From: a virus | Length of the DNA: 64,000 bases | Direction: 5' to 3' (one strand) | Virus record (IMG/VR): IMGVR_UViG_3300031576_000004 | Location: 62,001-126,000 of that record | Part shown: positions 1 through 64,000 of the stretch, one piece after another | Layout of the letters: every line of letters begins with the position of its first letter | How positions within the stretch are numbered: the first letter of the stretch is position 1 | The notes under the pieces: model-generated | Databases searched by the model: none | What the model saw: only the letters and a program-made list of their open reading frames with translations | What the model was told of the DNA's origin: nothing | Translations under genes and position numbers: made by a program

Positions 1-186
1 CGTCTTGCGAGCTTTACCCATGCTCCTGAGGTGCCGCTTCTTCTCAGCAAGAAGGCGCGACTCAGCCCATTCAAGAGCCACGAGCCCTGCGTTGGCTTCC
101 GATATGAAGCCCTTGAACTGAAAGCCCATAACCAAGATCTTCTCTTCAAGAATAGTCACATGCCCATACTTCTTTATTTTAGCCAA
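1..186 (-). CDS. Partial hypothetical protein, continues past the left edge
   Basis: Open to the window edge, so only about 62 N-terminal residues are visible, beginning MAKIKKYGHVTILEEK. I chose the TTG at 186 because AGGAG lies six bases upstream and it overlaps the stop of the preceding gene by eight bases. An ATG at 240 is also in frame but would overlap that gene by 62 bases. The visible part is basic and helical; no domain recognised. Confidence 0.6.
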   Translation of the reverse strand, partial: MAKIKKYGHVTILEEKILVMGFQFKGFISEANAGLVALEWAESRLLAEKKRHLRSMGKARKT

Positions 187-1294
187 CGTTTGCTCCTGAG
201 CCCTTCTGGCTCTGATCGAAGACCTGCTTCTGAACCTCATCCTCAATGCCTAGAGAGGCTGCATCAGCGTCCTCTTCGTTCTTCTTAAACGTCGGTCCCC
301 AGCCCTGAATGTCTGTCTGCTCTATCTTAGTCACTCCGCCCATTGTGGCCCAGGTCTTTGTCTTGGCATCGTATGTCCTAGACATAAGAGCCAGCTCCTG
401 CATATTGCCGTGCTGGCCAAGATCAGCGGTGTTCATAAAGTTATTGTGAAGGATATTAGCCTGGGTCTCAAGTTGCTCCAGCGTTGGCTTGCCTTTAAAT
501 ATACCCATGGACGCCAGGATCCTGCCTGTGTCCCCTGCTCGCTCCAACCCTTCAATCTTGGACGCCCGCTCGTCGCTCTTCTGGATTCTCTTAATGTACT
601 GGCGATATGCGTAATCGCTCATATTCTCAACATCAAAGAAATACTTCTGATGCAGCATTATGTGTGAAGTCTCAATGGCTATCTTGAACTTCTCAAACAC
701 ATGTTCTGCAATAGTGTCTGGATTCATATTCTCTTTTAACAGCACTTCTACAAAGCACCTAACAGTCGGCTTCATGGCCATCGGGCTCTTCAGTATTAGG
801 CTCGGTGTCCAGTAAACATCCTGAAACCCAAGGGCCTCGATCCAGTCCATATAGTGCTTAGAATTCTTCTCAACCAAATGCGGTATCTTCTTCGCATACA
901 TATTGGCCAAAGACGGGTGCGCAAGCTTTAATGCCCTAGAAGATATTAGCCTGGTCTCTGTCGGCCCTTGAGCCCTAGGCACAGCCAGGCCCACACATTT
1001 ATTATCAACCCAGGCCCAAGAGTGATTCACCACGTACATAAAAGTCAGAAGCTTCTCGTGCGGAAGAATCTGGTCATCAGTAATAACCGTTTCAGAGTTC
1101 TTGAATATGTCCTGCTCGCCCTTCAGACGCTCAACCTCAGCTGAAGGGATCCAGATGTCCCTGCCAGCCTTGTCACTGCTATCTGCAGGATGAATAACAC
1201 CCTGTTTAATAAGCTGGTGAATCGTGTCAATCGAGAAGCCAAGAGCCTCCGCGGCCTGGCCTGAGCTGAGCAATGTTCTAAATGGCGCTTTCAT
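179..1294 (-). CDS. Helix-turn-helix protein of unknown role (371 aa)
   Basis: Residues about 8-58 look like an excisionase/MerR-type winged helix: SSGQAAEALGFSIDTIHQLI, then a wing ending IWIPSAEVERL. The remaining ~300 residues match nothing I recognise; they are mixed alpha/beta with a charged, glycine-rich tail. It lies in the minus-strand block directly before another minus gene. A DNA-binding N-terminus on a larger protein would fit a small-terminase-like or regulatory role, but that is inference only. Confidence 0.7.
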   Translation of the reverse strand: MKAPFRTLLSSGQAAEALGFSIDTIHQLIKQGVIHPADSSDKAGRDIWIPSAEVERLKGEQDIFKNSETVITDDQILPHEKLLTFMYVVNHSWAWVDNKCVGLAVPRAQGPTETRLISSRALKLAHPSLANMYAKKIPHLVEKNSKHYMDWIEALGFQDVYWTPSLILKSPMAMKPTVRCFVEVLLKENMNPDTIAEHVFEKFKIAIETSHIMLHQKYFFDVENMSDYAYRQYIKRIQKSDERASKIEGLERAGDTGRILASMGIFKGKPTLEQLETQANILHNNFMNTADLGQHGNMQELALMSRTYDAKTKTWATMGGVTKIEQTDIQGWGPTFKKNEEDADAASLGIEDEVQKQVFDQSQKGSGANVG

Positions 1295-1519
1295 GGTCCA
1301 ATTCTGAAGCTATTTCCGCCGCCGCAACGTCTTGATGCTTAAGGGGTAGCCACAGGATCTCACGGAAGGATGTTGTAATTGTTCCATTTTCTACTTCAAT
1401 CTACATCCATTTCCACGACTAATCAAGCTCCTTGTTCAAGGGCCAACTATGTCGTTGCTTTGCGTATTATGCTAAATGGGCCAAAAAACGGCCTGCAGCA
1501 CGTCAGAACGATCCGGTGG

Positions 1520-1741
1520 CTAGTCCTGGGCATCTGGGTCGTGTTGTTTGGCTAGGATGTCAAGGACGGGGCGCTGCTCATCGGCTAGGAAGACTTCCTT
1601 GGCCAGATCTGGGAGATCCATCCCAGTCTTCTCCAAGCAGCAGGTGCACACGGCATTAAAGTACCCCAGCCAGAAGATAGACTCCTGACTTACACCCCTA
1701 CTTCCACAAACCGAGCATCCAGTGCTGCCTGGTTCGGTCAA
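1520..1741 (-). CDS. Small zinc-ribbon-like protein (73 aa)
   Basis: Two cysteine pairs (CSVCGSRG near residue 9 and CTCC near residue 33) suggest one zinc site. Start is a TTG with GAGGAGGG eight bases upstream. A plus-strand ORF (1432-1659) covers the same bases but has neither a ribosome site nor a recognisable motif. The gene is divergent from the plus-strand block, with promoters of both directions in the gap at 1742-1830. Confidence 0.6.
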   Translation of the reverse strand: MTEPGSTGCSVCGSRGVSQESIFWLGYFNAVCTCCLEKTGMDLPDLAKEVFLADEQRPVLDILAKQHDPDAQD

Positions 1742-1765
1742 TGTACGCCCTCCTCACTGCTTCAT

Positions 1766-1774
1766 GTTATAGCA
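1766..1774 (-). promoter_or_regulatory. Candidate extended -10 promoter, minus strand
   Basis: On the minus strand this reads TGCTATAAC, an extended -10 element, about 25 bases upstream of the zinc-protein start at 1741. No good -35 is visible. Confidence 0.35.
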
Positions 1775-1807
1775 CTTATAGGCGTGGATGGCAATAGGGC
1801 GTTTTCC

Positions 1808-1820
1808 GGTATAAGAGTAT
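1808..1820 (+). promoter_or_regulatory. Phage promoter-like motif GGTATAAGA, copy 1
   Basis: GGTATAAGAGTAT just ahead of the first plus-strand gene. The same GGTATAAGA core occurs at 7626, 14612, 26581 and 41514, each in front of a plus-strand unit. No shared -35 sequence is visible. Confidence 0.55.
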
Positions 1821-1830
1821 GTGAAGGCAT

Positions 1831-2037
1831 TTGTGCTTCGGTTCTTATTTGAGAGGGGAGAATTGGCGGTGTCCTGTGGCTCATTACGAAGAAGGCGCTC
1901 GGAAGGAGTTGATCAGCCTTATCAGGGTATTGGTAGAGAAAGAGCTCTACCCAACAAAAGAGCAGGTGGATAAGGCGATCGACATTGCGTTGGACAGGAT
2001 GATTAAAGACGTGAAGCATAATATCTCACGTAATTAA
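1831..2037 (+). CDS. Hypothetical small protein
   Basis: First gene of the plus-strand block. The track-longest start gives 68 residues. A GTG at 1876, giving a protein beginning MAHYEEGARKELIS, looks more natural, because the residues before it look random; neither start has a well-spaced ribosome site. Helical and charged; function unknown. It is followed at once by a strong hairpin. Confidence 0.5.
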   Translation: MCFGSYLRGENWRCPVAHYEEGARKELISLIRVLVEKELYPTKEQVDKAIDIALDRMIKDVKHNISRN

Positions 2038-2050
2038 TCCTTTTGTCGTG

Positions 2051-2086
2051 CGGCGGCGGGGCAACGTTGAGCCTCGCTGCCGCATC
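2051..2086 (+). terminator. Strong 14-bp hairpin after the first plus gene
   Basis: TGCGGCGGCGGGGC pairs with GCCTCGCTGCCGCA across an 8-nt loop (two G-T pairs). The tail TCTTATC is not a clean U-run, so it may be a weak terminator or an mRNA-end structure. Confidence 0.5.
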
Positions 2087-2145
2087 TTATCAGTCACCAA
2101 TGTTTATTAGCTTCTATATCCAATTTAACCACACAGGAGGCATCT

Positions 2146-2394
2146 ATGCCTAACATTTGCGGGAGCACGAGGAACCATCATAATGCACAGACAATTATTT
2201 TTGATGGATACTCTAACTGCTTTGACGTGAAAACACCGAAAGACAAGTATGACAGAAATTATGTATACGCTGCTCTGCGTTGCGCTTCATGTGGAGCATT
2301 AAAATTCCACGTTGGGTCATATACAAGTGGCTGGTTAAAAGCTGGAATAAAAATGTCGAAGCTTAGATGGAAAAAGCATTGGAGCCAAAAATGA
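2146..2394 (+). CDS. Hypothetical protein with cysteine pairs (82 aa)
   Basis: Good ribosome site (CAGGAGGCATCT before ATG). CASCG at about residue 47 and the early cysteine resemble half of a zinc ribbon. The stop overlaps the next start (ATGA), so the pair is translationally coupled. Not recognised. Confidence 0.65.
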   Translation: MPNICGSTRNHHNAQTIIFDGYSNCFDVKTPKDKYDRNYVYAALRCASCGALKFHVGSYTSGWLKAGIKMSKLRWKKHWSQK

Positions 2395-2654
2395 ACACGC
2401 CAACAACTCCAATCACGCACGGAGGCACAGAGCGCACATATCAATTCTGCAAATGCAGGGAATGCGGCAGAATCGAGCGCTGCACACCAGATTTCGATTT
2501 CTATACCACAGCTAGAGACGGAGACACAGGACCGCTTTATTGCGAGAGCTGCATTTACGCTGTCCACGACCGACACAAGGCAGAGGATAAAGCGCGCAAA
2601 GAGGCTGAAGGAATAAGGAATATTGGATGGAAAACATTACAACTAACAACATAG
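2391..2654 (+). CDS. Small zinc-ribbon protein (87 aa)
   Basis: Start chosen at ATG 2391 (TTGGAG upstream, ATGA overlap) rather than the longer reading at 2367. Contains CKCRECG near residue 20 and CESC near residue 52, a CxxC...CxxC zinc ribbon, followed by a charged helix. One of many such micro-proteins here; role unknown. Confidence 0.7.
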   Translation: MNTPTTPITHGGTERTYQFCKCRECGRIERCTPDFDFYTTARDGDTGPLYCESCIYAVHDRHKAEDKARKEAEGIRNIGWKTLQLTT

Positions 2655-2667
2655 ATAGGAGACCAGA

Positions 2668-2946
2668 ATGAATTACGCCATGGCTTTGCTCGTCGGCGTT
2701 GTTATTGGCTCAGGCCTCTGCAAGCTGACGTGGCTCTATTTCGGGAAGCCATGCAGCCCGATGTGCAATGGAAATGAAAATTACCAAAAGCTCATCGATG
2801 CATGCAAATGGTCTAAATGGCTTATTGATCAGAAGGAATACAAAGAAGTGCGCGAGCGTTTAAACGCCACAGGCTGGCAAGACACAGAGATAATTTATGA
2901 GATGCTTGAAACCGCGCTTAAACAGGAGAACCCATGCACGACATAA
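2668..2946 (+). CDS. Small membrane-anchored protein (92 aa)
   Basis: AGGAGACCAGA precedes the ATG. Residues about 3-24 (AMALLVGVVIGSGLCKLTWL) form a single hydrophobic segment, probably an N-terminal anchor; the rest is soluble and helical. The next gene starts inside its 3' end. Function unknown. Confidence 0.7.
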   Translation: MNYAMALLVGVVIGSGLCKLTWLYFGKPCSPMCNGNENYQKLIDACKWSKWLIDQKEYKEVRERLNATGWQDTEIIYEMLETALKQENPCTT

Positions 2947-3092
2947 TCCAAAACTGCTGCGTCGCCATTTGCTTTGGGACCACAGCTAATATCCACAGCA
3001 ATAACGATCTTTCCATGAGCTGCTCTTTCGCGATCTTCGGATACATCCTCAGCTCTATTAGGTGTGATATCAGGGATATCAGGAGGAAGTAA
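2934..3092 (+). CDS. Hypothetical micro-protein (52 aa)
   Basis: Starts inside the end of the membrane-protein gene, with AACAGGAG ahead of the ATG, and its TAA overlaps the next ATG (TAATG). Cysteine-containing and moderately hydrophobic in the middle (FAIFGYILSSI). Supported by the ribosome site and the seamless coupling on both sides. Confidence 0.6.
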   Translation: MHDIIQNCCVAICFGTTANIHSNNDLSMSCSFAIFGYILSSIRCDIRDIRRK

Positions 3093-3409
3093 TGGACGTA
3101 CAAGATCTTTTCGAAAAGCACGAAGATGAATTCATCAAGTTCGACAGGGTGCCTGAGCACACACGCGTGACCAATAGGGCAGACATTAATGCCTTTATCC
3201 TGCTGGATAAGTTTGTTCCTGGAGCCACCGATATGGTGTGCTCCGCTGGGCACGATGAGATCTGGCTGGACGTAAGCCCAGATGATCTGCAGGCAGGACT
3301 CAATGCCGCCGGCCTCTCTGAGCAGGATAAAGAGAATGTGGTCATCACTCTTGCCCGCTGTGGAGTGCGCTACGACAGCGAAACTGATTCATTGGCCATG
3401 TTTGTCTAA
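3092..3409 (+). CDS. Hypothetical acidic protein (105 aa)
   Basis: TAATG coupling at both ends and an AGGAGG site place it firmly in the operon. Acidic throughout and predicted mixed alpha/beta. No motif recognised. Confidence 0.7.
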   Translation: MDVQDLFEKHEDEFIKFDRVPEHTRVTNRADINAFILLDKFVPGATDMVCSAGHDEIWLDVSPDDLQAGLNAAGLSEQDKENVVITLARCGVRYDSETDSLAMFV

Positions 3410-3654
3410 TGCATCCTCGCTATCTCCATGTTTGCGATGGACACCGGTTCCTGGGATATCACGGCATTACAGATCTGTGGTATTGCCCAGATAAGGCTGG
3501 AGACCATCTGCTAATAGCCAGATACAGCAGTGGGGTGGCTGATTTCTCGTCCTATTCTGTAAGCTCAATATCTCTGAAAGAATTCAATAACTGGAGAGAA
3601 GAGATATTCAGCCGCGTCAGAGAGATGGAGCTGACAGGGTTCTATGTCCCATAA
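3409..3654 (+). CDS. Hypothetical protein (81 aa)
   Basis: Starts on the stop of the previous gene (TAATG). Rich in Tyr, His and Ser, with no motif recognised. A second ORF at 3282-3494 in another frame is a shadow. Confidence 0.65.
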   Translation: MHPRYLHVCDGHRFLGYHGITDLWYCPDKAGDHLLIARYSSGVADFSSYSVSSISLKEFNNWREEIFSRVREMELTGFYVP

Positions 3655-3667
3655 TCGCAGGAGAAAC

Positions 3668-4111
3668 ATGAAAGTCTACGAAAAAATTGCTCTGCGGGCC
3701 ATTGAGATCGAAAAGATAGACTCAGAGCATTTAGACAAAGCAGTCAGTGCCTCTCTCTTTGGTGCTCTGATGGAATATCTCGACGAAGAGAAAGCTCGCA
3801 CAGACGTCATCGCAGAACAGCTAGTCGATCTGACCGATAGGATTGAAGAGGTTGCAGATGACGTTGAGGAACTATCAGACGAGGACCTTGAACAGTCCGA
3901 AAAGGAACTCAATCTCGCTCTAGCCGTCACGGATGCCCTTAATATTGCTCTCAAATATGGACAGATAGACGGCGCACACCACAAGCTCTGGGTAATCGAT
4001 CAGATGGTCAGAGCACTCACAGGCCATAATTATGATGCCTGGGTAAAGCTGCATTGCGCCGGATCTGACGGACCAAACACACATGGCTGGGATGTTGGGA
4101 TTGCACCATAA
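3668..4111 (+). CDS. Hypothetical acidic helical protein (147 aa)
   Basis: ATG 3668 is preceded by CAGGAGAAAC, better than the upstream ATG at 3644. Residues about 40-95 are very rich in Glu, Asp and Leu and look like a long amphipathic helix or coiled coil. The C-terminus (GHNYDAWVKLHCAG) looks globular. Role unknown. Confidence 0.7.
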   Translation: MKVYEKIALRAIEIEKIDSEHLDKAVSASLFGALMEYLDEEKARTDVIAEQLVDLTDRIEEVADDVEELSDEDLEQSEKELNLALAVTDALNIALKYGQIDGAHHKLWVIDQMVRALTGHNYDAWVKLHCAGSDGPNTHGWDVGIAP

Positions 4112-4131
4112 CAATTTAAGGAGCTAACGAC

Positions 4132-4464
4132 ATGAAACTCCCTCCAAAAGTAAAAGCCGCAATTAAGCGGTATTTCGATAACAGGAACGTGATGAGGTTC
4201 CACGGTCAGCCATGGGATAAGAAAGCAGATCTGGACAACCTGATGGCGATCCTCATGAAGACCAAAGGATTCGGCAATCTCCAGGCAGTTGCTGGAACCT
4301 TCTGGATCTCATGGAAGAATGGCATCCAGACAACCCACAGCGAGAAGAATTATTGGACCTGCAAGGTCCTGTCGCGCAGGAATAAGAAGGGCATTTTCGT
4401 TTCTGTGGACAAAGAATGGCGCAAGAGAGAGCAGGCTAATAAGATTGGGCCATACTTTGCATAA
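4132..4464 (+). CDS. Hypothetical basic protein (110 aa)
   Basis: Lysine- and tryptophan-rich; GGAGCTAACGAC precedes the ATG. A basic compact protein could bind nucleic acid, but I recognise no fold. Confidence 0.65.
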   Translation: MKLPPKVKAAIKRYFDNRNVMRFHGQPWDKKADLDNLMAILMKTKGFGNLQAVAGTFWISWKNGIQTTHSEKNYWTCKVLSRRNKKGIFVSVDKEWRKREQANKIGPYFA

Positions 4465-4660
4465 GTGCTCCAACATTACGTGCAACAATAAAGCCACAGT
4501 CGATGAGGATGCTCACCGGCTATTCGCTGGCGATAAAGATCTCACCTACGTAAGGCTCAAGTTCTGCAGGCGCTGCAGCAATATCTATGAGCATTACCAC
4601 CAAGAGCAACGCAACGATGCATATGAAGCCGGAGCTGATTCTCACGGAGACAACAAATGA
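4457..4660 (+). CDS. Small zinc-ribbon protein (67 aa)
   Basis: Reads MHKCSNITC...FCRRCSNIYEHYH from a TTG that overlaps the preceding stop by eight bases. CxxxxC and CRRC give one zinc-ribbon site. The only in-frame ATG lies deep in the previous gene, so the TTG start is inferred from coupling. Confidence 0.55.
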   Translation: MHKCSNITCNNKATVDEDAHRLFAGDKDLTYVRLKFCRRCSNIYEHYHQEQRNDAYEAGADSHGDNK

Positions 4661-5043
4661 GGCATAACTTGCTTACGTGCTGTTCGGAATGCCCTTTCAG
4701 GCGGAACGCAATGCCTGGCTGGCTCGGACCTGACACCATCGAAGCCGTGATGCGCAAAGTCCATGGCGAAGCCGGATATACCTGCCACATGAGTGTCAGC
4801 AGTGAGCTGGCTGGATTACCAGAAGATGAGGCGATTGTTGATATAGACAATATCGAACAATGCGCTGGTGCTTTAATGCATGCGAATAAGACTCATAAGA
4901 TTTATCGCAACCCAGAGCTGCGTGAGCACCAGGAACGCGTGAAAGATATCCCGATCCTTGGCAAGGATTTCTCTGAACATCACAGTGTTTTTGGGAGGAA
5001 GCTCAAATGCAAAAGAAAAAGAAAGAAATCCTCGCGTACTTAG
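4657..5043 (+). CDS. Cysteine-rich phage protein, CSECPFR type (128 aa)
   Basis: N-terminal CCSECPFRRNAMPGWLG followed by a conserved-looking CHMS is typical of small phage proteins of the DUF6283 kind, in which CxxCP-R and a later Cys/His probably bind metal. Family placement is from memory and tentative. The basic C-terminus overlaps the LAGLIDADG gene by 37 bases. Confidence 0.65.
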   Translation: MRHNLLTCCSECPFRRNAMPGWLGPDTIEAVMRKVHGEAGYTCHMSVSSELAGLPEDEAIVDIDNIEQCAGALMHANKTHKIYRNPELREHQERVKDIPILGKDFSEHHSVFGRKLKCKRKRKKSSRT

Positions 5044-5570
5044 CTGGTGTGATGGACAGCGATGGTTCGTTCGGAATTAAGAAAGACGGCAACCATGCCA
5101 GGGCAGGCAGGAACGGGAAATCTGAACAGATAAATTATTCCTATAGAATTCGCCTGGCAATAGCACAGGTTTCTTTAGAAGCCATTGCCTTGCTGCAAAT
5201 GACATTCGGGGGATCAATCAGGAGATCAAAGCCATCAACAAAAAATGGCAAACCCATGTTCAGGCTGGATCTTTTTGATCGAAGGGCCGAAACCGCGACA
5301 AGAGCTCTCCTGCCTTATTTGCGCATAAAGAAGCGCCAAGCAGAACTGCTTCTCGAAGTTCGAAAAATCAAGAAACAAGGACTAAAAGGAATTCATCTTG
5401 ATCGCGCAAAAACCAGATGGGGAAAGATTGCGCTTTTCAAGCGACGCTGTTGGTCAAATGAACAGGTCAACGCGATGGATTCCATCAGAGCGCAGGTTAT
5501 GTCTCTTAATGACTGCAGGAGACATCGTCGGTTCCAACCAAAAAGAATTCCACATGTTGTGCATACATAG
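5007..5570 (+). CDS. LAGLIDADG homing endonuclease, single motif (187 aa)
   Basis: YLAGVMDSDGSFGI at about residue 10 is the LAGLIDADG helix, followed by a basic beta-rich half. One motif implies it acts as a homodimer, cutting double-stranded DNA at a homing site. GGGAGGAAGCTCAA precedes the ATG. It overlaps the end of the previous gene, as expected for an inserted selfish gene. No intron or intein is visible around it, so it looks free-standing. Confidence 0.85.
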   Translation: MQKKKKEILAYLAGVMDSDGSFGIKKDGNHARAGRNGKSEQINYSYRIRLAIAQVSLEAIALLQMTFGGSIRRSKPSTKNGKPMFRLDLFDRRAETATRALLPYLRIKKRQAELLLEVRKIKKQGLKGIHLDRAKTRWGKIALFKRRCWSNEQVNAMDSIRAQVMSLNDCRRHRRFQPKRIPHVVHT

Positions 5571-5579
5571 GCGGAATCG

Positions 5580-5867
5580 ATGAGCAAAGGAAAAGATTTT
5601 AAATTCCTCGGAACTATGGGCGGAATCCATATCGACGACTGGAGCTTGACACTGTGGGGCTGGATTGAAGGCGCGGATTCGTGGATGCCAATATGTCATG
5701 GCAACGACGTAAACGAAATGGTCGATTACTACGAAGGCAGAGTCACGGCAGACGAACGAATCGTTAGTGTTTTCGCAATAAGCCCGCGCCCAGGAAAAGA
5801 TTGGAAGCCTGAAGGACTTATGATTATCAGGATTGGAGATAACCCTCTTCCATTGGTGGTCATATGA
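5580..5867 (+). CDS. Tandem paralogue 1 of 3, TLWG...FAIS...PLPLV family (95 aa)
   Basis: First of three adjacent homologous genes. Shared blocks: SLTLWGW near residue 23, W-P after it, VFAIS near residue 61 and NPLPLVVI at the C-terminus. Coupled to the next by ATGA. Probably a small beta-rich protein; function unknown. Confidence 0.75.
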   Translation: MSKGKDFKFLGTMGGIHIDDWSLTLWGWIEGADSWMPICHGNDVNEMVDYYEGRVTADERIVSVFAISPRPGKDWKPEGLMIIRIGDNPLPLVVI

Positions 5868-6145
5868 AAAAGGACTGGACTCTAACTCTCTGGGGATTCC
5901 ATTCTCAATATGGCCATTGGGCTCCGCTAGTCCACGGCTACACCGAAGCTTCAGTGATTGGCGATCTGGACGAATACCCAGATGAATCGCTTGAGCTGTA
6001 TTCCTATTTCGCCATCTCTAAATATAAAGAGGGATGGGACAGGATAGACGGAGATTCCCCAGACAGGTGGCGAGCGCATATCTATGCAAACGTGTTCATT
6101 AAGAACAAGAAGGCCAACAGCCCTCTTCCGCTAGTGATCATATGA
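5864..6145 (+). CDS. Tandem paralogue 2 of 3 (93 aa)
   Basis: Same blocks as its neighbours: LTLWGF near residue 6, HWAPLVHG, YFAISKY mid-protein and SPLPLVII at the end. ATGA overlaps at both ends. Divergent enough that the duplication is old. Confidence 0.75.
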   Translation: MKKDWTLTLWGFHSQYGHWAPLVHGYTEASVIGDLDEYPDESLELYSYFAISKYKEGWDRIDGDSPDRWRAHIYANVFIKNKKANSPLPLVII

Positions 6146-6435
6146 GCCAAGATCCACCAAGTTTGATATACATGACTCTTTGGGGGTATTCCATTCAGTC
6201 CCAGGTCTGGCAACCGATGTCGGATGGATTTAGCAACTCTATGGAGTCCTTTATAAATAGAGTCTTTGATCCATTAGGCTACAAATCTCTGGAAGACAAA
6301 TACTCTGAATTTGCCATATCTTCTGGGAAAGTAGTCGATGATGGATCTGGGAATACAGAGCTTAGTAGAAACATCCCAAAGAATTATGTTTACCTGGTAC
6401 GAATGCCAGATTGCCCCATCCCATTACAAGTTTAA
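6142..6435 (+). CDS. Tandem paralogue 3 of 3 (97 aa)
   Basis: Third copy: MTLWGYSIQSQVWQPMSDG, EFAISSG and a C-terminal CPIPLQV. The tail is the least conserved and lacks the final VI of the other two. Confidence 0.75.
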   Translation: MSQDPPSLIYMTLWGYSIQSQVWQPMSDGFSNSMESFINRVFDPLGYKSLEDKYSEFAISSGKVVDDGSGNTELSRNIPKNYVYLVRMPDCPIPLQV

Positions 6436-6446
6436 TAGGAGCGCAA

Positions 6447-6563
6447 ATGCTTGAGATTCTCAAGTTCGTGTTCTCGTCCTTCTGGATCTGGCTTGGCACC
6501 GCTGTTTTCCTTGGCATCATTGCTGAGGGGCTTAGCGGGATGGTCAGGAGATTCACAAAGTGA
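6447..6563 (+). CDS. Single-pass membrane micro-protein (38 aa)
   Basis: TAGGAGCGCAA precedes the ATG, and the stop overlaps the next GTG start (GTGA). Residues about 7-26 (FVFSSFWIWLGTAVFLGIIA) form one membrane helix followed by a short basic tail. Too short for most gene finders. Role unknown. Confidence 0.65.
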   Translation: MLEILKFVFSSFWIWLGTAVFLGIIAEGLSGMVRRFTK

Positions 6564-6751
6564 TCGCCGACTTCCTGCGTAAGCTTGCCTCGTGCCTTGA
6601 TGGCAAGACCTACGTATATACAGAAACGACCTACACATGGGACGAAGCAAACAAACACTTCGACAAAGTGTGGGTCCATTTCGACGCTGCCTTTGCTGAA
6701 ATGCATAAGGCTTTCGACACAATACGCAAACAACCACATAAAAAGGAATAA
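6560..6751 (+). CDS. Hypothetical protein (63 aa)
   Basis: GTG start coupled to the membrane micro-protein (GTGA). Aromatic and histidine rich. No motif recognised. Confidence 0.6.
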   Translation: MIADFLRKLASCLDGKTYVYTETTYTWDEANKHFDKVWVHFDAAFAEMHKAFDTIRKQPHKKE

Positions 6752-6754
6752 ATC

Positions 6755-7405
6755 ATGCAGGAAATGAAAGAGTTCAAGCCAGAGATGCATCGAAGCTACC
6801 TGATTCAGAGACTGGTTAAACCTCATGCACTCTCAATGAAGATCGGCGGGAAGCAGATCGACAACCCATTCTGTTTTGGTGGTGGACTCGTAAATGGCGG
6901 TCTTTCTGATAAAGCCATGGACCTTTTCAGGGAGATCTTCTCATTCGACTATATGGGAGCAGCAGAATTTGAATTTGGATCTATCCCAGCAGCGTTTAAC
7001 GCAATCGCAAAAGAAATCAAGAAATACACCACATTCACGATTAGCCTAAAGCGCTCGGATCTCGGCAGACCTAGCTGGCTAAGTTGGGGACCAGCAAACG
7101 AACAGCTTGAAAAAGATAAGGCTTTTACGGAAATTCGGAAAGGATCAGCCGAGATCTACGTGTTTTGCCGCAAAGAACATGAAGAAGAGGTCCGCAAGCG
7201 CCTTCTTAAGATGGCACATGGCAAAGAGAGAGACACGAAAGAATATGTCGGACTGAGGGAGTCCATACTTCCTGACCCTACCTCTACATCTCGCCATAAT
7301 CCGCATGGATGGATTGAAATTGATAATGGTTTCATGTTCTTCACAGACAAAGAGATGGCTACAAAGACTTGCGGTCTTTTTGGCCTCAAGCTTTCACCAC
7401 ATTAA
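6755..7405 (+). CDS. Conserved phage protein with FDYMGAAEFEFG motif (216 aa)
   Basis: The block FDYMGAAEFEFG at about residue 69 is one I associate with a conserved phage protein of unknown function found in unrelated phages. N-terminal MHRSYLIQRL and C-terminal GWIEIDNGFMFFTD look like further conserved blocks. No catalytic motif can be named. Confidence 0.75.
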   Translation: MQEMKEFKPEMHRSYLIQRLVKPHALSMKIGGKQIDNPFCFGGGLVNGGLSDKAMDLFREIFSFDYMGAAEFEFGSIPAAFNAIAKEIKKYTTFTISLKRSDLGRPSWLSWGPANEQLEKDKAFTEIRKGSAEIYVFCRKEHEEEVRKRLLKMAHGKERDTKEYVGLRESILPDPTSTSRHNPHGWIEIDNGFMFFTDKEMATKTCGLFGLKLSPH

Positions 7406-7419
7406 ATAAGGAGTAATCA

Positions 7420-7620
7420 ATGTTCACCACCTGGTGCAACGTGGACGGGTGCCGCACCCGCTACAAGGGCAACGACAGGCCGAAGGACAGCTACACCTGC
7501 AACAAGCACAAGAGGCTCAAGGCCCGTGCGCCGAAGCAGAAGGCCTACGCCGAGAAGGACGCGGCAAACAAGCTCGCTGCCGAGCAGGCTGGGATCATGG
7601 TCGTCGAGCCGCCCGCCTAG
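7420..7620 (+). CDS. Small GC-rich zinc-binding-like protein (66 aa)
   Basis: AAGGAGTAATCA precedes the ATG. Cysteines at WCNVDGCRTRYKG and SYTCNKHKR give a CxxxxC...CxxH pattern. Base composition is clearly GC-richer than the neighbours, with almost all codons ending in G or C, suggesting recent transfer or unusual expression. Long shadow ORFs in other frames come from the GC bias. Confidence 0.65.
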   Translation: MFTTWCNVDGCRTRYKGNDRPKDSYTCNKHKRLKARAPKQKAYAEKDAANKLAAEQAGIMVVEPPA

Positions 7621-7625
7621 ATAGC

Positions 7626-7638
7626 GGTATAAGAGCAT
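7626..7638 (+). promoter_or_regulatory. Phage promoter-like motif GGTATAAGA, copy 2
   Basis: GGTATAAGAGCAT in the gap after the GC-rich gene, about 37 bases upstream of the next ATG. Confidence 0.55.
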
Positions 7639-7670
7639 AGAGACAAATCTAACTACACAAAGGAGGATCT

Positions 7671-7868
7671 ATGACAGACTCAATGCCGATCTCTGCCAAT
7701 ATCCTCAGGCTTATGAGGATGCCTACCCAAAAGGAAGCCGACCACAGGATCAAAGCAGATAACTTCCTTCGGGCCAAGATCGCCCATATCACCATGCTCA
7801 AAAAGGATGGCGAGATGGTGTCCTTTGCGGATATGTATCCCCATGACAAAGACCAAATGGATCTGTGA
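7671..7868 (+). CDS. Hypothetical protein (65 aa)
   Basis: Strong ribosome site (AAAGGAGGATCT). Single-gene unit between a GGTATAAGA motif and a clear terminator. Basic and helical; function unknown. An own promoter and terminator suggest that its dose or timing matters. Confidence 0.7.
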   Translation: MTDSMPISANILRLMRMPTQKEADHRIKADNFLRAKIAHITMLKKDGEMVSFADMYPHDKDQMDL

Positions 7869-7874
7869 TCCAAG

Positions 7875-7902
7875 GCGCGGGCTAACAACCCGCGCTTTTT
7901 TA
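7875..7902 (+). terminator. Rho-independent terminator
   Basis: GCGCGGG pairs with CCCGCGC over a 7-nt loop, followed directly by six T. Textbook intrinsic terminator after the 65-aa gene. Confidence 0.9.
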
Positions 7903-7915
7903 AATAGGAGAATTA

Positions 7916-8527
7916 ATGCCGTACACAACGGTTACTGATAAAGACGGAAAGAAACATCGACTTAAGCATATGTCCAAAAAAGAAATGAAAGCCCATGGGA
8001 AGCAGAGCGATGGCATGCACCGCGTATGGCATATCTTTAACAAAGAGATCCGCCCTAACGGAAAGTGGATGTACATTGGGTCAGACCTAGAAGACAAGGT
8101 CGAGGAATTCGCTAAGCGATTCCCGAATGATGTCTTTGTTAGCTACTGCGACGACACCACCTTCTGCTCTTCCACCATCGCTTTGTTTGAGCATAAGTGC
8201 GCCACTAAATACATGGGCACAAGCATGCTCCTAATTCCCCAGCACGATGGAGAGCCAAGCGAAGTATTCCTATACCCAGGACATCAGCTTGGATTAATCC
8301 GTAGTCTGCAGGCGCTTGGAAAGCTTCCTGGGAATAAGACAATCTACGGGCTCTATCATAAATCTGTGGGTATGAATAAATTCAGGCATATCTATGATTT
8401 CGAGACCAGAAAGAAAGCAGCAGCTGGCCTTAAGTCTGTCCAGAAGGCTTCAAAGGTTAAGGCTGACAAGACCCAGTGGAGACTCAAGGCATTCGTGGGC
8501 AAGCGCCCAGATTTGGAGATCAAGTGA
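7916..8527 (+). CDS. Hypothetical protein (203 aa)
   Basis: AGGAGAATTA precedes the ATG. Rich in Lys/His at both ends, with a Cys-containing centre (SYCDDTTFCSS). The middle (VFLYPGHQLGLIRSLQALGKLPG) looks globular. The stop overlaps the next GTG start. Not recognised. Confidence 0.7.
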   Translation: MPYTTVTDKDGKKHRLKHMSKKEMKAHGKQSDGMHRVWHIFNKEIRPNGKWMYIGSDLEDKVEEFAKRFPNDVFVSYCDDTTFCSSTIALFEHKCATKYMGTSMLLIPQHDGEPSEVFLYPGHQLGLIRSLQALGKLPGNKTIYGLYHKSVGMNKFRHIYDFETRKKAAAGLKSVQKASKVKADKTQWRLKAFVGKRPDLEIK

Positions 8528-8694
8528 TTACTGAGAAACAATTCAAGGCTTACGTGAAGGTGCAGATGTCAGGTGTAACCAATATGTTCGACCTGCGCAC
8601 GGTCGAAGCGCTCTCAGGCCTTGAAAAGGATGAGATCGAAGAGATCATGGCTAACTACGATGAACTGGATAAGAAGTATGGAACGCCGGTCTAA
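8524..8694 (+). CDS. Hypothetical protein (56 aa)
   Basis: GTG start overlapping the previous stop (GTGA) with GGAG upstream. The stop overlaps the next ATG (TAATG). Reads as a small helical domain (TVEALSGLEKDEIEEIM), possibly helix-turn-helix-like, but this is weak. Confidence 0.65.
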   Translation: MITEKQFKAYVKVQMSGVTNMFDLRTVEALSGLEKDEIEEIMANYDELDKKYGTPV

Positions 8695-9491
8695 TGCTAA
8701 AACTGTTTTGCAACAAGTGTGAAAAGCCACTCGAATATGATGTCAAGAGGTGGGGCAATCTAACGCTTGTCCCAAAGTATTCTTCAGTCCTTCTGATGAA
8801 CACTAATCACGACATGCCTGGAATGGCCACAGACAGATCCATTATGGTTAACGATCTCATGAAGGCAGACTGCATCCGTCTATGCAATAAATGCACCATG
8901 GATGTGAATGATTGGATCAATGGGGACAGCAAGACCTTAGTAACCAAACCAGGCTTCCAAGACATTGGGAATAAGGTTGGGCTGAAAGAGAAGACCTATT
9001 CACATGCCAAACAATATAGAGAGCTTGAGCTTGTGCGTGAAGAGCTCAGACGCATTCGAGCTGATATGGTCGAGGGCAACTATTCCAAGAAAGACGCGGC
9101 TGGCTTCACTCTAGAACACCAACTCAAAGACCTTATCGGAGCGCTTGCACAGCGCCCCTATCCAACGGAAAGATTCGGAGATATAGAGGTCGGCTTCAAA
9201 CAAATCACAGAGGACGCCACAGCTCTTCTGGATAATTTCAGAAAGCTGCCTATCCATGTGAATTATTGGCGCTGGAAGAGAATTCCCGCCAATTTGACCC
9301 ACGATACTCGCACATGGAAAAGGTGTGGCGACGGCGGCACAGGCAAGGTTAGAAGCTTCTTGAGAATGTCTGAGGCTAAAAGAGATCTTAATAAGAATAG
9401 AAACGGAAGGTTTAGCAGCAAGCATTGCGCTTTTATGATGCGCACATATCGTCCTGGACAAGAGATCCTCGACACAATACCGTGTAAGTAA
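8694..9491 (+). CDS. Protein with N-terminal zinc ribbon (265 aa)
   Basis: CNKC near residue 6 and CNKC near residue 64 form a split zinc ribbon; a long charged helix follows at about 105-150. The C-terminal 60 residues are very basic. Zinc ribbon plus basic tail suggests nucleic-acid binding, which is inference. Followed by structured RNA element A. Confidence 0.65.
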   Translation: MLKLFCNKCEKPLEYDVKRWGNLTLVPKYSSVLLMNTNHDMPGMATDRSIMVNDLMKADCIRLCNKCTMDVNDWINGDSKTLVTKPGFQDIGNKVGLKEKTYSHAKQYRELELVREELRRIRADMVEGNYSKKDAAGFTLEHQLKDLIGALAQRPYPTERFGDIEVGFKQITEDATALLDNFRKLPIHVNYWRWKRIPANLTHDTRTWKRCGDGGTGKVRSFLRMSEAKRDLNKNRNGRFSSKHCAFMMRTYRPGQEILDTIPCK

Positions 9492-9493
9492 TA

Positions 9494-9649
9494 TTGGTGG
9501 CGGCGGCTGGACAGCCTAGCGGTGTAATAGCCGTAGAACATAGTCCAGATTGTTGACAGAACGGCCGAACCTTGGTAGGCCGCGTATGAACAAGAGCAGG
9601 GGGACAAGGTTAGCCATGCGCGCAGGAGTAGCGTCCTGCCCGCCACCAT
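9494..9649 (+). ncRNA. Structured RNA element A (about 155 nt), homologous to element B
   Basis: Closed by GGTGGCGG (9496-9503) and CCGCCACC (9640-9647). Inside are CTGGAC/GTCCAG, CGGCC/GGCCG and, abutting the closing stem, the hairpin GCAGGA-GTAGCG-TCCTGC at 9622-9639. Element B has the same closing stem and the same GTAGCG-loop hairpin in the same position. The region is open in frame with the downstream gene, but that gene has a good internal start. Could be a cis-regulatory leader or a stand-alone RNA. Confidence 0.6.
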
Positions 9650-9666
9650 TCAACTCAAGGAGACAA

Positions 9667-9930
9667 ATGATCGAACTTCCAAAGGTTCCTAAAGGCTTTA
9701 AGCTAATGTTCTGCCGATGCAAAACCAAAGGCTGCAAGCGAGTATATTCTCGAGTTTATCAACCATATTCTTTGGGGAGCCCAATTCTAACAACGCCATG
9801 CGGCCACAGTATTGGACATCAAGATTACAACTTAGTGGAAATCACCAGAAAGCAATTTGAGCTTGTGGAAGGCAGACGACTAAGGCAGCTAAAGCTCGCT
9901 GGATACCAGATGACAGAGAAAGGGTTTTAA
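9667..9930 (+). CDS. Small zinc-binding-like protein (87 aa)
   Basis: ATG 9667 has CAAGGAGACAA in front; the longer in-frame start at 9550 would run through RNA element A. Cysteines FCRCKTKGCKRVY and a later CGHS suggest a metal site. TAATG overlap with the next gene. Confidence 0.65.
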   Translation: MIELPKVPKGFKLMFCRCKTKGCKRVYSRVYQPYSLGSPILTTPCGHSIGHQDYNLVEITRKQFELVEGRRLRQLKLAGYQMTEKGF

Positions 9931-10175
9931 TGCGCTTCGCAAGAAAGATAAGTAAATTCAAAGCAATCGAGTTAGATGTCCTGCAGTTCAGGTGGTCTAA
10001 GACCGCCCAGGTCTTCACGCCATTCTGCCTGGACTGCAATCTCCATTACAGGGGAGATCATAGTCCATCGTTCTATATCCAGTGCGTCCTGTTGAATATC
10101 AACCTCATCGAATTCAGCTGGCACGACATTAGGCACGAGGAGGATCTTGATGACAGCTTCGACGTCCACGATTAA
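9930..10175 (+). CDS. Hypothetical protein (81 aa)
   Basis: Coupled by TAATG to the previous gene. A CxxC (FCLDC) near residue 33 and an aromatic beta-rich second half. No family recognised. Confidence 0.6.
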   Translation: MRFARKISKFKAIELDVLQFRWSKTAQVFTPFCLDCNLHYRGDHSPSFYIQCVLLNINLIEFSWHDIRHEEDLDDSFDVHD

Positions 10176-10470
10176 GTTCAAACCGCATTACTCAGGTCCA
10201 TTATCCAGGAAGTTCTGGAGCCAGGTTAATTCTGTTAAGGGCTCAGCGTGGGGACCAATGTATACGCTTGGCTGCGCCCTGCAGAATCTCGAAGGCCAAG
10301 TGCTTAGAGAGCTAGCGGAGCTTCCTAAGGGCAAGAACCGCGAAGCAGCCATGCGTAGGTGGTGTGATAAGCGATCCTTTTCAATAATTGTGGAGGAGTT
10401 AGGTGGGAAAAATAATAAAAATCGTGAAACGCGACGTTATGGCCCTCAAGGATCTTGCAGAAAGAGCTGA
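10150..10470 (+). CDS. Hypothetical protein (106 aa)
   Basis: ATG 10150 follows GAGGAGGATCTTG. The first ~85 residues look coding. The last ~22 overlap the next gene in another frame and look low-quality (Asn/Arg/Lys run), so the useful domain may end near residue 85. Confidence 0.55.
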   Translation: MTASTSTIKFKPHYSGPLSRKFWSQVNSVKGSAWGPMYTLGCALQNLEGQVLRELAELPKGKNREAAMRRWCDKRSFSIIVEELGGKNNKNRETRRYGPQGSCRKS

Positions 10471-10612
10471 TGCTATCCATAAAAGCATAGCGACCACATA
10501 CCATAACGCAGACCCAAAAGTATTAGGTGAAGAAGACTGCTTTGAGCTTCAGGTCGATCTAGAGCAAATTCAAAAATGCTCGGATCACCTTTACGAAAAG
10601 TTCTGCCGCTAA
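10403..10612 (+). CDS. Hypothetical helical protein (69 aa)
   Basis: GTG start behind TGGAGGAGTTAG. Helical and charged throughout; overlaps the previous gene by 68 bases and the next by TAATG. An internal ATG at 10439 is a weaker alternative. Confidence 0.6.
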   Translation: MGKIIKIVKRDVMALKDLAERADAIHKSIATTYHNADPKVLGEEDCFELQVDLEQIQKCSDHLYEKFCR

Positions 10613-10809
10613 TGGCTACATCACCAAAGATTGATTGCACGGATCTTGCATTAAAGATAGATCATATCGAACGCGAGTGTCACGCCCGCGGCTTCCACAT
10701 CACAGGCCATGCTCTCAATGCAGCCAAGAATAAACTTGGCTATGAGACTGTCTACAAGCTGACAGGCAAGCTTGAGAATCTAGATGCTGAAGGCCGCCCG
10801 ACTCGTTAG
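10612..10809 (+). CDS. Hypothetical protein (65 aa)
   Basis: ATG 10612 overlaps the previous TAA; there is no clear ribosome site, so it probably depends on translational coupling. Reads as a compact alpha-helical protein. Confidence 0.55.
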   Translation: MATSPKIDCTDLALKIDHIERECHARGFHITGHALNAAKNKLGYETVYKLTGKLENLDAEGRPTR

Positions 10810-10966
10810 GTGGATCCTCAAGTGGCGATGCTGGCCTAATTATCACGACTATGACTTCAAGCGTTCCGCATCATGCAATAGATGCGGATTTATTTCGTTG
10901 TCGAGTCTTTATCTGTACCAACATGCCCACTGGGAAGACCACAAATGGCTATTAGGAGGATGGTGA
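10784..10966 (+). CDS. Zinc-finger-like micro-protein (60 aa)
   Basis: SCNRCGFISLSSLYLYQHAHWEDH is a C2H2-like spacing: CxxC, 12 residues, then His pairs. Starts inside the previous gene. The first 25 residues are basic. Could bind nucleic acid; unproven. Confidence 0.55.
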   Translation: MLKAARLVRWILKWRCWPNYHDYDFKRSASCNRCGFISLSSLYLYQHAHWEDHKWLLGGW

Positions 10967-11187
10967 TGAAGAAGCTTGAATATGTGTTGTTTGTGCTTGG
11001 GATCTTAATGATATGGTACGGAAGCTTTACTGCTATTACCAACAAACTAGATCATATCGAATCCATGGTAAATATAGAGGCTGATTGCATCAAGGAACAG
11101 AACAAGCTTCTCCGTAGGGGCATTAATCTCATGGGAGGAGGACAGGAAGAGCATGGCCAAGAAAAGCCCGCCAAAGACGCTAGATAA
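10966..11187 (+). CDS. Membrane-anchored protein with coiled coil (73 aa)
   Basis: TTAGGAGGATGGTG precedes the ATG, which overlaps the previous TGA. Residues about 5-25 (YVLFVLGILMIWYGSFTAI) form one membrane helix; the rest is a charged helix. The layout resembles small spanin-like or phage membrane regulators, but nothing specific can be claimed. Confidence 0.65.
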   Translation: MKKLEYVLFVLGILMIWYGSFTAITNKLDHIESMVNIEADCIKEQNKLLRRGINLMGGGQEEHGQEKPAKDAR

Positions 11188-11581
11188 GTACGCCATTAAA
11201 TATAAAGTCGAGACATGGGATCCGCCGCTTTCTTGCGAAGAGGCTCGGGAGCAGGCAGAGAAGCATGGGTGGGGAAGCACTCACGCCATGTTTATGGCCT
11301 CTATTCTTTATCCACCGAATGGCGCTTTGAGCGTTCAGTTCATGTCTAGAGACGGGCGCAATGCCGGCAAGGAGCTAGAGGATAATGAGTGGGTTAAAGT
11401 CTGGTTCCTATTAGGCCAAAGGCTGTCAGCATCTAAGACTCTGCCAGAGTTCAAGAAGCTGCTGTGCGAGAAAGTCACAGAGGCGGCTAGAGAGGTTCTA
11501 TTCGATGGCCATAAGTGCAAAGGCTTAGATTGCGCAACCAACGGTTATCACAATAAAGATAACCATGACTTCGGTGGCTAA
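11153..11581 (+). CDS. Hypothetical protein (142 aa)
   Basis: ATG after GGAAGAGC. The core (TWDPPLSCEEAREQAEKHGWGSTHAMFMA) looks globular. The C-terminus carries two cysteines and two histidines (CKGLDCATNGYHNKDNH), a possible metal site. Unknown function. Confidence 0.65.
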   Translation: MAKKSPPKTLDKYAIKYKVETWDPPLSCEEAREQAEKHGWGSTHAMFMASILYPPNGALSVQFMSRDGRNAGKELEDNEWVKVWFLLGQRLSASKTLPEFKKLLCEKVTEAAREVLFDGHKCKGLDCATNGYHNKDNHDFGG

Positions 11582-11916
11582 TGGATATCACTAGCTCTGA
11601 TAATGCGGCCAGAGTTGAAGAGCTTACTATTGAGAACACATTGCTCGAAAGACAAGTTGCAAGGCTTGAAGCAGAAGCCGGCGTATATAAGGCTGAGTTC
11701 TATTTTGAGATGCAGAAGTTGCTCAGAAAGATCTTGTCTGGAGATGTCCGCAATTGGCGAGACGAATACTTTAAACACGTTCGAGCTCTCCAGAAAACAT
11801 GCCGGCGAGTTAGCGCTGCAATAAAAGACATTGATGATCCCAGGCTAGACCAGGCTAAGAGGGATCTCGGAAAGGTGCTATCTGGTGAGTACGGAAAAGA
11901 CCCAGCCGAAGACTGA
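11581..11916 (+). CDS. Coiled-coil protein (111 aa)
   Basis: TAATG start. Residues about 10-50 show a leucine/glutamate heptad pattern (EELTIENTLLERQVARLEAE), so likely a coiled-coil oligomer. The remainder is helical and basic. Role unknown. Confidence 0.7.
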   Translation: MDITSSDNAARVEELTIENTLLERQVARLEAEAGVYKAEFYFEMQKLLRKILSGDVRNWRDEYFKHVRALQKTCRRVSAAIKDIDDPRLDQAKRDLGKVLSGEYGKDPAED

Positions 11917-12247
11917 CATGGCCACTGGCGGATTTACTGCGGCGCAAATTCATAAAATGCCGCTAAGATCTCTAAGGCCTATCTTGGTCATAACTAATAT
12001 CAAGGAGGAACCAATCACTATTCCAGAGGAATACGTAACGTCTCTAGAGAACGCCAGGACGTTCCTTCAGGGCATACTGGCCAATACAAAGCTTCCAATA
12101 AAGATGCGCAAAGAGGCCAGAGCCAGGCTAAAGCATTTACCATCACACATGGATCTTGTAGTCCGCGGCGACGAAATAATTACAGCCGCAAGGGAGTTAT
12201 ATGATCGACGAAAGCAAGCTGCAAATGATCGAGAGCTCCGCGTGTAG
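11885..12247 (+). CDS. Hypothetical basic protein (120 aa)
   Basis: GTG start with GAAAGG upstream; an ATG at 11918 just past the previous stop would give 109 residues. The centre (ITIPEEYVTSLENARTFLQGIL) is helical, followed by an Arg/Lys-rich stretch that could contact nucleic acid. Confidence 0.6.
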   Translation: MSTEKTQPKTDMATGGFTAAQIHKMPLRSLRPILVITNIKEEPITIPEEYVTSLENARTFLQGILANTKLPIKMRKEARARLKHLPSHMDLVVRGDEIITAARELYDRRKQAANDRELRV

Positions 12248-12476
12248 CAGGAGCGTAAGTCATCCGCACATGGCTGGAGATACAGACGCAATCTGCCAGC
12301 TCGTGCACGACTACAAACAGCTCAAGGAAGCCGCTGCAAAGGTAATGTTCTCTATCGATGAGCGCATCGAACATTGCTGCGGGAGCGATGAGGCGCAGGC
12401 CCCTAGCTTCTGTGAGAGCTATGGCTGCAGCACTCTTAGAACCTTAGAGAAACCTTTGGTGGAGGCAATGAAGTGA
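12201..12476 (+). CDS. Cysteine-containing hypothetical protein (91 aa)
   Basis: AAGGGAGTTAT precedes the ATG inside the preceding gene. Cysteines in HCCGSDEAQ and FCESYGC may bind metal. GTGA overlap to the next gene. Confidence 0.6.
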   Translation: MIDESKLQMIESSACSRSVSHPHMAGDTDAICQLVHDYKQLKEAAAKVMFSIDERIEHCCGSDEAQAPSFCESYGCSTLRTLEKPLVEAMK

Positions 12477-12724
12477 AGAGAAAGCAGAAGAAGGCCCACA
12501 AGGAGCTACCTAAAGAGGCGGTCCTAACTGTCCTAGAAGAAGTAAATTCGTATATTGAATCTGCAATTCACGAGATCCCTAATGAAATGTTTGACAACAA
12601 TTCTCCTTATGGGAAAAGCCTAAGCGAACTCAGGAGCAAACTCTTTGAAGCTCAGGTCGAATATCTAGAAGATCTGAAAGGCACGATCGAGGATGCACTG
12701 CAAGAAGAACAGGACGCGGCTTGA
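12473..12724 (+). CDS. Hypothetical helical acidic protein (83 aa)
   Basis: GTG start in a GTGA overlap; the TTG of the following gene overlaps its stop in turn. Basic first 12 residues, then acidic helices. Unknown. Confidence 0.6.
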   Translation: MKRKQKKAHKELPKEAVLTVLEEVNSYIESAIHEIPNEMFDNNSPYGKSLSELRSKLFEAQVEYLEDLKGTIEDALQEEQDAA

Positions 12725-13176
12725 AGCTAGTAAATAAGGACATATGGGAGTCAAAAGACAGCGTTATCGCTGTGACCACCAACAGCTTCATAAAGAAGTC
12801 TGGCGATCTGGTTATGGGCCGCGGAGCTGCCTACGAGGCCATGCAGAGATTCCCGTGGCTACCTAAGATCGCCGGCGACCAAATCCTGAAGCATTACAAA
12901 CATCTTGGCGTGTATCACTGGATGGTTCTCGGTCCAATGGGCAATGCACAGGACAGAAGCATTGGCCTATTCCAGGTTAAATACCACTTCAGGGATGCTG
13001 CTAGCCTGCAGCTCATAAAAGAATCTGTGGATAAACTTAATGAATGGGTCCGGATTTCTGATAGAACCGTCTCCCTGAATTTCCCTGGAATAGGGAATGG
13101 CGGGCTTTCGATTGATACCGTACTGCCAGTTGTTTCAAATCTTGATGAAAGGGTTACTGTTTACAAGTGGCCTTGA
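12721..13176 (+). CDS. Macro-domain-like protein (151 aa)
   Basis: Starts with TTG overlapping the previous stop. VTTNSFIKKSGDLVMGRGAA (residues 18-37) and LNFPGIGNGGLSID near residue 118 match the ADP-ribose-binding loops of macro-domain proteins. Length is right for a stand-alone macro domain. Likely binds or hydrolyses ADP-ribose derivatives; phage versions may reverse host ADP-ribosylation or process nucleotide metabolites. Its stop codon lies inside the -35 box of the next gene's promoter. Confidence 0.75.
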   Translation: MKLVNKDIWESKDSVIAVTTNSFIKKSGDLVMGRGAAYEAMQRFPWLPKIAGDQILKHYKHLGVYHWMVLGPMGNAQDRSIGLFQVKYHFRDAASLQLIKESVDKLNEWVRISDRTVSLNFPGIGNGGLSIDTVLPVVSNLDERVTVYKWP

Positions 13177-13201
13177 CTCAATGAAGTGGTCTCGATATAA
13201 T
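13173..13201 (+). promoter_or_regulatory. Sigma70-type promoter for the LAGLIDADG gene
   Basis: TTGACT, a 17-base spacer, then a perfect TATAAT at 13196-13201. The predicted start point falls at or next to the ATG at 13208, so the message would be leaderless. Confidence 0.75.
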
Positions 13202-13207
13202 GGCTGA

Positions 13208-13981
13208 ATGAAAGCATTCAACATGTCGACGCCAGAGGTTTCTTACTTCTTTGGATTTGCCCAAGCAGACGGGCATCTAGAAGATGGCGCTGGGAACAAG
13301 GGTAGATTCAGGATAGAGATTTCAGCGGAAGACAAATGCATCCTTGAAGCGTTCGCAAAGATAATACCAGCATATACTTCTATCACTGAACGAACGAGAG
13401 ACACTAACTTCAAGAAGGCATCACGTTTAGCGGCATTGGCCGCATACGACCTTGCGTTTAGAGATAGACTGAAATCTCTTGGATTTCCGGCTGGCCGCAA
13501 ATCAAATATCGTCTCAATGCCGGCAGAAGCTATAGAGAAGGATTATCTTCGAGGCTTTGTTGATGCTGATGGCTCTGTTGGGCTAACGCGTGCAAGCATA
13601 CCATTCATAAGCCTATGCACAAGCAGCGAATACATTAAAGACAGCTTTCTGGCATATACCAACAAACTAACTGGCAGGATAAGGCGGCCAGGCAGAAACA
13701 AACGAGACAATATATACAATATTTGCGTGTTTCTGGAAGACGCTCAATTGCTCATCAAGGATCTCTACTACGAAGGGGCATTGGCGCTGCCTAGGAAGGC
13801 CGCTAGCGCACGATCGGCCCTTGCCTGGTCCAGAGAGCCAGGGACGACTCGCCGGTTCAAGATGGCCTGGATTCGGGCCGAAGACGCAACGGTATTAGCT
13901 AACAATAATGCAAAAGCAGCCGAGCTACTCAATAGAACAGTAAGAAGCGTAAAAATGAGGAGATGGAGATTAAATGCCTAA
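13208..13981 (+). CDS. LAGLIDADG homing endonuclease, two motifs (257 aa)
   Basis: Two LAGLIDADG helices, FFGFAQADGHLE near residue 14 and YLRGFVDADGSVG near residue 113, make a monomeric pseudo-dimeric nuclease with catalytic aspartates in both motifs. The C-terminal 50 residues are basic and helix-turn-helix-like. It has its own sigma70-type promoter, unlike its operon neighbours, fitting a mobile gene. The start may be ATG 13208 (leaderless) or ATG 13223. Confidence 0.85.
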   Translation: MKAFNMSTPEVSYFFGFAQADGHLEDGAGNKGRFRIEISAEDKCILEAFAKIIPAYTSITERTRDTNFKKASRLAALAAYDLAFRDRLKSLGFPAGRKSNIVSMPAEAIEKDYLRGFVDADGSVGLTRASIPFISLCTSSEYIKDSFLAYTNKLTGRIRRPGRNKRDNIYNICVFLEDAQLLIKDLYYEGALALPRKAASARSALAWSREPGTTRRFKMAWIRAEDATVLANNNAKAAELLNRTVRSVKMRRWRLNA

Positions 13982-14309
13982 GACACCAGTTAAAATTTCT
14001 TATGATTCTTATGACATTCCAATTGTATGGCTAACTTGGGGTCTTCGTTATAACGGCCTAACAGAGATTTGTTCTGTCAGTCTATCGCCAAATCACCGCG
14101 ACTACAGCAGAAATGTAATCGAACAGATGATCGAAAATGGCACAGGGAAACATCTGAACAACCCATTTATCCGGACATGGACTGAACAGCGACAAGCAGA
14201 ACATATCTTTGGAGCGTCTCAAAATGGCGAAATGGTAGCTCTTGCCGCGATGACACAACCTAGAAGAAAGAAGAAACATGCCAAAAAGCAAATGTCAGAA
14301 TTGCCATAA
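13974..14309 (+). CDS. Hypothetical protein (111 aa)
   Basis: Overlaps the endonuclease gene by eight bases with GGAG upstream. LTWGLRYNGLTEICSVSLSPNHRD looks like a beta-rich core. The very basic tail overlaps the next gene. Not recognised. Confidence 0.6.
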   Translation: MPKTPVKISYDSYDIPIVWLTWGLRYNGLTEICSVSLSPNHRDYSRNVIEQMIENGTGKHLNNPFIRTWTEQRQAEHIFGASQNGEMVALAAMTQPRRKKKHAKKQMSELP

Positions 14310-14625
14310 AACTTTCAAACACGACGACGATTTAAACCAAATCAAGGATCTTTATCAGCGAGTGGCTCCTGGTGAACCATTCCCAAGTGGGGAGTGCCCC
14401 AGCTGTGGATGTTTATGCCAACCAATAAGCGATCTTGAACATGAAAATAACGAGCTTGCTGAGGTTAATATCTTCGAGGCTCAACAAGCCAGAAAGCTCT
14501 TAACCCTTCTAGTAGACATCAACGACGATATAAAAGAAGTCGTTGGGGACAAAAAAGAAGATGATCCTCTTAGTGAAGAGACCCGAAAAGAGCTCGACGC
14601 GGCTATATTAGGGTATAAGAGTTAA
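14278..14625 (+). CDS. Zinc-ribbon protein (115 aa)
   Basis: CQNCHKTF at the N-terminus and CPSCGCLC near residue 40 form a CxxC...CxxC zinc ribbon, followed by an acidic helix. The promoter-like motif GGTATAAGA is embedded in its last codons. Confidence 0.7.
   Translation: MPKSKCQNCHKTFKHDDDLNQIKDLYQRVAPGEPFPSGECPSCGCLCQPISDLEHENNELAEVNIFEAQQARKLLTLLVDINDDIKEVVGDKKEDDPLSEETRKELDAAILGYKS
14612..14624 (+). promoter_or_regulatory. Phage promoter-like motif GGTATAAGA, copy 3
   Basis: GGTATAAGAGTTA overlaps the last codons of the zinc-ribbon gene, 33 bases upstream of the ATG at 14653. Confidence 0.55.
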
Positions 14626-14652
14626 CGTAACCCGTTTAACTAGGAGATCCAC

Positions 14653-14871
14653 ATGGCAGAGATGCCGAAGCTTATTCGTAATAGGTTTGGAGAGTCTGCC
14701 ACCTGGGATGCCCGCCAGAAGCCGAACAAGTTCTTTGTCGCTGAGCTGGTATTCGACCTATCTGACGGCAAGGGAATTGAAGGCCTTATTCGTAGCGCAG
14801 AATTCCCATCTGAGGAAGCCGCTCTAAACTCGTTGGAAAAGCACCTCAGAGATATTCTGGGAGAGAAGTAA
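14653..14871 (+). CDS. Hypothetical protein (72 aa)
   Basis: TAGGAGATCCAC precedes the ATG. A beta-alpha type small protein (NKFFVAELVFDLSDGKG). TAATG overlap with the next gene. Confidence 0.65.
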   Translation: MAEMPKLIRNRFGESATWDARQKPNKFFVAELVFDLSDGKGIEGLIRSAEFPSEEAALNSLEKHLRDILGEK

Positions 14872-15358
14872 TGAAACAACACGTTAAAGTCTATTGCAGA
14901 TCATGTAGAGGAACCGGACTATATCGCGGATTCGGAGAAAAAGAAGGGGCCGCCGTTTATGCACAACCTGCAAAGGAACTGGTTGCGATGAAATATCATA
15001 TACTGTCTTTGAAAAGAGGCGTAAGAAAGTCGGAGTTAAACGTGTCTTTAGAGCCTGTGGTTACGGATCCACACCAGTCGATCATACTGATCCTGAGACC
15101 GGCATTACCTACGAGTTCTCAAAGGCTGGCTGCTCATATAAAGAGTTCACTCAAGGCGTGCAGCCGCGACCTGTCCGTAATCAATACTGCCCTTACGTCT
15201 GGGAAAATCAACACCTACAGACAACGGATGTAAATAATCTTTATCACGATAGGTGCAGCAAGGGCATGACAGGATGCGGCTTAATTTCAGCATGCACCAA
15301 GTGGCCAGACAAAGCCAAATGCTGGGAGATCTATGAAGGCAAATCAAAGCATGCCTAA
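14871..15358 (+). pseudogene. Frame-disrupted CxxCxGxG zinc protein (about 162 aa if restored)
   Basis: Frame 1 reads MKQHVKVYCRSCRGTGLYRGFGEKEG, then fails. The -1 frame, entered between about 14925 and 14957, continues CTTCKGTGCDEISYTVF and runs with many cysteines to the stop at 15358. Together they make a coherent DnaJ-type CxxCxGxG zinc protein; neither half is sensible alone. The cause is either one lost base (the A and G runs or GTTT near 14950 are candidates) or programmed -1 frameshifting, though no canonical slippery heptamer is in the right frame. Confidence 0.65.
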
Positions 15359-15599
15359 GTGGAATAAAAAGATCGACTGCTCTGGAGTCCCTCGCGTATG
15401 GGAACGCAAGGAGCGCATGAGGCGCAGAGTTCATTATCCTCCTACGCTTTATGTTAAATGCGGGGACTGTGACGAGCATTTCGAGATCAGCTGCGTAGAC
15501 TCAAAGATAGACATGATCGACGTCAACGGCGTATTAATGAACGCCGACGAGTTCTGGAAGATCATTAAGTGGGTTAAGAAAACGAAAACTAGGAGATAA
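15333..15599 (+). CDS. Hypothetical basic zinc-binding-like protein (88 aa)
   Basis: ATG after GGGAGATCT inside the end of the preceding gene. CGDC near residue 43 and a following cysteine suggest a metal site. Lys/Arg-rich ends. Confidence 0.6.
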   Translation: MKANQSMPKWNKKIDCSGVPRVWERKERMRRRVHYPPTLYVKCGDCDEHFEISCVDSKIDMIDVNGVLMNADEFWKIIKWVKKTKTRR

Positions 15600-15600
15600 A

Positions 15601-16074
15601 ATGGACACAGAGACATATACGCAAGGTCTTTACGACTTTGCCATCGAGAGCAATAAGATCGAGGGCATCAAGCTCACCTATCGCCATAAGAACCATTCAG
15701 AAGCGCTGGAGAAGTTCCTCGCGAAGGCTGAGCTTGACATCTCTGCTCTAGAAGAGTTCGTGCACGCCGTCCAGCCTCGAGGTGGCCGGTTCCGCGTTAC
15801 CGAGACGGACATGGTCCAGGTTGGCACCCACATTGCTCCTGCACCAGCCGTAATGAAGCCGATGCTTGAGGAGCTTCTAAAGGAGATCAACACGGGCTCA
15901 GTTGACGAGTGGAACGCCCATGCCCGCTATGAGGTCCTGCATCCATTTATGGATGGCAACGGCCGCAGCGGAAGGGCAATCTGGTTGTGGATGGCAATGA
16001 AGAAGGGCTGGGAGTTCAAGCTTTCATTCCTGCAGATGTATTACTACCAGACTCTCAGCAATTACAGGAAGTAA
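15601..16074 (+). CDS. Fic-domain protein with N-terminal inhibitory motif (157 aa)
   Basis: HPFMDGNGRSGR at residues 114-125 is the complete Fic active loop HPFxxGNGRxxR: catalytic His, the glycines that bind phosphate and the Arg. Such enzymes transfer AMP or another phosphate-containing group to protein Ser/Thr/Tyr. Residues 17-22 (SNKIEG) match the class II inhibitory motif [ST]xxxE[GN], whose Glu blocks ATP binding. The enzyme therefore appears autoinhibited. AGGAGATAAA precedes the ATG. The target is unknown; a host protein is plausible. Confidence 0.88.
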   Translation: MDTETYTQGLYDFAIESNKIEGIKLTYRHKNHSEALEKFLAKAELDISALEEFVHAVQPRGGRFRVTETDMVQVGTHIAPAPAVMKPMLEELLKEINTGSVDEWNAHARYEVLHPFMDGNGRSGRAIWLWMAMKKGWEFKLSFLQMYYYQTLSNYRK

Positions 16075-16076
16075 TT

Positions 16077-16199
16077 ATGAAGTACGTTGTGTACACAGTC
16101 TTATGGGCTGCGAGTTGCGCTATTGTCGGTGCAACCCTGTGGGGATTGTCTTTTATCGTCGCATACGGAGCCCATAGTGGCTGGCTTGCTGCGAGATAA
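16077..16199 (+). CDS. Membrane micro-protein (40 aa)
   Basis: ATG 16077 follows CAGGAAGTAATT right after the Fic stop. Almost entirely hydrophobic (YVVYTVLWAASCAIVGATLW then GLSFIVAYGA), one or two membrane helices. Position suggests co-expression with the Fic protein; role unknown. Confidence 0.65.
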   Translation: MKYVVYTVLWAASCAIVGATLWGLSFIVAYGAHSGWLAAR

Positions 16200-16440
16200 A
16201 CTAAAAGATATTAAACAATGGGTTAAAGACCCTTTAAAGTGCAAGTTTGGAAAGCATGTAGTCACAGGAGCAGAGGCCGGCGTCAATATGGACGCCAAGC
16301 ACTCAATTGATCTCTACTGTGACAAGTGCTTAGTCTTTATTCGTACCGTCAAGATGGACGATATGGATAAAGAGCAATTAGAAATCAGAACAAAGCTTCT
16401 GACTTTCGCCGAAGACCTTAGACAGCATCTCAACCAATAA
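16177..16440 (+). CDS. Small zinc-binding-like protein (87 aa)
   Basis: GTG 16177 with CGGAG upstream overlaps the membrane micro-protein gene. CKFGKHVV and YCDKC give a loose cysteine pair arrangement; the C-terminus is a charged helix. Unknown. Confidence 0.6.
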   Translation: MAGLLRDKLKDIKQWVKDPLKCKFGKHVVTGAEAGVNMDAKHSIDLYCDKCLVFIRTVKMDDMDKEQLEIRTKLLTFAEDLRQHLNQ

Positions 16441-16451
16441 ATCGTTCAAAC

Positions 16452-16468
16452 TTGGCCTGAAGCCAAGG
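16452..16468 (+). other. Small perfect hairpin in an intergenic gap
   Basis: CTTGGC-CTGAA-GCCAAG between two genes, 17 bases before the ribosome site of the next one. No T-run, so not a terminator; it may shape the leader of the next gene. Confidence 0.4.
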
Positions 16469-16484
16469 GACGGGAGAACCACGC

Positions 16485-16790
16485 GTGATGGAAGTCGTTG
16501 TATTCACTAACAAGGCAAATAAGACCTGTGCCATTGTCCTCTTGGATAGCAATAACGGGAAGATCATCAAGGATGTTAGAAAGAGGCTTTGGCCAAAGAT
16601 CGCCAAGGTTATGCCCTATCATTCCAAGACAGAGCCTATTATCATCGCCACCTGCACCGAGGGCGTTGCTCGCCTTAACGTGGACAGGGTCATCAAGGAA
16701 TACCTTAAGAACAGGCGAGAGCTCATCTTCAGGAAGGTTGATATGTCCGAATTGAAGAGAAGGCCTGACCACGTCATTGCGAGGTCTTAA
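16485..16790 (+). CDS. Hypothetical protein (101 aa)
   Basis: GTG 16485 (ATG 16488 is the alternative) behind GGGAG. A beta-alpha fold is likely (EVVVFTNKANKTCAIVLLDS), followed by a basic second half. TAATG overlap with the next gene. Confidence 0.65.
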   Translation: MMEVVVFTNKANKTCAIVLLDSNNGKIIKDVRKRLWPKIAKVMPYHSKTEPIIIATCTEGVARLNVDRVIKEYLKNRRELIFRKVDMSELKRRPDHVIARS

Positions 16791-17026
16791 TGATTAAAAA
16801 CAAACTAAAGTTCACAGAGGCCACCTGTGACGCCTGTAAGTCTGACCTCTTGAAGAAGTTTGGCCCTACAGGCGAGATGTATCCTCAGTATGGACAGCTC
16901 TCTTCGCACTTTGGATATGAGCATCGCTTTGATAGCATCGATACCCGCAGGATCGAGATCTGTGATCTCTGCTGGGAGAAAGCTCTTAAAGCGATCGGTC
17001 TCGACCCAATGGATTACACCGGATGA
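16790..17026 (+). CDS. Zinc-ribbon protein (78 aa)
   Basis: CDACKSDLL near residue 13 and CDLCWEKAL near residue 58 form a clear CxxC...CxxC zinc ribbon. Coupled by TAATG to the previous gene. Confidence 0.7.
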   Translation: MIKNKLKFTEATCDACKSDLLKKFGPTGEMYPQYGQLSSHFGYEHRFDSIDTRRIEICDLCWEKALKAIGLDPMDYTG

Positions 17027-17040
17027 AAGGAGATGAATTC

Positions 17041-17444
17041 GTGTGGAATTACAGGATCCTGAAGCGCATTAATAAGGTCGACAAGAAGCCTTATTACGCC
17101 ATGATTACGCCATGCACGAAGTCTATTACTCCAAGGACACTAAGACCGGAAAGGCCATCGCTAATGGCTGGACCCAGGATCCTGTAAGCGCCTACGGCGA
17201 TACTCCTAAAGAGGTCGTCGAGGCGCTCACCATGATGCTGAAGGATGCCGTTAAGGCCCCCGTCTTCGATGAGGCAAAGCAGGAAGCGTTTAATAAAAAG
17301 CGCAAGAAGCTTGGCTTCAAGACTGAGATGCAGCTGGCCGAAGAGGAAGCCAAGAAAGAAATGCGCGAAGGAAAGTGTCTCCCGATGGACACTCTCTGGG
17401 ACGATATCATTAAAGAGGGCAAAAAGAAGGAGAAAAAGAAGTGA
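17041..17444 (+). pseudogene. HEVYY-type phage protein broken by an 11-bp duplication
   Basis: The first part reads WNYRILKRINKVDKKPYYAM from GTG 17041 (AAGGAG eight bases upstream), and the second reads MHEVYYSKDTKTGKAIANGW to 17444. They are in different frames because ATTACGCCATG is tandemly duplicated at 17093-17114. Removing one copy restores one protein with the WNYR...HEVYY layout I associate with a common small phage protein. The second half begins with an ATG in the second copy, so a truncated 110-residue product may still be made by reinitiation. Confidence 0.75.
17093..17114 (+). repeat. 11-bp perfect tandem duplication
   Basis: ATTACGCCATG occurs twice back to back. 11 is not a multiple of three, so the duplication shifts the reading frame of the host gene. 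Confidence 0.95.
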
Positions 17445-17674
17445 TTCACTATGACGCCTTGCGCCTCGACTGGCTGGCCAAACAGGAAGGATCTGCTCTT
17501 GTCAGTGACGATAATGGCCATTGGGCTGTTGCAACCACTGGCACACAAAATGTCCCAATGGGGAAGGATCCAGTTGATATCAACACCACCTTCTGGATCA
17601 AGAAACAGGAGTGGCATAATTCCATTCGTGAGGCGCTTGATGCAGCAATGAAGGAGGACGCCGATGCCACATAA
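17441..17674 (+). CDS. Hypothetical protein (77 aa)
   Basis: GTG start in a GTGA overlap. Beta-rich N-terminal half (SALVSDDNGHWAVATTG) and an acidic helical tail. Not recognised. Confidence 0.65.
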   Translation: MIHYDALRLDWLAKQEGSALVSDDNGHWAVATTGTQNVPMGKDPVDINTTFWIKKQEWHNSIREALDAAMKEDADAT

Positions 17675-17885
17675 GACTGATGCCCAGATCAATGAGGCCT
17701 GCAAGCACCTACATCACGCTGCTACTACTGAGATAGATGTATGCGATGATCTTATCGCCGCCATTGGAGATGCTGTCCTAAGCCCAGAAGACAGAGTCAT
17801 CCTATGGCGGAAGGCAAAGGTCATTAGGGCTAATGTAGCAAGGCTCACGAATGAGATAGACTTCGATGAACCTGAGCTGACGTGA
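17664..17885 (+). CDS. Hypothetical helical protein (73 aa)
   Basis: AAGGAGGACGCCG precedes the ATG. His/Cys in the first half, with an all-helical appearance. Its stop overlaps the GTG of the ATPase gene. Confidence 0.65.
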   Translation: MPHKTDAQINEACKHLHHAATTEIDVCDDLIAAIGDAVLSPEDRVILWRKAKVIRANVARLTNEIDFDEPELT

Positions 17886-19324
17886 ATAAGAAGACGATCC
17901 GTGGCAAGGACTACGAAATCACTATGTCTCCGATGTCTCCAGAAGACATAAAGAAATTAACCGAAAAGACAGATCTCGTAGGCATAGAAGGATTAACAAT
18001 GGATGTTTCATTTGAATGGAGCGAAACAGGAGACAAAATGCAAGGATCGTCAATTGGAGCGATGGAAGCTGTAGAGGTAGCTCGTCCTAGCAACGAGCCT
18101 CCGATGCAGGCAACAAAGGCCGAGAGAAATCGGCCAATGATTAGGAACAAGCTCGATAAATCAAAGATGGTTACACATCCACTTGGCATCCCAGGTGGAT
18201 TTAGCTCTCAGTTCCACTTCAAGCCTCAATCCATGATTGAGTACACCATCGCCATTAAGGGCGCTGCGGATCTCTTCCAGCAAATGGACTATGTCAACGC
18301 TGGACCGAGAAACTACCTGCAAGTGGGACTAATGGAACACCAGGAATGCTTGGCAAATGGAGCAGCCGTTAAGAACATAGATGGGCATCTTACATCAGTT
18401 GTTCTTTCTACGAATCCCGACAACGGTATCTTCTCCGCTTCATTCCATAGTTACAACGAAGATGCCATGCAGAAGATGGCCAGCGAGTTTCATCGCGTTT
18501 GCAGCGAGGGAAACTTTTACCGTGGGAAGCATCTTAAGGCTATGGACTTTGATTGCCCACAGCCTCTGGTATTCCTATCTCCTCCAGCAAATCCTCTAAT
18601 CTACGGATTCAAGGAAGAGCAGGATGCAATTAATATGCATGCTGTTCGGTATTTCGAATGTGAAGAGATCCATAAGATCGCCCCTCAGAGAGGAGTTCTT
18701 CTCTATGGGCGTCCAGGCTCTGGAAAGAGTCTATTGGTCTCAAAGACGAAGTACGAATGCCTACAGAAAGGCATTACAGTGGTTGAGGCAAGCATCGAGG
18801 GTATGCGAGAGATCGGTAAGTGGTTCGCTCTTATCGAAGCATGGCTTGCCCCTGCCCTAGTTGTCCTTGAGGACGTGGATCTTATTGGTGGAGACAGGGA
18901 TATTCCTGAACTGCCCCACCAGCTTACTACAGATCTTCTGTCCAGCCTTGGCGGCAACACCAGGCGCATTAATCCCATCGTGACCATTGCCACGACCAAC
19001 CGCTTGGACTCTCTCGATAACGCATTCCTTCGGGCTCGGCGAATGGACAAGGTTATGGAGATCAATGGTCTCCAGCCTGATTTTAAAGCCGAGTTGTTCC
19101 GCCGGCATGGGATGAAGGTGACAGAACAGGCTCTTCAAGCCGCGGTTACTCAGCTCGGACCAGACACTACTGGAGCCGACGTTGAAGAGATTTCTGTCAG
19201 CACTCTGACCTATAGCCATTTCGGAATGCCACATGAAGAGGCCTTCACCAAGAGCCTGGGAGAATGGGCTAAGGGCCATTCCGCTAAAGCAAATCTTGGC
19301 TTTAACAAGAAGCAGCAAGACTAA
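17882..19324 (+). CDS. AAA+ ATPase (480 aa)
   Basis: Walker A GRPGSGKS at 276-283, Walker B VVLEDVD at 327-333, sensor ATTN at 370-373 and an arginine pair in LRARRMD near 386 define a classic AAA+ module of the FtsH/Cdc48 type. About 260 residues precede it and hold no recognised domain, so this is probably the substrate- or partner-binding part. Likely forms a hexamer that remodels protein or DNA complexes. GTG start in a GTGA overlap. Last gene before the structured-RNA region. Confidence 0.88.
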   Translation: MNKKTIRGKDYEITMSPMSPEDIKKLTEKTDLVGIEGLTMDVSFEWSETGDKMQGSSIGAMEAVEVARPSNEPPMQATKAERNRPMIRNKLDKSKMVTHPLGIPGGFSSQFHFKPQSMIEYTIAIKGAADLFQQMDYVNAGPRNYLQVGLMEHQECLANGAAVKNIDGHLTSVVLSTNPDNGIFSASFHSYNEDAMQKMASEFHRVCSEGNFYRGKHLKAMDFDCPQPLVFLSPPANPLIYGFKEEQDAINMHAVRYFECEEIHKIAPQRGVLLYGRPGSGKSLLVSKTKYECLQKGITVVEASIEGMREIGKWFALIEAWLAPALVVLEDVDLIGGDRDIPELPHQLTTDLLSSLGGNTRRINPIVTIATTNRLDSLDNAFLRARRMDKVMEINGLQPDFKAELFRRHGMKVTEQALQAAVTQLGPDTTGADVEEISVSTLTYSHFGMPHEEAFTKSLGEWAKGHSAKANLGFNKKQQD

Positions 19325-19329
19325 CCTAT

Positions 19330-19513
19330 CCGTGTGGCTGCGAGGAAGGACTCGCAACAGTTAATAGAACAGAAAGGCACGGCTATCTGGTGGTTCCAGA
19401 TAGTTGTAATGGTCAATCTCCTATTGGTTGGAATGTGTCGCCAGCGGGCGGCCTCCGCAAATAGCCTCACCAGCCCTGAAAGCGGAAAGCCGGTGTCAAG
19501 TCCGGTCCACACG
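19330..19513 (+). ncRNA. Structured RNA element C (about 184 nt)
   Basis: Closed by CCGTGTGG (19330-19337) and CCACACGG (19506-19513). Inside are TGCGAG-GAAGGA-CTCGCA, CTATCTGG-TGGTT-CCAGATAG, and a stem CACC/GGTG around CCCTGAAAGCGG. That last segment resembles the anticodon arm of the tRNA-Ser(TGA) at 24103. No good protein is encoded; a 68-codon ORF across it has no recognisable features. It lies between the ATPase gene and a gene with strongly GC-ending codons. Confidence 0.55.
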
Positions 19514-19575
19514 GGCCATAGCTACTCAACATATTTATAACTATATTTATAGGAGGATTCGCAGCGGAGACTTAA

Positions 19576-20325
19576 ATGAAACTTACGAGTAAGGATCTTG
19601 AAGAAGTTTATGAGGGCGAGACTCGGTTTGTTAAGGCAAAGGCGATGTTCGTTACCCCTCTGGTTGGCGGCGTTCCTGCCAGCCGTGAGGGTGTAGAGAA
19701 CTATGTCGAGTTCGCCATGAATCTTGTCCGTGACTCCCAGGAGTTCAAGGACAAGGTAGCCGAGATCTTGAAGGAAGAGATCGGCGAGAGAGAGATCAAG
19801 CCAGATGAGGGCGAGAAGGATGAGGTTGCGTCCTATGGCGTTAACTGCATCCGCAAGGATAAGTTCGGCCATTTCCTGATGGACTTCCAGATCAAGGCCA
19901 ACCTGAAGTGCGCTGCATCAAGGATCGGGCTATTCGTGGCCGATAAGGCCGCCGGCCGTAAGGCTGGAGCCAAGGGAGATATGGCTGAGCTCGGACGAGT
20001 TCACGCTATCGGTGCCTCATTGAGGGATGTTGAAAACAAGAGGAAGATCTATCTTCTTCAGAATGGCGGAACCCCAGTAAAGACTGTCTATGAGAAGTTC
20101 ATGGGCAAGGTGAGCAACGCCTCTGGCTCTCACTCCATCGTCCATGACTCTGAGGTCGCCCCTGCTGGAACCTGGTTCGAATTCGAGTTCAGGGCTCCGG
20201 ACAAGCGCCTCAAGGCTGAGGACTTCAAGCGCATCTTCGCGCACTCTGGTATTATCGGCTTCGGTTCCGCTCGTTCTCTGGAGCGCGGCAAGGTCGAGTA
20301 TCAGGAAGTTGAGATCGAGGATTAG
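19576..20325 (+). CDS. Conserved phage-like protein with glycine-rich loop (249 aa)
   Basis: AGGAGGATTCGCAGCGGAG lies upstream. Codons are strongly biased to G/C endings compared with neighbours, suggesting high expression. The C-terminal IIGFGSARSLERGKVE resembles the glycine-rich GxG...R..G.G loop of ferredoxin-fold RAMP-like proteins; I can see the motif but not a family match. It lies between structured elements C and B. An abundant nucleic-acid-binding protein is one possibility. Confidence 0.7.
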   Translation: MKLTSKDLEEVYEGETRFVKAKAMFVTPLVGGVPASREGVENYVEFAMNLVRDSQEFKDKVAEILKEEIGEREIKPDEGEKDEVASYGVNCIRKDKFGHFLMDFQIKANLKCAASRIGLFVADKAAGRKAGAKGDMAELGRVHAIGASLRDVENKRKIYLLQNGGTPVKTVYEKFMGKVSNASGSHSIVHDSEVAPAGTWFEFEFRAPDKRLKAEDFKRIFAHSGIIGFGSARSLERGKVEYQEVEIED

Positions 20326-20331
20326 TTAGTA

Positions 20332-20479
20332 ATTGGTTGGCGGCGGCGTGGAGAGCAGACACGCTTAAACAATACTGCGGATCCTACCCAATCACTGGAA
20401 CAGGTAGATTGAAGCCTATTGTTTTGCTGGACCCAGTGAATTCCAGATAGCCAGAGTAGCGCCTGGCCCGCCAACCAAT
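20332..20479 (+). ncRNA. Structured RNA element B (about 148 nt), homologous to element A
   Basis: Closed by a perfect 12-bp stem, ATTGGTTGGCGG (20332-20343) with CCGCCAACCAAT (20468-20479), followed by a T6 run at 20481. Inside are GCGTG/CACGC; AAACAATA/TATTGTTT crossed by TCACTGG/CCAGTGA (a potential pseudoknot); and, abutting the closing stem, GCCAG-AGTAGCGC-CTGGC. The closing stem and GTAGCG hairpin match element A. The T-run suggests the closing stem can also end transcription. Confidence 0.65.
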
Positions 20480-20497
20480 CTTTTTTGAAATTAGTTG

Positions 20498-20526
20498 TTG
20501 ACACCTATCCCATAGAATGCTAAAGT
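20498..20526 (+). promoter_or_regulatory. Sigma70-type promoter of the tRNA-array leader
   Basis: TTGACA at 20498-20503, a 17-base spacer and TAAAGT at 20521-20526 (four of six matches). Transcription would start near 20533, just upstream of the leader ORF. Confidence 0.65.
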
Positions 20527-20543
20527 TCGCCCCGAGGAGATCC

Positions 20544-20669
20544 ATGCTTTCATATAGGAAACCCTTTATTCAATTGTCGTGCGTGTGGGGAGAAAGCCTC
20601 CCACTACGCCCGATAACGCTCCATTCCGCCGGTCAGGCGGATAATACAAAGGAGCGGAGACTGGGATAA
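20544..20669 (+). CDS. Leader peptide using 39 different codons, upstream of the tRNA array (41 aa)
   Basis: ATG 20544 has CGAGGAGATCC in front. The 41 codons contain all 20 amino acids, and only CTC and GGA are used twice. Leu is encoded by CTT, TTG, CTC, CTA and CTG; Arg by AGG, CGC, CGG and AGA; Ser by TCA, TCG, AGC and TCC. Of the 41 tRNAs downstream, 37 have a cognate or wobble-cognate codon here. The stop (20667-20669) touches the first base of the antiterminator stem. The peptide itself looks functionless; its translation is probably the sensor. Confidence 0.75.
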   Translation: MLSYRKPFIQLSCVWGESLPLRPITLHSAGQADNTKERRLG

Positions 20670-20700
20670 CGGGTTCCGAACTAGAGATAAAAGGAACCCG
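20670..20700 (+). promoter_or_regulatory. Antiterminator hairpin of the tRNA-array leader
   Basis: CGGGTTCC (20670-20677) pairs perfectly with GGAACCCG (20693-20700). Its last four bases, CCCG, are also the first four of the terminator stem, so the two cannot form together. A ribosome at the leader stop codon would cover its 5' arm. Confidence 0.75.
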
Positions 20701-20736
20701 AAATCCCTGAAAAGGAATTTCGGGTTTTTTGTTTTT
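20697..20736 (+). terminator. Attenuator terminator before the tRNA array
   Basis: CCCGAAAT (20697-20704) pairs with ATTTCGGG (20717-20724), followed by TTTTTTGTTTTT. A strong intrinsic terminator 38 bases before the first tRNA. Confidence 0.9.
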
Positions 20737-20774
20737 ACCTAGGACGACGAAAGGACGGTGCGGAAGAAATAACT

Positions 20775-20849
20775 GGGTCCTAAGCATTAACAGTGATGCA
20801 GTTGGCTCTTAACCAACAGAAGAGGGTGCGATTCCCTCAGGACCCACCA
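20775..20849 (+). tRNA. tRNA-Lys(CTT)
   Basis: Acceptor GGGTCCT/AGGACCC, anticodon loop CTCTTAA, encoded CCA. D-loop has AG instead of GG and T-loop is TGCGATT (no T55). Confidence 0.93.
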
Positions 20850-20851
20850 AT

Positions 20852-20926
20852 GGGCTGTAAGCTTTAAAAGTGAAGCAGTTGGCCTTTAACCAACAGAACT
20901 CGGAGCGTTACCGAGGCGGCCCACCA
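20852..20926 (+). tRNA. tRNA-Lys(TTT)
   Basis: Acceptor GGGCTGT/GCGGCCC, anticodon loop CCTTTAA, encoded CCA. D-loop AG, T-loop AGCGTTA (variant class). Confidence 0.92.
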
Positions 20927-20941
20927 ACTAATGATTTAAAC

Positions 20942-21017
20942 GGTGCTATGGTGTAGCGGCTCTGCATGCCTGGTTGTCAACCAGTAGGTCCGAGTTCGAC
21001 TCTCGGTAGTACCGCCA
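20942..21017 (+). tRNA. tRNA-Asp(GTC)
   Basis: Acceptor GGTGCTA/TAGTACC, anticodon loop TTGTCAA, G73, encoded CCA. Canonical GG D-loop and TTCGACT T-loop. Confidence 0.95.
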
Positions 21018-21051
21018 GATTAGATCGGTTCGGTTCTTTGAAAACTTTGCG

Positions 21052-21091
21052 TGCGGGAACACCTGACTGAAGGAACTTCAGTAGGCCCGCA
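21052..21091 (+). other. Long imperfect hairpin between tRNA-Asp and tRNA-Val
   Basis: TGCGGG...CCCGCA encloses CCT...AGG and ACTGAAG-GAA-CTTCAGT. No T-run follows; it may be a processing or RNase III-type site within the array transcript. Confidence 0.6.
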
Positions 21092-21105
21092 TGATGTTGT
21101 GTGGT
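21091..21105 (+). repeat. 15-bp inverted repeat, left copy
   Basis: ATGATGTTGTGTGGT; its exact reverse complement lies at 25418-25432, at the other end of the array. Confidence 0.8.
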
Positions 21106-21109
21106 AAAT

Positions 21110-21185
21110 GCGCGCTTAACTCAGCGGCTAGAGTGCCTCTTTTACACGGAGGAAGTCAGGGGTTCGAGTCCCTTAGCGCGTACCA
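21110..21185 (+). tRNA. tRNA-Val(TAC)
   Basis: Acceptor GCGCGCT/AGCGCGT, anticodon loop TTTACAC, encoded CCA. GG D-loop, TTCGAGT T-loop. Confidence 0.93.
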
Positions 21186-21187
21186 GT

Positions 21188-21262
21188 TGCCCTGTCGTCT
21201 AATTGGCAAGACGCGAGACTTTGGATCTCGCTATTCAGGTTCGAACCCTGGCGGGGCAACCA
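21188..21262 (+). tRNA. tRNA-Gln(TTG)
   Basis: Acceptor TGCCCTG/CGGGGCA, anticodon loop CTTTGGA, encoded CCA. GG D-loop, TTCGAAC T-loop. Confidence 0.95.
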
Positions 21263-21272
21263 ATTTAAATAT

Positions 21273-21347
21273 CGGGCTCTAGGCTCGGAGTGAGCCGCTT
21301 GTTTCGGGAACAAGAGGCGGCGTGTGCAACTCACGCGAGCCCGACCA
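21273..21347 (+). tRNA. tRNA-Pro(CGG)
   Basis: Acceptor CGGGCTC/GAGCCCG, anticodon loop TTCGGGA, encoded CCA. D-loop AG, T-loop TGCAACT (variant class). Confidence 0.92.
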
Positions 21348-21348
21348 T

Positions 21349-21423
21349 TCAGGAGTAGTTCAATTGGTAGAACGACAGACTCTGGATCTGTAGATCTTGG
21401 TTCGATTCCAGGCTCCTGAACCA
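21349..21423 (+). tRNA. tRNA-Gln(CTG)
   Basis: Acceptor TCAGGAG/CTCCTGA, anticodon loop CTCTGGA, encoded CCA. GG D-loop, TTCGATT T-loop. Confidence 0.95.
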
Positions 21424-21442
21424 ATAGTAAACGATAAAATAT

Positions 21443-21517
21443 GGACCTGTAGCTCAAGGGTCAGAGCACGTGCCTTATAAGCACTAGACGGTGGTTCGAC
21501 TCCACCCAGGTCTACCA
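21443..21517 (+). tRNA. tRNA-Ile(TAT)
   Basis: Acceptor GGACCTG/CAGGTCT, anticodon loop CTTATAA, encoded CCA. TTCGACT T-loop. Reads ATA. Confidence 0.93.
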
Positions 21518-21518
21518 T

Positions 21519-21592
21519 GCGGGTTTAGCTCAAAAGAAGAGTGTTAGCGTGACATGCTAAAGACAGAGGAGCGTTACCTCTAACCCGCACCA
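21519..21592 (+). tRNA. tRNA-Val(GAC)
   Basis: Acceptor GCGGGTT/AACCCGC, anticodon stem TTAGC/GCTAA with loop GTGACAT, encoded CCA. D-loop AG, T-loop AGCGTTA (variant class). Confidence 0.88.
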
Positions 21593-21593
21593 T

Positions 21594-21668
21594 CCACCCT
21601 TAACATAGAAGTCTATGTGCCTGTCTGATACGCAGGAAATCGTGGAGCGTTACCACGAGGGTGGACCA
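21594..21668 (+). tRNA. tRNA-Ile(GAT)
   Basis: Acceptor CCACCCT/AGGGTGG, anticodon loop CTGATAC, encoded CCA. D-loop AG, T-loop AGCGTTA (variant class). Confidence 0.9.
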
Positions 21669-21687
21669 ATATAACAGGAGTTTATTC

Positions 21688-22056
21688 ATGCCATACAAAG
21701 ACCCAGCCATTCAGAGAGCATTCCAAAACAAATTCTTAAAAGAAAGACGGGATCTATGGCTAGCATCTAATGGCCCATGCTCCTGCGGATCTCGAATAGA
21801 TCTTCAAGTCGACCATGTGGATCCAAGCAAAAAGGTGGATCATAAAGTTTGGTCATGGTCAGAAAAAAGAAGAGCCGAAGAGTTGTCTAAATGCCAAGTT
21901 CTTTGCAAGAAGTGTCATAGAAAAAAGACGAACAAAGACAACAATTATGGACAAATCCACGGCACATATAATTCGTATAAACGATATTGTTGCCGGTGCG
22001 CTCCATGCAAAAAAGCTTCGGCAGAAGATAGAAGAAGGTGGAAGCGAAATAGATAA
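21688..22056 (+). CDS. HNH endonuclease inserted in the tRNA array (122 aa)
   Basis: CSCGSRIDLQVDHVDPSKK followed by CQVLCKKCHRKKT is an HNH core with a zinc-binding CxxC pair and the central DH. A second cysteine set (CCRCAPCKKAS) lies near the C-terminus. AACAGGAG precedes the ATG at 21688, 20 bases after tRNA-Ile, and the stop is four bases before tRNA-Pro, so it fills a gap between tRNAs neatly. Probably a homing-type nuclease. Confidence 0.85.
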   Translation: MPYKDPAIQRAFQNKFLKERRDLWLASNGPCSCGSRIDLQVDHVDPSKKVDHKVWSWSEKRRAEELSKCQVLCKKCHRKKTNKDNNYGQIHGTYNSYKRYCCRCAPCKKASAEDRRRWKRNR

Positions 22057-22059
22057 CTT

Positions 22060-22134
22060 CGGGGTGTAGCTCAGAGGAAGAGCGCCTGGTTTGGGACCAG
22101 GAGGCCGAGATATCATAATTCTCCACCCCGACCA
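22060..22134 (+). tRNA. tRNA-Pro(TGG)
   Basis: Acceptor CGGGGTG/CACCCCG, anticodon loop TTTGGGA, encoded CCA. Unusual T-loop ATCATAA with a mismatched T-stem pair. Confidence 0.88.
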
Positions 22135-22136
22135 AT

Positions 22137-22212
22137 GGTGGCTATAGCTCAAGTAGTAGAGCACGGGTCTGTGGAACCTGTTATGCGAGTGCAAGTCTCG
22201 CTAGTCACCCCA
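22137..22212 (+). tRNA. tRNA-His(GTG)
   Basis: Carries the His-specific extra G(-1) opposite C73; acceptor GTGGCTA/TAGTCAC, loop CTGTGGA, encoded CCA. D-loop AG, T-loop TGCAAGT (variant class). Confidence 0.93.
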
Positions 22213-22220
22213 ACACAAAG

Positions 22221-22328
22221 TGCGCCGACCGATCGGATGGACGATCAGTGGGGATATCCCTTACCCATGAATACGCCCGAAAGGGGAATAGTGGGATAGC
22301 CAGAATCAATCCTGGCGCGGCGTTACCA
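22221..22328 (+). ncRNA. Structured CCA-ended element in the tRNA array (108 nt), not a normal tRNA
   Basis: CGCCG...CGGCG closes the element, which ends TTACCA. Inside: GATCG-GATGGA-CGATC, TATCCC...GGGATA enclosing CCC-GAAA-GGG, and CCAG-AATCAAT-CCTGG. I cannot thread it as a cloverleaf with an anticodon. It may be a tRNA-like decoy, a remnant or a processing element. Confidence 0.45.
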
Positions 22329-22329
22329 A

Positions 22330-22403
22330 GGGCATTCAGCTCGGAAGTCGAGCGCTTCCCTGAAGAGGAAGAGAGCCAGGAGCGTTACCTGGAATGCCCA
22401 CCA
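22330..22403 (+). tRNA. tRNA-Phe(GAA)
   Basis: Acceptor GGGCATT/AATGCCC, anticodon loop CTGAAGA, encoded CCA. T-loop AGCGTTA (variant class). Confidence 0.92.
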
Positions 22404-22412
22404 ATCAAACAT

Positions 22413-22486
22413 GGGCTTCTAGTTCAACGGTAGAACGTCAGCCCTGCAAGCTGAATATCGGAGTTCGATTCTCCGGAGGTCCACCA
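22413..22486 (+). tRNA. tRNA-Ala(TGC)
   Basis: Acceptor GGGCTTC/GAGGTCC, anticodon loop CCTGCAA, encoded CCA. GG D-loop, TTCGATT T-loop. Confidence 0.94.
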
Positions 22487-22487
22487 T

Positions 22488-22561
22488 CCGGCTGTAGCTC
22501 AATGGCAGAGCGCTAGCTTCCCAAGCTAGTTACGGGGGTTCGATTCCCCTCAGCCGGTCCA
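22488..22561 (+). tRNA. tRNA-Gly(CCC)
   Basis: Acceptor CCGGCTG/CAGCCGG, anticodon loop TTCCCAA, T73, encoded CCA. Canonical loops. Confidence 0.94.
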
Positions 22562-22562
22562 A

Positions 22563-22636
22563 CCACCTGTAGCTCAATGGTAGAGCGTCTCTTTGCCAAG
22601 GAGAACACGGGAGTTCGATTCTCCTCAGGTGGTCCA
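22563..22636 (+). tRNA. tRNA-Gly(GCC)
   Basis: Acceptor CCACCTG/CAGGTGG, anticodon loop TTGCCAA, T73, encoded CCA. Canonical loops. Confidence 0.95.
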
Positions 22637-22644
22637 TTAAAATT

Positions 22645-22718
22645 GCACGTGTATCTCAATGGCAGAGAGCGAGTTTTCCAAACTCGTTACGAGGGTTCGA
22701 TTCCCTCCACGTGCTCCA
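22645..22718 (+). tRNA. tRNA-Gly(TCC)
   Basis: Acceptor GCACGTG/CACGTGC, anticodon loop TTTCCAA, T73, encoded CCA. Canonical loops. Confidence 0.95.
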
Positions 22719-22719
22719 A

Positions 22720-22793
22720 GCCCGCATAGCTTAGTGGCAGAGCACCTCATTGGTAATGAGGAGATACTGGTCCGATTCCAGTTGTGGGCTCCA
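22720..22793 (+). tRNA. tRNA-Thr(GGT)
   Basis: Acceptor GCCCGCA/TGTGGGC, anticodon loop TTGGTAA, encoded CCA. GG D-loop with T-loop TCCGATT (C55). Confidence 0.94.
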
Positions 22794-22794
22794 A

Positions 22795-22868
22795 GCTACT
22801 GTAGTTCAATAGTAGAATCTCTCACTCGTAATGAGAGGACGGCGGAGCGTAACCGCCCAGTAGCTCCA
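22795..22868 (+). tRNA. tRNA-Thr(CGT)
   Basis: Acceptor GCTACTG/CAGTAGC, anticodon loop CTCGTAA, encoded CCA. D-loop AG, T-loop AGCGTAA (variant class). Confidence 0.93.
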
Positions 22869-22869
22869 A

Positions 22870-22943
22870 GCTGGTATAGTTCAACGGCAGAATAGGTGCC
22901 TTGTAAGCACTTGATGAGGGTTCAATTCCTTCTACCAGCTCCA
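22870..22943 (+). tRNA. tRNA-Thr(TGT)
   Basis: Acceptor GCTGGTA/TACCAGC, anticodon loop CTTGTAA, encoded CCA. GG D-loop, TTCAATT T-loop. Confidence 0.94.
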
Positions 22944-22954
22944 ATAAGATCCGT

Positions 22955-23039
22955 TCAGGGGCAGCATGATGGTCATGCGCCTGGCTGTTAACCAGCGTCC
23001 GCAAGGACAATGTGGGTTCGAGTCCCACCCCCTGAGCCA
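22955..23039 (+). tRNA. tRNA-Asn(GTT) with a long variable arm
   Basis: Acceptor TCAGGGG/CCCCTGA, anticodon loop CTGTTAA, G73, encoded CCA, canonical T-loop. The variable region contains GTCC-GCAA-GGAC, a hairpin normally seen in Ser, Leu and Tyr tRNAs. Confidence 0.88.
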
Positions 23040-23040
23040 C

Positions 23041-23128
23041 CCCGTACTAGGCAGATAAAGATTCTGCGCAGACTGTAAATCTGAAGCCTTAAAAGCCACT
23101 CCTGGAGCATTACCAGGGTACGGGACCA
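23041..23128 (+). tRNA. tRNA-Tyr(GTA)
   Basis: Acceptor CCCGTAC/GTACGGG, anticodon loop CTGTAAA, long variable region, encoded CCA. D-loop AG, T-loop AGCATTA (variant class). Confidence 0.9.
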
Positions 23129-23137
23129 TTAAATATC

Positions 23138-23350
23138 GCGGGGAGACATGTTCGAAGCAGGACCAATCCTTAATCGGATTGATATAGTGTAATAGGCAGC
23201 ACACCCGCATTTGTTTTAGATATGGAGAGAGAGGTGGGTTCGATTCCCACGCGGTGGAAGGAAGCATTCGTATGCCGTAGCGGTATAGGATCCCGAGTAG
23301 TAAGCGGGGTCTTGCATGCTGACAGCCGTTGTCTGGGCCGAGCTCTCCGC
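23138..23350 (+). ncRNA. Structured element with a T-arm-like hairpin inside the tRNA array
   Basis: GCGGGGAG (23138-23145) and CTCTCCGC (23343-23350) can close the region. It contains GTGGG-TTCGATT-CCCAC, a perfect T-arm, and a D-arm-like GTG...CAC at about 23190, but I find no matching acceptor, anticodon arm or CCA end. Either a tRNA remnant or a different structured RNA. Confidence 0.4.
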
Positions 23351-23355
23351 ATTTT

Positions 23356-23430
23356 GCTCTCGTCGTATACTAGTTAATACCTCTGGTTCTCATCCAGAAA
23401 AAAGCGGAGCGTAACCGCTCGAGAGCACCA
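23356..23430 (+). tRNA. tRNA-Glu(CTC)
   Basis: Acceptor GCTCTCG/CGAGAGC, anticodon stem TCTGG/CCAGA with loop TTCTCAT, encoded CCA. D-loop AG, T-loop AGCGTAA (variant class). Confidence 0.9.
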
Positions 23431-23432
23431 AC

Positions 23433-23506
23433 GGCGCATTCCTCTATCGGCAGGAGACCTGGTTTTCACCCAGGCAAGACGAGTTCGACTCTCGTATGCG
23501 CTACCA
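23433..23506 (+). tRNA. tRNA-Glu(TTC)
   Basis: Acceptor GGCGCAT/ATGCGCT, anticodon loop TTTTCAC, encoded CCA. GG D-loop, TTCGACT T-loop. Confidence 0.94.
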
Positions 23507-23513
23507 TAAATTC

Positions 23514-23584
23514 GGGTCGTCTTCTGGGGAAGAGCTAGAACTCCAAATCCTGGCAGGAAGGTTCAATTCCTTCACGACCCGCCA
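23514..23584 (+). tRNA. tRNA-Trp(CCA)
   Basis: Acceptor GGGTCGT/ACGACCC, anticodon loop CTCCAAA in a stem with one mismatch, G73, encoded CCA. TTCAATT T-loop. Confidence 0.88.
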
Positions 23585-23592
23585 AAATCTAA

Positions 23593-23669
23593 GGCCGATA
23601 AGCTAAAGCATAGGAAGCGCCTGCCTGCAGAGCAGGTATTAATTGGTGAAACTCCAATATCGGCCTCCA
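23593..23669 (+). tRNA. tRNA-Cys(GCA)
   Basis: Acceptor GGCCGAT/ATCGGCC, anticodon loop CTGCAGA, T73, encoded CCA. D-loop AG, T-loop TGAAACT (variant class, no C56). Confidence 0.91.
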
Positions 23670-23676
23670 ATCTTTC

Positions 23677-23685
23677 TGATATAAT
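23677..23685 (+). promoter_or_regulatory. Extended -10 promoter placed at the 5' end of tRNA-Met
   Basis: TGATATAAT, a perfect extended -10. The predicted start point is at about 23692, within a base of the mature 5' end of tRNA-Met at 23691. CTTTCTGATATAATA recurs almost unchanged at 27930. Confidence 0.55.
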
Positions 23686-23690
23686 ACGGG

Positions 23691-23764
23691 CGCGGGATAG
23701 TGAAGTAGTATCACGTGAGCCTCATAAGCTCAAGACCTCCGTGCGAACCGGAGTCCCGCTACCA
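23691..23764 (+). tRNA. tRNA-Met(CAT), initiator-like first pair
   Basis: CGCGGGA against TCCCGCT leaves C1 opposite T72 unpaired, as in initiator tRNAs, where pair 1-72 is open. Anticodon loop CTCATAA, encoded CCA. The anticodon stem lacks the three G-C pairs of bacterial initiators, so the role is uncertain. D-loop AG, T-loop TGCGAAC. Confidence 0.9.
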
Positions 23765-23783
23765 CCTAATATTAGGAGGGCGC

Positions 23784-24113
23784 ATGCCGCCAAAGTTGCT
23801 CACTGCGAACAGAAAAAAGTATGACGCCACTTACGCTGTTAAAACAAAAAAGACAAGGCATGAGTTCTTTTTAAAAGTCGGTTCTTATTGTCTTTTCTGC
23901 AGAAAGCGAAAACATCTGAAATGTCATCGTACTGATTGGATCCGACACGTTCCTTTTGAGAATATGTCGCGTGTAAAGCTTGCGGCAGAAAATCCAAAAG
24001 AATACGCGAGAGTTTGTTTCGGCTGCCATTATGGGGTTCATTGGCTACATGACCGTTTTGGACTTACTTGGCCTGAGATTCTCGCGCTTAAAGCTAGAAA
24101 ACGGAAGGTTTGA
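23784..24113 (+). CDS. HNH-like zinc protein inserted in the tRNA array (109 aa)
   Basis: CLFCRKRKHLKCHRTD and CFGCHYGVHWLHDRFG give two zinc-ligand pairs with nearby histidines, the layout of degenerate HNH homing proteins. TTAGGAGGGCGC precedes the ATG. Its last codons and stop lie inside the 5' end of tRNA-Ser(TGA), an 11-base overlap. Confidence 0.75.
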   Translation: MPPKLLTANRKKYDATYAVKTKKTRHEFFLKVGSYCLFCRKRKHLKCHRTDWIRHVPFENMSRVKLAAENPKEYARVCFGCHYGVHWLHDRFGLTWPEILALKARKRKV

Positions 24114-24193
24114 GCATTGGCAAGCTCACCCGCCTTGAAAGCGGACAGTCGGTGAAAGCCGGCTTGCGAGTCCGACTCTCGCACCTTCCTCCA
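24103..24193 (+). tRNA. tRNA-Ser(TGA)
   Basis: Acceptor GGAAGGT/ACCTTCC, anticodon loop CTTGAAA, long variable arm, encoded CCA. GG D-loop with T-loop TCCGACT (C55). The 5' 11 bases overlap the preceding coding sequence. Confidence 0.93.
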
Positions 24194-24202
24194 ATTATGC
24201 AT

Positions 24203-24287
24203 GGAGAGCAAACTAACCGGTGGTTAGCCTAGTCCCGAAAACTAGTGGGCGCATTGCGCTGGGGTGCGAGTCCTCTACTCTCCGCCA
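24203..24287 (+). tRNA. tRNA-Ser(CGA)
   Basis: Acceptor GGAGAGC/ACTCTCC (one mismatch), anticodon loop CCCGAAA, variable arm GCGC-ATT-GCGC, encoded CCA. T-loop TGCGAGT while the D-loop keeps GG. Confidence 0.9.
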
Positions 24288-24294
24288 TTAAAAT

Positions 24295-24407
24295 AGCCCT
24301 GTGCGTTCTGTGCGCGACAGAAAGAGCCGTTGAGCTCCCAGAGGGGTATCTCTAGTTGAGCCGCGGTGAAACGAACGGGTGATCCAATTCACTCACAGGG
24401 CTTTCCA
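24295..24407 (+). ncRNA. Second structured CCA-ended element in the tRNA array (113 nt)
   Basis: AGCCCTGTG and CACAGGGCT form a perfect 9-bp closing stem, and the element ends TTCCA. Inside: TTCTGT-GCGCG-ACAGAA, GAGC...GCTC and GGGTGA-TCCAAT-TCACTC. The long acceptor and 6-bp D-like stem recall tRNA-Sec, but I find no TCA anticodon loop. Comparable in size and ending to the element at 22221. Confidence 0.5.
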
Positions 24408-24408
24408 T

Positions 24409-24496
24409 GGATAGGATTGAGAGCGGCTACTCTACCCAAGTTGGAAGCTTGGCAGGTGTAAAAGCCTTGTGGGTTCGACGCCCACCCTATCCGCCA
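24409..24496 (+). tRNA. tRNA-Ser(GGA)
   Basis: Acceptor GGATAGG/CCTATCC, anticodon loop TTGGAAG, long variable region, G73, encoded CCA. GG D-loop, TTCGACG T-loop. Confidence 0.93.
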
Positions 24497-24503
24497 AAAC
24501 TAT

Positions 24504-24590
24504 GGAGTGAATTGCAAGCGGCTATGCTAACCGGTTTGCTAAACCGACACGGGTAACACCGTTGAGCGTTCGACTCGCTCTCACTCCGCC
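24504..24590 (+). tRNA. tRNA-Ser(GCT)
   Basis: Acceptor GGAGTGA/TCACTCC, anticodon loop TTGCTAA, long variable region, G73, encoded CCA. Canonical loops. Confidence 0.93.
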
Positions 24591-24592
24591 AA

Positions 24593-24667
24593 TGGCTAGG
24601 TAGTTCAATAGTAGAACGTGGGTTTCATAAGCCCAAGACGATGGAGCGTAACCATCCCTAGCTACCA
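24593..24667 (+). tRNA. tRNA-Met(CAT), second copy
   Basis: Acceptor GGCTAGG/CCTAGCT fully paired, anticodon loop TTCATAA, encoded CCA. Elongator Met, or Ile2 if C34 is lysidinylated; sequence cannot decide. D-loop AG, T-loop AGCGTAA. Confidence 0.9.
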
Positions 24668-24668
24668 A

Positions 24669-24753
24669 CCGCTCGTGGGGGAATAGCAGTCCCATCCGGC
24701 TCAGAACCGGACGGTTAACAGCCATGCAGGTGCAACTCCTGCCGAGCGGACCA
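24669..24753 (+). tRNA. tRNA-Leu(CAG)
   Basis: Acceptor CCGCTCG/CGAGCGG, anticodon loop CTCAGAA, long variable arm, encoded CCA. D-loop AG, T-loop TGCAACT. Confidence 0.93.
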
Positions 24754-24760
24754 AACTAAT

Positions 24761-24842
24761 CCCGAGGTGGTGGAACAGCAGACACAGCAGCCTCAAAAAC
24801 TGCCGCGAAAGCGTGAGAGTGCAATTCTCTCCCTCGGGACCA
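24761..24842 (+). tRNA. tRNA-Leu(CAA)
   Basis: Acceptor CCCGAGG/CCTCGGG, anticodon loop CTCAAAA, variable arm CGC-GAAA-GCG, encoded CCA. D-loop AG, T-loop TGCAATT. Confidence 0.92.
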
Positions 24843-24845
24843 TTC

Positions 24846-24931
24846 GCGGATGTGGCGTAACGGCAGCCGCACCAGCTTGAGGTGCTGGCGCTCGAAAGGG
24901 CGTGCAGGTTCGACTCCTGTCATCCGCACCA
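24846..24931 (+). tRNA. tRNA-Leu(GAG)
   Basis: Acceptor GCGGATG/CATCCGC, anticodon loop TTGAGGT, long variable arm, encoded CCA. GG D-loop, TTCGACT T-loop. Confidence 0.94.
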
Positions 24932-24937
24932 ATCTTT

Positions 24938-25011
24938 GTCCCTGTAGGCTAATAGAAGACCACAGCGCTACGAACGCTGAAATCCTCGTGCAAATCGAGG
25001 CAGGGATACCA
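24938..25011 (+). tRNA. tRNA-Arg(ACG)
   Basis: Acceptor GTCCCTG/CAGGGAT, anticodon loop CTACGAA, encoded CCA. D-loop AG, T-loop TGCAAAT. Needs A34 to inosine editing to read CGC. Confidence 0.93.
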
Positions 25012-25020
25012 ATAAATAAT

Positions 25021-25105
25021 GGGGGAGTGGCGGAACTGGCAGACGCGCTAGCCTTAGGAGCTAGTGGGTAATACCGTGCAGGTTCAAATCCTGTCTCCCT
25101 CACCA
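25021..25105 (+). tRNA. tRNA-Leu(TAG)
   Basis: Acceptor GGGGGAG/CTCCCTC, anticodon loop CTTAGGA, long variable region, encoded CCA. GG D-loop, TTCAAAT T-loop. Confidence 0.94.
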
Positions 25106-25106
25106 T

Positions 25107-25177
25107 GCCCCGCGTGCCGAGCACATCCAGCTCTTCTAAAGCAGGATCGCCAGGATTAACACCTGGGCGGGGTACCA
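25107..25177 (+). tRNA. tRNA-Arg(TCT), minimal D-arm
   Basis: Acceptor GCCCCGC/GCGGGGT, anticodon loop CTTCTAA with one stem mismatch, encoded CCA. D-arm is GTGC-CGA-GCAC, a three-base loop, and the T-loop is ATTAACA, so the normal elbow contacts are missing. Confidence 0.85.
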
Positions 25178-25186
25178 ACTTTAAAT

Positions 25187-25261
25187 GCCCGATTCTTCCA
25201 GCAGATAGGATACCGCTCTCCGAAAGCGGCGACCCGTGTGCAAGTCACGGATCGGGCACCA
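25187..25261 (+). tRNA. tRNA-Arg(CCG)
   Basis: Acceptor GCCCGAT/ATCGGGC, anticodon loop CTCCGAA, encoded CCA. D-loop AG, T-loop TGCAAGT. Confidence 0.93.
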
Positions 25262-25263
25262 AT

Positions 25264-25338
25264 GGGCCTGTGGTGTAACGGATAGCATGCTCCTTTCCTA
25301 AAGGAACGGCGAAGGTTCAATTCCTTCCAGGCCTACCA
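25264..25338 (+). tRNA. tRNA-Arg(CCT)
   Basis: Acceptor GGGCCTG/CAGGCCT, anticodon loop TTCCTAA, encoded CCA. GG D-loop, TTCAATT T-loop. Confidence 0.92.
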
Positions 25339-25344
25339 TTCTGT

Positions 25345-25421
25345 GCGGGGGTGATGTAATTGGCAAACATCTGCGACTTAAAATCGCGGTTCTACGGGTT
25401 CAAATCCCGTCCCCCGTACCA
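25345..25421 (+). tRNA. tRNA-Leu(TAA) with a short variable loop
   Basis: Acceptor GCGGGGG/CCCCCGT, anticodon loop CTTAAAA, encoded CCA, canonical loops. Only 77 nt: the variable region is about five bases, whereas Leu tRNAs normally have a long arm. Last tRNA of the array. Confidence 0.88.
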
Positions 25422-25432
25422 CACAACATCAT
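25418..25432 (+). repeat. 15-bp inverted repeat, right copy
   Basis: ACCACACAACATCAT, the reverse complement of 21091-21105. It begins in the ACCA end of the last tRNA. Confidence 0.8.
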
Positions 25433-25452
25433 TGCGTCTCGCAAACAAAGTA

Positions 25453-25481
25453 TTGACATGTTAGTTGACTGGAAGCATTAT
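25453..25481 (+). promoter_or_regulatory. Sigma70-type promoter for the HNH gene after the array
   Basis: TTGACA at 25453-25458, a 17-base spacer and CATTAT at 25476-25481. The expected start is at about 25488, directly at the ATG at 25489, so the message is probably leaderless, as for the LAGLIDADG gene at 13208. Confidence 0.7.
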
Positions 25482-25488
25482 TAACATC

Positions 25489-25974
25489 ATGGAATACAAT
25501 AAACAAACAAAAACATGTCCGCACTGCAAAAGAACTCTCCCTGTGAAGGCTTTTCCGCCTAGACATGTCGGAGAAAATTATCCAGGATCATATTGCTATG
25601 AGTGCAATCGGAAAAGAGGGAAAAAGTACTACAAAAAGAATAAAAAGATATGGGTCGAATGGGCAAAAAATAATAAAGATAAGGTGGCTGAGAGCAACAG
25701 AAGAACTTGGGATAAGTTAAGAAATGGACTGTTTGACGCTTATGGTGGCAGATGTACATGCTGCAAAGAAAGTCATAGAGAATTTTTAAACTTAGAACAT
25801 ATCAAGAAAGACGGACAAAAAGAGCGAAAGCTGCTCAGAAACAATAGGACTGTTTACAGGAAAGTGCGTGATGCTGGATATCCAAAAGACCGCTATACAA
25901 TTCTATGCTGGAACTGTAATGTTGTAGAACGACATGGGAAAACGTGTCCACATAAATTAGAAAAGAGGAATTAA
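25489..25974 (+). CDS. HNH-type homing endonuclease (161 aa)
   Basis: Two zinc-knuckle CxxC sets (CPHCKRTLP...CYECNRKRG) at the N-terminus are typical of phage HNH homing proteins. A second part has CTCCKESHREFLNLEHIKKD and ILCWNCNVVERHGKTCPH, the HNH core with its central H. No ribosome site lies before ATG 25489; the promoter geometry implies leaderless translation. A TTG at 25465 would overlap the -10 box. Confidence 0.82.
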   Translation: MEYNKQTKTCPHCKRTLPVKAFPPRHVGENYPGSYCYECNRKRGKKYYKKNKKIWVEWAKNNKDKVAESNRRTWDKLRNGLFDAYGGRCTCCKESHREFLNLEHIKKDGQKERKLLRNNRTVYRKVRDAGYPKDRYTILCWNCNVVERHGKTCPHKLEKRN

Positions 25975-25975
25975 A

Positions 25976-26575
25976 ATGACTTGTATGGTTCTCGATAGCC
26001 CAGTCTTGGAATTGAACAAAAGTTGGATGCCGTTAAATATTATTGACGCGCGTCGGGCTTTTTCCATGATGATGGCTGGACTGGCGAGAGCCGTCGAGCC
26101 TGAAACGTATCAGCTTCACACATTCGATACCTGGGCTGATCTATTAGCTATGGATGACGAACCTGTTATTCACACCGTCAGCCTGGCTCTTAAGATCCCA
26201 GAGATCATCGTGCTGAACAAGTATGACGCCATGCCAATGAAGAAGACCATCTTCAGCCGGCGCAACGTCTACAAGCGGGATAAGAACACCTGTCAGTATT
26301 GTGGATCTCAGCCTGGGACAGAGGAAATAACCATCGACCACGTTATTCCAAAGTCTAAGGGTGGGCAGTCTTCTTGGACTAACTGCGTGTGTGCTTGCGT
26401 ACCTTGCAACGCCAAGAAGGCTGCCAAGACGCTGGTCCAGGCAAAGATGAGGCTAAAGCATCTACCTATTGAGCCTAAGTGGACGCCTGGGATGGCAATA
26501 GCTAGATTCAACATGAAGTCATCCTGGAGCAAGTTCATTAGCGACGCCTACTGGAATGTGGAGCTTCAGGGCTAA
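25976..26575 (+). CDS. HNH endonuclease of the bacterial stand-alone family (199 aa)
   Basis: Starts VLDSPVLELNKSWMPLNIIDARRA and continues FSRRNVYKRDKNTCQYCG, ITIDHVIPKSKGG and CVPCNAKK: zinc CxxC pairs, DH motif and terminal N/K of the HNH fold. The N-terminal NKSWMP...ARRA block is characteristic of a widespread bacterial HNH family. GAGGAATTAAA precedes the ATG, one base after the previous gene. Its end meets the GGTATAAGA motif that opens the RNA region. Confidence 0.88.
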   Translation: MTCMVLDSPVLELNKSWMPLNIIDARRAFSMMMAGLARAVEPETYQLHTFDTWADLLAMDDEPVIHTVSLALKIPEIIVLNKYDAMPMKKTIFSRRNVYKRDKNTCQYCGSQPGTEEITIDHVIPKSKGGQSSWTNCVCACVPCNAKKAAKTLVQAKMRLKHLPIEPKWTPGMAIARFNMKSSWSKFISDAYWNVELQG

Positions 26576-26580
26576 ATTCT

Positions 26581-26593
26581 GGTATAAGAACAT
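26581..26593 (+). promoter_or_regulatory. Phage promoter-like motif GGTATAAGA, copy 4
   Basis: GGTATAAGAACAT directly upstream of the long structured RNA, so it would drive an untranslated transcript. Confidence 0.6.
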
Positions 26594-26595
26594 AG

Positions 26596-27095
26596 CAGCC
26601 TAAAGTTCGTCTTTGAAATCCTGAGATCTAGACGAATTCCTAATAACAGTAACCCGCTAAATGCGGTGATCTGTAGATCCTGTCCGAGTGGGATAAAGAC
26701 CTACTCGGGCGGTTGTTTTAATCCCGAAAGGGATAAGAGGTGGGGTGCACAGATGTCTTTCGGTGTACAGGTTTATAGTGGAGCAGGTGAGTTACCATTG
26801 GTGACCCGATCTGTGATGAAGCTATAAATCCGAGGCCCAGCTCTGTGCAAATCCATGGTAAACCATGGGGTCTGTGGGGAAACCCTATGACTGCCTCATC
26901 TCGGGCCTAATAATAGAGAGCTTTGGATGATTCTCACCGCGACATGCGGGAGAGAATCCTTGCTGTGATAAACGTGTCAGCGATCTAACCACAGCAATTT
27001 GCTTGGCCTGACATCCAAGTAGATAATGCAGGCGGGTGCCCACGACAGTCCTTAACTCTAGCTAGGTGGGAGATGCCTGGTCCATGGCTCTTTTT
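26596..27095 (+). ncRNA. Long, densely folded RNA (about 500 nt) upstream of tmRNA
   Basis: No plausible protein. Helices tile the whole stretch: TTCGTC/GACGAA, CCGC-TAAAT-GCGG, CCGAGT/ACTCGG, ATCCC-GAAA-GGGAT (GNRA loop), GTTACC-ATT-GGTGAC, AGGCCC/GGGCCT, GATTCTC/GAGAATC enclosing CCGC-GACAT-GCGG, TTGCTGTG/CACAGCAA, CTTGG/CCAAG and CAGGC/GCCTG enclosing CCCAC/GTGGG. It ends near a CTCTTTTTC run. Size, phage setting and tRNA/tmRNA neighbours recall the ornate large RNAs ROOL and GOLLD, but I cannot confirm membership. Confidence 0.75.
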
Positions 27096-27104
27096 CTAAA
27101 CTCT

Positions 27105-27495
27105 GGGGGTGAATAGATTCGACTGATTACGTACGGACTAAAGGTGCGTCTCGCGGAAGTCTGCTCGGCCGCGTTAAAAAAGCAGGCACACATTACATGC
27201 TAACAGCAATGTAATCAACGGCAGCTTCGGCTCACGGGCCGGAGTGGTCGCTATGGCTGCTTAGGCAACCATGGAAATCGAAGCGCAAAGTCTGTAGCGC
27301 CGAGAGGATAAACGCAGGCTGGACCCAGGAACTGGATCGCACTGGGTTGAGATAAGATCCTAGCTGACGGGGTTAGATGATGGCAAAACAGGTGACCCGA
27401 AGGCGAAATCTAACCGCATCTGATCCATTAATAGACGTAGCAACCTTTAGCTGAATGTTTTCAGGACGCGGGTGCGAATCCCGCCACCTCCACCA
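27105..27495 (+). ncRNA. ssrA: tmRNA (transfer-messenger RNA)
   Basis: Starts GGGGGTGAATAGATTCGAC and ends CACCTCCACCA, with GGGGGTG/CACCTCC acceptor and encoded CCA. The tag frame appears to begin ANSNVINGSF and end GVVAMAA before TAG (27262-27264), matching the Ala-Ala end of proteolysis tags but with Met for the usual Leu. Rescues stalled ribosomes and tags their products. The tRNA-like end has T-loop TGCGAAT (no T55) and TAGA where most tmRNAs have TGGA. Confidence 0.93.
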
Positions 27496-27508
27496 TCTTA
27501 ATCTCGCT

Positions 27509-27684
27509 GGGTGACAAGTAGCGACTCCTGGCAATAAACGGGTAAGATATTAATGGTTATAACCACACTACAATCAAGACAGATCGAAGGACGTGTGGTT
27601 CCTTCTGGACTATTAATATATGCCCGCCATTAATGCCAGAACACGGGTTGTAAAAAACCAGTCGGCAGTTCTGGCTTGTCACCC
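27509..27684 (+). ncRNA. Structured RNA element D (about 176 nt)
   Basis: Perfect 10-bp closing stem GGGTGACAAG (27509-27518) with CTTGTCACCC (27675-27684). Nested inside are ATTAATGG/CCATTAAT and ACCACAC/GTGTGGT, plus an alternative GCCAGAAC/GTTCTGGC that would compete with an outer TGGC/GCCA. The 5' side has AGTAGCG, as in elements A and B, but in a different place. It follows tmRNA by 13 bases and precedes a small gene. Confidence 0.6.
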
Positions 27685-27741
27685 TGCTGTTCCTTTGATC
27701 TTTCTTTTGTCGCGCAACCACGCACACGAAAGGAGAATCAT

Positions 27742-27936
27742 ATGCTCATTCAGATCGACACGGCGGTTCTGAATAAGATCCCTCGCGGAAGAATCCTTCG
27801 TGCGGAAGAGACCCGCGATATGGATGGTAAATTGAGAGACGCTATCGTTGTCGGTTGGTGGGACGGACATGATCCGCAGATCAGGAAGTCTTTCTTTGAT
27901 ATCAAGACCGCGGAATATCTCGGGGAGACTTTCTGA
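27742..27936 (+). CDS. Hypothetical protein (64 aa)
   Basis: AAAGGAGAATCAT precedes the ATG. Reads as a small beta-rich protein (LRDAIVVGWWDGHDPQIRKS). Function unknown. The stop lies at the TGATATAAT promoter-like sequence. Confidence 0.65.
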   Translation: MLIQIDTAVLNKIPRGRILRAEETRDMDGKLRDAIVVGWWDGHDPQIRKSFFDIKTAEYLGETF

Positions 27937-27943
27937 TATAATA
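27935..27943 (+). promoter_or_regulatory. Extended -10 promoter-like element
   Basis: TGATATAAT in the context CTTTCTGATATAATA, nearly identical to the sequence before tRNA-Met at 23677. Confidence 0.45.
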
Positions 27944-27979
27944 TTATAAGCCTCGCCTGCCATGTGTAGGTGGAGATCT

Positions 27980-28008
27980 TAGGCCGTCACCCTCATCAGG
28001 TGGCGGCC
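27980..28008 (+). other. Nested hairpin between two small genes
   Basis: AGGCCG/CGGCCT encloses CACC/GGTG over a short loop; the tail TTTGCATTT is only moderately T-rich. Weak terminator or leader structure of the next gene. Confidence 0.5.
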
Positions 28009-28038
28009 TTTGCATTTAACAACACAAGAGGGGAACAC

Positions 28039-28236
28039 ATGCCACAAACAGCAGAAGACGTAGCGCGAGCCTGCTGCACCCATTGCAGCTCTCAAGTATT
28101 TATGGATGGTCCACACCCATGCTCTCGCTGCATCGCGAATGCCAGGATAATCAAGCATTACGCGTTAATTCAATGGCGAGAGGGATGGGTAGCAAAAGGA
28201 CTTGGGAAAGAGATCAAGGACAATCCGAACTATTAG
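28039..28236 (+). CDS. Zinc-ribbon protein (65 aa)
   Basis: CCTHCSS near residue 11 and CSRCIA near residue 28 form a CxxC...CxxC ribbon. GAGGGGAACAC precedes the ATG. Last gene of the plus block before the convergent virion block. Confidence 0.7.
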   Translation: MPQTAEDVARACCTHCSSQVFMDGPHPCSRCIANARIIKHYALIQWREGWVAKGLGKEIKDNPNY

Positions 28237-28241
28237 TTCAA

Positions 28242-28278
28242 AGAGTCACACAGATTAACTCTGCGTGGCTCTTTTTTT
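28242..28278 (+). terminator. Intrinsic terminator between convergent blocks
   Basis: AGAGTCAC-A-CAG pairs with CTG-C-GTGGCTCT, followed by seven T on the plus strand. On the minus strand the mirror tail is A/T-poor, so it mainly serves the plus block. Confidence 0.85.
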
Positions 28279-28280
28279 AG

Positions 28281-28667
28281 CTATCGAGGCATTGCGCCAA
28301 TCATGAAGTTGCCAGTCTCGTCTGATTCGTAGGTCAGCTTCATGCCCTCGAGCTTTTCTTTTAGCTTGTGATATCCACAACTGCACTTCCCGTTCTTGCG
28401 GCGCATCATGTTGCAGCCAGCCTTGTGGTAGGCGAACGAGTAAGCCTCTCTTACGAGTTGGGGGTAATCCACAGGGGCGTCGCCTTTCATGTCCGTGTGC
28501 GGATTCATCAAGATATCCTCCAGGGCGTTAATGGTGCTGGATCCCATATACATGCAGAATGCGCAGGCCATAGGTAGCCCAGGTCTGTCAGAAGGGGCTG
28601 GATTGAAGTCGTCGCAGTGGCCCTCGATATGCACAGAGTGAAGATGCCTCATACACATGTGCGCCAC
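28281..28667 (-). CDS. Hypothetical Cys/His-rich protein (128 aa)
   Basis: Last gene of the minus virion block in transcription order. Many potential metal ligands: MCMRHLHSVHIEGHC, CAFC and CNMMRRKNGKCSCGYH. A GTG start behind AGGGGG. Probably binds zinc; function unknown. Confidence 0.65.
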   Translation of the reverse strand: MAHMCMRHLHSVHIEGHCDDFNPAPSDRPGLPMACAFCMYMGSSTINALEDILMNPHTDMKGDAPVDYPQLVREAYSFAYHKAGCNMMRRKNGKCSCGYHKLKEKLEGMKLTYESDETGNFMIGAMPR

Positions 28668-28758
28668 TATTTATCCCCCTGATCCTTGTCCATCCCACTC
28701 TGAACCCATATCAGAAGAAGTATCGCAACAACCCATGCAAATAATAGTGGCTTCCACA

Positions 28759-29607
28759 CTACGGTGGTGGAGCAGCCTCGAAATCTATATCGAAGTCTTC
28801 CGCCCTATACTCAAAGTTATATTGTCTTGCCAAAGCTATACTTAGGCCAAGAGCGAATCCAGCTGTGAGGTTTGCTACAGACATGGCGGCAAGAATAGCC
28901 GTCGTTCCCCACATTGGATCCGTAATGATGGTGTTGTAAACGGTGAACCTTGTCTGGTGGCGAGCTATGTCGGTCGATGTCGGGACATCATTAAAGTTAA
29001 CTGATGGGGCGAAAGAGTAAGCTATTGGACCCCCGCCAGGAACGCTATATGAGTCACCGGCAAGAATCCCACCAATAGAAACAGCAAGCGTTATCGTTGT
29101 AGCTGTATTAGATGATATTAGGAACGTGTTGCCTGTTTCCGCTCCGCTGGTCATAAGGAGCAAACGCCCCGCCAATCCATTAGGAGAGGGGAACGAGGCG
29201 AAGGTGTCTTCCAGGTCGAACGGAGGCGTTGCAAGCGTAATGGACCCCGTTCCTACCTCATTGATCTGCCAATCTGTGGGGTCTATGCCAGCAAATGGGA
29301 AGGCTGGCCTGTACCAGATGGCGTGAGGGGCGTTTCCAGGGAAGTCTGTGTCGAGTTGAGCGTTCTTCGCCGTCAATAAATCAGTTATATTTGTGACTGC
29401 ATCGATCCTGAATTTGATGTAAGTGTTTTCCTCGTTTGTGATTCTGTCGATTTGGACCTGAATTTGTGCAGTTGGGATGGGTCCGGCATTCAGGGCTGTC
29501 AGCTCTGCCACGGCCCTATCTAGGCCTGCTGCCTCCTGAACCTTGTCGCGTACAGTCTCTGTTACGAATGTGTGCTCAGACCCAAGAAGCAGCTGGGTAA
29601 ACGGCAT
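28759..29607 (-). CDS. Putative virion-associated protein (282 aa)
   Basis: Helical first 90 residues, then beta-rich with Ser/Thr/Gly repeats (NTFLISSNTATTITLAVSIG), and a hydrophobic segment near residue 240. No family recognised; position and composition suggest a structural or tail-related protein. Confidence 0.6.
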   Translation of the reverse strand: MPFTQLLLGSEHTFVTETVRDKVQEAAGLDRAVAELTALNAGPIPTAQIQVQIDRITNEENTYIKFRIDAVTNITDLLTAKNAQLDTDFPGNAPHAIWYRPAFPFAGIDPTDWQINEVGTGSITLATPPFDLEDTFASFPSPNGLAGRLLLMTSGAETGNTFLISSNTATTITLAVSIGGILAGDSYSVPGGGPIAYSFAPSVNFNDVPTSTDIARHQTRFTVYNTIITDPMWGTTAILAAMSVANLTAGFALGLSIALARQYNFEYRAEDFDIDFEAAPPP

Positions 29608-29642
29608 GCTCTTATTCTACTTACTTCTCTTACCTAGTCAAG

Positions 29643-29834
29643 CTAGATTCTTGGCGTGTCAGGATTCTCGCCCTTTGGCTCTGGTTTTGACGGGTCATTC
29701 AGCTTCGTTTTTAGCTTTGATCTTGCGCGTTGTTTCCGCGCCTCAAGGGCGTCGTAGTCAGGAGACCTTGGATCTTCGTCCAGGTATACGCTTGCGAGCT
29801 TCTCGAATAGGGTCTTGTGGCCAGCGCCCCACAT
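29643..29834 (-). CDS. Hypothetical basic protein (63 aa)
   Basis: Short, charged and Pro/Lys-rich at the C-terminus. LFEKLASVYLDED near residue 9 resembles the F-x-x-E/K-x-x-K-L/I-A patch in neighbouring virion proteins. Confidence 0.5.
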   Translation of the reverse strand: MWGAGHKTLFEKLASVYLDEDPRSPDYDALEARKQRARSKLKTKLNDPSKPEPKGENPDTPRI

Positions 29835-29841
29835 GCAGCAC

Positions 29842-30072
29842 CTACTTCTTTGTTAACAAGTGCTTGGCGTAAGGATAGGCCAATGTCCCAAGGCCAGCAA
29901 TGTCCATTGCGCGCATCCACTTGCCATGTTTCTTTTCTGCCTTAGGGTTAGTAATTGATAAGGCGGCGGGAGCGGCAATAAGACCAAGACCAATGAGCTC
30001 TCTAATGGCTTCAGGATTGCCTCCAGCAAGCTTGGAGAATTCATCCATGAACCCATCCATCTTCTTACTCAT
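29842..30072 (-). CDS. Small virion-block protein with FMDEFSKLA motif (76 aa)
   Basis: MDGFMDEFSKLAGG at the N-terminus parallels SGFVEEFTKIS in the ligase protein. Two hydrophobic stretches (LIGLGLIAAPAALSI and IAGLGTLAYPYA) may be membrane-inserting or packing helices. Confidence 0.6.
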   Translation of the reverse strand: MSKKMDGFMDEFSKLAGGNPEAIRELIGLGLIAAPAALSITNPKAEKKHGKWMRAMDIAGLGTLAYPYAKHLLTKK

Positions 30073-31801
30073 TAGTTCCCCTCAGCATCTTTAGGGCATT
30101 GCTGACCTTAACCAGGGCTTCCATCGCGGTCTTGATTGGCTTCTCTTCGATCTTGGCTCCGATCCTTGAGGCAATCAAAAGATCTGCCAGATGAGAGGCG
30201 GCCTTCTCATACTGAGGAATGTGGCTGACATAATCAGCAACGTTCTCTTCGTTAATAAAGTTAAGACTTAGCACTGTATCAACTACGCCCTGGTCAGGAA
30301 GTTCTGCGGCGCACTTAATAAGTTCGCCACAGTCAAACCGAAGCGAGCCTAAAGTGGTCTGTATCTTGTGGTTAGCTACTTTAACAGGCTCCTCAAGGAT
30401 GACATCGTTAACGACGACTTTCCCATTCTTCATAGCGCGGAACATGGCTTCCTTGATGGCAGGCTCAGTGTAGCGCTCGCGCAGGAAGTTGAGAGCTTCC
30501 TTCCTTGTGACTCCCTCGCGAAGGCTGGAAACCTTAACGCTCTCTCCGCTGAACGAGAATGAGTGCCCGTCGCACTTGATCTCAAGGTTGCGCCCGCCAA
30601 CCTTCCGGATGCCATCCAGCATCGCAATATTGAATGGGTTATCCTCAAGCTTTGTTACGTTCTTCAGGGTCGCGATCTTCATCGCGGTCGGGACATATGT
30701 GATCCCTTCCTGACTGAAGATGTTCTTAACCTTATCACTCTGAACAATCTTGAAGCTGTGGCCGAATGTGTCCTGGACACCCCACTCGCGCACGCCATCA
30801 TTGGCTGTTTTTGCCATGACCTTTACTGGAGTCGTAGCCACGGAAGTCGTGCCGCGCTCAGTGAAGAAGAACATGGTGTCGCCTAGCTTCGGATCTTCGC
30901 TCGGAAGATTGTGAGCAATCCCAGCCTTGAAGCCGGCGAGCTTCTCCTGGATGGCGCAGCGATCACCCTTGAAGATCACTTGGTCCTGGCGGTTCAGGCT
31001 GTAGTCATAAACATTAGGGAATACAACCCCCTCAACACGTTCGCCATTCGGCCTGACTGCAGCATATTTCGCAAAGGTATCAGCCATGACGGGCACTTCA
31101 GATTCCATAATAGAAATGTCATGCCTTACGCGTGGTGTTACCCGCAGTGCTGCGGCAGTCTTCTTTAGGCCAGAGCGCTTCTTAGCGTGGGTGAAGGCCT
31201 CCTTGATGACGCCAATTGTTCCATTAACAGCCATGGCAGCCGTGGACGACTTATCCTCAGCAAACTTCTCAAGCATGAACTTTACCTGGTCCTCGTGTAG
31301 GTCTACGGCCTGCAGGATGGACCCGTATGTCCGACCCTCGATGTGGATCTCCTTCTGCGCGCCATTAACATTGGCATAGGTATATTTGCCATCGTAAGGT
31401 GGCATGGTCCTGTTGTAGATCAGGGAGTCAACGTAGGCGTCCTGCTTCTGGTTCTGTGGCTTGCCCACGTCTGTCTTCATTAGAACCGTCTCTAGGGTAT
31501 CCTTGGTCAGAGGATATGCCGAGCCTGCTTTCAGGAAGACGTCCAGCGGAGACATCTCGCCCTTCTTGATAATCAAAGGTACATTAACATCGACGCCAAG
31601 CTTGATGTACCCGTAGGCATATCCCTTCTTGGCGTCGGCCTTCTTGATAATTACCTCAACATCCTTGTTGGCCATATAAGGGTGCTCTTCATTGAGGATC
31701 TGAATGATCTCGGCATCCCACTGCTCTGGCGTTCCAGAGAGCTGGTGGTTAGCTACCTTCTGAAAAGAGTTCTTCTCAATGAATAGATTTTCGAGATCCA
31801 T
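30065..31801 (-). CDS. Large virion-block protein of unknown function (578 aa)
   Basis: Overlaps the next small gene by eight bases; GGAGGATTCG precedes the ATG. Long mixed-fold protein without a recognised motif. Residues about 120-330 contain Tyr-rich and beta-rich segments, and the C-terminal 100 residues are helical. It is transcribed shortly after the RNA polymerase, ligase and OB-fold genes, so it could be a polymerase partner or an injected virion protein. That is inference. Confidence 0.65.
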   Translation of the reverse strand: MDLENLFIEKNSFQKVANHQLSGTPEQWDAEIIQILNEEHPYMANKDVEVIIKKADAKKGYAYGYIKLGVDVNVPLIIKKGEMSPLDVFLKAGSAYPLTKDTLETVLMKTDVGKPQNQKQDAYVDSLIYNRTMPPYDGKYTYANVNGAQKEIHIEGRTYGSILQAVDLHEDQVKFMLEKFAEDKSSTAAMAVNGTIGVIKEAFTHAKKRSGLKKTAAALRVTPRVRHDISIMESEVPVMADTFAKYAAVRPNGERVEGVVFPNVYDYSLNRQDQVIFKGDRCAIQEKLAGFKAGIAHNLPSEDPKLGDTMFFFTERGTTSVATTPVKVMAKTANDGVREWGVQDTFGHSFKIVQSDKVKNIFSQEGITYVPTAMKIATLKNVTKLEDNPFNIAMLDGIRKVGGRNLEIKCDGHSFSFSGESVKVSSLREGVTRKEALNFLRERYTEPAIKEAMFRAMKNGKVVVNDVILEEPVKVANHKIQTTLGSLRFDCGELIKCAAELPDQGVVDTVLSLNFINEENVADYVSHIPQYEKAASHLADLLIASRIGAKIEEKPIKTAMEALVKVSNALKMLRGTNE

Positions 31802-31811
31802 CGAATCCTCC

Positions 31812-33098
31812 TTAAATTGCTTGCGCTATCGGAGAACCAGTAACTGCAAAGCCTACACATGGCCCAAACGGCCCGTTCACTATTATAATGTCTACGAACG
31901 CCCGAACAATAGGAAGTCCTGATCCAGGGATCTCAGACCCCAATGTTAGCGGTCCGGTGGTCCCAATACCCATTGATTTCGCCCTAATACTCACATCATA
32001 AGCAGCTGCATCTATCGGGATAATTGTTCCAGGCGCAGCTGGGCCATCAGGTGGTGGCTCGTACGGAACGAACTTAATTGGGTTGACGGATATCTCGTGG
32101 AGAATTGCAGAGACATGCCTGGTACCTGAGACATGCTCTCCCCTCAATTCCCCGAATACATCCATCCTGCTTGTCCCAGATACATATTGGGAATGCGTCC
32201 CAGCTGGGTCATATTCGTGATCGTATTTCTTTATTCCGCCAGACTCTACGCGCTCTTTAAAATGCCCGTCCTTTGCGATCTGGCGCTCATAAGTTCTCTT
32301 CCCATGCACCGGATCTGCAGCAGACTCTGCCTGCGATGGGTCCTGCATCCGCTCGGCATAGAAGTTAACCTTGGTTCCAATCTGCCGAATGAACGTCGGG
32401 CGCTTATCAGTTACCAGGTTCCTGTAGGTTGACTCGTGGTCCACATGGTCAGCGTCGTTCGTGACCATATCAGTCATGCCTGGCGTGATCAGCTTGTAAT
32501 TAATGCAGATGTCTGCAATTGTGTTCTTGAGAACTGAGAACACGCGCTGACATACCGCATTAGCATAATGAAGGATATCGCCGCTGGCATATACGATCGA
32601 CTTGTTCCCAGCCTTAGTTTTGCTGATAGAGTCGCCTGGCTGGAGATCCTCGTCTGTGTTGTTATAGGAGACCTTCCTTGATCTAGACGAAGACTTGGAT
32701 GTCCTGTTGGCAGACTTCTCTGGGAATACGTCTTTCAGTCTGTCATTGATGGCTGTTTCGTTAGTGGTCTGAATCCTTCCGTTCTCCTGAGTCGCCGCAA
32801 ACGTGGCATCTCGGTTAACTCGTGGAAGGAAACCAATAACAAAATAGGTATCAATTGTCCTAGCCATGACAACCTTAGAATCTATCTCTGGAACAACGTA
32901 AGTGCCATATCCACCAAGAGATTGGTAGTATGACCTCATTACTGGGATGTCTTTTATAATTGAGCCGCTGGAAGTGGACCTAACTGTCACGAGCCCTCGG
33001 CTAGCATCGACGTCAAGAACAGTCCCGACAGTTATCTCTGTCTCTTTCGGGAAGTAAAAGTCTTCCCTCTGTGGCTTCTTTTCCTGGGTATAAATCAT
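31812..33098 (-). CDS. Putative baseplate/tail-hub protein with N-terminal OB fold (428 aa)
   Basis: Residues about 22-110 (VGTVLDVDASRGLVTVRS...GTYVVPEIDSKVVMA...YFVIGFLP) resemble the OB-fold domain of gpV/gp5-type baseplate spike proteins: a beta barrel in which a charged GTV-D strand is followed by P-x-GxxV-hxF. The rest is rich in charged loops, with a beta-rich Gly/Pro C-terminus. The family is inferred from pattern only. Confidence 0.55.
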   Translation of the reverse strand: MIYTQEKKPQREDFYFPKETEITVGTVLDVDASRGLVTVRSTSSGSIIKDIPVMRSYYQSLGGYGTYVVPEIDSKVVMARTIDTYFVIGFLPRVNRDATFAATQENGRIQTTNETAINDRLKDVFPEKSANRTSKSSSRSRKVSYNNTDEDLQPGDSISKTKAGNKSIVYASGDILHYANAVCQRVFSVLKNTIADICINYKLITPGMTDMVTNDADHVDHESTYRNLVTDKRPTFIRQIGTKVNFYAERMQDPSQAESAADPVHGKRTYERQIAKDGHFKERVESGGIKKYDHEYDPAGTHSQYVSGTSRMDVFGELRGEHVSGTRHVSAILHEISVNPIKFVPYEPPPDGPAAPGTIIPIDAAAYDVSIRAKSMGIGTTGPLTLGSEIPGSGLPIVRAFVDIIIVNGPFGPCVGFAVTGSPIAQAI

Positions 33099-33112
33099 TT
33101 CAACCTAACATT

Positions 33113-33364
33113 TTATCCAGATTGCTCCCTATGGTCAATCAGTCTAACAAGCTCCTGCACAAAGGCATGTTTAGAGTGAACGTTTGTAAATTCAGTCACA
33201 TTATATATTTCGGTTCCATTGTGCAATGGGATCTGACCCCAGCTCACGCTTTCGGCATGGGTTGGACGCCCTTGTCTCCAATCACTAGTGGCAGGCCCAG
33301 GCCCACCGCCATGAAGACCTTTAACGCCAAGTATCTTCTTTTTCAGCTTTTCTTTGTTTTTCAT
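33113..33364 (-). CDS. Hypothetical protein (83 aa)
   Basis: Basic N-terminus, glycine-rich GVKGLHGGGPGPATSDWRQG, then a short globular end. Its first 44 bases overlap the zinc-ribbon micro-gene at 33321. Confidence 0.55.
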   Translation of the reverse strand: MKNKEKLKKKILGVKGLHGGGPGPATSDWRQGRPTHAESVSWGQIPLHNGTEIYNVTEFTNVHSKHAFVQELVRLIDHREQSG

Positions 33365-33476
33365 TCTTCTGAACTTCTCTTAGAAGATCTTCGTCTAGCA
33401 TTATCTCCCTAGTGTCACAGACGACACAGACCTTAAAATCTTCTATATTCGCTCCGCACTTCGAACAGGTTGCCAT
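33321..33476 (-). CDS. Zinc-ribbon micro-protein (51 aa)
   Basis: ATG at 33476 gives MATCSKCGANIEDFKVCVVC, a perfect CxxC...CxxC ribbon, then a charged helix ending at TAA 33321. It lies between the ligase gene and the 83-residue gene, overlapping the latter by 44 bases. Confidence 0.65.
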   Translation of the reverse strand: MATCSKCGANIEDFKVCVVCDTREIMLDEDLLREVQKNEKQRKAEKEDTWR

Positions 33477-33485
33477 TTGTTTCTC

Positions 33486-35057
33486 TCATTTCATTGGTGA
33501 ATTCTCGGGGACGCTGCCAGCCTCATCGGCCCCGATGGTTTTTAGTGCCGGTGCTCTTAGAGCTCCGGATGGGAACTGCTCCTGAGCCTGGACCTTGGCA
33601 TAAAGACCTCTGTATGCCTTCGGGTTCTCCCACATCTTCTTCCTAAGCGCATGAGAGAATCCGGTCCCGACTTTGCCGACGACATCCGAAGTAGGCTTCA
33701 TGCTATATGTGAAGCCGCCAGCCATCTTTCCTTTCATGCCGCCGCCTGCAGGGAACACATCCCTGATGACGACATCATAAACTGGCTTTATTTTAGCTTT
33801 AATTGGTGTCTTGGGTTCATCTAGGTTCCAGAGAACTACGCCCTCCTTTGTCTCCGGATGCCTCCCAGCTTTGATCTTCTCAAGGAGCTTTTCTTTTTCG
33901 CTTGGCCCGTGTGCTTCCGCTGGGAGCTCGAAGATCTTGGGTAGCAACTTTCTAACTTCCTTAAGAGCTTCGAGCCTTTCTCTGTAAGGCTTTTTAGAGT
34001 AGTCCTCTCCTCGAAATCGCTCCACATCAAAGACAGCGTTTGCCATTTCGACAGCTTGCTGCTTTTGCTTTGTTCTACTGAGGAAAACCCCGCTATTAAG
34101 GAGCCCGCCCAAGTCCTTAGCTGGGATAGCTTTTCCTGAACTATGTTTGCGGGCATATACTTCTCCCCTCAGAATTGTGTCTCCCAGTTCCTTGGGAGCT
34201 CTCTGGCCTACGAGCTTTGGAATCCTATACGTGTGCTGGATAATACCTGTTTCTCGCTCTGTTGGTCTATGGGAAAAGGCCTTAATCTGTTTCCCTGGAG
34301 TGAGGTGATAGCTCAAATGAGCCCCATCAATCTTTGCCTGCATTAGATGTGACTTGTCTTCCATGTTGATCTGGTCTGGCTTTATATCTTTATAGTCCTG
34401 CTTGCTCGTTGGAACCTGTGGGTGCGTTTCCTTGGTTGGCGTCCGATTCATTAGAAGCCAGCCTTTATCCTTCAGCCTGACAAGCGTGTATTCCTCTGTG
34501 TCTTTGCCTGGATATAGGTTGAAGTTAATCTTATTGTTTGTGGCCTCAACAACCTCGGCGTCTTCCCTGCGATGCCGATAGACCATGCCTTTCCCGTACC
34601 CAGTCTTTAGCTCTCCGGCAAAGTCAAAGTACGGGATAGTGTGGGTCGGCTGCTGGACGGCATAGGTTGACTTGCCAGGTTTCGGAAGCTCTCTGGTAGC
34701 CCAGGAATGCCCATAGCCAGTCTGAGGATCTCCGAGCCTAACATCAAAGTGCTTTCCGGCCCTTGCAGCATGATGCTCCTGCACAACGAACGGCCAGAAG
34801 TCCTCAGTCTCCGTGGTTACCTTCCTAATTGGATGAAGCTTCTTGTCTAGAGGTATTCCTGGGGCGAATTCGCGATATTTTTTATTCGGATTCTCGGTGG
34901 ATATCTTCGTGAATTCTTCCACGAACCCGCTCATCATCGCCTTCTTAACATGCTCCGGAAGGTTCTTCTGGCCTGGATGCTCATGAGCCCACCTAGAGGC
35001 GATGTCTGGTTTCTTTGCCCATAGTAGCCTGCGCTGGGCTTCTGAGCGAAACGGCAT
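33486..35057 (-). CDS. LigD-type phosphoesterase fused to ATP-dependent DNA ligase (523 aa)
   Basis: Residues 85-205 match the LigD 3'-phosphoesterase domain: FVVQEHHAARAGKHFDVRL, with His95/96, Asp105 and Arg107 in the usual places. Residues 235-450 hold the nucleotidyltransferase: KIDG at 242-245 (the KxDG lysine that takes AMP), ILRGEVY near 296 and EGVVLW near 405. No polymerase domain. The first 50 residues (PFRSEAQRRLLWAKKPDIAS...SGFVEEFTKIS) are a tag-like segment I associate with phage virion proteins. Gene position next to the polymerase suggests a packaged DNA-end repair enzyme, which is inference. Confidence 0.85.
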   Translation of the reverse strand: MPFRSEAQRRLLWAKKPDIASRWAHEHPGQKNLPEHVKKAMMSGFVEEFTKISTENPNKKYREFAPGIPLDKKLHPIRKVTTETEDFWPFVVQEHHAARAGKHFDVRLGDPQTGYGHSWATRELPKPGKSTYAVQQPTHTIPYFDFAGELKTGYGKGMVYRHRREDAEVVEATNNKINFNLYPGKDTEEYTLVRLKDKGWLLMNRTPTKETHPQVPTSKQDYKDIKPDQINMEDKSHLMQAKIDGAHLSYHLTPGKQIKAFSHRPTERETGIIQHTYRIPKLVGQRAPKELGDTILRGEVYARKHSSGKAIPAKDLGGLLNSGVFLSRTKQKQQAVEMANAVFDVERFRGEDYSKKPYRERLEALKEVRKLLPKIFELPAEAHGPSEKEKLLEKIKAGRHPETKEGVVLWNLDEPKTPIKAKIKPVYDVVIRDVFPAGGGMKGKMAGGFTYSMKPTSDVVGKVGTGFSHALRKKMWENPKAYRGLYAKVQAQEQFPSGALRAPALKTIGADEAGSVPENSPMK

Positions 35058-35059
35058 GA

Positions 35060-38000
35060 CTATTCCTTCTGATCTCTCTGGTCGAATAGCGCTCTAGCTG
35101 GACTCTTGTCTTCCTCTTCCGCTGGAGTGTCCCCACGCGCATGCCCTTTAGCCTTTAAGCCTTTCTTAGGATCAGTCCCAGCATTAGCCGCGCCCTTGCT
35201 GGTCTTCTTTGTTTCTCCAAGATTACTTCCTGAGGCTTCAAGATCTCTGCCCTTCATTCCAGGCTTATCATTGAAGTTCCCATCTCCTCCAAATTCCCTA
35301 ACACCGGCTTCATCTGGCTGACGCGCTCCGAGCCCCTTGTAGCCTCCGCCACTAAGCTTTTCCATCTCTTCAAATTCAATCTCATCAACAAGCTTTAGCT
35401 CGGCTGTCTTCCCGAAGTTAGCGCCATAGGCATAGGCAGCAACTGGGCTCCCACCTACGATATCGGACTTCCATCCCTGCGAAGCGCCTTCCGTTAGGGT
35501 CCCTGCAAGGCGCTGGAAATTAAGCCTGGATAGCCAGTCCTCGCTCATTAGCGGGAATGTATTAATGCCCTTCATTACTGATTCGAACTTGATCGGGCTC
35601 TTCGCAGTCTCGTTGTGCTTCTCAAGATGACTGACTGTTGTGTAATCCCCAGGAGAGAACGTGGCATGGTCGCCTGGATCTAGAATCCTTGCCTGGTTCG
35701 TGAGTGGACGAACAATCGTCTCAAGAAGGCGCTTCTTAACGCCAACTCCCTGCCCAGCATACTCCTTATGTAACTCATCAACGAGATACCTCTGGGCGGA
35801 GAAGACTCCTTTAAGCTCCATTAATTCCTGAGGCTTAAGAACTCCGTCGCTCAGAGAATCCCCCTTAATGACCTTATCGCCAACATTAACCTTCATTGTC
35901 CTGCTGGCTGGAACATGATGCTCTTCCCCGCCAACGCTGATATGCCAACCTCCAACAGGAGCCTTCTTAATTGTGTCTACCTTGCCAGAGACTGTAGAGA
36001 GTGTTGCCTTGTCTCTTACGATCTTTGGCATCTCAAGAAGCTGTTTCACCCTGGTGAAGCCGGACAGAATGCCGCCCTGTTCACCAGCGATGCCTCCAGT
36101 GTGGAATGTCTTCATGGTCATCTGTGTGGCCGGCTCTGTAATTGTATGCCCAGCAATAACACCGATGTTTTCGCCTGTCCTAAGAAGCTGGCCATTCTCG
36201 GTAAGACCAAAGCACGTCGCACATGTTCCATGCATCGATTCGCAGGTAAGAGGTGATCTGACCATCAGGCTCTTTATCAATGGATTCTTTGACAGAATAT
36301 TCGGAGTAATTAACGTGCCTCGTGTAATCGGGCCTGACGTTTCGGATACATATCGATCCAGAATATCCTTGTCAGAAGTGCTCATGCTAATGCCGCGCTT
36401 TGTTCCGCAATCCTGCTCTGTTATGCGATGAGATACCGTAGAGTTCATTAGCTCTTTAGCGAACGCTCCTGGCTCACTGGTCTGCAGAGCGCGGTCCATC
36501 ATGCCTTTACGGGCTCCTGCAGTAGAGATCCAGTAATCCCCCATGTCCAAGCCCTCTGCGTAGGACTTTGTAATGGGCATCGCAACCGTGCGGTCGCTTG
36601 TATCCTTAACAAGAATAGGAGCAACAACCATCTGACGCAAGTTACCCATGGATCCCTTAGCGCCTGAATCCTGCATGTCATACAAAGAGTTCTGCTTCAG
36701 GCTGAAGACGCTCTTCAGAGCCGTATTGATCCTAGTCGTCGCCTTGTCGTACGCTCCGATAATAGATTCCTTCGTGTTCCCGCCCTTCTTTGCCTCTGCT
36801 GCGGCTTCATCGAAGATGTCTCCCTTAATCTTAGGATCGAACTTGAAGTCATCCAAGCCAACAGAGAATCCCTGCTCATAGACAGTCTGGTTACCAAGGT
36901 TCTTTAGCTTGTGTACGACTTCGGCAAAAAGCTTCGGGTCGTCTTTGTTAATAGAATCGAGAAGATCATTTAGCGCCTTGCTGGTTAGGATAAGGTCATT
37001 GTTCCTATACTTCTGTGGAATGACTGCATTAACAACAAGCTTTCCAACGGTTGTCTTTAGGCCGCGGATAGTTACCAGATCAGAGGGCTTTATCTTCCCG
37101 TTCTTGTATTCCTCTAGAGCCTGCTCCGCTGTAGTGAATACCTTCTTAGTGTCTACGCCGCCCTTGGTAAGCATATAGAGACCCAGCACAGCCTCCTGAC
37201 CTGGGACATGCATAACCTGGTTGTTTCTTGGATTATAAACGTTGTTGCTAGGCAACATCGAGAAGGACTCCTTGCGGGCCTCCTCAGTTACAGGAACATG
37301 GATAGCCATGGTATCGCCGTCGAAGTCAGCGTTGAACCCCTTAACAACGAGAGGGTTCAGGCGTATGGCTTTCCCTTCAACAAGCTTTGGCTGGAACGAC
37401 ATAATGGAGAACTTGTGCAGAGTCGGAGCCCTGTTTGCCATCACCGGTCTATCCCGCATGGCGATCTCAAGAGCCTTTCGTGCAACAGGAGACTTGTCCT
37501 CAAGTTCCTTGCGGGCATCAAGCGGCTTGTAGCCCTGCTGGTGTAGTTCTTTAATCGCGAACGGCCTGTAGATCTTCCAGGCCATGTCCTCAGGAATCCC
37601 GATCTCATCCAGCGTCAGCTGTGGCTCAGGGATAATTGTGGACCTGCCTGAAATCTCTTGTCTGCGACTAATGATCCGGTTCTGGAAGAATCCTTCCTTG
37701 TTCCTATTGCCTTTAATGGTCTCAATGAGTCCGCGGTATTCTCTATTGGTTAGGGTATCACCTAGACCAGAGACGCCCTTCATCCCCTGGTAGAGATCCT
37801 TCCTCAGATTCTTCAACTCAGAATCAGGAATACCTGCGGCCTTTGAGTCCTTGATCGAGTTATTAACTGCGATCAGATCCTTGTAGAGAGCGTTAACGTC
37901 AGAGACAACGAGGTTCCCGTCTTCAAGCGGATAGATCGGACGGAACTTCGGCGGGATAACAGGAACGTTCTTTGTTATGTAAACATTCGGATCCTGCTTG

Positions 38001-41000
38001 TTATCCTTCAGGGCCTTAAGGTAGCGGATCTTCTTGTTTGCCTTATCGAGCTCGTCACCAGTCAAACCCTTTGCATCACCAACTGCTCCGGCTAGATCCT
38101 TTGTGACGTTAACCTTATCAAGCAGCTTTTTAATGGCGACGCCGCCAGTTACAGATCCAGCTTCATGGGTCGCAGTAAATCCATGCTTCTCTGAGTAGTA
38201 AAGCTCACCAGAGATTAACGCGTCGTACTGAGACCCAGTCAGGCCTGTAATCGTTTTAATGGCGTTCTCAAACATCGGGTTAGGGAGAGCCTCTGAGAGC
38301 TCGATGTGGGACCACTTAGACCCAGCATGCCCGCCGGTAATATTGGGATCGAACAAGCCATCCTTCTCTGGCTGTAGGTTCTTTCCCTTGATGATCTTTG
38401 GCTCCTTAATTTCGCCAGAGCTCATCGAGCGCACTTCTTTATCGGTCATGGGAACAAGCTGCATGTTGTTCCCGTCTTTCTTGACATCTACGCCGGTGCC
38501 CTTCACCATCGTTATGAACTTCTCGAATGCGAAGGGGACCTTTGGCGCTGGAAGTGACTGGCCTGTCTGAATGGCGCGCCAGAACTCCTCGTTCTTCTCG
38601 CTCTTGTGCGTAGCCATTTCACGAAGGTTATGTTTTGCTCCGTGGGCAAGCATGGCGTAAAGATCTAGGGTTCCGATGGACTGGCCACCTTCTCCGCCAC
38701 CTTGTCCAGGCTGCATATCGGCCGTATAGCCGTCACGATCTCTCGCAGAGAACTTCTTCCTTGTCGGATGGTCAAGCTTCAAGATGTACTGCCTGCCAAC
38801 AAGAACAGGCGGAAGCTTCCTGTTGAGTTCTGGATCAAATATAGTTTCTTTGTCCGTAAGGCCAGCGTCCTTGAGGTCTTTCTGAACCTTCTCAAGGTAA
38901 TTGTCCTCAGAGAAGTTCCTAACTACATATGGCTTGCCAGTCTTATCAGCAATCTTGCCAGCTACGGTCTCGAGAACCTGCCCAACGTTAACGCGGGACG
39001 GAATCCCGTGAGGGTTCATTAGGATGTCTATCTTCGTTCCGTCGTTAAGAGTTGGGGTCTCAGCGTCAGATAGGATCTTCCCAATAATGCCCTTGTTTCC
39101 GTGCCGACCAACTAGCTTATCCCCTACTTTGGCTGGCTCTTCCGTAGAGATAAGGACCTCGATCTTTCCACCAGTCTTAACAACGTCGGTAACTGTCCCG
39201 ACGTCATCCTCTTCCCATGTGACGGATCGATTCTTATATGGCTTGATAAACGCCTTGTGCAGCTTGGAAAGGAGCACGTCGTCAGTTGTCTTCTCTTCCT
39301 TCCGCATTAGGGCAATAACGATTTCTCCATAAGCGACCTTTTCGCCCTTCTTAATTACTCCATCGGCATCATATTTTCCAGACTGCGCAACGCTGATGTT
39401 CTCTGGGTAATACGCCTTGAATTTGTCCAGGTTTAGAAGGGCATTCTGATCCAGCTGCGCCGACATGCGATGCATGTGCAATGACGTCAGCTTCTTCGCC
39501 GCACTCTCGGAGACAACAATGGCGTCTTCGAAATTGTAGCCCTTATATGGGACGTATGCCGTTACAAGGTTAGTCCCTAGGGCGATATGCCCGTCCTTCG
39601 TGTAATTAAGTTCATCAAGAAGCTGGCCCTTGGTTACCTTGTCCCCAACCTTAACCTGTGGGGCAGAGTCCAGATAGACCTTAGAGTTAAGTGGGTAGTG
39701 ATCATAAAGCGGATAACGATTTGTCTTCCCTGATTTCCCCTTAACAAAAACAGCGTCCTCGGTGACCTTTGTGACGGTCCCATCCTCATGGGACTTGCTC
39801 GTGTATCCAGCGCCAATCTTGCTCTCATAGGTGCTGCCCTGTTTATCTTCAACCTGAACAAGCGGGCGCTCTCTATGAAGAAGCGGGAGGGCCTGCTCCA
39901 TCATCTTTGAGGCCATCATGGCCCTGTTACCCTGGTCATTCTGCAGAAACGGGACCATATTTGTCGAAACGTCAAACATCGAGCTCGGTGATGGAATTAT
40001 ATATTGAACCTGTTCTGGCTTTACCTTGGCCACCTCGCCCTTATGAATTGCCTTAACTAATGGATATTTCGTGACGAATTTCCCGCCCTTAAGCTCATCC
40101 TGATATTGATCCCTAAACCCAACAACGACATCAAATACTTGGTTCGGAGACAGTTCTTCTTTAAGTCCAGTCTTGGCATTAAACAGGGCCGTCTTTAGGC
40201 TGTTACCTACCTTTGAAGCATTAAGCGCTAAGTGCAGAGTGGTTCCGATGGCCCCTGATTCTGGCGAATGAAGCGGGTCCAGGAATCCGATTGAAGAAGG
40301 GTGAACAGCTCGCGCCTCTGCGGTGACGGCATGCTCATTTCCAATGCCGCCCTCGCCCATGATGGTGACCTTGGTTGTCTCTCCTAGCATATGCAGAGGA
40401 TTAGTCTGCTCTGGTGTGTTGGATAGCGTCGTAGAGGTAAAGAAATCCTGGATGGGGGCATTGAGGGTATCAATCCCGATGATGTCCCTAATCCTGTCTT
40501 TCTTATCAATTACAAAGCCAATTCTAGCTTTAATCCTATTAGCGCTTTTTGTAATACGCTCAGCCACAAAGTCGTCTGTGGAATGTATTGTCTTGAACTC
40601 CAGTGAGTCCCTGTCATCAGGGGCTCTTTCGTTCCTGGATACGGTCAGGATGCGCGCAGACGTGCTGAGAAGCATATCTGCCGTCACGCTGGCGAACGCC
40701 GTCCCCAGCGTCATTTTTGTCGTCTCTGGGTCGATCTTGGTGTCGTTGAAATAGTTTGATATCGCGGCGATTGAAGTAGCTAGATCTGGGGCTGCCTTAT
40801 CGAAAATAGCCCTATAAAGCTTGGCTATTTCCTTGTCGTAATTACCACCTTTGTTCTGTGCGGCTAGATCATTACCCCAAGCGCCAGCGATCTTGGCCTC
40901 TGTAATCCCAAGGGCCATGAGAGCGTGGTATAGCTTTACGTTGGATGTCCCTACATTTAAATAGAATGTTCCGCTTGTAGGATCAAGGATAATCTTGAAA

Positions 41001-41419
41001 TTCCTGCCCTTAGCAAGGTTGACCTGAGACTCTAACTCTCCATTATCTTTAATTCTTGTGTAAACTCCTGGCTTTAATCTGAGCTGGTTTGTTACCTGAT
41101 ATTCATTTCCCTTAACAATGTAAGAGCCCCTAGGCGTTAGCTTCGGAAGATTGGCAACCTTGATCTTCCTGGCGTGATCTATCGTTTTCCCAGTGGCGTT
41201 ATCCTTTAGGGAGAAGTCTCCGTAGACCTGTGCAGCCCACGACTTCCCCCTAAGTTTGGCGTCCTTCTGCCCAGCGAAATCATGCGCGGCCTGGGTATCC
41301 TCAACCCAGACATTATTAAGGACCAGAGTTTGATTGGTGCCCTTATATGGGAAAAGGGCTGCAACTGACTCTAAGAACCTGCGCTTTATGCTCTCGTATT
41401 GCGCCTGGAAATCAAGCAT
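35060..41419 (-). CDS. rpoBC: Single-chain fused beta-beta' RNA polymerase (2119 aa)
   Basis: Beta half, about 1-955: PRGSYIVKGNEYQVTNQLR (97), HPSSIGFLDPLHSPESGAIG (373), VPYKGYNFEDAIVVSE (623), GDKLVGRHGNKG (767) and a clear beta C-terminus (GTLDLYAMLAHGAKHNLREM near 916). Beta' half, about 1010-2000: VPVIPPKFRPI (1152), GRSTIIPEPQL (1258), NRAPTLHKF (1329), the Mg-binding NADFDGD (1363-1369), the trigger-loop STAGARKGMMDRALQTSEPG block and TQMTMKTFHTGG. The four cysteines of the second beta' zinc site are present (DCGT, LTCE, CATC). The N-terminal beta' zinc domain is missing: GLFDPNITGG passes straight to SHIELSEALPNPMF. The last ~110 residues are low-complexity. No alpha, omega or sigma gene is visible. 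Confidence 0.96.
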   Translation of the reverse strand: MLDFQAQYESIKRRFLESVAALFPYKGTNQTLVLNNVWVEDTQAAHDFAGQKDAKLRGKSWAAQVYGDFSLKDNATGKTIDHARKIKVANLPKLTPRGSYIVKGNEYQVTNQLRLKPGVYTRIKDNGELESQVNLAKGRNFKIILDPTSGTFYLNVGTSNVKLYHALMALGITEAKIAGAWGNDLAAQNKGGNYDKEIAKLYRAIFDKAAPDLATSIAAISNYFNDTKIDPETTKMTLGTAFASVTADMLLSTSARILTVSRNERAPDDRDSLEFKTIHSTDDFVAERITKSANRIKARIGFVIDKKDRIRDIIGIDTLNAPIQDFFTSTTLSNTPEQTNPLHMLGETTKVTIMGEGGIGNEHAVTAEARAVHPSSIGFLDPLHSPESGAIGTTLHLALNASKVGNSLKTALFNAKTGLKEELSPNQVFDVVVGFRDQYQDELKGGKFVTKYPLVKAIHKGEVAKVKPEQVQYIIPSPSSMFDVSTNMVPFLQNDQGNRAMMASKMMEQALPLLHRERPLVQVEDKQGSTYESKIGAGYTSKSHEDGTVTKVTEDAVFVKGKSGKTNRYPLYDHYPLNSKVYLDSAPQVKVGDKVTKGQLLDELNYTKDGHIALGTNLVTAYVPYKGYNFEDAIVVSESAAKKLTSLHMHRMSAQLDQNALLNLDKFKAYYPENISVAQSGKYDADGVIKKGEKVAYGEIVIALMRKEEKTTDDVLLSKLHKAFIKPYKNRSVTWEEDDVGTVTDVVKTGGKIEVLISTEEPAKVGDKLVGRHGNKGIIGKILSDAETPTLNDGTKIDILMNPHGIPSRVNVGQVLETVAGKIADKTGKPYVVRNFSEDNYLEKVQKDLKDAGLTDKETIFDPELNRKLPPVLVGRQYILKLDHPTRKKFSARDRDGYTADMQPGQGGGEGGQSIGTLDLYAMLAHGAKHNLREMATHKSEKNEEFWRAIQTGQSLPAPKVPFAFEKFITMVKGTGVDVKKDGNNMQLVPMTDKEVRSMSSGEIKEPKIIKGKNLQPEKDGLFDPNITGGHAGSKWSHIELSEALPNPMFENAIKTITGLTGSQYDALISGELYYSEKHGFTATHEAGSVTGGVAIKKLLDKVNVTKDLAGAVGDAKGLTGDELDKANKKIRYLKALKDNKQDPNVYITKNVPVIPPKFRPIYPLEDGNLVVSDVNALYKDLIAVNNSIKDSKAAGIPDSELKNLRKDLYQGMKGVSGLGDTLTNREYRGLIETIKGNRNKEGFFQNRIISRRQEISGRSTIIPEPQLTLDEIGIPEDMAWKIYRPFAIKELHQQGYKPLDARKELEDKSPVARKALEIAMRDRPVMANRAPTLHKFSIMSFQPKLVEGKAIRLNPLVVKGFNADFDGDTMAIHVPVTEEARKESFSMLPSNNVYNPRNNQVMHVPGQEAVLGLYMLTKGGVDTKKVFTTAEQALEEYKNGKIKPSDLVTIRGLKTTVGKLVVNAVIPQKYRNNDLILTSKALNDLLDSINKDDPKLFAEVVHKLKNLGNQTVYEQGFSVGLDDFKFDPKIKGDIFDEAAAEAKKGGNTKESIIGAYDKATTRINTALKSVFSLKQNSLYDMQDSGAKGSMGNLRQMVVAPILVKDTSDRTVAMPITKSYAEGLDMGDYWISTAGARKGMMDRALQTSEPGAFAKELMNSTVSHRITEQDCGTKRGISMSTSDKDILDRYVSETSGPITRGTLITPNILSKNPLIKSLMVRSPLTCESMHGTCATCFGLTENGQLLRTGENIGVIAGHTITEPATQMTMKTFHTGGIAGEQGGILSGFTRVKQLLEMPKIVRDKATLSTVSGKVDTIKKAPVGGWHISVGGEEHHVPASRTMKVNVGDKVIKGDSLSDGVLKPQELMELKGVFSAQRYLVDELHKEYAGQGVGVKKRLLETIVRPLTNQARILDPGDHATFSPGDYTTVSHLEKHNETAKSPIKFESVMKGINTFPLMSEDWLSRLNFQRLAGTLTEGASQGWKSDIVGGSPVAAYAYGANFGKTAELKLVDEIEFEEMEKLSGGGYKGLGARQPDEAGVREFGGDGNFNDKPGMKGRDLEASGSNLGETKKTSKGAANAGTDPKKGLKAKGHARGDTPAEEEDKSPARALFDQRDQKE

Positions 41420-41513
41420 TAGGCCTCCAATATAACAGAGATCTTGGACCCAATCAACGCCATAGATGTTACCGTAAGTAGAGTAAGAAAGGGAAGTGGA
41501 ACCTTTAATTTTG

Positions 41514-41526
41514 GGTATAAGAATAT
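41514..41526 (+). promoter_or_regulatory. Phage promoter-like motif GGTATAAGA, copy 5
   Basis: GGTATAAGAATAT, about 60 bases before the lytic transglycosylase ATG, in the divergent gap next to the polymerase gene. Confidence 0.6.
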
Positions 41527-41582
41527 GGCAAGGAAAGTCTTAGTTCAGCCAGCCTCAAAAACTGGTGGAAAGGAGATACTCC

Positions 41583-42128
41583 ATGTTCCTGTCACTAAAG
41601 GTTCTGGTGGCATACCCAGCCGTAGGAATCGTAGCTGTAGCTTTGGGAATCATCCCAGAGATACAGACAGAGATGCACGCGAGGGCGCTCGGGTTCGACA
41701 CGTCTAAGAAGCTCGAGTTTCTGCCCCTAGAAGAGCGGGCAATGCCTGCTGCGAAGCCGGAAGCATTGATCAACAACAAGTTCGTCAACGCCGTCATAAA
41801 TGTGGAGAGCGGCTGGGATCCGAACGCTGTGAGCAGGTGCGGTGCCAGGGGCCTCATGCAAATCATGGAACCAACCTGGAAGGACATGACTGATCGCCCG
41901 TGGGAAGAAGCATTTAACCCGACGACCAATAGGGATGTCGGAACTAAATATCTTCACTGGATCGAGAAGTACATTCAGAAGAACGGGGGGATCCCTACGC
42001 GGAATCTGATCGCAGCCGCATACAATGGCGGAGTCGGAAGACTGAAGAAGTTCGGCTGGGACATCAGCAAGATGCCGACCGAAACAAGGCAATACATCCA
42101 CAAAGTCAACGCCGCCTACGACAAGTAG
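41583..42128 (+). CDS. Lytic transglycosylase (SLT type) with N-terminal anchor (181 aa)
   Basis: VINVESGWDPNAVSRCGARG (71-90) contains the catalytic Glu75, and GLMQIMEPTW and AAYNGGVGRLKKFG are the other two SLT signature blocks. Residues 5-23 are hydrophobic, a signal-anchor that could let it reach the periplasm without a holin. GGAAAGGAGATACTCC precedes the ATG. It opens the plus-strand lysis island; it cleaves peptidoglycan glycan strands. Confidence 0.88.
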   Translation: MFLSLKVLVAYPAVGIVAVALGIIPEIQTEMHARALGFDTSKKLEFLPLEERAMPAAKPEALINNKFVNAVINVESGWDPNAVSRCGARGLMQIMEPTWKDMTDRPWEEAFNPTTNRDVGTKYLHWIEKYIQKNGGIPTRNLIAAAYNGGVGRLKKFGWDISKMPTETRQYIHKVNAAYDK

Positions 42129-42258
42129 GCCGGTGTAGACTATGGGGTGCGATCGCCAGCGACCATGAAAGTGGGCGCGGAATAAGAGAGGCTGTTGTAC
42201 CAACGACGGCAGCTGAAAGGATCGGCCCCACCTTTAATAATGCGGTGTGGGGCATAAA
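42129..42258 (+). ncRNA. Structured intergenic RNA element E
   Basis: GGCCG near 42130 can pair with CGGCC near 42224. Within lie CTGTTGT-ACCA-ACGACGGCAG-type pairing and, at the end, GCCCCAC/GTGGGGC around TTTAATAATGCG. No protein is seen. It lies between the transglycosylase and the next small lysis-region genes; it may be a terminator/leader or a member of the structured RNAs seen elsewhere. Confidence 0.4.
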
Positions 42259-42280
42259 CAAAAAGGAGGTGATATACTAG

Positions 42281-42352
42281 ATGGGAGACTGGCTGATCGG
42301 AGTTTGGAAGGTTCTTAAAGAACTTTCTGAGTCGGCAAAATCATGGCGATGA
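42281..42352 (+). CDS. Possible micro-protein in the lysis island (23 aa)
   Basis: AAAAGGAGGTGATATACTAG precedes ATG; reads MGDWLIGVWKVLKELSESAK, an amphipathic helix. The stop is eight bases before the next ATG. Strong ribosome site, but too short to be sure. Confidence 0.45.
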   Translation: MGDWLIGVWKVLKELSESAKSWR

Positions 42353-42360
42353 GGTGACAC

Positions 42361-42558
42361 ATGGACCTACTCGCGTACTTGATTCTTCTCTATTGTTGCG
42401 TAGGCGCATACAAAGGGGTCATCGCATCTATTCACGGATTACCAATCCTAAATAGAGATTGCGATGGCAGTCCAGACTTTGAAGACAAAACATGGTTTTT
42501 CGCAACAGTTATGTTTCTAGATATATTTCTTTGGCCACTTCATGAGAGGGGGGGGTAA
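42361..42558 (+). CDS. Small membrane protein, possible holin (65 aa)
   Basis: Two hydrophobic segments (LLAYLILLYCCVGAYKGVIA and WFFATVMFLDIFLW) with short loops, directly after the transglycosylase in the lysis island. Size and topology fit a holin, but no signature identifies it. Confidence 0.6.
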   Translation: MDLLAYLILLYCCVGAYKGVIASIHGLPILNRDCDGSPDFEDKTWFFATVMFLDIFLWPLHERGG

Positions 42559-42565
42559 TGGTGAC

Positions 42566-42982
42566 GTGAGAGTACAACAATCATTTGGGACTGCCTTTGC
42601 AAGCATTCCTGCATTCCAAGAACTGAAAAGGAAGCAGGAAGAGTTCACCAAAGACAGCATCAAAAAGGAACAAGCGGCTGCCCTGGCGCATGTCGAATCC
42701 ATGCGTCAGGAGCGGCTCTCAAAAAAGAACGCAGCTCTTCACAGAGTTCGCGTAGCTTCTATCGACCAGAATATCGAGAACATCAATCCAAACAACTCAA
42801 CCGCTCTAGACAACGCGGCAAATCACCTCCTAAGAAGGGGTAGCGTTTGGATCCATGAAGGCTATATCGGCTCCAATCGGGAGCAGATTGCCTTCGAGCT
42901 TGAGATGCAGCTTGTCGGGGTATTGCTCGATGAGCACGAGCTCGAAAACAGAATGAAGCTCCGCTGTGAAGCGGAATTCTAG
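42566..42982 (+). CDS. Hypothetical helical protein of the lysis island (138 aa)
   Basis: GTG 42566 follows a run of eight G that can act as ribosome site; ATG 42542 is in frame but inside the previous gene. Charged, Gln/Glu/Ala-rich helices with coiled-coil tendency (FQELKRKQEEFTKDSIKKEQ). Role unknown. Confidence 0.6.
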   Translation: MRVQQSFGTAFASIPAFQELKRKQEEFTKDSIKKEQAAALAHVESMRQERLSKKNAALHRVRVASIDQNIENINPNNSTALDNAANHLLRRGSVWIHEGYIGSNREQIAFELEMQLVGVLLDEHELENRMKLRCEAEF

Positions 42983-42994
42983 TTAGGCGTTGGA

Positions 42995-43034
42995 CAGAGG
43001 GAGTTTTGGCCGGCAACGGCCGAGACTCCCTCTG
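42995..43034. terminator. Very stable hairpin between convergent genes
   Basis: CAGAGGGAGT pairs with ACTCCCTCTG, enclosing GGCCG-GCAA-CGGCC with a GNRA tetraloop. It lies between the plus lysis island and the minus block. No T-run on either side, so it may protect 3' ends or stop polymerase by stability alone. Confidence 0.65.
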
Positions 43035-43058
43035 CGGGCCGAGGCATTTATTTAGCTA

Positions 43059-43421
43059 TTAAAGTATTTGAGTCTTAGCCTTCTCTAGAGATACCCAGGA
43101 TCTACGCGCCTCAAAGTGGTTCTTTAGGGTCTCGTAATGCGTCCTGGCTCCAAGTTCAGCCCCAACAGCATCTGCATACACCTTTATATATTCGCCATAC
43201 TCTTTAGAGGCTAAAGCCTCTCTCTCTATCCTGGACTCTGTGACCTTCGTCCCAGTGGTCTCGTAGGTGGCCGAAATCGTGTTCATAAGCTTCGCTAGCA
43301 TGGTCTTCCGACCTTCCTCTAGCCTGGTAGACAATTGCTTCACCTTGGCCCATTCCTGACCCGCCTTCTCCTGCTCAGCGATGATGTCTTCCAGGAACCT
43401 AAGGTCTATTTCGACTTCCAT
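43059..43421 (-). CDS. Hypothetical coiled-coil protein (120 aa)
   Basis: AGGGGGTCTAC precedes the ATG. Helical throughout with heptad-like spacing (LRFLEDIIAEQEKAGQEWAK). It follows a terminator, so it may have its own promoter. Function unknown. Confidence 0.65.
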   Translation of the reverse strand: MEVEIDLRFLEDIIAEQEKAGQEWAKVKQLSTRLEEGRKTMLAKLMNTISATYETTGTKVTESRIEREALASKEYGEYIKVYADAVGAELGARTHYETLKNHFEARRSWVSLEKAKTQIL

Positions 43422-43432
43422 GTAGACCCCCT

Positions 43433-43477
43433 AAAACAAAGTGGCGACCGAGAGCATGATAGCCCTCGATCGCCACA
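43433..43477 (-). terminator. Intrinsic terminator after the first LamG tail gene
   Basis: On the minus strand GTGGCGA-T-CGAG...CTCG-G-TCGCCAC with a short loop, followed by TTTGTTTT. Ends the tail-fibre transcript at 43502. Confidence 0.8.
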
Positions 43478-43501
43478 TTTACAACACTTACTTTACTTAT
43501 T

Positions 43502-44596
43502 CTATTCTTCGCGGATATTATGAATGTTGTCTACGTGCATGATCCCGTCCCCAGTACCCTTCATCGTGAACTCCTGCCTGTACCCGAGATCATCCGTGGA
43601 TTTGAGAGCAACAACCCTCGTGGCAGTGTAGGTGTTATCAACATACAAATCCTGCACACCGGTTAGAGGATAGTGTTCAACATGGACCTTGTGTTGTCCG
43701 GCTGGCAAGGCAATCGGATCGGGAGTCCAGCCACGGATTCCACGGATGGCCACGACTGGCGGTGCACCAAACAGATTTACCCCAGCCCCACCATTCCAAA
43801 GATCCGTGATCTCTGTGTTAGACAGAACCCGCTTCCATATGAAGACTTCGTCGATTTTACCTTCGAAAGTAAGCCCGGCTGGACCCACGAGACCATTAAA
43901 ATTGCCGCAGCAGTTGTGGTCGTAATAGTCACCGATGGCGATTTCGCCAAGCTGTTGATAAGATGGGCCATCAAAGCCCTCATCGGAACCAAAGTCCATA
44001 AGAGAATAGACGGTGTGGTTCACATCCCCATCAACAACCAAGTTGCCCTTAATCCCGCTCAGGGGGCCATCCGTGTTGTAATCGTAAGTGACTACGATGT
44101 GATGATAATTACCGTCCCCAAGGGCGAATGAGCTCACGTCAAAACCGATAAATGTGGCCGGGCCGTTGGTCACCTGCAGCACGAGAGTGCTACCCTGCAA
44201 GCTAATAAGCGCACCACTGCTGCCGGTATTCAAATCGCCGATAGACCACATAACCCCATAACTTTGCGGGGATGGGACTGTTGCTGGATTCACCCAAGCT
44301 GAGATTGACCAAGTCTCCCCGAGATAAGAATTTCCGAACTCAAGATCAGTGCGCTCGATACCGCCCCAATAGAGTCCGTAATGGCCACCCGGAGCTGTGT
44401 GGGTAATGTCACCCGTGACGGCAACAGCACCAGGACCAGTCCCGATCCCAGTGCCGAACTTGCCAACTACTCCATGGGAAGCCCCAACGTTAGTAAGTTC
44501 GAAATCCCCTGAAGTCGGAACCCCTGCAACAGAGGCAAAGTTCCCGGTCAGTTCATTAAACTTCCATCCTGCGATAATATCATCGGTAAGAGCCAT
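43502..44596 (-). CDS. Tail/receptor-binding protein with LamG-like domain (364 aa)
   Basis: Residues 1-260 read as a concanavalin/LamG jelly roll: AGWKFNELTGNF..., TWSISAWVNPA near 92, HHIVVTYDYN near 165 and GKIDEVFIWKRVLSNTEI near 245. Residues 279-364 are a module shared almost intact with the C-terminus of the 748-residue protein (IRGIRGWTPDPI ... DNIHNIREE). Likely a fibre or decoration protein that binds glycans; the shared end may be a trimerisation or attachment module. Confidence 0.75.
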   Translation of the reverse strand: MALTDDIIAGWKFNELTGNFASVAGVPTSGDFELTNVGASHGVVGKFGTGIGTGPGAVAVTGDITHTAPGGHYGLYWGGIERTDLEFGNSYLGETWSISAWVNPATVPSPQSYGVMWSIGDLNTGSSGALISLQGSTLVLQVTNGPATFIGFDVSSFALGDGNYHHIVVTYDYNTDGPLSGIKGNLVVDGDVNHTVYSLMDFGSDEGFDGPSYQQLGEIAIGDYYDHNCCGNFNGLVGPAGLTFEGKIDEVFIWKRVLSNTEITDLWNGGAGVNLFGAPPVVAIRGIRGWTPDPIALPAGQHKVHVEHYPLTGVQDLYVDNTYTATRVVALKSTDDLGYRQEFTMKGTGDGIMHVDNIHNIREE

Positions 44597-44631
44597 TTAT
44601 AGTCCTCCCATGTCTTGTGTATTGATAGGGA

Positions 44632-44910
44632 TTAAGCCGTCTTCTTGAGCCACTTCATGTTCGCGTTAACTGAGCCCGGATGGAACGTGTGGTTACCTTC
44701 CGTGTAAGTCTTCAGCTTGGCTTTAGCCGCGACACCTGTGAGTAGCGTCTTGCTTGCAGCAATCAATGTAGTTATCTGAGTCGCATCGAAATCACCACGG
44801 ACAACTCCAAGAGCGCCAGCAAGATTCTTTCTAACGACGCGATAATTAGGGGCTGTGCTTACATTAACGTCCGGCGTGTCTCCCGAAAATGCAAGTTCTA
44901 CGTAGAGCAT
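44632..44910 (-). CDS. Small tail-block protein, GDTPDV family copy 1 (92 aa)
   Basis: Homologous to the 85-residue protein at 48372: FSGDTPDVNVSTAPNYRV, VVRGDFDATQI and SKTLLTG are shared in order. Each copy sits directly downstream of a fibre gene in the block. The C-termini differ. Possibly a small chaperone or cap of the fibre. Confidence 0.7.
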   Translation of the reverse strand: MLYVELAFSGDTPDVNVSTAPNYRVVRKNLAGALGVVRGDFDATQITTLIAASKTLLTGVAAKAKLKTYTEGNHTFHPGSVNANMKWLKKTA

Positions 44911-44935
44911 TATTTAAACTCCTTTAGTTTTGAGC

Positions 44936-47182
44936 TTACTCTTCTCTAACCATATGGATGTTATCAGTATGCATGACACCGTTACCAGTGCCAGCCCTCG
45001 TAAACTCCTGGCGATAGCTCAGGTCATCCGTGGACTTGAGGACTACGATCCTAGTAGCCACGAACACGTTATCCACGTAGAGATCCTGGATGCCAGTAAG
45101 CGGCTGGTGATCAACATGGACCTTGTGCTGGCCTGTGGAGAGGATGATAGGATCAGGCGACCACCCACGAATACCACGAATAGCCGTTACCACATAGGTG
45201 AATCCGTTCACCAAAGTACCAAACTGAGTATCCGGATTCGTCACACGCACGTTTACGGGACCAACCCCTTGAGCTGGTGTATCACAGAAAATCGTATTTC
45301 CATCACCAAAGACGACATTGTCTGCCGGTGTGCTTCCGAAAAGAACTGTGCACCCAGACTGGAAATTACCAGGGTTACCATAGATCGTAACAGAAGTTCC
45401 TCCTGCTGTATCTCCAGTGTTCGGCACAACAAGCTGTGGATTAGGAGCCGGGAATGTATAAGTATAACCGTTAACAAGAGTCCCAGACTGCCCGTCAGAG
45501 TTGGTGACAACTACGTTTACCTGACCAGCCGCATGTAGAGGAGCATCGCAGGTTAGCGACCCCTCATTGAGAACCACCACATTTGTCGCAGGTGTTCCAC
45601 CAAAGGAAACAGTTGGGGTCGTAAACGTCTGGAAGAATCCAGTCGGGGAATTGATAATAACCCCGAAGTGGAAGTGAGTACCATTAAGCGTTACAGGAGT
45701 ACCGCCAGAGTTTATACCTGTAGCGGGGAATGCAACCGTGACGGTGGGTGCAGCATGGTAAGCAAACACATTGGACGGAGCATTACTACCCTGACCATCT
45801 GGATTCTGAACGAACAGGTTTACCAGACCGTCAGAGGTTGTTCCGCCTGGGCTCGGCGGCATAACCCCGGTCAGAGTCGTCGAGCTTTGAAATACTAAGC
45901 TCTGGACGTTAACCCCGTTTACTGTCGCAAAGCAACCAGACTGGAATCCGGTACCAGAAATCGTGACAGCCGTTCCGCCGACAGATGGCCCGTAGGCTGG
46001 CGAAATTGGAGCTGGGGTGTTTACCGTCGGAGCCGCATTATAAGTGTAACCGTTAATAAGCGAACCAAACTGGCTGTCTGGATTTGCTACGTTTATGGTA
46101 GCCAAACCAGATGCGTGAGCTGGCATGTTGCAAGTTATTGTGTTTGCATCCACGACGACCACGTTCGTCGCCTCTGTCCCAGGGGGCGCGAAGAATGGCT
46201 CGTCTGCGCCAATCGCAGGGGAAGACAAGCGAACATCGCCATCCATATCCTCTGTCAAACCAGCAATAGCCACACCAGCACCTATAGCTGGAGATCCTGC
46301 CATCAAGTGCGGATTAGCAAAGCTAGTCAGCAAAGGATCCGCTGTAAACGAATTAGCTTCCTTACCTACTGCCTGGAAATCTGCAAGTGTCACATAGGCA
46401 GTTGGAGGGTCTACGTTGTGGAAGAGTTTAGCATATTGAAGAACTGGAATATTAAAAGTCAAGTTATTGGAAGCACTAAAGTTATCTGCAAGTCCAGTAG
46501 GAGTATTAGCAGAAAGAACATATATAGCGCGGTGACTAGAGTTAGAAACGATAGTGTGATAGATATTGTCCTTAAACATAGTCTTCCAAGCGTTCTCAAC
46601 GCTTGAGCTTAGAACGCCAGCATAGTTCCTGACCGTGTTGCCGAAGGCTTTGAAGTTCAATACCGACACGAACGCAACGTCGCCCTCAGAAACGACCCTA
46701 GGACGGATATAGCAGTTCCTGACTATGATTGGCTCTGTGTTAAAGTCTACACCTTCCATCGCATAGAACGCATAATGCCCGCCGTTAGTCACTACCTCCA
46801 TCTGCTCGAAGATAACGTGTCTTAATAGATTAAACCCGCCCTGGAAGGAAGGAAGGGACGGATTACAGTTCTTAGTATTGAACCACTTAATTGTGACCCT
46901 GGCCGTGGAAGAGCCAATGACTCCTATGCCATTGACATTCTGGCCATCAAGAATAGAACGATTGGCATTGCTTTGCCCTCGAACTGTAAGCCTGAAAGCA
47001 CCGGTATTAATTCCACCAAAAAACATAACTTCAACATTAGAGCCTGCCTGAGAAAACGTCTCACCACCGTTACAAACGATTTCCCAGTCCTCAGTGAATG
47101 GGGTGTGGTTCAGAACCAAATCAGCGATAGCTGCCTGAATGGTTGTGAACGGCTTATCTGAACCTACCAGCGACATTCCCAT
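44936..47182 (-). CDS. Beta-helix and IPT/TIG-repeat tail protein (748 aa)
   Basis: Residues 1-330 read as a right-handed beta-helix (FTTIQAAIADLVLNHTPF, then GQSNANRSILDGQNVNGIGV). About 375-660 contain repeated IPT/TIG-like domains (SPAYGPSVGGTAVTISGTGF; FPATGINSGGTPVTLNGTHF; VPNTGDTAGGTSVTIYGN). The last ~85 residues match the C-terminus of the 364-residue fibre protein. GGAGGAATAGAAA precedes the ATG. Probably an extended fibre that binds or trims surface polysaccharide; no catalytic residue can be assigned. Confidence 0.8.
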   Translation of the reverse strand: MGMSLVGSDKPFTTIQAAIADLVLNHTPFTEDWEIVCNGGETFSQAGSNVEVMFFGGINTGAFRLTVRGQSNANRSILDGQNVNGIGVIGSSTARVTIKWFNTKNCNPSLPSFQGGFNLLRHVIFEQMEVVTNGGHYAFYAMEGVDFNTEPIIVRNCYIRPRVVSEGDVAFVSVLNFKAFGNTVRNYAGVLSSSVENAWKTMFKDNIYHTIVSNSSHRAIYVLSANTPTGLADNFSASNNLTFNIPVLQYAKLFHNVDPPTAYVTLADFQAVGKEANSFTADPLLTSFANPHLMAGSPAIGAGVAIAGLTEDMDGDVRLSSPAIGADEPFFAPPGTEATNVVVVDANTITCNMPAHASGLATINVANPDSQFGSLINGYTYNAAPTVNTPAPISPAYGPSVGGTAVTISGTGFQSGCFATVNGVNVQSLVFQSSTTLTGVMPPSPGGTTSDGLVNLFVQNPDGQGSNAPSNVFAYHAAPTVTVAFPATGINSGGTPVTLNGTHFHFGVIINSPTGFFQTFTTPTVSFGGTPATNVVVLNEGSLTCDAPLHAAGQVNVVVTNSDGQSGTLVNGYTYTFPAPNPQLVVPNTGDTAGGTSVTIYGNPGNFQSGCTVLFGSTPADNVVFGDGNTIFCDTPAQGVGPVNVRVTNPDTQFGTLVNGFTYVVTAIRGIRGWSPDPIILSTGQHKVHVDHQPLTGIQDLYVDNVFVATRIVVLKSTDDLSYRQEFTRAGTGNGVMHTDNIHMVREE

Positions 47183-47217
47183 TTTCTATTCCTCCGTATT
47201 TCTTACGTTAAATTTAA

Positions 47218-47502
47218 TTAAGGAGCAGGAAGTGGCGCTGGCGGCGGTTGTGGCCGATCCGCAACATTTACGGACAACAGTGCCCCAGTCGTGGCCGCTG
47301 AATCAATCGCCTTGATAAGCCCCATAAGATCATTAGCATCCTGTGACCCGAGAGTAATGTCTGGACGGTTAATCAAATCAAACAATACCTTCTCATTAAC
47401 AGAAAACGATTCCTGAGCCCTCATGGCCACTGTCTTTCTGCAGTTAGCATGGGAGTTAGGAAACCAAGGCCCGGCAATCTTCGCAACCAATAGATAAGCC
47501 AT
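47218..47502 (-). CDS. Hypothetical tail-block protein (94 aa)
   Basis: Starts AYLLVAKIAGPWFPNSHANC and ends with a proline-rich tail (RPQPPPAPLPAP). AAGGAGAGAAGTAA precedes the ATG. Placed between two large fibre genes. Not recognised. Confidence 0.6.
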   Translation of the reverse strand: MAYLLVAKIAGPWFPNSHANCRKTVAMRAQESFSVNEKVLFDLINRPDITLGSQDANDLMGLIKAIDSAATTGALLSVNVADRPQPPPAPLPAP

Positions 47503-47542
47503 TTACTTCTCTCCTTGTATTATCGTATTATCGTGCTGTCTT

Positions 47543-48355
47543 TTAGGCTACGAAAACCCTAGCCCCAGCAGCGAAGTTAGCTCCAGCAATTGTTACAGGA
47601 GTCCCACCAGCTACAGGGCCGGAAACCGGGACGATAGTGGCCAACGAAGGAGCTGGAGCAAGAGCCCACAGATTCGTCCCGGCCCCACCGTTCCACAGTC
47701 CTGCTCGTTCCGTTGAAGTAATAACTCTATCCCATGTTATCATCTCATCAATAACCCCATTGAAGAATGCCGAAGCCGCGTAGCTTGATCTGCCTACACG
47801 GAATGGGGTCGTAAGAACAATCTCATCGATAAGCGATGTACTTACTCCGCTTCCAGCATCTTCCACATTGTCTACATACATTCTAAAACCGCCAGCAACA
47901 CCAGCGATGAACGTGATAACTCCAAGGTGGAAGACATTGTCATTGACGGTGGCAGTCGATCCATGGATTAATACTTGATTCGCGCCTTTCTGGAAAACTG
48001 TCCGCAGGACGCCAGTATAAACAGACGCCTGGAACATGCTATCAACCGGAACGCCGAGAGGGTTCCTCTTGGAGAATATCATATCCTCAAAGAATGGATT
48101 GCTTGGTGATGCCGTTTTGAACCAAAAAGAAATAGAGAAGTTCTTCCCAATAGGGATATTCAGATTCGGCGAGCTAGCATTATCTATTGCGGCAAAGCTA
48201 GTAGAGCCATTGAATAAAGCCCCATACCCAACTTTCCCTGCCGCCTGATAGCCAACAGAAGTTGGGACAAGCGCGTGTGCTGCTACCTTTGATATAAAGT
48301 TGCCGGAAGCCTCGTCGAGCTTCCAGGCATCTATGATGTTGTCTGTAATCGGCAT
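47543..48355 (-). CDS. LamG-like tail protein ending in a truncated IPT domain (270 aa)
   Basis: Paralogue of the 364-residue protein: ITDNIIDAWKLDEASGNF start, FSISFWFKT and GVIDEMITWDRVI blocks, LWNGGAGTNLW end of the LamG part. It then begins an IPT/TIG domain (VPVSGPVAGGTPVTIAGANF) but stops after ~30 residues, where the 748-residue protein continues. Looks like a product of domain shuffling with a shortened last domain. Confidence 0.75.
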   Translation of the reverse strand: MPITDNIIDAWKLDEASGNFISKVAAHALVPTSVGYQAAGKVGYGALFNGSTSFAAIDNASSPNLNIPIGKNFSISFWFKTASPSNPFFEDMIFSKRNPLGVPVDSMFQASVYTGVLRTVFQKGANQVLIHGSTATVNDNVFHLGVITFIAGVAGGFRMYVDNVEDAGSGVSTSLIDEIVLTTPFRVGRSSYAASAFFNGVIDEMITWDRVITSTERAGLWNGGAGTNLWALAPAPSLATIVPVSGPVAGGTPVTIAGANFAAGARVFVA

Positions 48356-48371
48356 TTTATGCTCCCGTTTA

Positions 48372-48629
48372 TTAGATGCCAGTGATCATAGTCGGGTAGG
48401 CGGCAACCCAAGCATCACCCCAAGCCCTGGCTTGCGCGGTAGCTTGCGCTGCGGTCAGCAGCGTCTTCGGGGCTGCGATTAACGCATTGATCTGAGCAGC
48501 GTCAAAGTCACCGGACACGACCTTCTCTGTCCCGTCAACTTTTGCCGCCCCAACGGTATAATTTGGAGCCGCCGATACATCGACATCCGGCGTATCCCCA
48601 GTAAAGTTTAGCACTGTGAAGATTGACAT
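48372..48629 (-). CDS. Small tail-block protein, GDTPDV family copy 2 (85 aa)
   Basis: Paralogue of the protein at 44632: FTGDTPDVDVSAAPNYTV, VVSGDFDAAQINALIAAPKT. The tail is aromatic and differs from copy 1. Confidence 0.7.
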   Translation of the reverse strand: MSIFTVLNFTGDTPDVDVSAAPNYTVGAAKVDGTEKVVSGDFDAAQINALIAAPKTLLTAAQATAQARAWGDAWVAAYPTMITGI

Positions 48630-48640
48630 TGAATTTTCTC

Positions 48641-49264
48641 CTAGGAAGGTGACCCGTCAGAGATGACCAATGCAGCTCCGAATCCGGCAGGAGCGGAGCC
48701 GACGGAGACCACCAACTCCACACCACTCGGAGCAGCGGGAATGTTGATATTGGTCCCGAACTCCACCCTCTTGATAACGGATTGCTTGATAGCCGTGCAC
48801 TGATGCTCCCAGGAAACCTGAGAGCCAAGGGCAGCGTTGAGAGTAGCCTTGAGAGACTTGGCCCCAATAGCCGTGGTGCCGCCGTCAGAGGCGACGACCA
48901 GCGTCCCGCCCGCAGTGTCCATCGCATTGGCAAACCCGGCCTGGAGAGGAGTCTGACCGACGGTTGCAGTCTCCATATCCACCAGACCAGTTGTCACGTT
49001 GTGCGTTTCGATTGGGTACTGAGGGAACGTCTCGTGACGGGCAACGCCACCGTTGCCATTAATGGCAGCCTGAGCATTCGCAATGCCCTGAGATGTCGTG
49101 TTTGCTGGAAGGTTTACTTCAACAGCGACCAGCTTTCCGTTGACGTCACGGATAATAGTGGAAGCGTTGTTTGGGTGCGCAGCATTAACAGCATTTTGGA
49201 TCGCGGTCAGCGTTAAATCGCTTGCCTGAGCCCCAGGATCACAGATTATATTAATCTTCGGCAT
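48641..49264 (-). CDS. Tail-block protein with VIRDVNGK N-terminal module (207 aa)
   Basis: The first ~75 residues share MP-INV-DP, AAHPN, IRDVNGK and VNLP with the 299-residue protein upstream; the remainder differs and is beta-rich. A common attachment domain carrying different distal parts. It follows an intrinsic terminator. Confidence 0.7.
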   Translation of the reverse strand: MPKINIICDPGAQASDLTLTAIQNAVNAAHPNNASTIIRDVNGKLVAVEVNLPANTTSQGIANAQAAINGNGGVARHETFPQYPIETHNVTTGLVDMETATVGQTPLQAGFANAMDTAGGTLVVASDGGTTAIGAKSLKATLNAALGSQVSWEHQCTAIKQSVIKRVEFGTNINIPAAPSGVELVVSVGSAPAGFGAALVISDGSPS

Positions 49265-49287
49265 TGTCTACTCCCCTTTCTTTTAAA

Positions 49288-49322
49288 GAAAATGTGGGCG
49301 ATGTCAATATCGCCCACATACT
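49288..49322 (-). terminator. Intrinsic terminator between tail genes
   Basis: On the minus strand ATGTGGGCGA-TATTGACA-TCGCCCACAT followed by TTTTCTTT. Separates the 299- and 207-residue genes. Confidence 0.85.
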
Positions 49323-49440
49323 TAACACACTATTTATGTAATGTTGTGTAGTTATTGTTTGTCTTTGCATTTTATAATACGTTTATTACAAGTTCCGGCC
49401 GAGCCATGAACGCGTCTCCTAAATTCTGGCTAACTGCAGC

Positions 49441-50340
49441 CTAAGCAATACGATCCATGATCAGGTTGTCGATGTAGCTCCTCCCAGCCCCAGAAGTTCC
49501 GCTTGGGTAACGCGTGCGAGAGACATACTCCCAGATCGTTCTTGGGCTCAGTGCTCCCATGACAGTTTCCTTCAGAACGCCATCAACCCAGAGAGCGTAT
49601 GTTCCAGTCATGAGATCACAATCCATATACGCTGTGTGATGCGCGCCAGCAGACATAGTATATAACGCGGAAGGCGTCCCATCCGGCGTAGTTAGATACA
49701 CTCCACGGCCTACTGGAGCAGTCGGCGCGAAACCAACAGGGTAATCATGGAATGTAAGACGCATAGCACCATCCCTATCTCCAACTTCAAGTTCATTTCC
49801 GCTCTCGCTTCCAAGAGCTGGCCAGAAAACACTGTAGCCAATCCTCAGGCGCTTGAATGGCGAAGGTGTCGGAACAAAGGTGCACATCCAGCCATTGCCA
49901 TCATCCGGAGCAGAGACACAGAACTGTTCCAAGCACTTCGTTCCGGTAGCCGGATGATCTAAAGAAACCGTGTTAGAAATCGAAGCTGGGCCACCCTGAG
50001 GGCTAACTACTAGTCCCTGAGTAAGGCCCCAATCGTAAACCTCTTGAGCTAAAGGCGCGCCTTCGAAACCAGTATCTGCGAATAGGGGTACCGGCATGAA
50101 CGAGGCCGATGCAGTAGCCACACCAGGATTGGCATTAATCGCAGCGGCAGCAACATCCAGATTCCCCTGTGATACGCCGAACGGAAGATTGACCTTCACC
50201 TCCACAACCTTGCCATTCACGTCACGAATGACTTCGGCGGCAAAGTTAGGATGCGCTGCGGCGGCCGCGGCCCGCACCTCATTGAGTGTCTTCTCGCTAG
50301 ACTGAGAATACGGATCAATCGGGACGTTAATAGATGGCAT
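49441..50340 (-). CDS. Tail-block protein with VIRDVNGK module and LamG-like distal part (299 aa)
   Basis: N-terminal ~75 residues are the shared module (see 48641). The distal part (LRIGYSVFWPALGSESGNEL..., HHTAYMDCDLMTGTYALWVDG) reads as a jelly-roll fold that could bind glycans. Probably a short fibre or decoration protein. Confidence 0.7.
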   Translation of the reverse strand: MPSINVPIDPYSQSSEKTLNEVRAAAAAAHPNFAAEVIRDVNGKVVEVKVNLPFGVSQGNLDVAAAAINANPGVATASASFMPVPLFADTGFEGAPLAQEVYDWGLTQGLVVSPQGGPASISNTVSLDHPATGTKCLEQFCVSAPDDGNGWMCTFVPTPSPFKRLRIGYSVFWPALGSESGNELEVGDRDGAMRLTFHDYPVGFAPTAPVGRGVYLTTPDGTPSALYTMSAGAHHTAYMDCDLMTGTYALWVDGVLKETVMGALSPRTIWEYVSRTRYPSGTSGAGRSYIDNLIMDRIA

Positions 50341-50355
50341 TCTTTTTCTCCTTTT

Positions 50356-50730
50356 CTACTTTGCTAAGTTGTAATTAACTACTAGCGTATTACCGAGCTG
50401 ATTCGTAAGGATTGTAATGACTTTGCCGCCGGAAACAAAAGAGTAATCCGTGTTCAATGTTAATAGTGCTGTGGCGGCTGGAGCGCCGGTCGCAGTAACG
50501 AAAGCCATTATAGAGTTGATTGACGCCGCATTTGTCTGAAGAGTAAGCGTCCCGCTGACATTGACTCCGGCGAATGTCTCTTGGCAATCTATTAGTAGCG
50601 TCTTCCGATAAGATCTGACGGCAACTGTTTCGACATCTTCTACTACGGCAGCCATTTCATGTCTTCCGACTTTATCGTCAACATCTCTAAGAGCTCCCTT
50701 GTTGTCGAAGTAATATGCTTTGTCTTTCAT
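50356..50730 (-). CDS. Hypothetical beta-rich tail-block protein (124 aa)
   Basis: Begins KDKAYYFDNKGALRDVDDKV and becomes beta-rich (VSGTLTLQTNAASINSIMAF). Small structural protein by context. Confidence 0.6.
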   Translation of the reverse strand: MKDKAYYFDNKGALRDVDDKVGRHEMAAVVEDVETVAVRSYRKTLLIDCQETFAGVNVSGTLTLQTNAASINSIMAFVTATGAPAATALLTLNTDYSFVSGGKVITILTNQLGNTLVVNYNLAK

Positions 50731-50750
50731 TTGCCTATATCTCCGTTAAA

Positions 50751-51335
50751 TTAAACAAAGTTTATTTGAGCCGTGTCAACAACAGCAAGGCCAGATGGCG
50801 TCGGGGCGCTAAGTGTTAATGTCACCATCTGCACGACCGAGTCTTTGACTTGAACCGTTGCCTCGCCATTGGTGAATGTTACTGGCTGAGAAGTCACAAT
50901 CACTGCGCTTCCGCTAACAGAGACAGTTACCATGCTTGTATTGTTAAATGGATTTGTCACTCCAAATCCATTCGCAACCCTAACAACGACCGGCGTCAGC
51001 GTGGACCCGTCTGCTGTCCCAGAGAACGGGGAGCCATTCTCGAATAGGACTTGCGCGTCAGTTGATACAATGTAATTCAGAAGCTCGTTAAACTCGGCCT
51101 GTGTTACAGGAGAGTCTGAGTCTTGAGAGAAGCTTATGATCTGGAGTTTGCCAGCTGTAACGAGACGTTGAATTTCTTCGCTGGATGCATATGTATCCGG
51201 AATTGTTCCGGTGTCTCCCGCAGTCCCAAATGGATTTAATTTTCTCTGAACATCCGGAGTTCCAAGCGGAGCCCCAGCTGCACGTCGTTCGATAAGAACG
51301 ATCTTTCCTGCTGTTAAGTTTTTTACTGTTGCCAT
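50751..51335 (-). CDS. Tail-block protein, N-terminal LTAGK module copy 1 (194 aa)
   Basis: The first ~75 residues (VKNLTAGKIVLIERRAAGAP ... IQRLVTAGKLQIISFS) are shared with the 164-residue neighbour and, more distantly, with the N-terminus of the collagen-like fibre at 58310. The distal part is an Ig-like beta sandwich by composition. The shared part is likely a common attachment domain. Confidence 0.7.
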   Translation of the reverse strand: MATVKNLTAGKIVLIERRAAGAPLGTPDVQRKLNPFGTAGDTGTIPDTYASSEEIQRLVTAGKLQIISFSQDSDSPVTQAEFNELLNYIVSTDAQVLFENGSPFSGTADGSTLTPVVVRVANGFGVTNPFNNTSMVTVSVSGSAVIVTSQPVTFTNGEATVQVKDSVVQMVTLTLSAPTPSGLAVVDTAQINFV

Positions 51336-51344
51336 TTTTACTCC

Positions 51345-51839
51345 TTAGGCGATAACGGTATAGCTAAACACTTCAGCGCCAGCCGCCATGCCTGGGGTTG
51401 ACACAGCAAAGCTAACCCCAGGAACTATGCCGCCAATGCCGGCGAACGCTCCAGGAGGAGTCGAAAGAAGAATGGCCGCAGAAGCGTTCTGCGCAAACAG
51501 GAAGATCTTTGATCCTGCAGCGATGTTAGCCGCTGGGACAACAGACACGGGACCTGGTGTAGCCATAAAAGAACCGCGGATAACAGCCCTGTTAAATTCG
51601 TCCTGGCCGAAATCGCTGTCAGCGGCTGTGCTGTAAGAAAGGATTGCTAGCTTGCCTGCGGTTACAAGATTGGTGATCTCTGTTGAGCGGGCGAAGGAGT
51701 CCGGAATCGTTCCAGTATCTCCTGGCGCTCCAAAAGCAGTAAGCCGAACTTCAACATCAGGAGTTCCAACTGGAGATCCTAGCGGCCTACGCTCGATTAA
51801 AGCCAATGTGCCAGTGGTCAGGTTCTGTACGCTTGCCAT
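51345..51839 (-). CDS. Tail-block protein, N-terminal LTAGK module copy 2 (164 aa)
   Basis: Shares the first ~75 residues with its neighbour (VQNLTTGTLALIERRPLGSP ... ITNLVTAGKLAILSYS). The rest is Ala/Gly/Ser-rich beta structure. Confidence 0.7.
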   Translation of the reverse strand: MASVQNLTTGTLALIERRPLGSPVGTPDVEVRLTAFGAPGDTGTIPDSFARSTEITNLVTAGKLAILSYSTAADSDFGQDEFNRAVIRGSFMATPGPVSVVPAANIAAGSKIFLFAQNASAAILLSTPPGAFAGIGGIVPGVSFAVSTPGMAAGAEVFSYTVIA

Positions 51840-51905
51840 TTAAATCCTCCCTTAAGAAAGAAGTTTATTTTCTGGCTTTTGCCAGACAACAATATACCGG
51901 ACGCT

Positions 51906-52124
51906 TCAGTTTGACGCAACACCATTCTCCCTGCTAGGAACATCGTCTTCTATGAAAGCCGTGTCTACATAACGAATAATGACGTTAGCCTCGCCGCGGT
52001 TGGTGTGGAATACCTCTTCTTTAAGTATTTTAATAGATGGGTCGTTTACGAGCTTTTCGTACTCGGCTCTGCCAAGGGATGAATCCAGGGACAGCTTTAT
52101 GATCGACTTTTTCCCAATCATCAT
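51906..52124 (-). CDS. Hypothetical protein (72 aa)
   Basis: Small alpha/beta protein (KKSIIKLSLDSSLGRAEYEK); overlaps the end of the glycosyltransferase gene by ATGA. Unknown. Confidence 0.6.
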   Translation of the reverse strand: MMIGKKSIIKLSLDSSLGRAEYEKLVNDPSIKILKEEVFHTNRGEANVIIRYVDTAFIEDDVPSRENGVASN

Positions 52125-55105
52125 GTTGTCGTCTCCAGGAATTCCTTTTGGCCAGAGGTCTCAGCATTATAGATGAGAGTGGGCACCATCGTTAGGGCTA
52201 CCTTCTCGTTCTTCCACCTGGAGACCATTTCAAAATCATGCGCGTAGCCAACTTCAGTGCGATTCTTCCACCATCCATATTTCTCTATTAGACTCTTCTT
52301 ATGAAGCACCTCTGATGTATCCACCTGGAACTTCTCTGGGGCAGTACAGAACCTAGGCTTGCCATCTACAAGCATGGATGATAATGCGTAGCTTGCTCCC
52401 TCAAATTTCATCTTATCGTGTAGGCATGATAAATGGTCCGACATAACCGTGTTATCGTCATCTACATACGCTATTAAGTTGGCTGACGACAACATGATCC
52501 CGTAATTCCTAGGAATAGCCCCGCCTGCTCCATGGTTATTGGGCAGGTTAAATATGCGGGCCTTTTCGCAGGCATAATCCTGTAATTCTGGACAATTGTC
52601 CCCAACAATAATTATCTCTTTGGAGAAATAGTCCTGCTCCAAGACGGACGCCACGGCCTTCCCTAGAAGCAGGTTCTTCACCCTCTTGTGAGTCGGGATA
52701 ATCACAGAGATCTTCGGGCCTAAATAGAACTCCTTGATCCGCGGATCTGATGGATGAGCATAATTAAGGATCGGATATTCCTTCAGGGTCTCCTCGAAGA
52801 GCTCGCTGTCCGTATCGAATTCCCCACCCAGCTCTCGGTATTGCGCTATGGATTTAATGCGCCTTGTTGCGTCGTGAAACCCCAGGTGGTGAGTTATTAA
52901 GGAATTCTTAAGTACTACGACTCTATTCGATCCGATAAGCTTCTCATGCACAGGGAAGACCCACCTGATATCAGGCTTGTTCCTGTGCATGAACGGCTTC
53001 GCAATATGCTCCTTGCCGTTTGTGTCCACAAGCTTCGCCAGGAAGATGTCGTATTCATCCTGATCAACGAGCTCCCAAATATTCTCCAGCGTGGACTTGT
53101 CGAGGCGCTCGTCCGGATCAAACATAATGATCCAATCACAGCTGAGCGCAAACTTGCCAATGGCATGATTTCTGGCTCTTGAAAAAGCTGTAAACTCATA
53201 GTCCTCTATGATGGCAACGCCATTATTTTTAGCCCATTCGACGGTGCCGTCTGTGGAGCCAGAATCCAATATCGATATATCATTAGTAATCCCTTTGAAC
53301 TGTTCAACAAATCCTGGAAGCGCCTCGATCTCATCCTTTGTGATCGCAATGACCTTAATCTTTGGGTGCTTCCTGTGGAATGGAGCCCTGTTCTCCTCTA
53401 GGATTTTGTTAATATCGAGATCGTTGGCTTTGAAGGTGGCGTGTCCCTCATGGTGGATCCACGCCCGCTCAACTATCTTGCAGATATACCCAGCCTTGCG
53501 AACTCGAGCGCAGTAATCTGTGTCTTCAAAGTTAACGAACCTCGTGTCGAATCCTCCGAGCTTCTTGAACATGTCTGTCCTGGTCATCATGCAGACACCC
53601 ACTACAGAATCCACGACAAGGCTTCCATGCCTGAAAGCGTCTTCCTTCTGAACGTATCCCTGAGGGGGACAAGCATAGTTTGAGTACGGGCCAACAACCG
53701 CTGTTGCTTGGGAATCATTTAATCCAATAAGAAGCCTGTCTAGAACTCCAGGCTCTACGACTGTGTCGCTGTTAAGGAAACAGATATATGGCGACGTCAC
53801 TTCCATCGCCGCCCTATTGCACCCAGCGGCATAGCCGATATTCGCCTCTAGGTTGATGACCTTGGTTGCCGGCCCTTCAACCGGAACTTTGGATCCGTTG
53901 TTAAGAAGGATAACTGGCAGCGTCGGGTAGTGCTTCTTAACTGATTCAAGGCACCGCTTCGTGAGCTCCGGGGTATTCCAATCAAGGACAACAATGGAGA
54001 TACATCCTTCCCGATGTCTCCTGTTATTGAATTCCTCAAACTCATGGCGGTAATTGTTGCGGCCAATCTCAAGGTTATCCTGAATCGCCTTATTCTTTGT
54101 AAACGTTGTGTTCTGGAAGGCGTCTAGGAAGCGATAGAGGTATAGACATTTGTCCAGGTGGAAACACTTGGACCTAAGGAAAAAGCGAGCATAGAGGTCC
54201 CAATCGTCTGCGATCGCTAATTGCGGATTGTACCCACCAAGCTCTCTGAATGTCTTAGCTCGGTAAGCTCTGATGTGGTTCGGCCCAACCGTCAGAAACC
54301 AACCGAACTGCTTGTAGTACTCTGGGCCAAATCTGTCATAGATATTCGGATTAACAGCCTCCATATACTTCTTCCCGTTGTACTCAAACTCCCTATACCT
54401 TCCATCCTTAACCCACTCTGGGAAGGTGTGCGGGGAACCGTCCTGGAAGAAGCTGGCGCAGTTCGTATAAACCATCCCAGCTTCTGGATGCGATTTAAAT
54501 GCCGCGGCGACATCATAGACCGCATCACGAGTAAGCATATCGTCATGATCCAACTCGATCAGGTAAACGCCTGTGCATAGGCGTGTGGCCATGTCCTTTA
54601 GTGCGCCAACCTTGCCTATGTGGTTAACCTTGATCGGCCTGACCCTGTGGTCAATTTTAGCGAACTCTAAGAGGCGCTCGTATGTCCCATCGGTAGATCC
54701 ATCGTCAACGACAACCCATTCCCAGTTCGGATACGTTTGATCTCTGAGAGAGTAGTAGGTGTCCAGGATCATGCCGCCAGTGTTAAATGTCGGCGTATAG
54801 ACCGAAACAAGCGGCTGAACATCATCTTCTTTTGGCGCTGTCCAAATATTGTTTATGTAAACGTTCTGGATCGATTGCGCCACAGCTTCTGGAGTGGCTT
54901 TAGGGTCGCTTACATTCATCCACTTTTTCCGCAGATCGTAGCCCGCTGCGTTGAGCTCACCAGGGAAGAATCCAGTGGTAACAATAACATCTGGCCTGAA
55001 CCTGGCTATCGCAGGAAGCAGATCCTTAATGTCTGTTACTGTGCAGGATTCGGCAGGGACATCCCACTGCCGCAAGACAAACAGGACTCTTATTCCACTT
55101 ATCAT
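52121..55105 (-). CDS. Four-domain GT-A glycosyltransferase (994 aa)
   Basis: Four family-2-like units in one chain: VSVYTPTFNTGGMI...VVVDDGSTDGT near 100; ISIVVLDWNTPELTKRCLES...ILLNNGS near 375; VIAITKDEIEALPGFVEQF...ILDSGSTDGTVEW near 595; ISVIIPTHKRVKNLLLGKAV...IIIVGDNCPE near 810. DxD-like motifs follow in units 1 (ELDHDD), 3 (MFDPDE) and 4 (YVDDDN). The first ~95 residues are a separate Rossmann-like part. Transfers sugars from nucleotide donors; in the tail block it may decorate virion proteins or alter the host surface. Confidence 0.88.
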   Translation of the reverse strand: MISGIRVLFVLRQWDVPAESCTVTDIKDLLPAIARFRPDVIVTTGFFPGELNAAGYDLRKKWMNVSDPKATPEAVAQSIQNVYINNIWTAPKEDDVQPLVSVYTPTFNTGGMILDTYYSLRDQTYPNWEWVVVDDGSTDGTYERLLEFAKIDHRVRPIKVNHIGKVGALKDMATRLCTGVYLIELDHDDMLTRDAVYDVAAAFKSHPEAGMVYTNCASFFQDGSPHTFPEWVKDGRYREFEYNGKKYMEAVNPNIYDRFGPEYYKQFGWFLTVGPNHIRAYRAKTFRELGGYNPQLAIADDWDLYARFFLRSKCFHLDKCLYLYRFLDAFQNTTFTKNKAIQDNLEIGRNNYRHEFEEFNNRRHREGCISIVVLDWNTPELTKRCLESVKKHYPTLPVILLNNGSKVPVEGPATKVINLEANIGYAAGCNRAAMEVTSPYICFLNSDTVVEPGVLDRLLIGLNDSQATAVVGPYSNYACPPQGYVQKEDAFRHGSLVVDSVVGVCMMTRTDMFKKLGGFDTRFVNFEDTDYCARVRKAGYICKIVERAWIHHEGHATFKANDLDINKILEENRAPFHRKHPKIKVIAITKDEIEALPGFVEQFKGITNDISILDSGSTDGTVEWAKNNGVAIIEDYEFTAFSRARNHAIGKFALSCDWIIMFDPDERLDKSTLENIWELVDQDEYDIFLAKLVDTNGKEHIAKPFMHRNKPDIRWVFPVHEKLIGSNRVVVLKNSLITHHLGFHDATRRIKSIAQYRELGGEFDTDSELFEETLKEYPILNYAHPSDPRIKEFYLGPKISVIIPTHKRVKNLLLGKAVASVLEQDYFSKEIIIVGDNCPELQDYACEKARIFNLPNNHGAGGAIPRNYGIMLSSANLIAYVDDDNTVMSDHLSCLHDKMKFEGASYALSSMLVDGKPRFCTAPEKFQVDTSEVLHKKSLIEKYGWWKNRTEVGYAHDFEMVSRWKNEKVALTMVPTLIYNAETSGQKEFLETTT

Positions 55106-55150
55106 GCTTACACCATAGCATGATCCTGCCTGCGATGGAAGCCTAAAGTC

Positions 55151-55657
55151 CTACCATTCGGCAGCGACTGAAACTCCTGGCGTAGCCAAGAGAAGATCCT
55201 CTCCCTGCCCTGGAGTCATGGTGTCTCTATCGAATCTCTCAATCCCAGGAATGTGGAGGGCGTTCAAAAGCCTCCAAATCAGCTCTGAACAAACAACCCC
55301 CTTTGATATCGGGTTCTTTTTACAAAGCCTAAAAACAAGAACAAACACAAAACCAACTAGCTGAGCGTAGCCATATGGCTCATCCTCAAACTTAAGAACG
55401 TAGGAGAGTGCTTCCTTCTCAGTCTCTGGATTGCAGTCTATTTTGTATATTATTCCGTTTGTTTTTCTGTTTACTAGAGAGCCAAGTTTAGCCCTATGGA
55501 CTGTAAACCCAGATGCATGGATGATGGGTACATCTGGGTTGTTGTGTGGATCGCCAAGACACACAAATGTGTGGCTATGCTTTGACTTTGTTATCCGTCT
55601 GATAAGCCAAGAAAGCAGATTGTATTTCCTGGCTTCAAATCCCACATATGCCGGCAT
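55151..55657 (-). CDS. Permuted NlpC/P60-like (YiiX/YebB-type) cysteine hydrolase (168 aa)
   Basis: SKHSHTFVCLGD near residue 25 supplies the histidine and VVCSELIWRLL near 120 the catalytic cysteine. This His-before-Cys order is that of permuted papain-like amidases/peptidases. In a tail block it may cut peptidoglycan peptides or process a virion protein. Confidence 0.7.
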   Translation of the reverse strand: MPAYVGFEARKYNLLSWLIRRITKSKHSHTFVCLGDPHNNPDVPIIHASGFTVHRAKLGSLVNRKTNGIIYKIDCNPETEKEALSYVLKFEDEPYGYAQLVGFVFVLVFRLCKKNPISKGVVCSELIWRLLNALHIPGIERFDRDTMTPGQGEDLLLATPGVSVAAEW

Positions 55658-55658
55658 G

Positions 55659-56447
55659 TTAGTACAGAACCGCTAGAATTCCCCTTAGGGTTCTAGCTAC
55701 GCCAGACACTGGAGTGGCCGTTACCTTTAGAATCATGCCGGCTGGCAGGTAAGACCCGCCAAAGGCTTCTTCGCCTATTTCATAGATTTCAATGGGCTCA
55801 ATAGTGAGGTCGCCCCTAATGAAGTCCACCTGAACCTTCACCGCGTCGCTGGATGCAAAGGCAGCGACAAGCGGGGTATCAAGCGTCACGACTTTCGTTG
55901 TTGTATTTACTGCTTTCACAAGATGCCTGCTTGTGTTTGCAGCAAACGTCAAAAGATACCCAACATCAATATTCGCAACGCTATTAACGGTTACCGTTGT
56001 GTCGTTCTGAGCGGCTGCAGCTGTCAGCACCCCGACTTGGCCAACCATCACCTTTACAGAGAGCTTATCTCCAGATAGAAGATTATTGGCCACGACCTTT
56101 CCAGAAAGCATTTCAACTGGGAACGGGAACGACACATCTAGCGCAACGGGATCTGTGCTATTGGCAGGAAGATCAATATTTATTGGGTAGGTCCAATAAT
56201 GCCCCTTAACCGTTTCGGCGGTCTTAAGGAGGGTTACTGGAGTCTCCACAAGCGAGTTCGCAGACGGCTTATAGCTTGCCTCGAACTCAACCTGGTCTGC
56301 TCCGCTGTCCTTAAGAATAGACGTCTCGAATGCTCCGCCTACATCTTGATAGGTGATCACATAAAACGAATCTCGGTCGATATAGCGGACCTTTTTAGCG
56401 TTAGATACTCTCGCCTTAAAGTCAGCCCAAGACAGTGATACGATCAT
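55659..56447 (-). CDS. Putative tail/neck structural protein (262 aa)
   Basis: ATG 56447 follows TTAAGGTTGAAAAA; a longer reading from 56498 would run into the previous gene. Mixed first 60 residues, then repeated beta segments (TVTVNSVANIDVGYLLTF). Structural by context. Confidence 0.6.
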   Translation of the reverse strand: MIVSLSWADFKARVSNAKKVRYIDRDSFYVITYQDVGGAFETSILKDSGADQVEFEASYKPSANSLVETPVTLLKTAETVKGHYWTYPINIDLPANSTDPVALDVSFPFPVEMLSGKVVANNLLSGDKLSVKVMVGQVGVLTAAAAQNDTTVTVNSVANIDVGYLLTFAANTSRHLVKAVNTTTKVVTLDTPLVAAFASSDAVKVQVDFIRGDLTIEPIEIYEIGEEAFGGSYLPAGMILKVTATPVSGVARTLRGILAVLY

Positions 56448-56457
56448 TTTTTCAACC

Positions 56458-56871
56458 TTAATAAAGTGTGTAGTAGATAATATAGTTCCACAAAGCATTC
56501 GTTCCGGTATTGCTTCTAATTCGAAGCCACAGCTTTTCTACTCCTGTGCTTGCAACGCTAACCGGAGCAAGCCATGTGATGATCCCGCCTAGGTATGTAT
56601 CAACATCTCTCGATTCTCCGCCAGGGACAGAGGTGAACGCCCTAAGCTGCGTATCTGTCGTGTTGCCTGCGCTCTTAGTGGTGAGGTTTGGTCTCAGCTC
56701 AAAAATCAAACTCTTATCTTCTGAAATGAATGTAGAGTACCCAAGCCAAAGATGCTTTCCGCTAGGAATCACTCCGCCTGAGATCTGGGCGGTTACATCA
56801 TGCCATGTTTCGCTAGTGACAGACCCGTTCCCAAGCAGCTGCAACTCAAACAGAGGAATAATTACGGCCAT
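56458..56871 (-). CDS. Tail-block tandem paralogue a (137 aa)
   Basis: Shares with the next gene: VIPSGKHLWLGYSTFISEDKS against LIPTGQRIWIGNAQYTSPDK, GTGVEKLWLRIRS against GTGVEHWWLYLKA. Beta-sandwich composition. Small structural protein. Confidence 0.65.
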   Translation of the reverse strand: MAVIIPLFELQLLGNGSVTSETWHDVTAQISGGVIPSGKHLWLGYSTFISEDKSLIFELRPNLTTKSAGNTTDTQLRAFTSVPGGESRDVDTYLGGIITWLAPVSVASTGVEKLWLRIRSNTGTNALWNYIIYYTLY

Positions 56872-56878
56872 TTTTTAC

Positions 56879-57271
56879 CTACTCGTTAGTATAGTTTATT
56901 GAGTAAAGATAAGAACCAGCAGAGCCCTTGGCTTTTAGATATAGCCACCAATGCTCAACCCCTGTCCCGACAACTGTTGCTATATGTAATCTTCCCTTGC
57001 GATAAAGATCGCGCGTTACCGTCCCACTTCTTGTAGAAACAAAACAGCTATCCAATGACGCCGAAGCGCCAAGTGTCGCAGCGCTTTGCCCAACAAGACT
57101 CGTCCTCAGATTATATGAAATAGACTTGTCTGGAGAGGTATACTGAGCATTCCCAATCCAGATCCTCTGCCCAGTCGGGATAAGCCCGAGATCAACCCAC
57201 AGCTCAGTTGCAACCGTGAGGTCCCCTGGAGGTGGCCCGAGTATATTGCTCGTGAACAGATTAACTGCCAT
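56879..57271 (-). CDS. Tail-block tandem paralogue b (130 aa)
   Basis: Homologous to paralogue a along its length, with 7 bases between them. Suggests an old tandem duplication giving a hetero-oligomeric part. Confidence 0.65.
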   Translation of the reverse strand: MAVNLFTSNILGPPPGDLTVATELWVDLGLIPTGQRIWIGNAQYTSPDKSISYNLRTSLVGQSAATLGASASLDSCFVSTRSGTVTRDLYRKGRLHIATVVGTGVEHWWLYLKAKGSAGSYLYSINYTNE

Positions 57272-57685
57272 TTATGCCTCTATCCCAGCATATGAACCCC
57301 AAACGGTTCCTTTAATCAACGATGTTTCTGCGGTGAGCTTGAACACGTCTCCAGCGTCACCAATATAAATCCCATTGCCCATCTCTAGCGGGACTGTTGC
57401 CTGCCCTTGCCCGCCAACAGCGAGCAATATCTTCTGGACAAGATTGAAGGCCCCAGCTCCGCCGGTTTGTTTCTTGAGTCTAATGATTACTGTTGAACCA
57501 GAGTCATAGTTAGCAACAAAGGCTGTAACCGCGAATCTCTTCCCAGCAGCAACGGTGTAGGAAGTGTTCGCGATGTCCATCTCCGTCTTTGCTGATATCA
57601 CAAGCTCATTCTGCCTGAGGATATTTGCGCTTATAACGCCGATGCCTGAGTCAGCCGGCTGACGCGGGATTACTTCAAGGCTCAT
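57272..57685 (-). CDS. Tail-block beta-rich protein (137 aa)
   Basis: Reads as a beta sandwich (ANTSYTVAAGKRFAVTAFVA ... VFKLTAETSLIKGTVWGSYA). Abuts its neighbours without spacing. Typical of small phage decoration or tail proteins; not identified. Confidence 0.6.
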   Translation of the reverse strand: MSLEVIPRQPADSGIGVISANILRQNELVISAKTEMDIANTSYTVAAGKRFAVTAFVANYDSGSTVIIRLKKQTGGAGAFNLVQKILLAVGGQGQATVPLEMGNGIYIGDAGDVFKLTAETSLIKGTVWGSYAGIEA

Positions 57686-58017
57686 TAGACAACCTCCACG
57701 CCTGACGCGGTCACCACAATCTGGCTTGCTACGCTAGCAAATGATCTAAGCGTTTCTGCTGCGCTTAACACTATCGATCCCGTCAGGCTCACAACACCAT
57801 TGGCCGGAACCAACGTGCCGGAAAATATCCTTGTTCCAGCTGCATCAGCGCCAATCGATATCGTTATCGTCCTTGCGACGTTTTCGTTATTCGTAACGAT
57901 TATGTGTCTGACGATTGTAGTTGCTGAGGCCGGCACTGTATAGAGCGTCTGGGCGGTCCCAGATGTTGTCGCCGTTATTAGCGCTGGCCCAGCTAGGCGT
58001 TTGGCTGTATCGGCCAT
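57685..58017 (-). CDS. Tail-block beta-rich protein (110 aa)
   Basis: LYTVPASATTIVRHIIVTNN and TLVPANGVVSLTGSIVLSA match the general pattern of small phage proteins that form an Ig-like sheet. Stop and start overlap the next gene. Confidence 0.6.
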   Translation of the reverse strand: MADTAKRLAGPALITATTSGTAQTLYTVPASATTIVRHIIVTNNENVARTITISIGADAAGTRIFSGTLVPANGVVSLTGSIVLSAAETLRSFASVASQIVVTASGVEVV

Positions 58018-58302
58018 TTAACTTTCTCCCCACTTCCAAATTGAGACAAATCTGTCAGCCACTTGCAGGCCAGATATTAAACCAGGAGGAATATCATTTA
58101 CTCCATCGTTAAGCTTCAACGTAGACACCCCAGGACTAACGGCATTATCAGTGCAATAAGCTATTAAATCTGAAGATCCAGCAATTTCCTCTGGTTCAAG
58201 AAAACCTGATAGCGTCTCGCTCCCAGATCCAGGAATGATTATACCAAGATCCCTGATGAGAACGTTAGATGCTGTGTTGTTAAAGCAAATAATCGTTGCC
58301 AC
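58018..58302 (-). CDS. Tail-block protein (94 aa)
   Basis: IICFNNTASNVLIRDLGIII...GFLEPEEIAGSSDLIAYC has the same layout as the LTAGK attachment module (short strand, then an E-I helix). It may be a stand-alone version. Low confidence in the link. Confidence 0.55.
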   Translation of the reverse strand: MATIICFNNTASNVLIRDLGIIIPGSGSETLSGFLEPEEIAGSSDLIAYCTDNAVSPGVSTLKLNDGVNDIPPGLISGLQVADRFVSIWKWGES

Positions 58303-58309
58303 AATTCAC

Positions 58310-60628
58310 CTATACAGTCAGTTCTGCCGACACAACTTCGCTATTAAATGTCGAAGGCCCAGACCCGCTCGTTCTAACGATCCTGATACCTATCTCATCC
58401 CCAGCAGCAATAGCTACAGATAGAGAACTACTATAAGCGGATGTCGCTGATACGGCAAGAGCGATAGTCGCCAAGACTGTAGGCGTGCCGGATGAATCCT
58501 TTAATATCTCCATATCGAAAGCTCTCGATGCATCAGCAGCGTTAACTTTAATGCTTCCACCAGTAAGTGTACATGCTCTCGGAATAATTATTCCAGCGGT
58601 GGACCCAACAACACCATCTTCTGTTGCCATATATAACGTTCCGCCAGCAGGAACACCATTGTTACGACTCATGCCGACAAGGAATCGTCCAGACGTTCCT
58701 ATTATTCCTTGCCAACCCTGATTACCTTGGTTGCCCTGAGGACCCTGAAAACCTTGGACTCCTTGGAATCCCTGATATCCCTGCCAGCCCTGGAAGCCCT
58801 GATTACCTTGGTTGCCCTGGAATCCAGCATTTCCTTGGTTGCCCTGATTACCTTGGTTCCCCTGGTTTCCTTGAGCTCCCTGAACTCCTTGCCAGCCCTG
58901 CCAACCTTGCCAACCTTGATTACCCTGATTCCCCTGGTTTCCTTGGTTACCCTGGAAGCCCTCGTTGCCTTGGTTACCCTGATTTCCTTGAGCTCCCTGA
59001 ACTCCTTGCCAGCCTTGATTCCCTTGATTGCCCTGGAACCCTTGCCAACCTTGGTTGCCCTGATTTCCCTGATTTCCTTGAGCTCCCTGAACGCCCTGGA
59101 AACCCTGAGCCCCCTGAACTCCCTGCCAACCTTGGTTGCCTTGCCAACCCTGATTTCCTTGAGCGCCAGTGTCTCCGACATTTCCTTGGTTACCTTGATT
59201 TCCCTGGTTACCTTGCCATCCCTGGTTTCCCTGGAAACCCTGAGGACCCTGGATCCCTTGCCAACCTTGGTTCCCCTGATTTCCCTGCCAGCCCTGGTTT
59301 CCTTGAAAACCATCTGCTCCATCAATGCCGGCATTTCCCTGGTTCCCTTGGTTACCCTGATTTCCTTGGTTGCCTTGGAATCCCTGCCAGCCTTGGTTGC
59401 CCTGGTTGCCTTGATTTCCCTGGTTGCCTTGATTGCCCTGCCATCCCTGGTTCCCCTGGAATCCATCTGTGCCGGCAATTCCTTGGTTTCCTTGATTGCC
59501 TTGGAAACCTTGATTGCCTTGATTGCCCTGATTCCCTTGAGGCCCCTGAATGCCCTGCCAACCTTGATTCCCCTGCCAGCCTTGATTGCCCTGGAAACCC
59601 TGGTTGCCTTGGAAACCCTGATTCCCTTGGTTCCCTTGGTTACCCTGGTTCCCCTGATTGCCCTGTGGGCCTTGTATCCCTTGCCAGCCCTGATTGCCTT
59701 GCCAACCCTGAGGCCCTTGCCATCCCTGATTGCCGTCAATGCCCGCGTTTCCCTGGTTTCCTTGATTGCCTTGATTACCTTGGTTTCCTTGATTGCCTTG
59801 ATTACCCTGAAAGCCCTGAGGTCCAGTAAAACCTTGGTTGCCTTGGTTTCCTTGATTGCCCTGGTTACCTTGATTCCCTTGGTTGCCCTGGCTACCCTGA
59901 TTCCCCTGATTACCTTGCGAGCCTTGGAAACCAAGAACAACGTCTGTATCAACCTGGTCGCTATAAGATCTCAGAGGTGCGGGTATAACTGGCTTTGTCG
60001 CTAGGTTGAATACCTGTAGGTATATCCAATCAATATCTACCGTCGCTGGAATCAGTGGGAATGCAAATGTAGTTTCAACTCCTCCGTCAAAAACATAGAA
60101 GCTAAGAGTCCATACGCCAGCTGACTCTGTTAGGCGTCCATAGACCTCGTTACCCATCGAGTCTACGAACGCGTTCTGGTTAAGAGGCTTCCTTAACGGA
60201 GCTCTGTTAAAAGGCAGGGCTGTGACGACGCCCTCTGTTGATACCGTGCCGCCAGGCGTTGCTATTGTGAACTGCGACGAGACGTTAACAGATATTGCGC
60301 CGCCGACGATAGTCGTGGTAAGCGCCTGGACATAGTCGGCTGTCTTAACATCTGTTAAAGGCGTTCCTGGAAATGCCGACAGCTCCGCATGAGTTACGAT
60401 TGTGTCAACAAGCGGAGAGAAGCTGACCAGCTCAAGCTTCCCCTGATCGATAAGGTTCCTTATCTCTGACTTATTTATCGGATTCGCTGGGTCGTAACGA
60501 GTCCTGTTCGTCCTCTCCATGAGGATGAAGAAGTCATCGAATTCTTTGCTTATCTCACCAGGGACTAGATGTATCCCAGGCTTGGTGAGATATATGTCTT
60601 CAGTTAATGATATGTTTTTAACTTTCAC
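58310..60628 (-). CDS. Collagen-like tail fibre (772 aa)
   Basis: Residues 1-232: N-terminal part similar in layout to the LTAGK attachment module, then a beta domain. About 233-640: some 135 collagen-type triplets, nearly all G-x-Q with x = Asn, Trp, Phe, Ile, Pro, Ala or Val, interrupted by a few acidic breaks such as GIDGADGFQ. C-terminal ~130 residues: a beta-jelly head (GRFLVGMSRNNGVPAGGTLY). A trimeric fibre with a collagen-like shaft and a receptor-binding tip is the natural reading. Confidence 0.88.
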   Translation of the reverse strand: MKVKNISLTEDIYLTKPGIHLVPGEISKEFDDFFILMERTNRTRYDPANPINKSEIRNLIDQGKLELVSFSPLVDTIVTHAELSAFPGTPLTDVKTADYVQALTTTIVGGAISVNVSSQFTIATPGGTVSTEGVVTALPFNRAPLRKPLNQNAFVDSMGNEVYGRLTESAGVWTLSFYVFDGGVETTFAFPLIPATVDIDWIYLQVFNLATKPVIPAPLRSYSDQVDTDVVLGFQGSQGNQGNQGSQGNQGNQGNQGNQGNQGNQGFTGPQGFQGNQGNQGNQGNQGNQGNQGNAGIDGNQGWQGPQGWQGNQGWQGIQGPQGNQGNQGNQGNQGNQGFQGNQGFQGNQGWQGNQGWQGIQGPQGNQGNQGNQGFQGNQGNQGIAGTDGFQGNQGWQGNQGNQGNQGNQGNQGWQGFQGNQGNQGNQGNQGNAGIDGADGFQGNQGWQGNQGNQGWQGIQGPQGFQGNQGWQGNQGNQGNQGNVGDTGAQGNQGWQGNQGWQGVQGAQGFQGVQGAQGNQGNQGNQGWQGFQGNQGNQGWQGVQGAQGNQGNQGNEGFQGNQGNQGNQGNQGWQGWQGWQGVQGAQGNQGNQGNQGNQGNAGFQGNQGNQGFQGWQGYQGFQGVQGFQGPQGNQGNQGWQGIIGTSGRFLVGMSRNNGVPAGGTLYMATEDGVVGSTAGIIIPRACTLTGGSIKVNAADASRAFDMEILKDSSGTPTVLATIALAVSATSAYSSSLSVAIAAGDEIGIRIVRTSGSGPSTFNSEVVSAELTV
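58709..59930 (-). repeat. Collagen-like triplet repeat DNA
   Basis: About 1.2 kb of nine-base units encoding G-x-Q. The repeat DNA leaves long open frames on both strands; these are shadows. Confidence 0.9.
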
Positions 60629-60639
60629 AGCTTATTATC

Positions 60640-62562
60640 CTAAATAGGTGAATTCGTCCTACGAGGTGGCTTCTGTTCAGGAAGCGGCCTCATATCAACT
60701 GTGTCTTTTGACATTCTTGTCATAAGTCTCTTAACGAGCGCCGCAACCTGGGGCGTGCTCTGCGCAATCCTAGCTAGAGCCGCTTCCCTTTGATCCGGAG
60801 CAAGACGCATTAGCTGCTGCGCGTATGCCTGAGCGCCCTGGATTGCCTGCTGGTTAGTTTCCTGTCCCTGAGCTTGGGTTGCGGCCTGTGCCTTTGGATC
60901 CTGCTGCGGCTTCTGGGCTGGCTTGCCCTTACCAGGCTTTCCATTCTGCCCGCCATTTGCCTTGGCCTGCTCAGCCTGCATCTGTTCCTGCTTTTGCTGG
61001 GCATTCATGTTTTCTTCATGAACCTCTGGAGGAGTTGCCGCCTGCTCTGCTTCTGCGGCCTGCATTTGTGCCTGGGCCTGGTACTTCGCAGTGATAAGGG
61101 CGGCCTCTCCCTGGATGTCAGCGATGAGAAGCTGCTTCTTCCGATCGATCTTCTCGCGATCGTCGATCTCTTTCTCCATCTCAGCAATCTCGTGCTCATA
61201 ATCATAACCAAGCTCATTGATAAGCGTCTTGGTTGACATGTCGCCAGAAGCCTTAAGGTTAATGGCGATCTGCTTCTTCTGGATATCCTCGGCCATCTTG
61301 AAGTCCTGAAGGCGAACATTGACCACAGGAAGCCGGAAATACCTGCGTAGATTAGGGACAAGGAAGTCTGATAGGAACTCCTGGATCATCTCCCTATAGC
61401 TCAAGAAGCCGTTCTCAACTACGCGCAAAGACACGCTAGAGCCGCTATAGGACATTCCTCCGTATAGCAACTCCTGCGGGATCCCAAGACCGCCAGCAAT
61501 CATCTGGCCTGATAGTTTGAACTCCTCAACCATCTGCAGCGCCTTGGCGTCTCCACCGATATTCTCGACGCCCATAGGCACTGGGAACACGCTGATATAG
61601 TTCGGGTCCTGACGCCACTTATTGATCTCTTCCTCAACCTTGCCCTTCCATGTCTGCAGGTTGATGTTCACATACGGAGTGACGTCCGCATTCATAGAAG
61701 GGAACACAATCCTGAGAGGCGTGATGTGGTCCATAGCGATGGCCTCTTGGGCCTTGCGTAGGACCTGGTTGTAGAAGAGATCCTTCATGACGGGCATGAT
61801 CAAAGGCATGCCCCAGCCCATGTCGTTATCAGCTATCGACGGGCGCTTGAAGTGATATAGGTTGCCCTTATCGATCTCGACATCCCTATTGGAAATGGCC
61901 GCTTCGATGAAGACTTTTGGTGTGGTCTCCATGATGTTCTTCATTCCGGCCAAAACAGAGCGCCGCATCTTAGGTGGTATGCGGTAGGTATAGAACGACT
62001 CGCCAGTGATATCGTTGTAGTCGATGTCTATGTTGAACGGATTCCACCGGACAACGCTGATCTTGGTCCGGTTCTTAACCTTAACGTCATCGATCTCGTG
62101 AACCGTCCCAGTCTTGCAGTGCGGGCAGATGGCTTCAAACTTGTTGTTCTGCCACTTCCACTTCATCTTGTTCATGAGAGTGGCGGTCTTGCACTGCAGG
62201 CACTTCAGGTTGCGAACAAACGGGTAGTTAATCGAGATAAGGCAGTTCCCATATACATGGTAGTCCAGCCCAATCTCAATCAATAGCCGCTTAATATGAA
62301 GAGTGTTCTCTAGGAGCTTCTTATAGGTCTGCTTCGCAGGCTCCTCTGCGTCTTCATAGATGAGGCGAGTAATCGGATACTCCGACATCTTATAGATGAT
62401 CGGGGAGACGACGGAGTTAGAGTAGTAGAGGTACTTAACCCACTTGAACATCTCTTTGAGAGATGGCGGCACATAAGTTGACGCGATGTCAAAAAAAGGT
62501 GAAGGATAATTCTTGAATCTCCCTAGCCTGTCTCTGCTCGTGTTAAATGTTGAGCCAGCCAT
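60640..62562 (-). CDS. Portal protein with a zinc-ribbon insertion (640 aa)
   Basis: Layout of a phage portal: early YVPPSLKEMFKWVKYLYYSN, a central MIAGGLGIPQELLYGG and SVSLRVVENGFLSYREMIQE, then a long Gln/Ala-rich C-terminal tail. Unusual insertion at about 113-155: CLQCKTATLMNKMKWKWQNN followed by CPHCK, a CxxC...CxxC ribbon. Forms the dodecameric DNA channel at the head vertex. ATG overlaps the stop of the next gene upstream. Confidence 0.85.
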   Translation of the reverse strand: MAGSTFNTSRDRLGRFKNYPSPFFDIASTYVPPSLKEMFKWVKYLYYSNSVVSPIIYKMSEYPITRLIYEDAEEPAKQTYKKLLENTLHIKRLLIEIGLDYHVYGNCLISINYPFVRNLKCLQCKTATLMNKMKWKWQNNKFEAICPHCKTGTVHEIDDVKVKNRTKISVVRWNPFNIDIDYNDITGESFYTYRIPPKMRRSVLAGMKNIMETTPKVFIEAAISNRDVEIDKGNLYHFKRPSIADNDMGWGMPLIMPVMKDLFYNQVLRKAQEAIAMDHITPLRIVFPSMNADVTPYVNINLQTWKGKVEEEINKWRQDPNYISVFPVPMGVENIGGDAKALQMVEEFKLSGQMIAGGLGIPQELLYGGMSYSGSSVSLRVVENGFLSYREMIQEFLSDFLVPNLRRYFRLPVVNVRLQDFKMAEDIQKKQIAINLKASGDMSTKTLINELGYDYEHEIAEMEKEIDDREKIDRKKQLLIADIQGEAALITAKYQAQAQMQAAEAEQAATPPEVHEENMNAQQKQEQMQAEQAKANGGQNGKPGKGKPAQKPQQDPKAQAATQAQGQETNQQAIQGAQAYAQQLMRLAPDQREAALARIAQSTPQVAALVKRLMTRMSKDTVDMRPLPEQKPPRRTNSPI

Positions 62563-63467
62563 TACGTGATCTCCTTAGCCAGCCGTGCGTCAACGTACAG
62601 CTGAACCGCGTTTAACCTTGCAAAGAGAACGCCTATAGCGTTTTCTTCAAGGGGATCCATAATGAAATTTGGATTCTCGCGATGCATCTGCTCCCATGCT
62701 TCTTTCATCTGTTTGACTTCTTCGGACTCCACTGGCTGAGCAAATGCAAGCTGGCTAGGATAAACTGTAAACCCATTATCAGACATTACAGCACGAACAT
62801 AACTCTTGATCTCGTCCGAGAATGCATTATCTCTTATTCTCTTGGCCATCTCAATACCAAAGGCCAACTGAGCTGGACTTGCTGGCTGGGTCATAGAGAA
62901 ATCTGGGATTTCTCCATTTAAAGCCTGGATACAGTTCTCGAAAACTGGGTATTCCTTCCAGAAGGCGTCAGTTAATAGGAGAGTCTTGATTGCATTAATC
63001 GTGTTCTTTGTTTGTTCGCCTAATGCGCCGCCAAAGTCTTTCTGTATCATTGTCCAGAGCGTCTCAGGCTCCCACTCCAACCAAGCTTTCTTATAGCGCT
63101 CGATTAGCATGTTCCCAAGGACATCAGGATTCGTGTCTGTCCGAACAAATGGATTCTCCGAGCTCTGCTTTCCCATTAGCGCCAGAGCTATACTTGCCGG
63201 CATAGACCTTAAAGAGGCTGCTGGTCTTACTGCTGATAAAGGCCTTACGATTGACGTTATCCCAGATGATATTTGCCTGCCACGCATAATGGCATCTTCC
63301 CTTGGGATCACATCCTCAGGAAGCATTTCAACGACCTGCTCTAGCTCTTTCTTCTTAAGTCTGCGCTGCTTTTCGGCTGCAAACTTAGTTGCCGCAGAAA
63401 GAAAGGCTTCCTCTGGCGTTAGTGGCTCGCCACCTGGATGAAGGGGATCTACGTAGATTTCATTCAT
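62562..63467 (-). CDS. Hypothetical head-block protein (301 aa)
   Basis: Helical and charged; overlaps the portal start by one base and the previous gene's end by four. It could be a head scaffold or portal partner because of its position, but no motif supports this. Confidence 0.65.
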   Translation of the reverse strand: MNEIYVDPLHPGGEPLTPEEAFLSAATKFAAEKQRRLKKKELEQVVEMLPEDVIPREDAIMRGRQISSGITSIVRPLSAVRPAASLRSMPASIALALMGKQSSENPFVRTDTNPDVLGNMLIERYKKAWLEWEPETLWTMIQKDFGGALGEQTKNTINAIKTLLLTDAFWKEYPVFENCIQALNGEIPDFSMTQPASPAQLAFGIEMAKRIRDNAFSDEIKSYVRAVMSDNGFTVYPSQLAFAQPVESEEVKQMKEAWEQMHRENPNFIMDPLEENAIGVLFARLNAVQLYVDARLAKEIT

Positions 63468-64000
63468 CCGAGCGTCTCCAGGAAGCCAGCCATCATCTCA
63501 CTCTTTATAGGACTTATCTTCTTTAGTGTAAGTGGTCTAAGTATAGCAGAAGTGAGAGCCGTTGCGAAATCTTCTCTTGGATCTGTCTTTGAATATTCAT
63601 AAACAAACCCAGGATTCTTGCTGTGTCCCCACTTGCCGCCGGATCGCTCCCACCCAGAAGCGGCAAGCCACCGACGCCAGAACACTGGATTTGAATGCTC
63701 AACCGTGTGAGCAATCTCGTGTATTACTGACTCAGGAAGCATGTCGCCTTTTGCCCCCTGGTCGTAAATGGTTATCTTGCTCCCAGTGCGCTTTGCGTCA
63801 CCAGGCGCTCCTGGCGGGCTCGCTTGCTTGTGTGCCCTAACAAAAGCCTTTAGCTTCGGATTAAACTTAACCAAGCTATCGGGAAGCTTCGAAAGCGTTC
63901 TATCTAGCTTCTTTAATTCTGCTGGTGCCCAGCTAGCGTCTTCTTTGGCAAGCTGGATATTATGCTTATTCTCAACCTGGCGCTTGAGGGCCTCAGCCGC
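63464..64000 (-). CDS. Zinc metallopeptidase-like protein, partial at the right edge
   Basis: Frame is open to the last base, so the start lies outside. Visible 178 residues include VIHEIAHTVEHSN, an HExxH zinc-peptidase motif with a later His. A TTG near 63874 is unlikely to be the real start because coding continues upstream (LKRQVENKHNIQLAKEDASW). In a head block, maturation protease or Mu F-like head protein are options. Confidence 0.75.
   Translation of the reverse strand, partial: AAEALKRQVENKHNIQLAKEDASWAPAELKKLDRTLSKLPDSLVKFNPKLKAFVRAHKQASPPGAPGDAKRTGSKITIYDQGAKGDMLPESVIHEIAHTVEHSNPVFWRRWLAASGWERSGGKWGHSKNPGFVYEYSKTDPREDFATALTSAILRPLTLKKISPIKSEMMAGFLETLG

Follow-up and report, generated by a model that had tools for sequence, protein, structure and literature searches.

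Why, and when, do phages express dozens of tRNAs? The locus analysed here bears on both parts of this question. In the window, the whole 64,000-nucleotide stretch that was analysed (bases 62001-126000 of a 163,302-base IMG/VR virus record), a short ORF and overlapping hairpins stand ahead of a large tRNA array. This arrangement was noticed in a first-pass annotation and is confirmed here, and the question it raises is whether the ORF governs transcription of the array. Judged from sequence, it very probably does: we propose that the locus is a ribosome-mediated transcription attenuator, in which the leader ORF would serve as a census of the tRNA pool.

Leader ORF, hairpins and tRNA array

The elements are arranged in the order promoter, Shine-Dalgarno sequence, leader ORF, terminator and tRNA array, with translation of the ORF presumed:

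20498..20526, + strand: sigma70-type promoter TTGACA-17-TAAAGT with extended -10 (TG before the -10), 10/12 consensus matches
20535..20539, + strand: Shine-Dalgarno-like AGGAG, 4 nt 5' of the ATG, assigned by sequence
20544..20669, + strand: leader ORF MLSYRKPFIQLSCVWGESLPLRPITLHSAGQADNTKERRLG, ATG at 20544, TAA at 20667-20669, 41 sense codons
20663..20677, + strand: antiterminator 5' arm GGGAU-AA-CGGGUUCC, containing the stop codon
20693..20707, + strand: antiterminator 3' arm GGAACCCG-AA-AUCCC, overlapping the terminator 5' arm
20694..20727, + strand: intrinsic terminator hairpin of -18.3 kcal/mol whose U-tract begins at 20725, 55 nt 3' of the stop
20775..25421, + strand: tRNA array, 33 tRNAs by ARAGORN alone, ~41-43 with Rfam and relaxed ARAGORN
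20902, 21568, 21644, 22379, 22844, 23104, 23406 and 24643, + strand: array tRNAs with the variant T-arm motif GGAGCGTNACC

The promoter that the annotation had described is present as a consensus match only, in a scan that found 5 consensus promoters with 4.2 expected by chance. Its description of the ORF also holds: the 41 codons, starting at 20544, specify 20/20 amino acids and 39 of them are distinct, with GGA and CTC as the only repeated codons. The antiterminator (20663-20677 paired with 20693-20707) is the minimum free energy fold of 20640-20710, at -22.4 kcal/mol with z = -4.9, which bears out the proposed overlap of antiterminator and terminator at the ORF stop. The overlap had been placed in a shared CCCG; it is real, although larger than thought, and comprises the entire 5' arm of the terminator. 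Antiterminator (20663-20707) and terminator (20694-20727) are mutually exclusive. Since the stop codon lies inside the antiterminator 5' arm, a ribosome at the end of the ORF would, by geometry, cover that arm.

Just 5' of the promoter lies a structured RNA (20327-20490, + strand) closed by a long stem (ATTGGTTGGCGG...CCGCCAACCAAT) with T6 after it; its fold has a z of -3.3 and no Rfam match, and it could be a terminator-ended small RNA. Within the array, the eight variant tRNAs carry GGAGCGTNACC (loop AGCGTTA-like) where GGTTCGANTCC is usual, with a mismatch in one of them, and several escape ARAGORN at default settings.

Codon diversity of the leader

How unusual is such an ORF? The first-pass annotation had argued that its codon distinctness exceeds chance, and this is upheld. 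Among 32,744 open windows in six frames (scanned with a 42-codon window beginning one base early), 39 distinct codons is the maximum, and it is reached at the leader ORF only. Phage-gene windows of the same length have a mean of 27.5 distinct codons (sd 2.7, maximum 36). Ranked against 978 short ORFs under uniform codon use, the leader comes first with P = 9.5e-6, the runner-up having 0.0043. With the peptide held fixed and the phage's codon usage applied, 39 distinct codons still has P = 2.7e-4.

The diversity extends to the array itself. With standard wobble, the leader codons are read by 38/41 of the array tRNAs, leaving the anticodons Val GAC, Gly CCC and Thr GGT; gene windows of leader length read a mean of 25.6 and a maximum of 35 of the 41. 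A count of 37 had been given earlier; the coverage stands and the number becomes 38, because a TAA anticodon can read TTG too.

Leaders before tRNA arrays in other phages

The window's phage has no close relative in which to follow the leader, and tRNA-array starts elsewhere were therefore surveyed. By RNA polymerase it has distant relatives only (at most 53% identity), and we found no homologues of the leader or of its upstream gene. The phages nearest by RNA polymerase mostly have no such leader. Neither the nearest such relative (G003, whose array is cut at the contig end) nor Salmonella phage Arash gave a leader match; the same was true of PVP-SE1, RaK2, 121Q and GAP32 (these four by the present detector), CcrBL9, Phendrix and Wakanda, and two leader peptides had no tblastn match among phage isolates.

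The survey covered 396 array starts, collected by pattern scans for three consecutive tRNA T-arms, from RNA-polymerase relatives and from fetched flanks. Short ORFs with 18-20 amino acids recur before large tRNA arrays. For arrays of at least 15 tRNAs, 23/287 upstream ATG-ORFs (8.0%) had amino-acid coverage at P < 0.05, compared with 57/2854 and 27/2234 (~1.65%) in control regions (Fisher 5.5e-9); arrays of 4-14 tRNAs had no excess of high-coverage upstream ORFs. A strict ATG-only scan of 22,874 ORFs yielded 191 unique ones with high amino-acid coverage, and 21 of these 191 have a terminator U-tract 46-62 nt after the stop. A tRNA gene lies within 650 nt downstream of 20/21 ORFs with this terminator versus 38/170 without it (Fisher 5e-11), a figure that describes co-occurrence within such regions, not a genome-wide rate, because the loci were chosen for tRNA arrays. 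The twenty-first ORF, MLNKLISNHYYMLGKQLTPAFWCESVRSTSINNDRVGVLKS (41 codons, L184, - strand), lies 1.7 kb before a 24-tRNA cluster. None of the 20 amino acids is missing from it, its stop is followed at 49 and 54 nt by terminators, and it may control the intervening genes as well. Three examples illustrate the class:

L213: MTSQSCHSSLRKQLPIVAVWNSTRPSFGYAIEDTKGFGKKK, before 27 tRNAs
L260: MKPSFQIKPTHSYPATSLNTMVWCALSAEGFSDSIENLRQGTTG, before 40 tRNAs
L251: MKHCQSYQFSLKASWMNRPEVKDIRLKGLTM, all 20 amino acids in 31 codons

The geometry is fixed to a similar degree. When 30-80 nt was allowed, the stop-to-U-tract distance was 46-60 nt in 25/25 high-coverage leaders (binomial 1.2e-12; Fisher 1.9e-6 versus low-coverage ORFs of the same regions). 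Folding of the RNA up to the terminator loop gave antiterminators with a median z of -2.6, below -2 in 28/35, and in most of the other leaders too the two hairpins are exclusive. In nearly all leaders, the final codons or the stop, between about -40 and +7 nt relative to the stop, are the pairing partner of most of the terminator 5' arm. Going by ribosome footprints, a terminating ribosome would cover this zone.

Several loci depart from the pattern. Some candidate leaders hold 14-18 amino acids only. A 39-codon ORF with all 20 amino acids (L221, 557-676, + strand) precedes 24 tRNAs and has overlapping hairpins after its stop with no U-tract following them; termination there may work differently. 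L213 (- strand) has two near-identical repeats with a promoter-like TTGACTCTTATTGTTCTTTACTGTATAAT in the stretch that separates its leader's terminator from the first tRNA, and this array may also be transcribed independently of its leader. We set aside the L091 ORF, which has high codon diversity and looks like part of a helix-turn-helix protein, and did not count the L122 match, whose start codon is TTG and which overlaps array sequence and lacks a suitable terminator. A 'far upstream' control for the spacing was discarded for catching genuine leaders before internal array starts.

Coverage was followed in three families of homologous leaders. First, family B, found by searching with the L243, L146 and L232 leaders, comprises 35 loci, all with tRNAs downstream; of the 34 complete leaders, 33 fit the full set of 20 amino acids into about 44-51 codons, at identities down to 54%. 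His, Trp and Asp are the residues relocated. His is lost at its usual site (IHQ to IQQ) and regained as LNH in L375/L381, NHR in L391/L395, EPKH in L394 and QQH in L402, and Trp has moved in L399 and L402. When alignment columns were shuffled, 19.0+-1.4 full leaders were obtained versus 26/27 observed (P < 2e-4), and after thinning to below 80% identity, 8.6+-1.1 versus 13/14. Second, all 12/12 loci of family C have the 20 amino acids, with Cys in column 9 or 16; 11/11 unique leaders are full versus 8.4+-1.1 shuffled (P = 0.017). Third, the homologues of family F, at 11 loci, are full too, most of them closely related. Looking before other arrays for ORFs with overlapping hairpins and above-control diversity therefore succeeded in independent families; the geometry is constant, and losses of an amino acid at one site are compensated so that all 20 remain.

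Because coverage and spacing served to pick the leaders, the tests that follow are free of that selection in respect of residue order and codon choice alone. Where a leader has 19-20 amino acids, the final one to make its first appearance does so on average 7.7 codons ahead of the stop, compared with 3.8 when the peptides are permuted (P 2.7e-5); amino-acid sampling is normally complete before the zone that a terminating ribosome would mask. Given the peptide, codon diversity increases with tRNA number (rho 0.51, P 0.003). Leader codons also match the anticodons of their own array above synonymous expectation, with a combined Z of 4.4 over 24 leaders, some homologous; pooled statistics of this kind are somewhat optimistic because family loci share ancestry. 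We decided against codon diversity alone as the mark that defines the class: the property that recurs, class-wide, is near-complete amino-acid coverage, and near-complete codon diversity is an extreme reached in the window's phage.

Leaders of this class are also found in isolated Vibrio phages. That of KVP40, MTHSNTHSDMILRSDFLRSEFVYLANPCAKQEWSPQT (record 178804-178917, minus strand), has 19 amino acids, stands before the tRNA array and has its stop codon within the antiterminator stem. This type of leader region is present in 50 deposited Vibrio phage records, in which the five versions read have 18-19 amino acids. In Vibrio phage D181 (and D69) the leader comprises 47 codons and 19 amino acids; the D181 annotation lists it as hypothetical protein VPHD181_0165.

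Proposed mechanism and relation to known systems

The ORF, the hairpins, their geometry, the code coverage and its conservation among relatives are features of the sequences themselves, and from them we infer promoter activity, translation, termination, the polarity of the switch, a response to tRNA shortage and feedback. RNA polymerase starting from 20498-20526 would make the leader, and a ribosome would begin translating it immediately. If all codons are read fast, the ribosome would reach the stop and cover the antiterminator 5' arm; the other arm, left free, would then allow the terminator to form, and transcription would end before the tRNA genes. If the ribosome has to wait at any codon for which charged tRNA is scarce, be it through host tRNA cleavage, shut-off or starvation, the antiterminator would form first and the whole array would be transcribed. 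Once the tRNAs are supplied, the array would be switched off again, closing a feedback loop. The last 7-8 codons fall within the zone that would be masked and could not signal as proposed. An untranslated leader would be expected to be ON by default, because the antiterminator is completed before the terminator 3' arm and folds more stably than the terminator; a clear protector hairpin, which would enforce termination without translation, was not identified.

The attenuator reading put forward in the first-pass annotation thus gains support from the comparative survey, the geometry and the retained coverage. Beyond the window, we consider it probable that code-wide attenuators are in wide use among phages with large tRNA arrays. 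In these, depletion of any single tRNA would release the entire array and restored supply would close it; the translated checklist would take in almost all amino acids and, in the phages richest in tRNAs, almost all codons, with tRNA-cleaving host immunity as one example of a trigger.

Could the leader instead sense translation in general, that is, ribosome supply, a translation block or lost coupling, with its diverse codons making it merely a neutral ORF? The same hairpin logic would answer to any slow ribosome, and the leaders with 14-18 amino acids fit such a sensor. However, it would have no need of 20-amino-acid coverage kept through relocated single-copy residues, of coverage completed before the masked codons and rising with array size, or of codons matched to the array's anticodons, and we regard it as unlikely. 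Still less credible is that the ORF is the gene of a small functional protein, with the hairpin as an ordinary terminator at its end. The conserved core of family B (WSDSLCGDV...YNNEPKQ) and the annotation of the D181 leader would suit a protein; yet the families listed above have no clear peptide similarity while having in common coverage, stop-to-U-tract distance and antiterminator position, and inside families residues move while coverage stays. A chance ORF beside an unrelated terminator 5' of the array is the least plausible reading, for although consensus promoters and terminators are common by chance, the codon diversity is the window maximum, the antiterminator is far more stable than expected and tRNA arrays of other phages are preceded by the same arrangement.

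The attenuator proposed here has a familiar architecture. Among the trp/his-type attenuators of amino-acid operons are E. coli trpL and hisL, as well as ilvL and thrL, whose sensing extends to two or three amino acids. Like these, the phage leaders combine a short translated reading frame (in the phages, presumed) with a mutually exclusive antiterminator and terminator, place the ORF end on the antiterminator 5' arm and have the terminator about 50-60 nt after the stop. Unlike them, they do not repeat codons for just one to three amino acids but contain up to 20, mostly once or twice each, and they precede tRNA genes rather than controlling biosynthesis genes. In the window, with 39/41 codons distinct, there are no codon runs or enrichment for a regulated amino acid, and the tRNA array follows where biosynthesis or synthetase genes would in an amino-acid operon. 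T-box riboswitches likewise respond to tRNA charging and control transcription read-through; a T-box, however, binds one uncharged tRNA directly via a specifier loop, whereas the sensor here would be a translated ORF, and the Rfam T-box covariance model had no match in 19300-28500 at E <= 0.5.

Phage tRNAs have been described as a counter-defence against tRNA-cleaving immunity (PMC10264068, PMC11555353). Those studies deal with the same kind of gene and propose tRNA depletion as the threat; they address tRNA function, and text searches of them found no leader or attenuator. No prior description of code-wide attenuators before phage tRNA arrays was found in the open-access literature, and novelty is not proven by this because the search covered open-access papers only.

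With a whole-code leader before it, an array would respond whenever any tRNA ran short. That phage tRNAs counteract tRNA depletion thereby becomes a directly testable idea, for which the KVP40-type records offer known sequences, and the leader would provide a ready-made general sensor of tRNA supply. Selection would here act on the residue set of a peptide and not on residue order, which is unusual.

Other features of this genome deserve mention. A phage tmRNA with the tag ANSNVINGSFGSRAGVVAMAA (27105-27495, + strand) lies 1.7 kb 3' of the array, and a tmRNA is found also in relative G012 and possibly in G020; its targets may be ribosomes that the same lack of tRNAs has stalled. The RNA polymerase beta and beta' subunits are fused in one 2119-aa ORF (35060-41419, - strand), with relatives at 34-53% identity in many IMG/VR contigs, and are split in others. 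Finally, a 772-aa protein with a long collagen-like QGNQG/QGWQG repeat is encoded at 58310-60628 (- strand).
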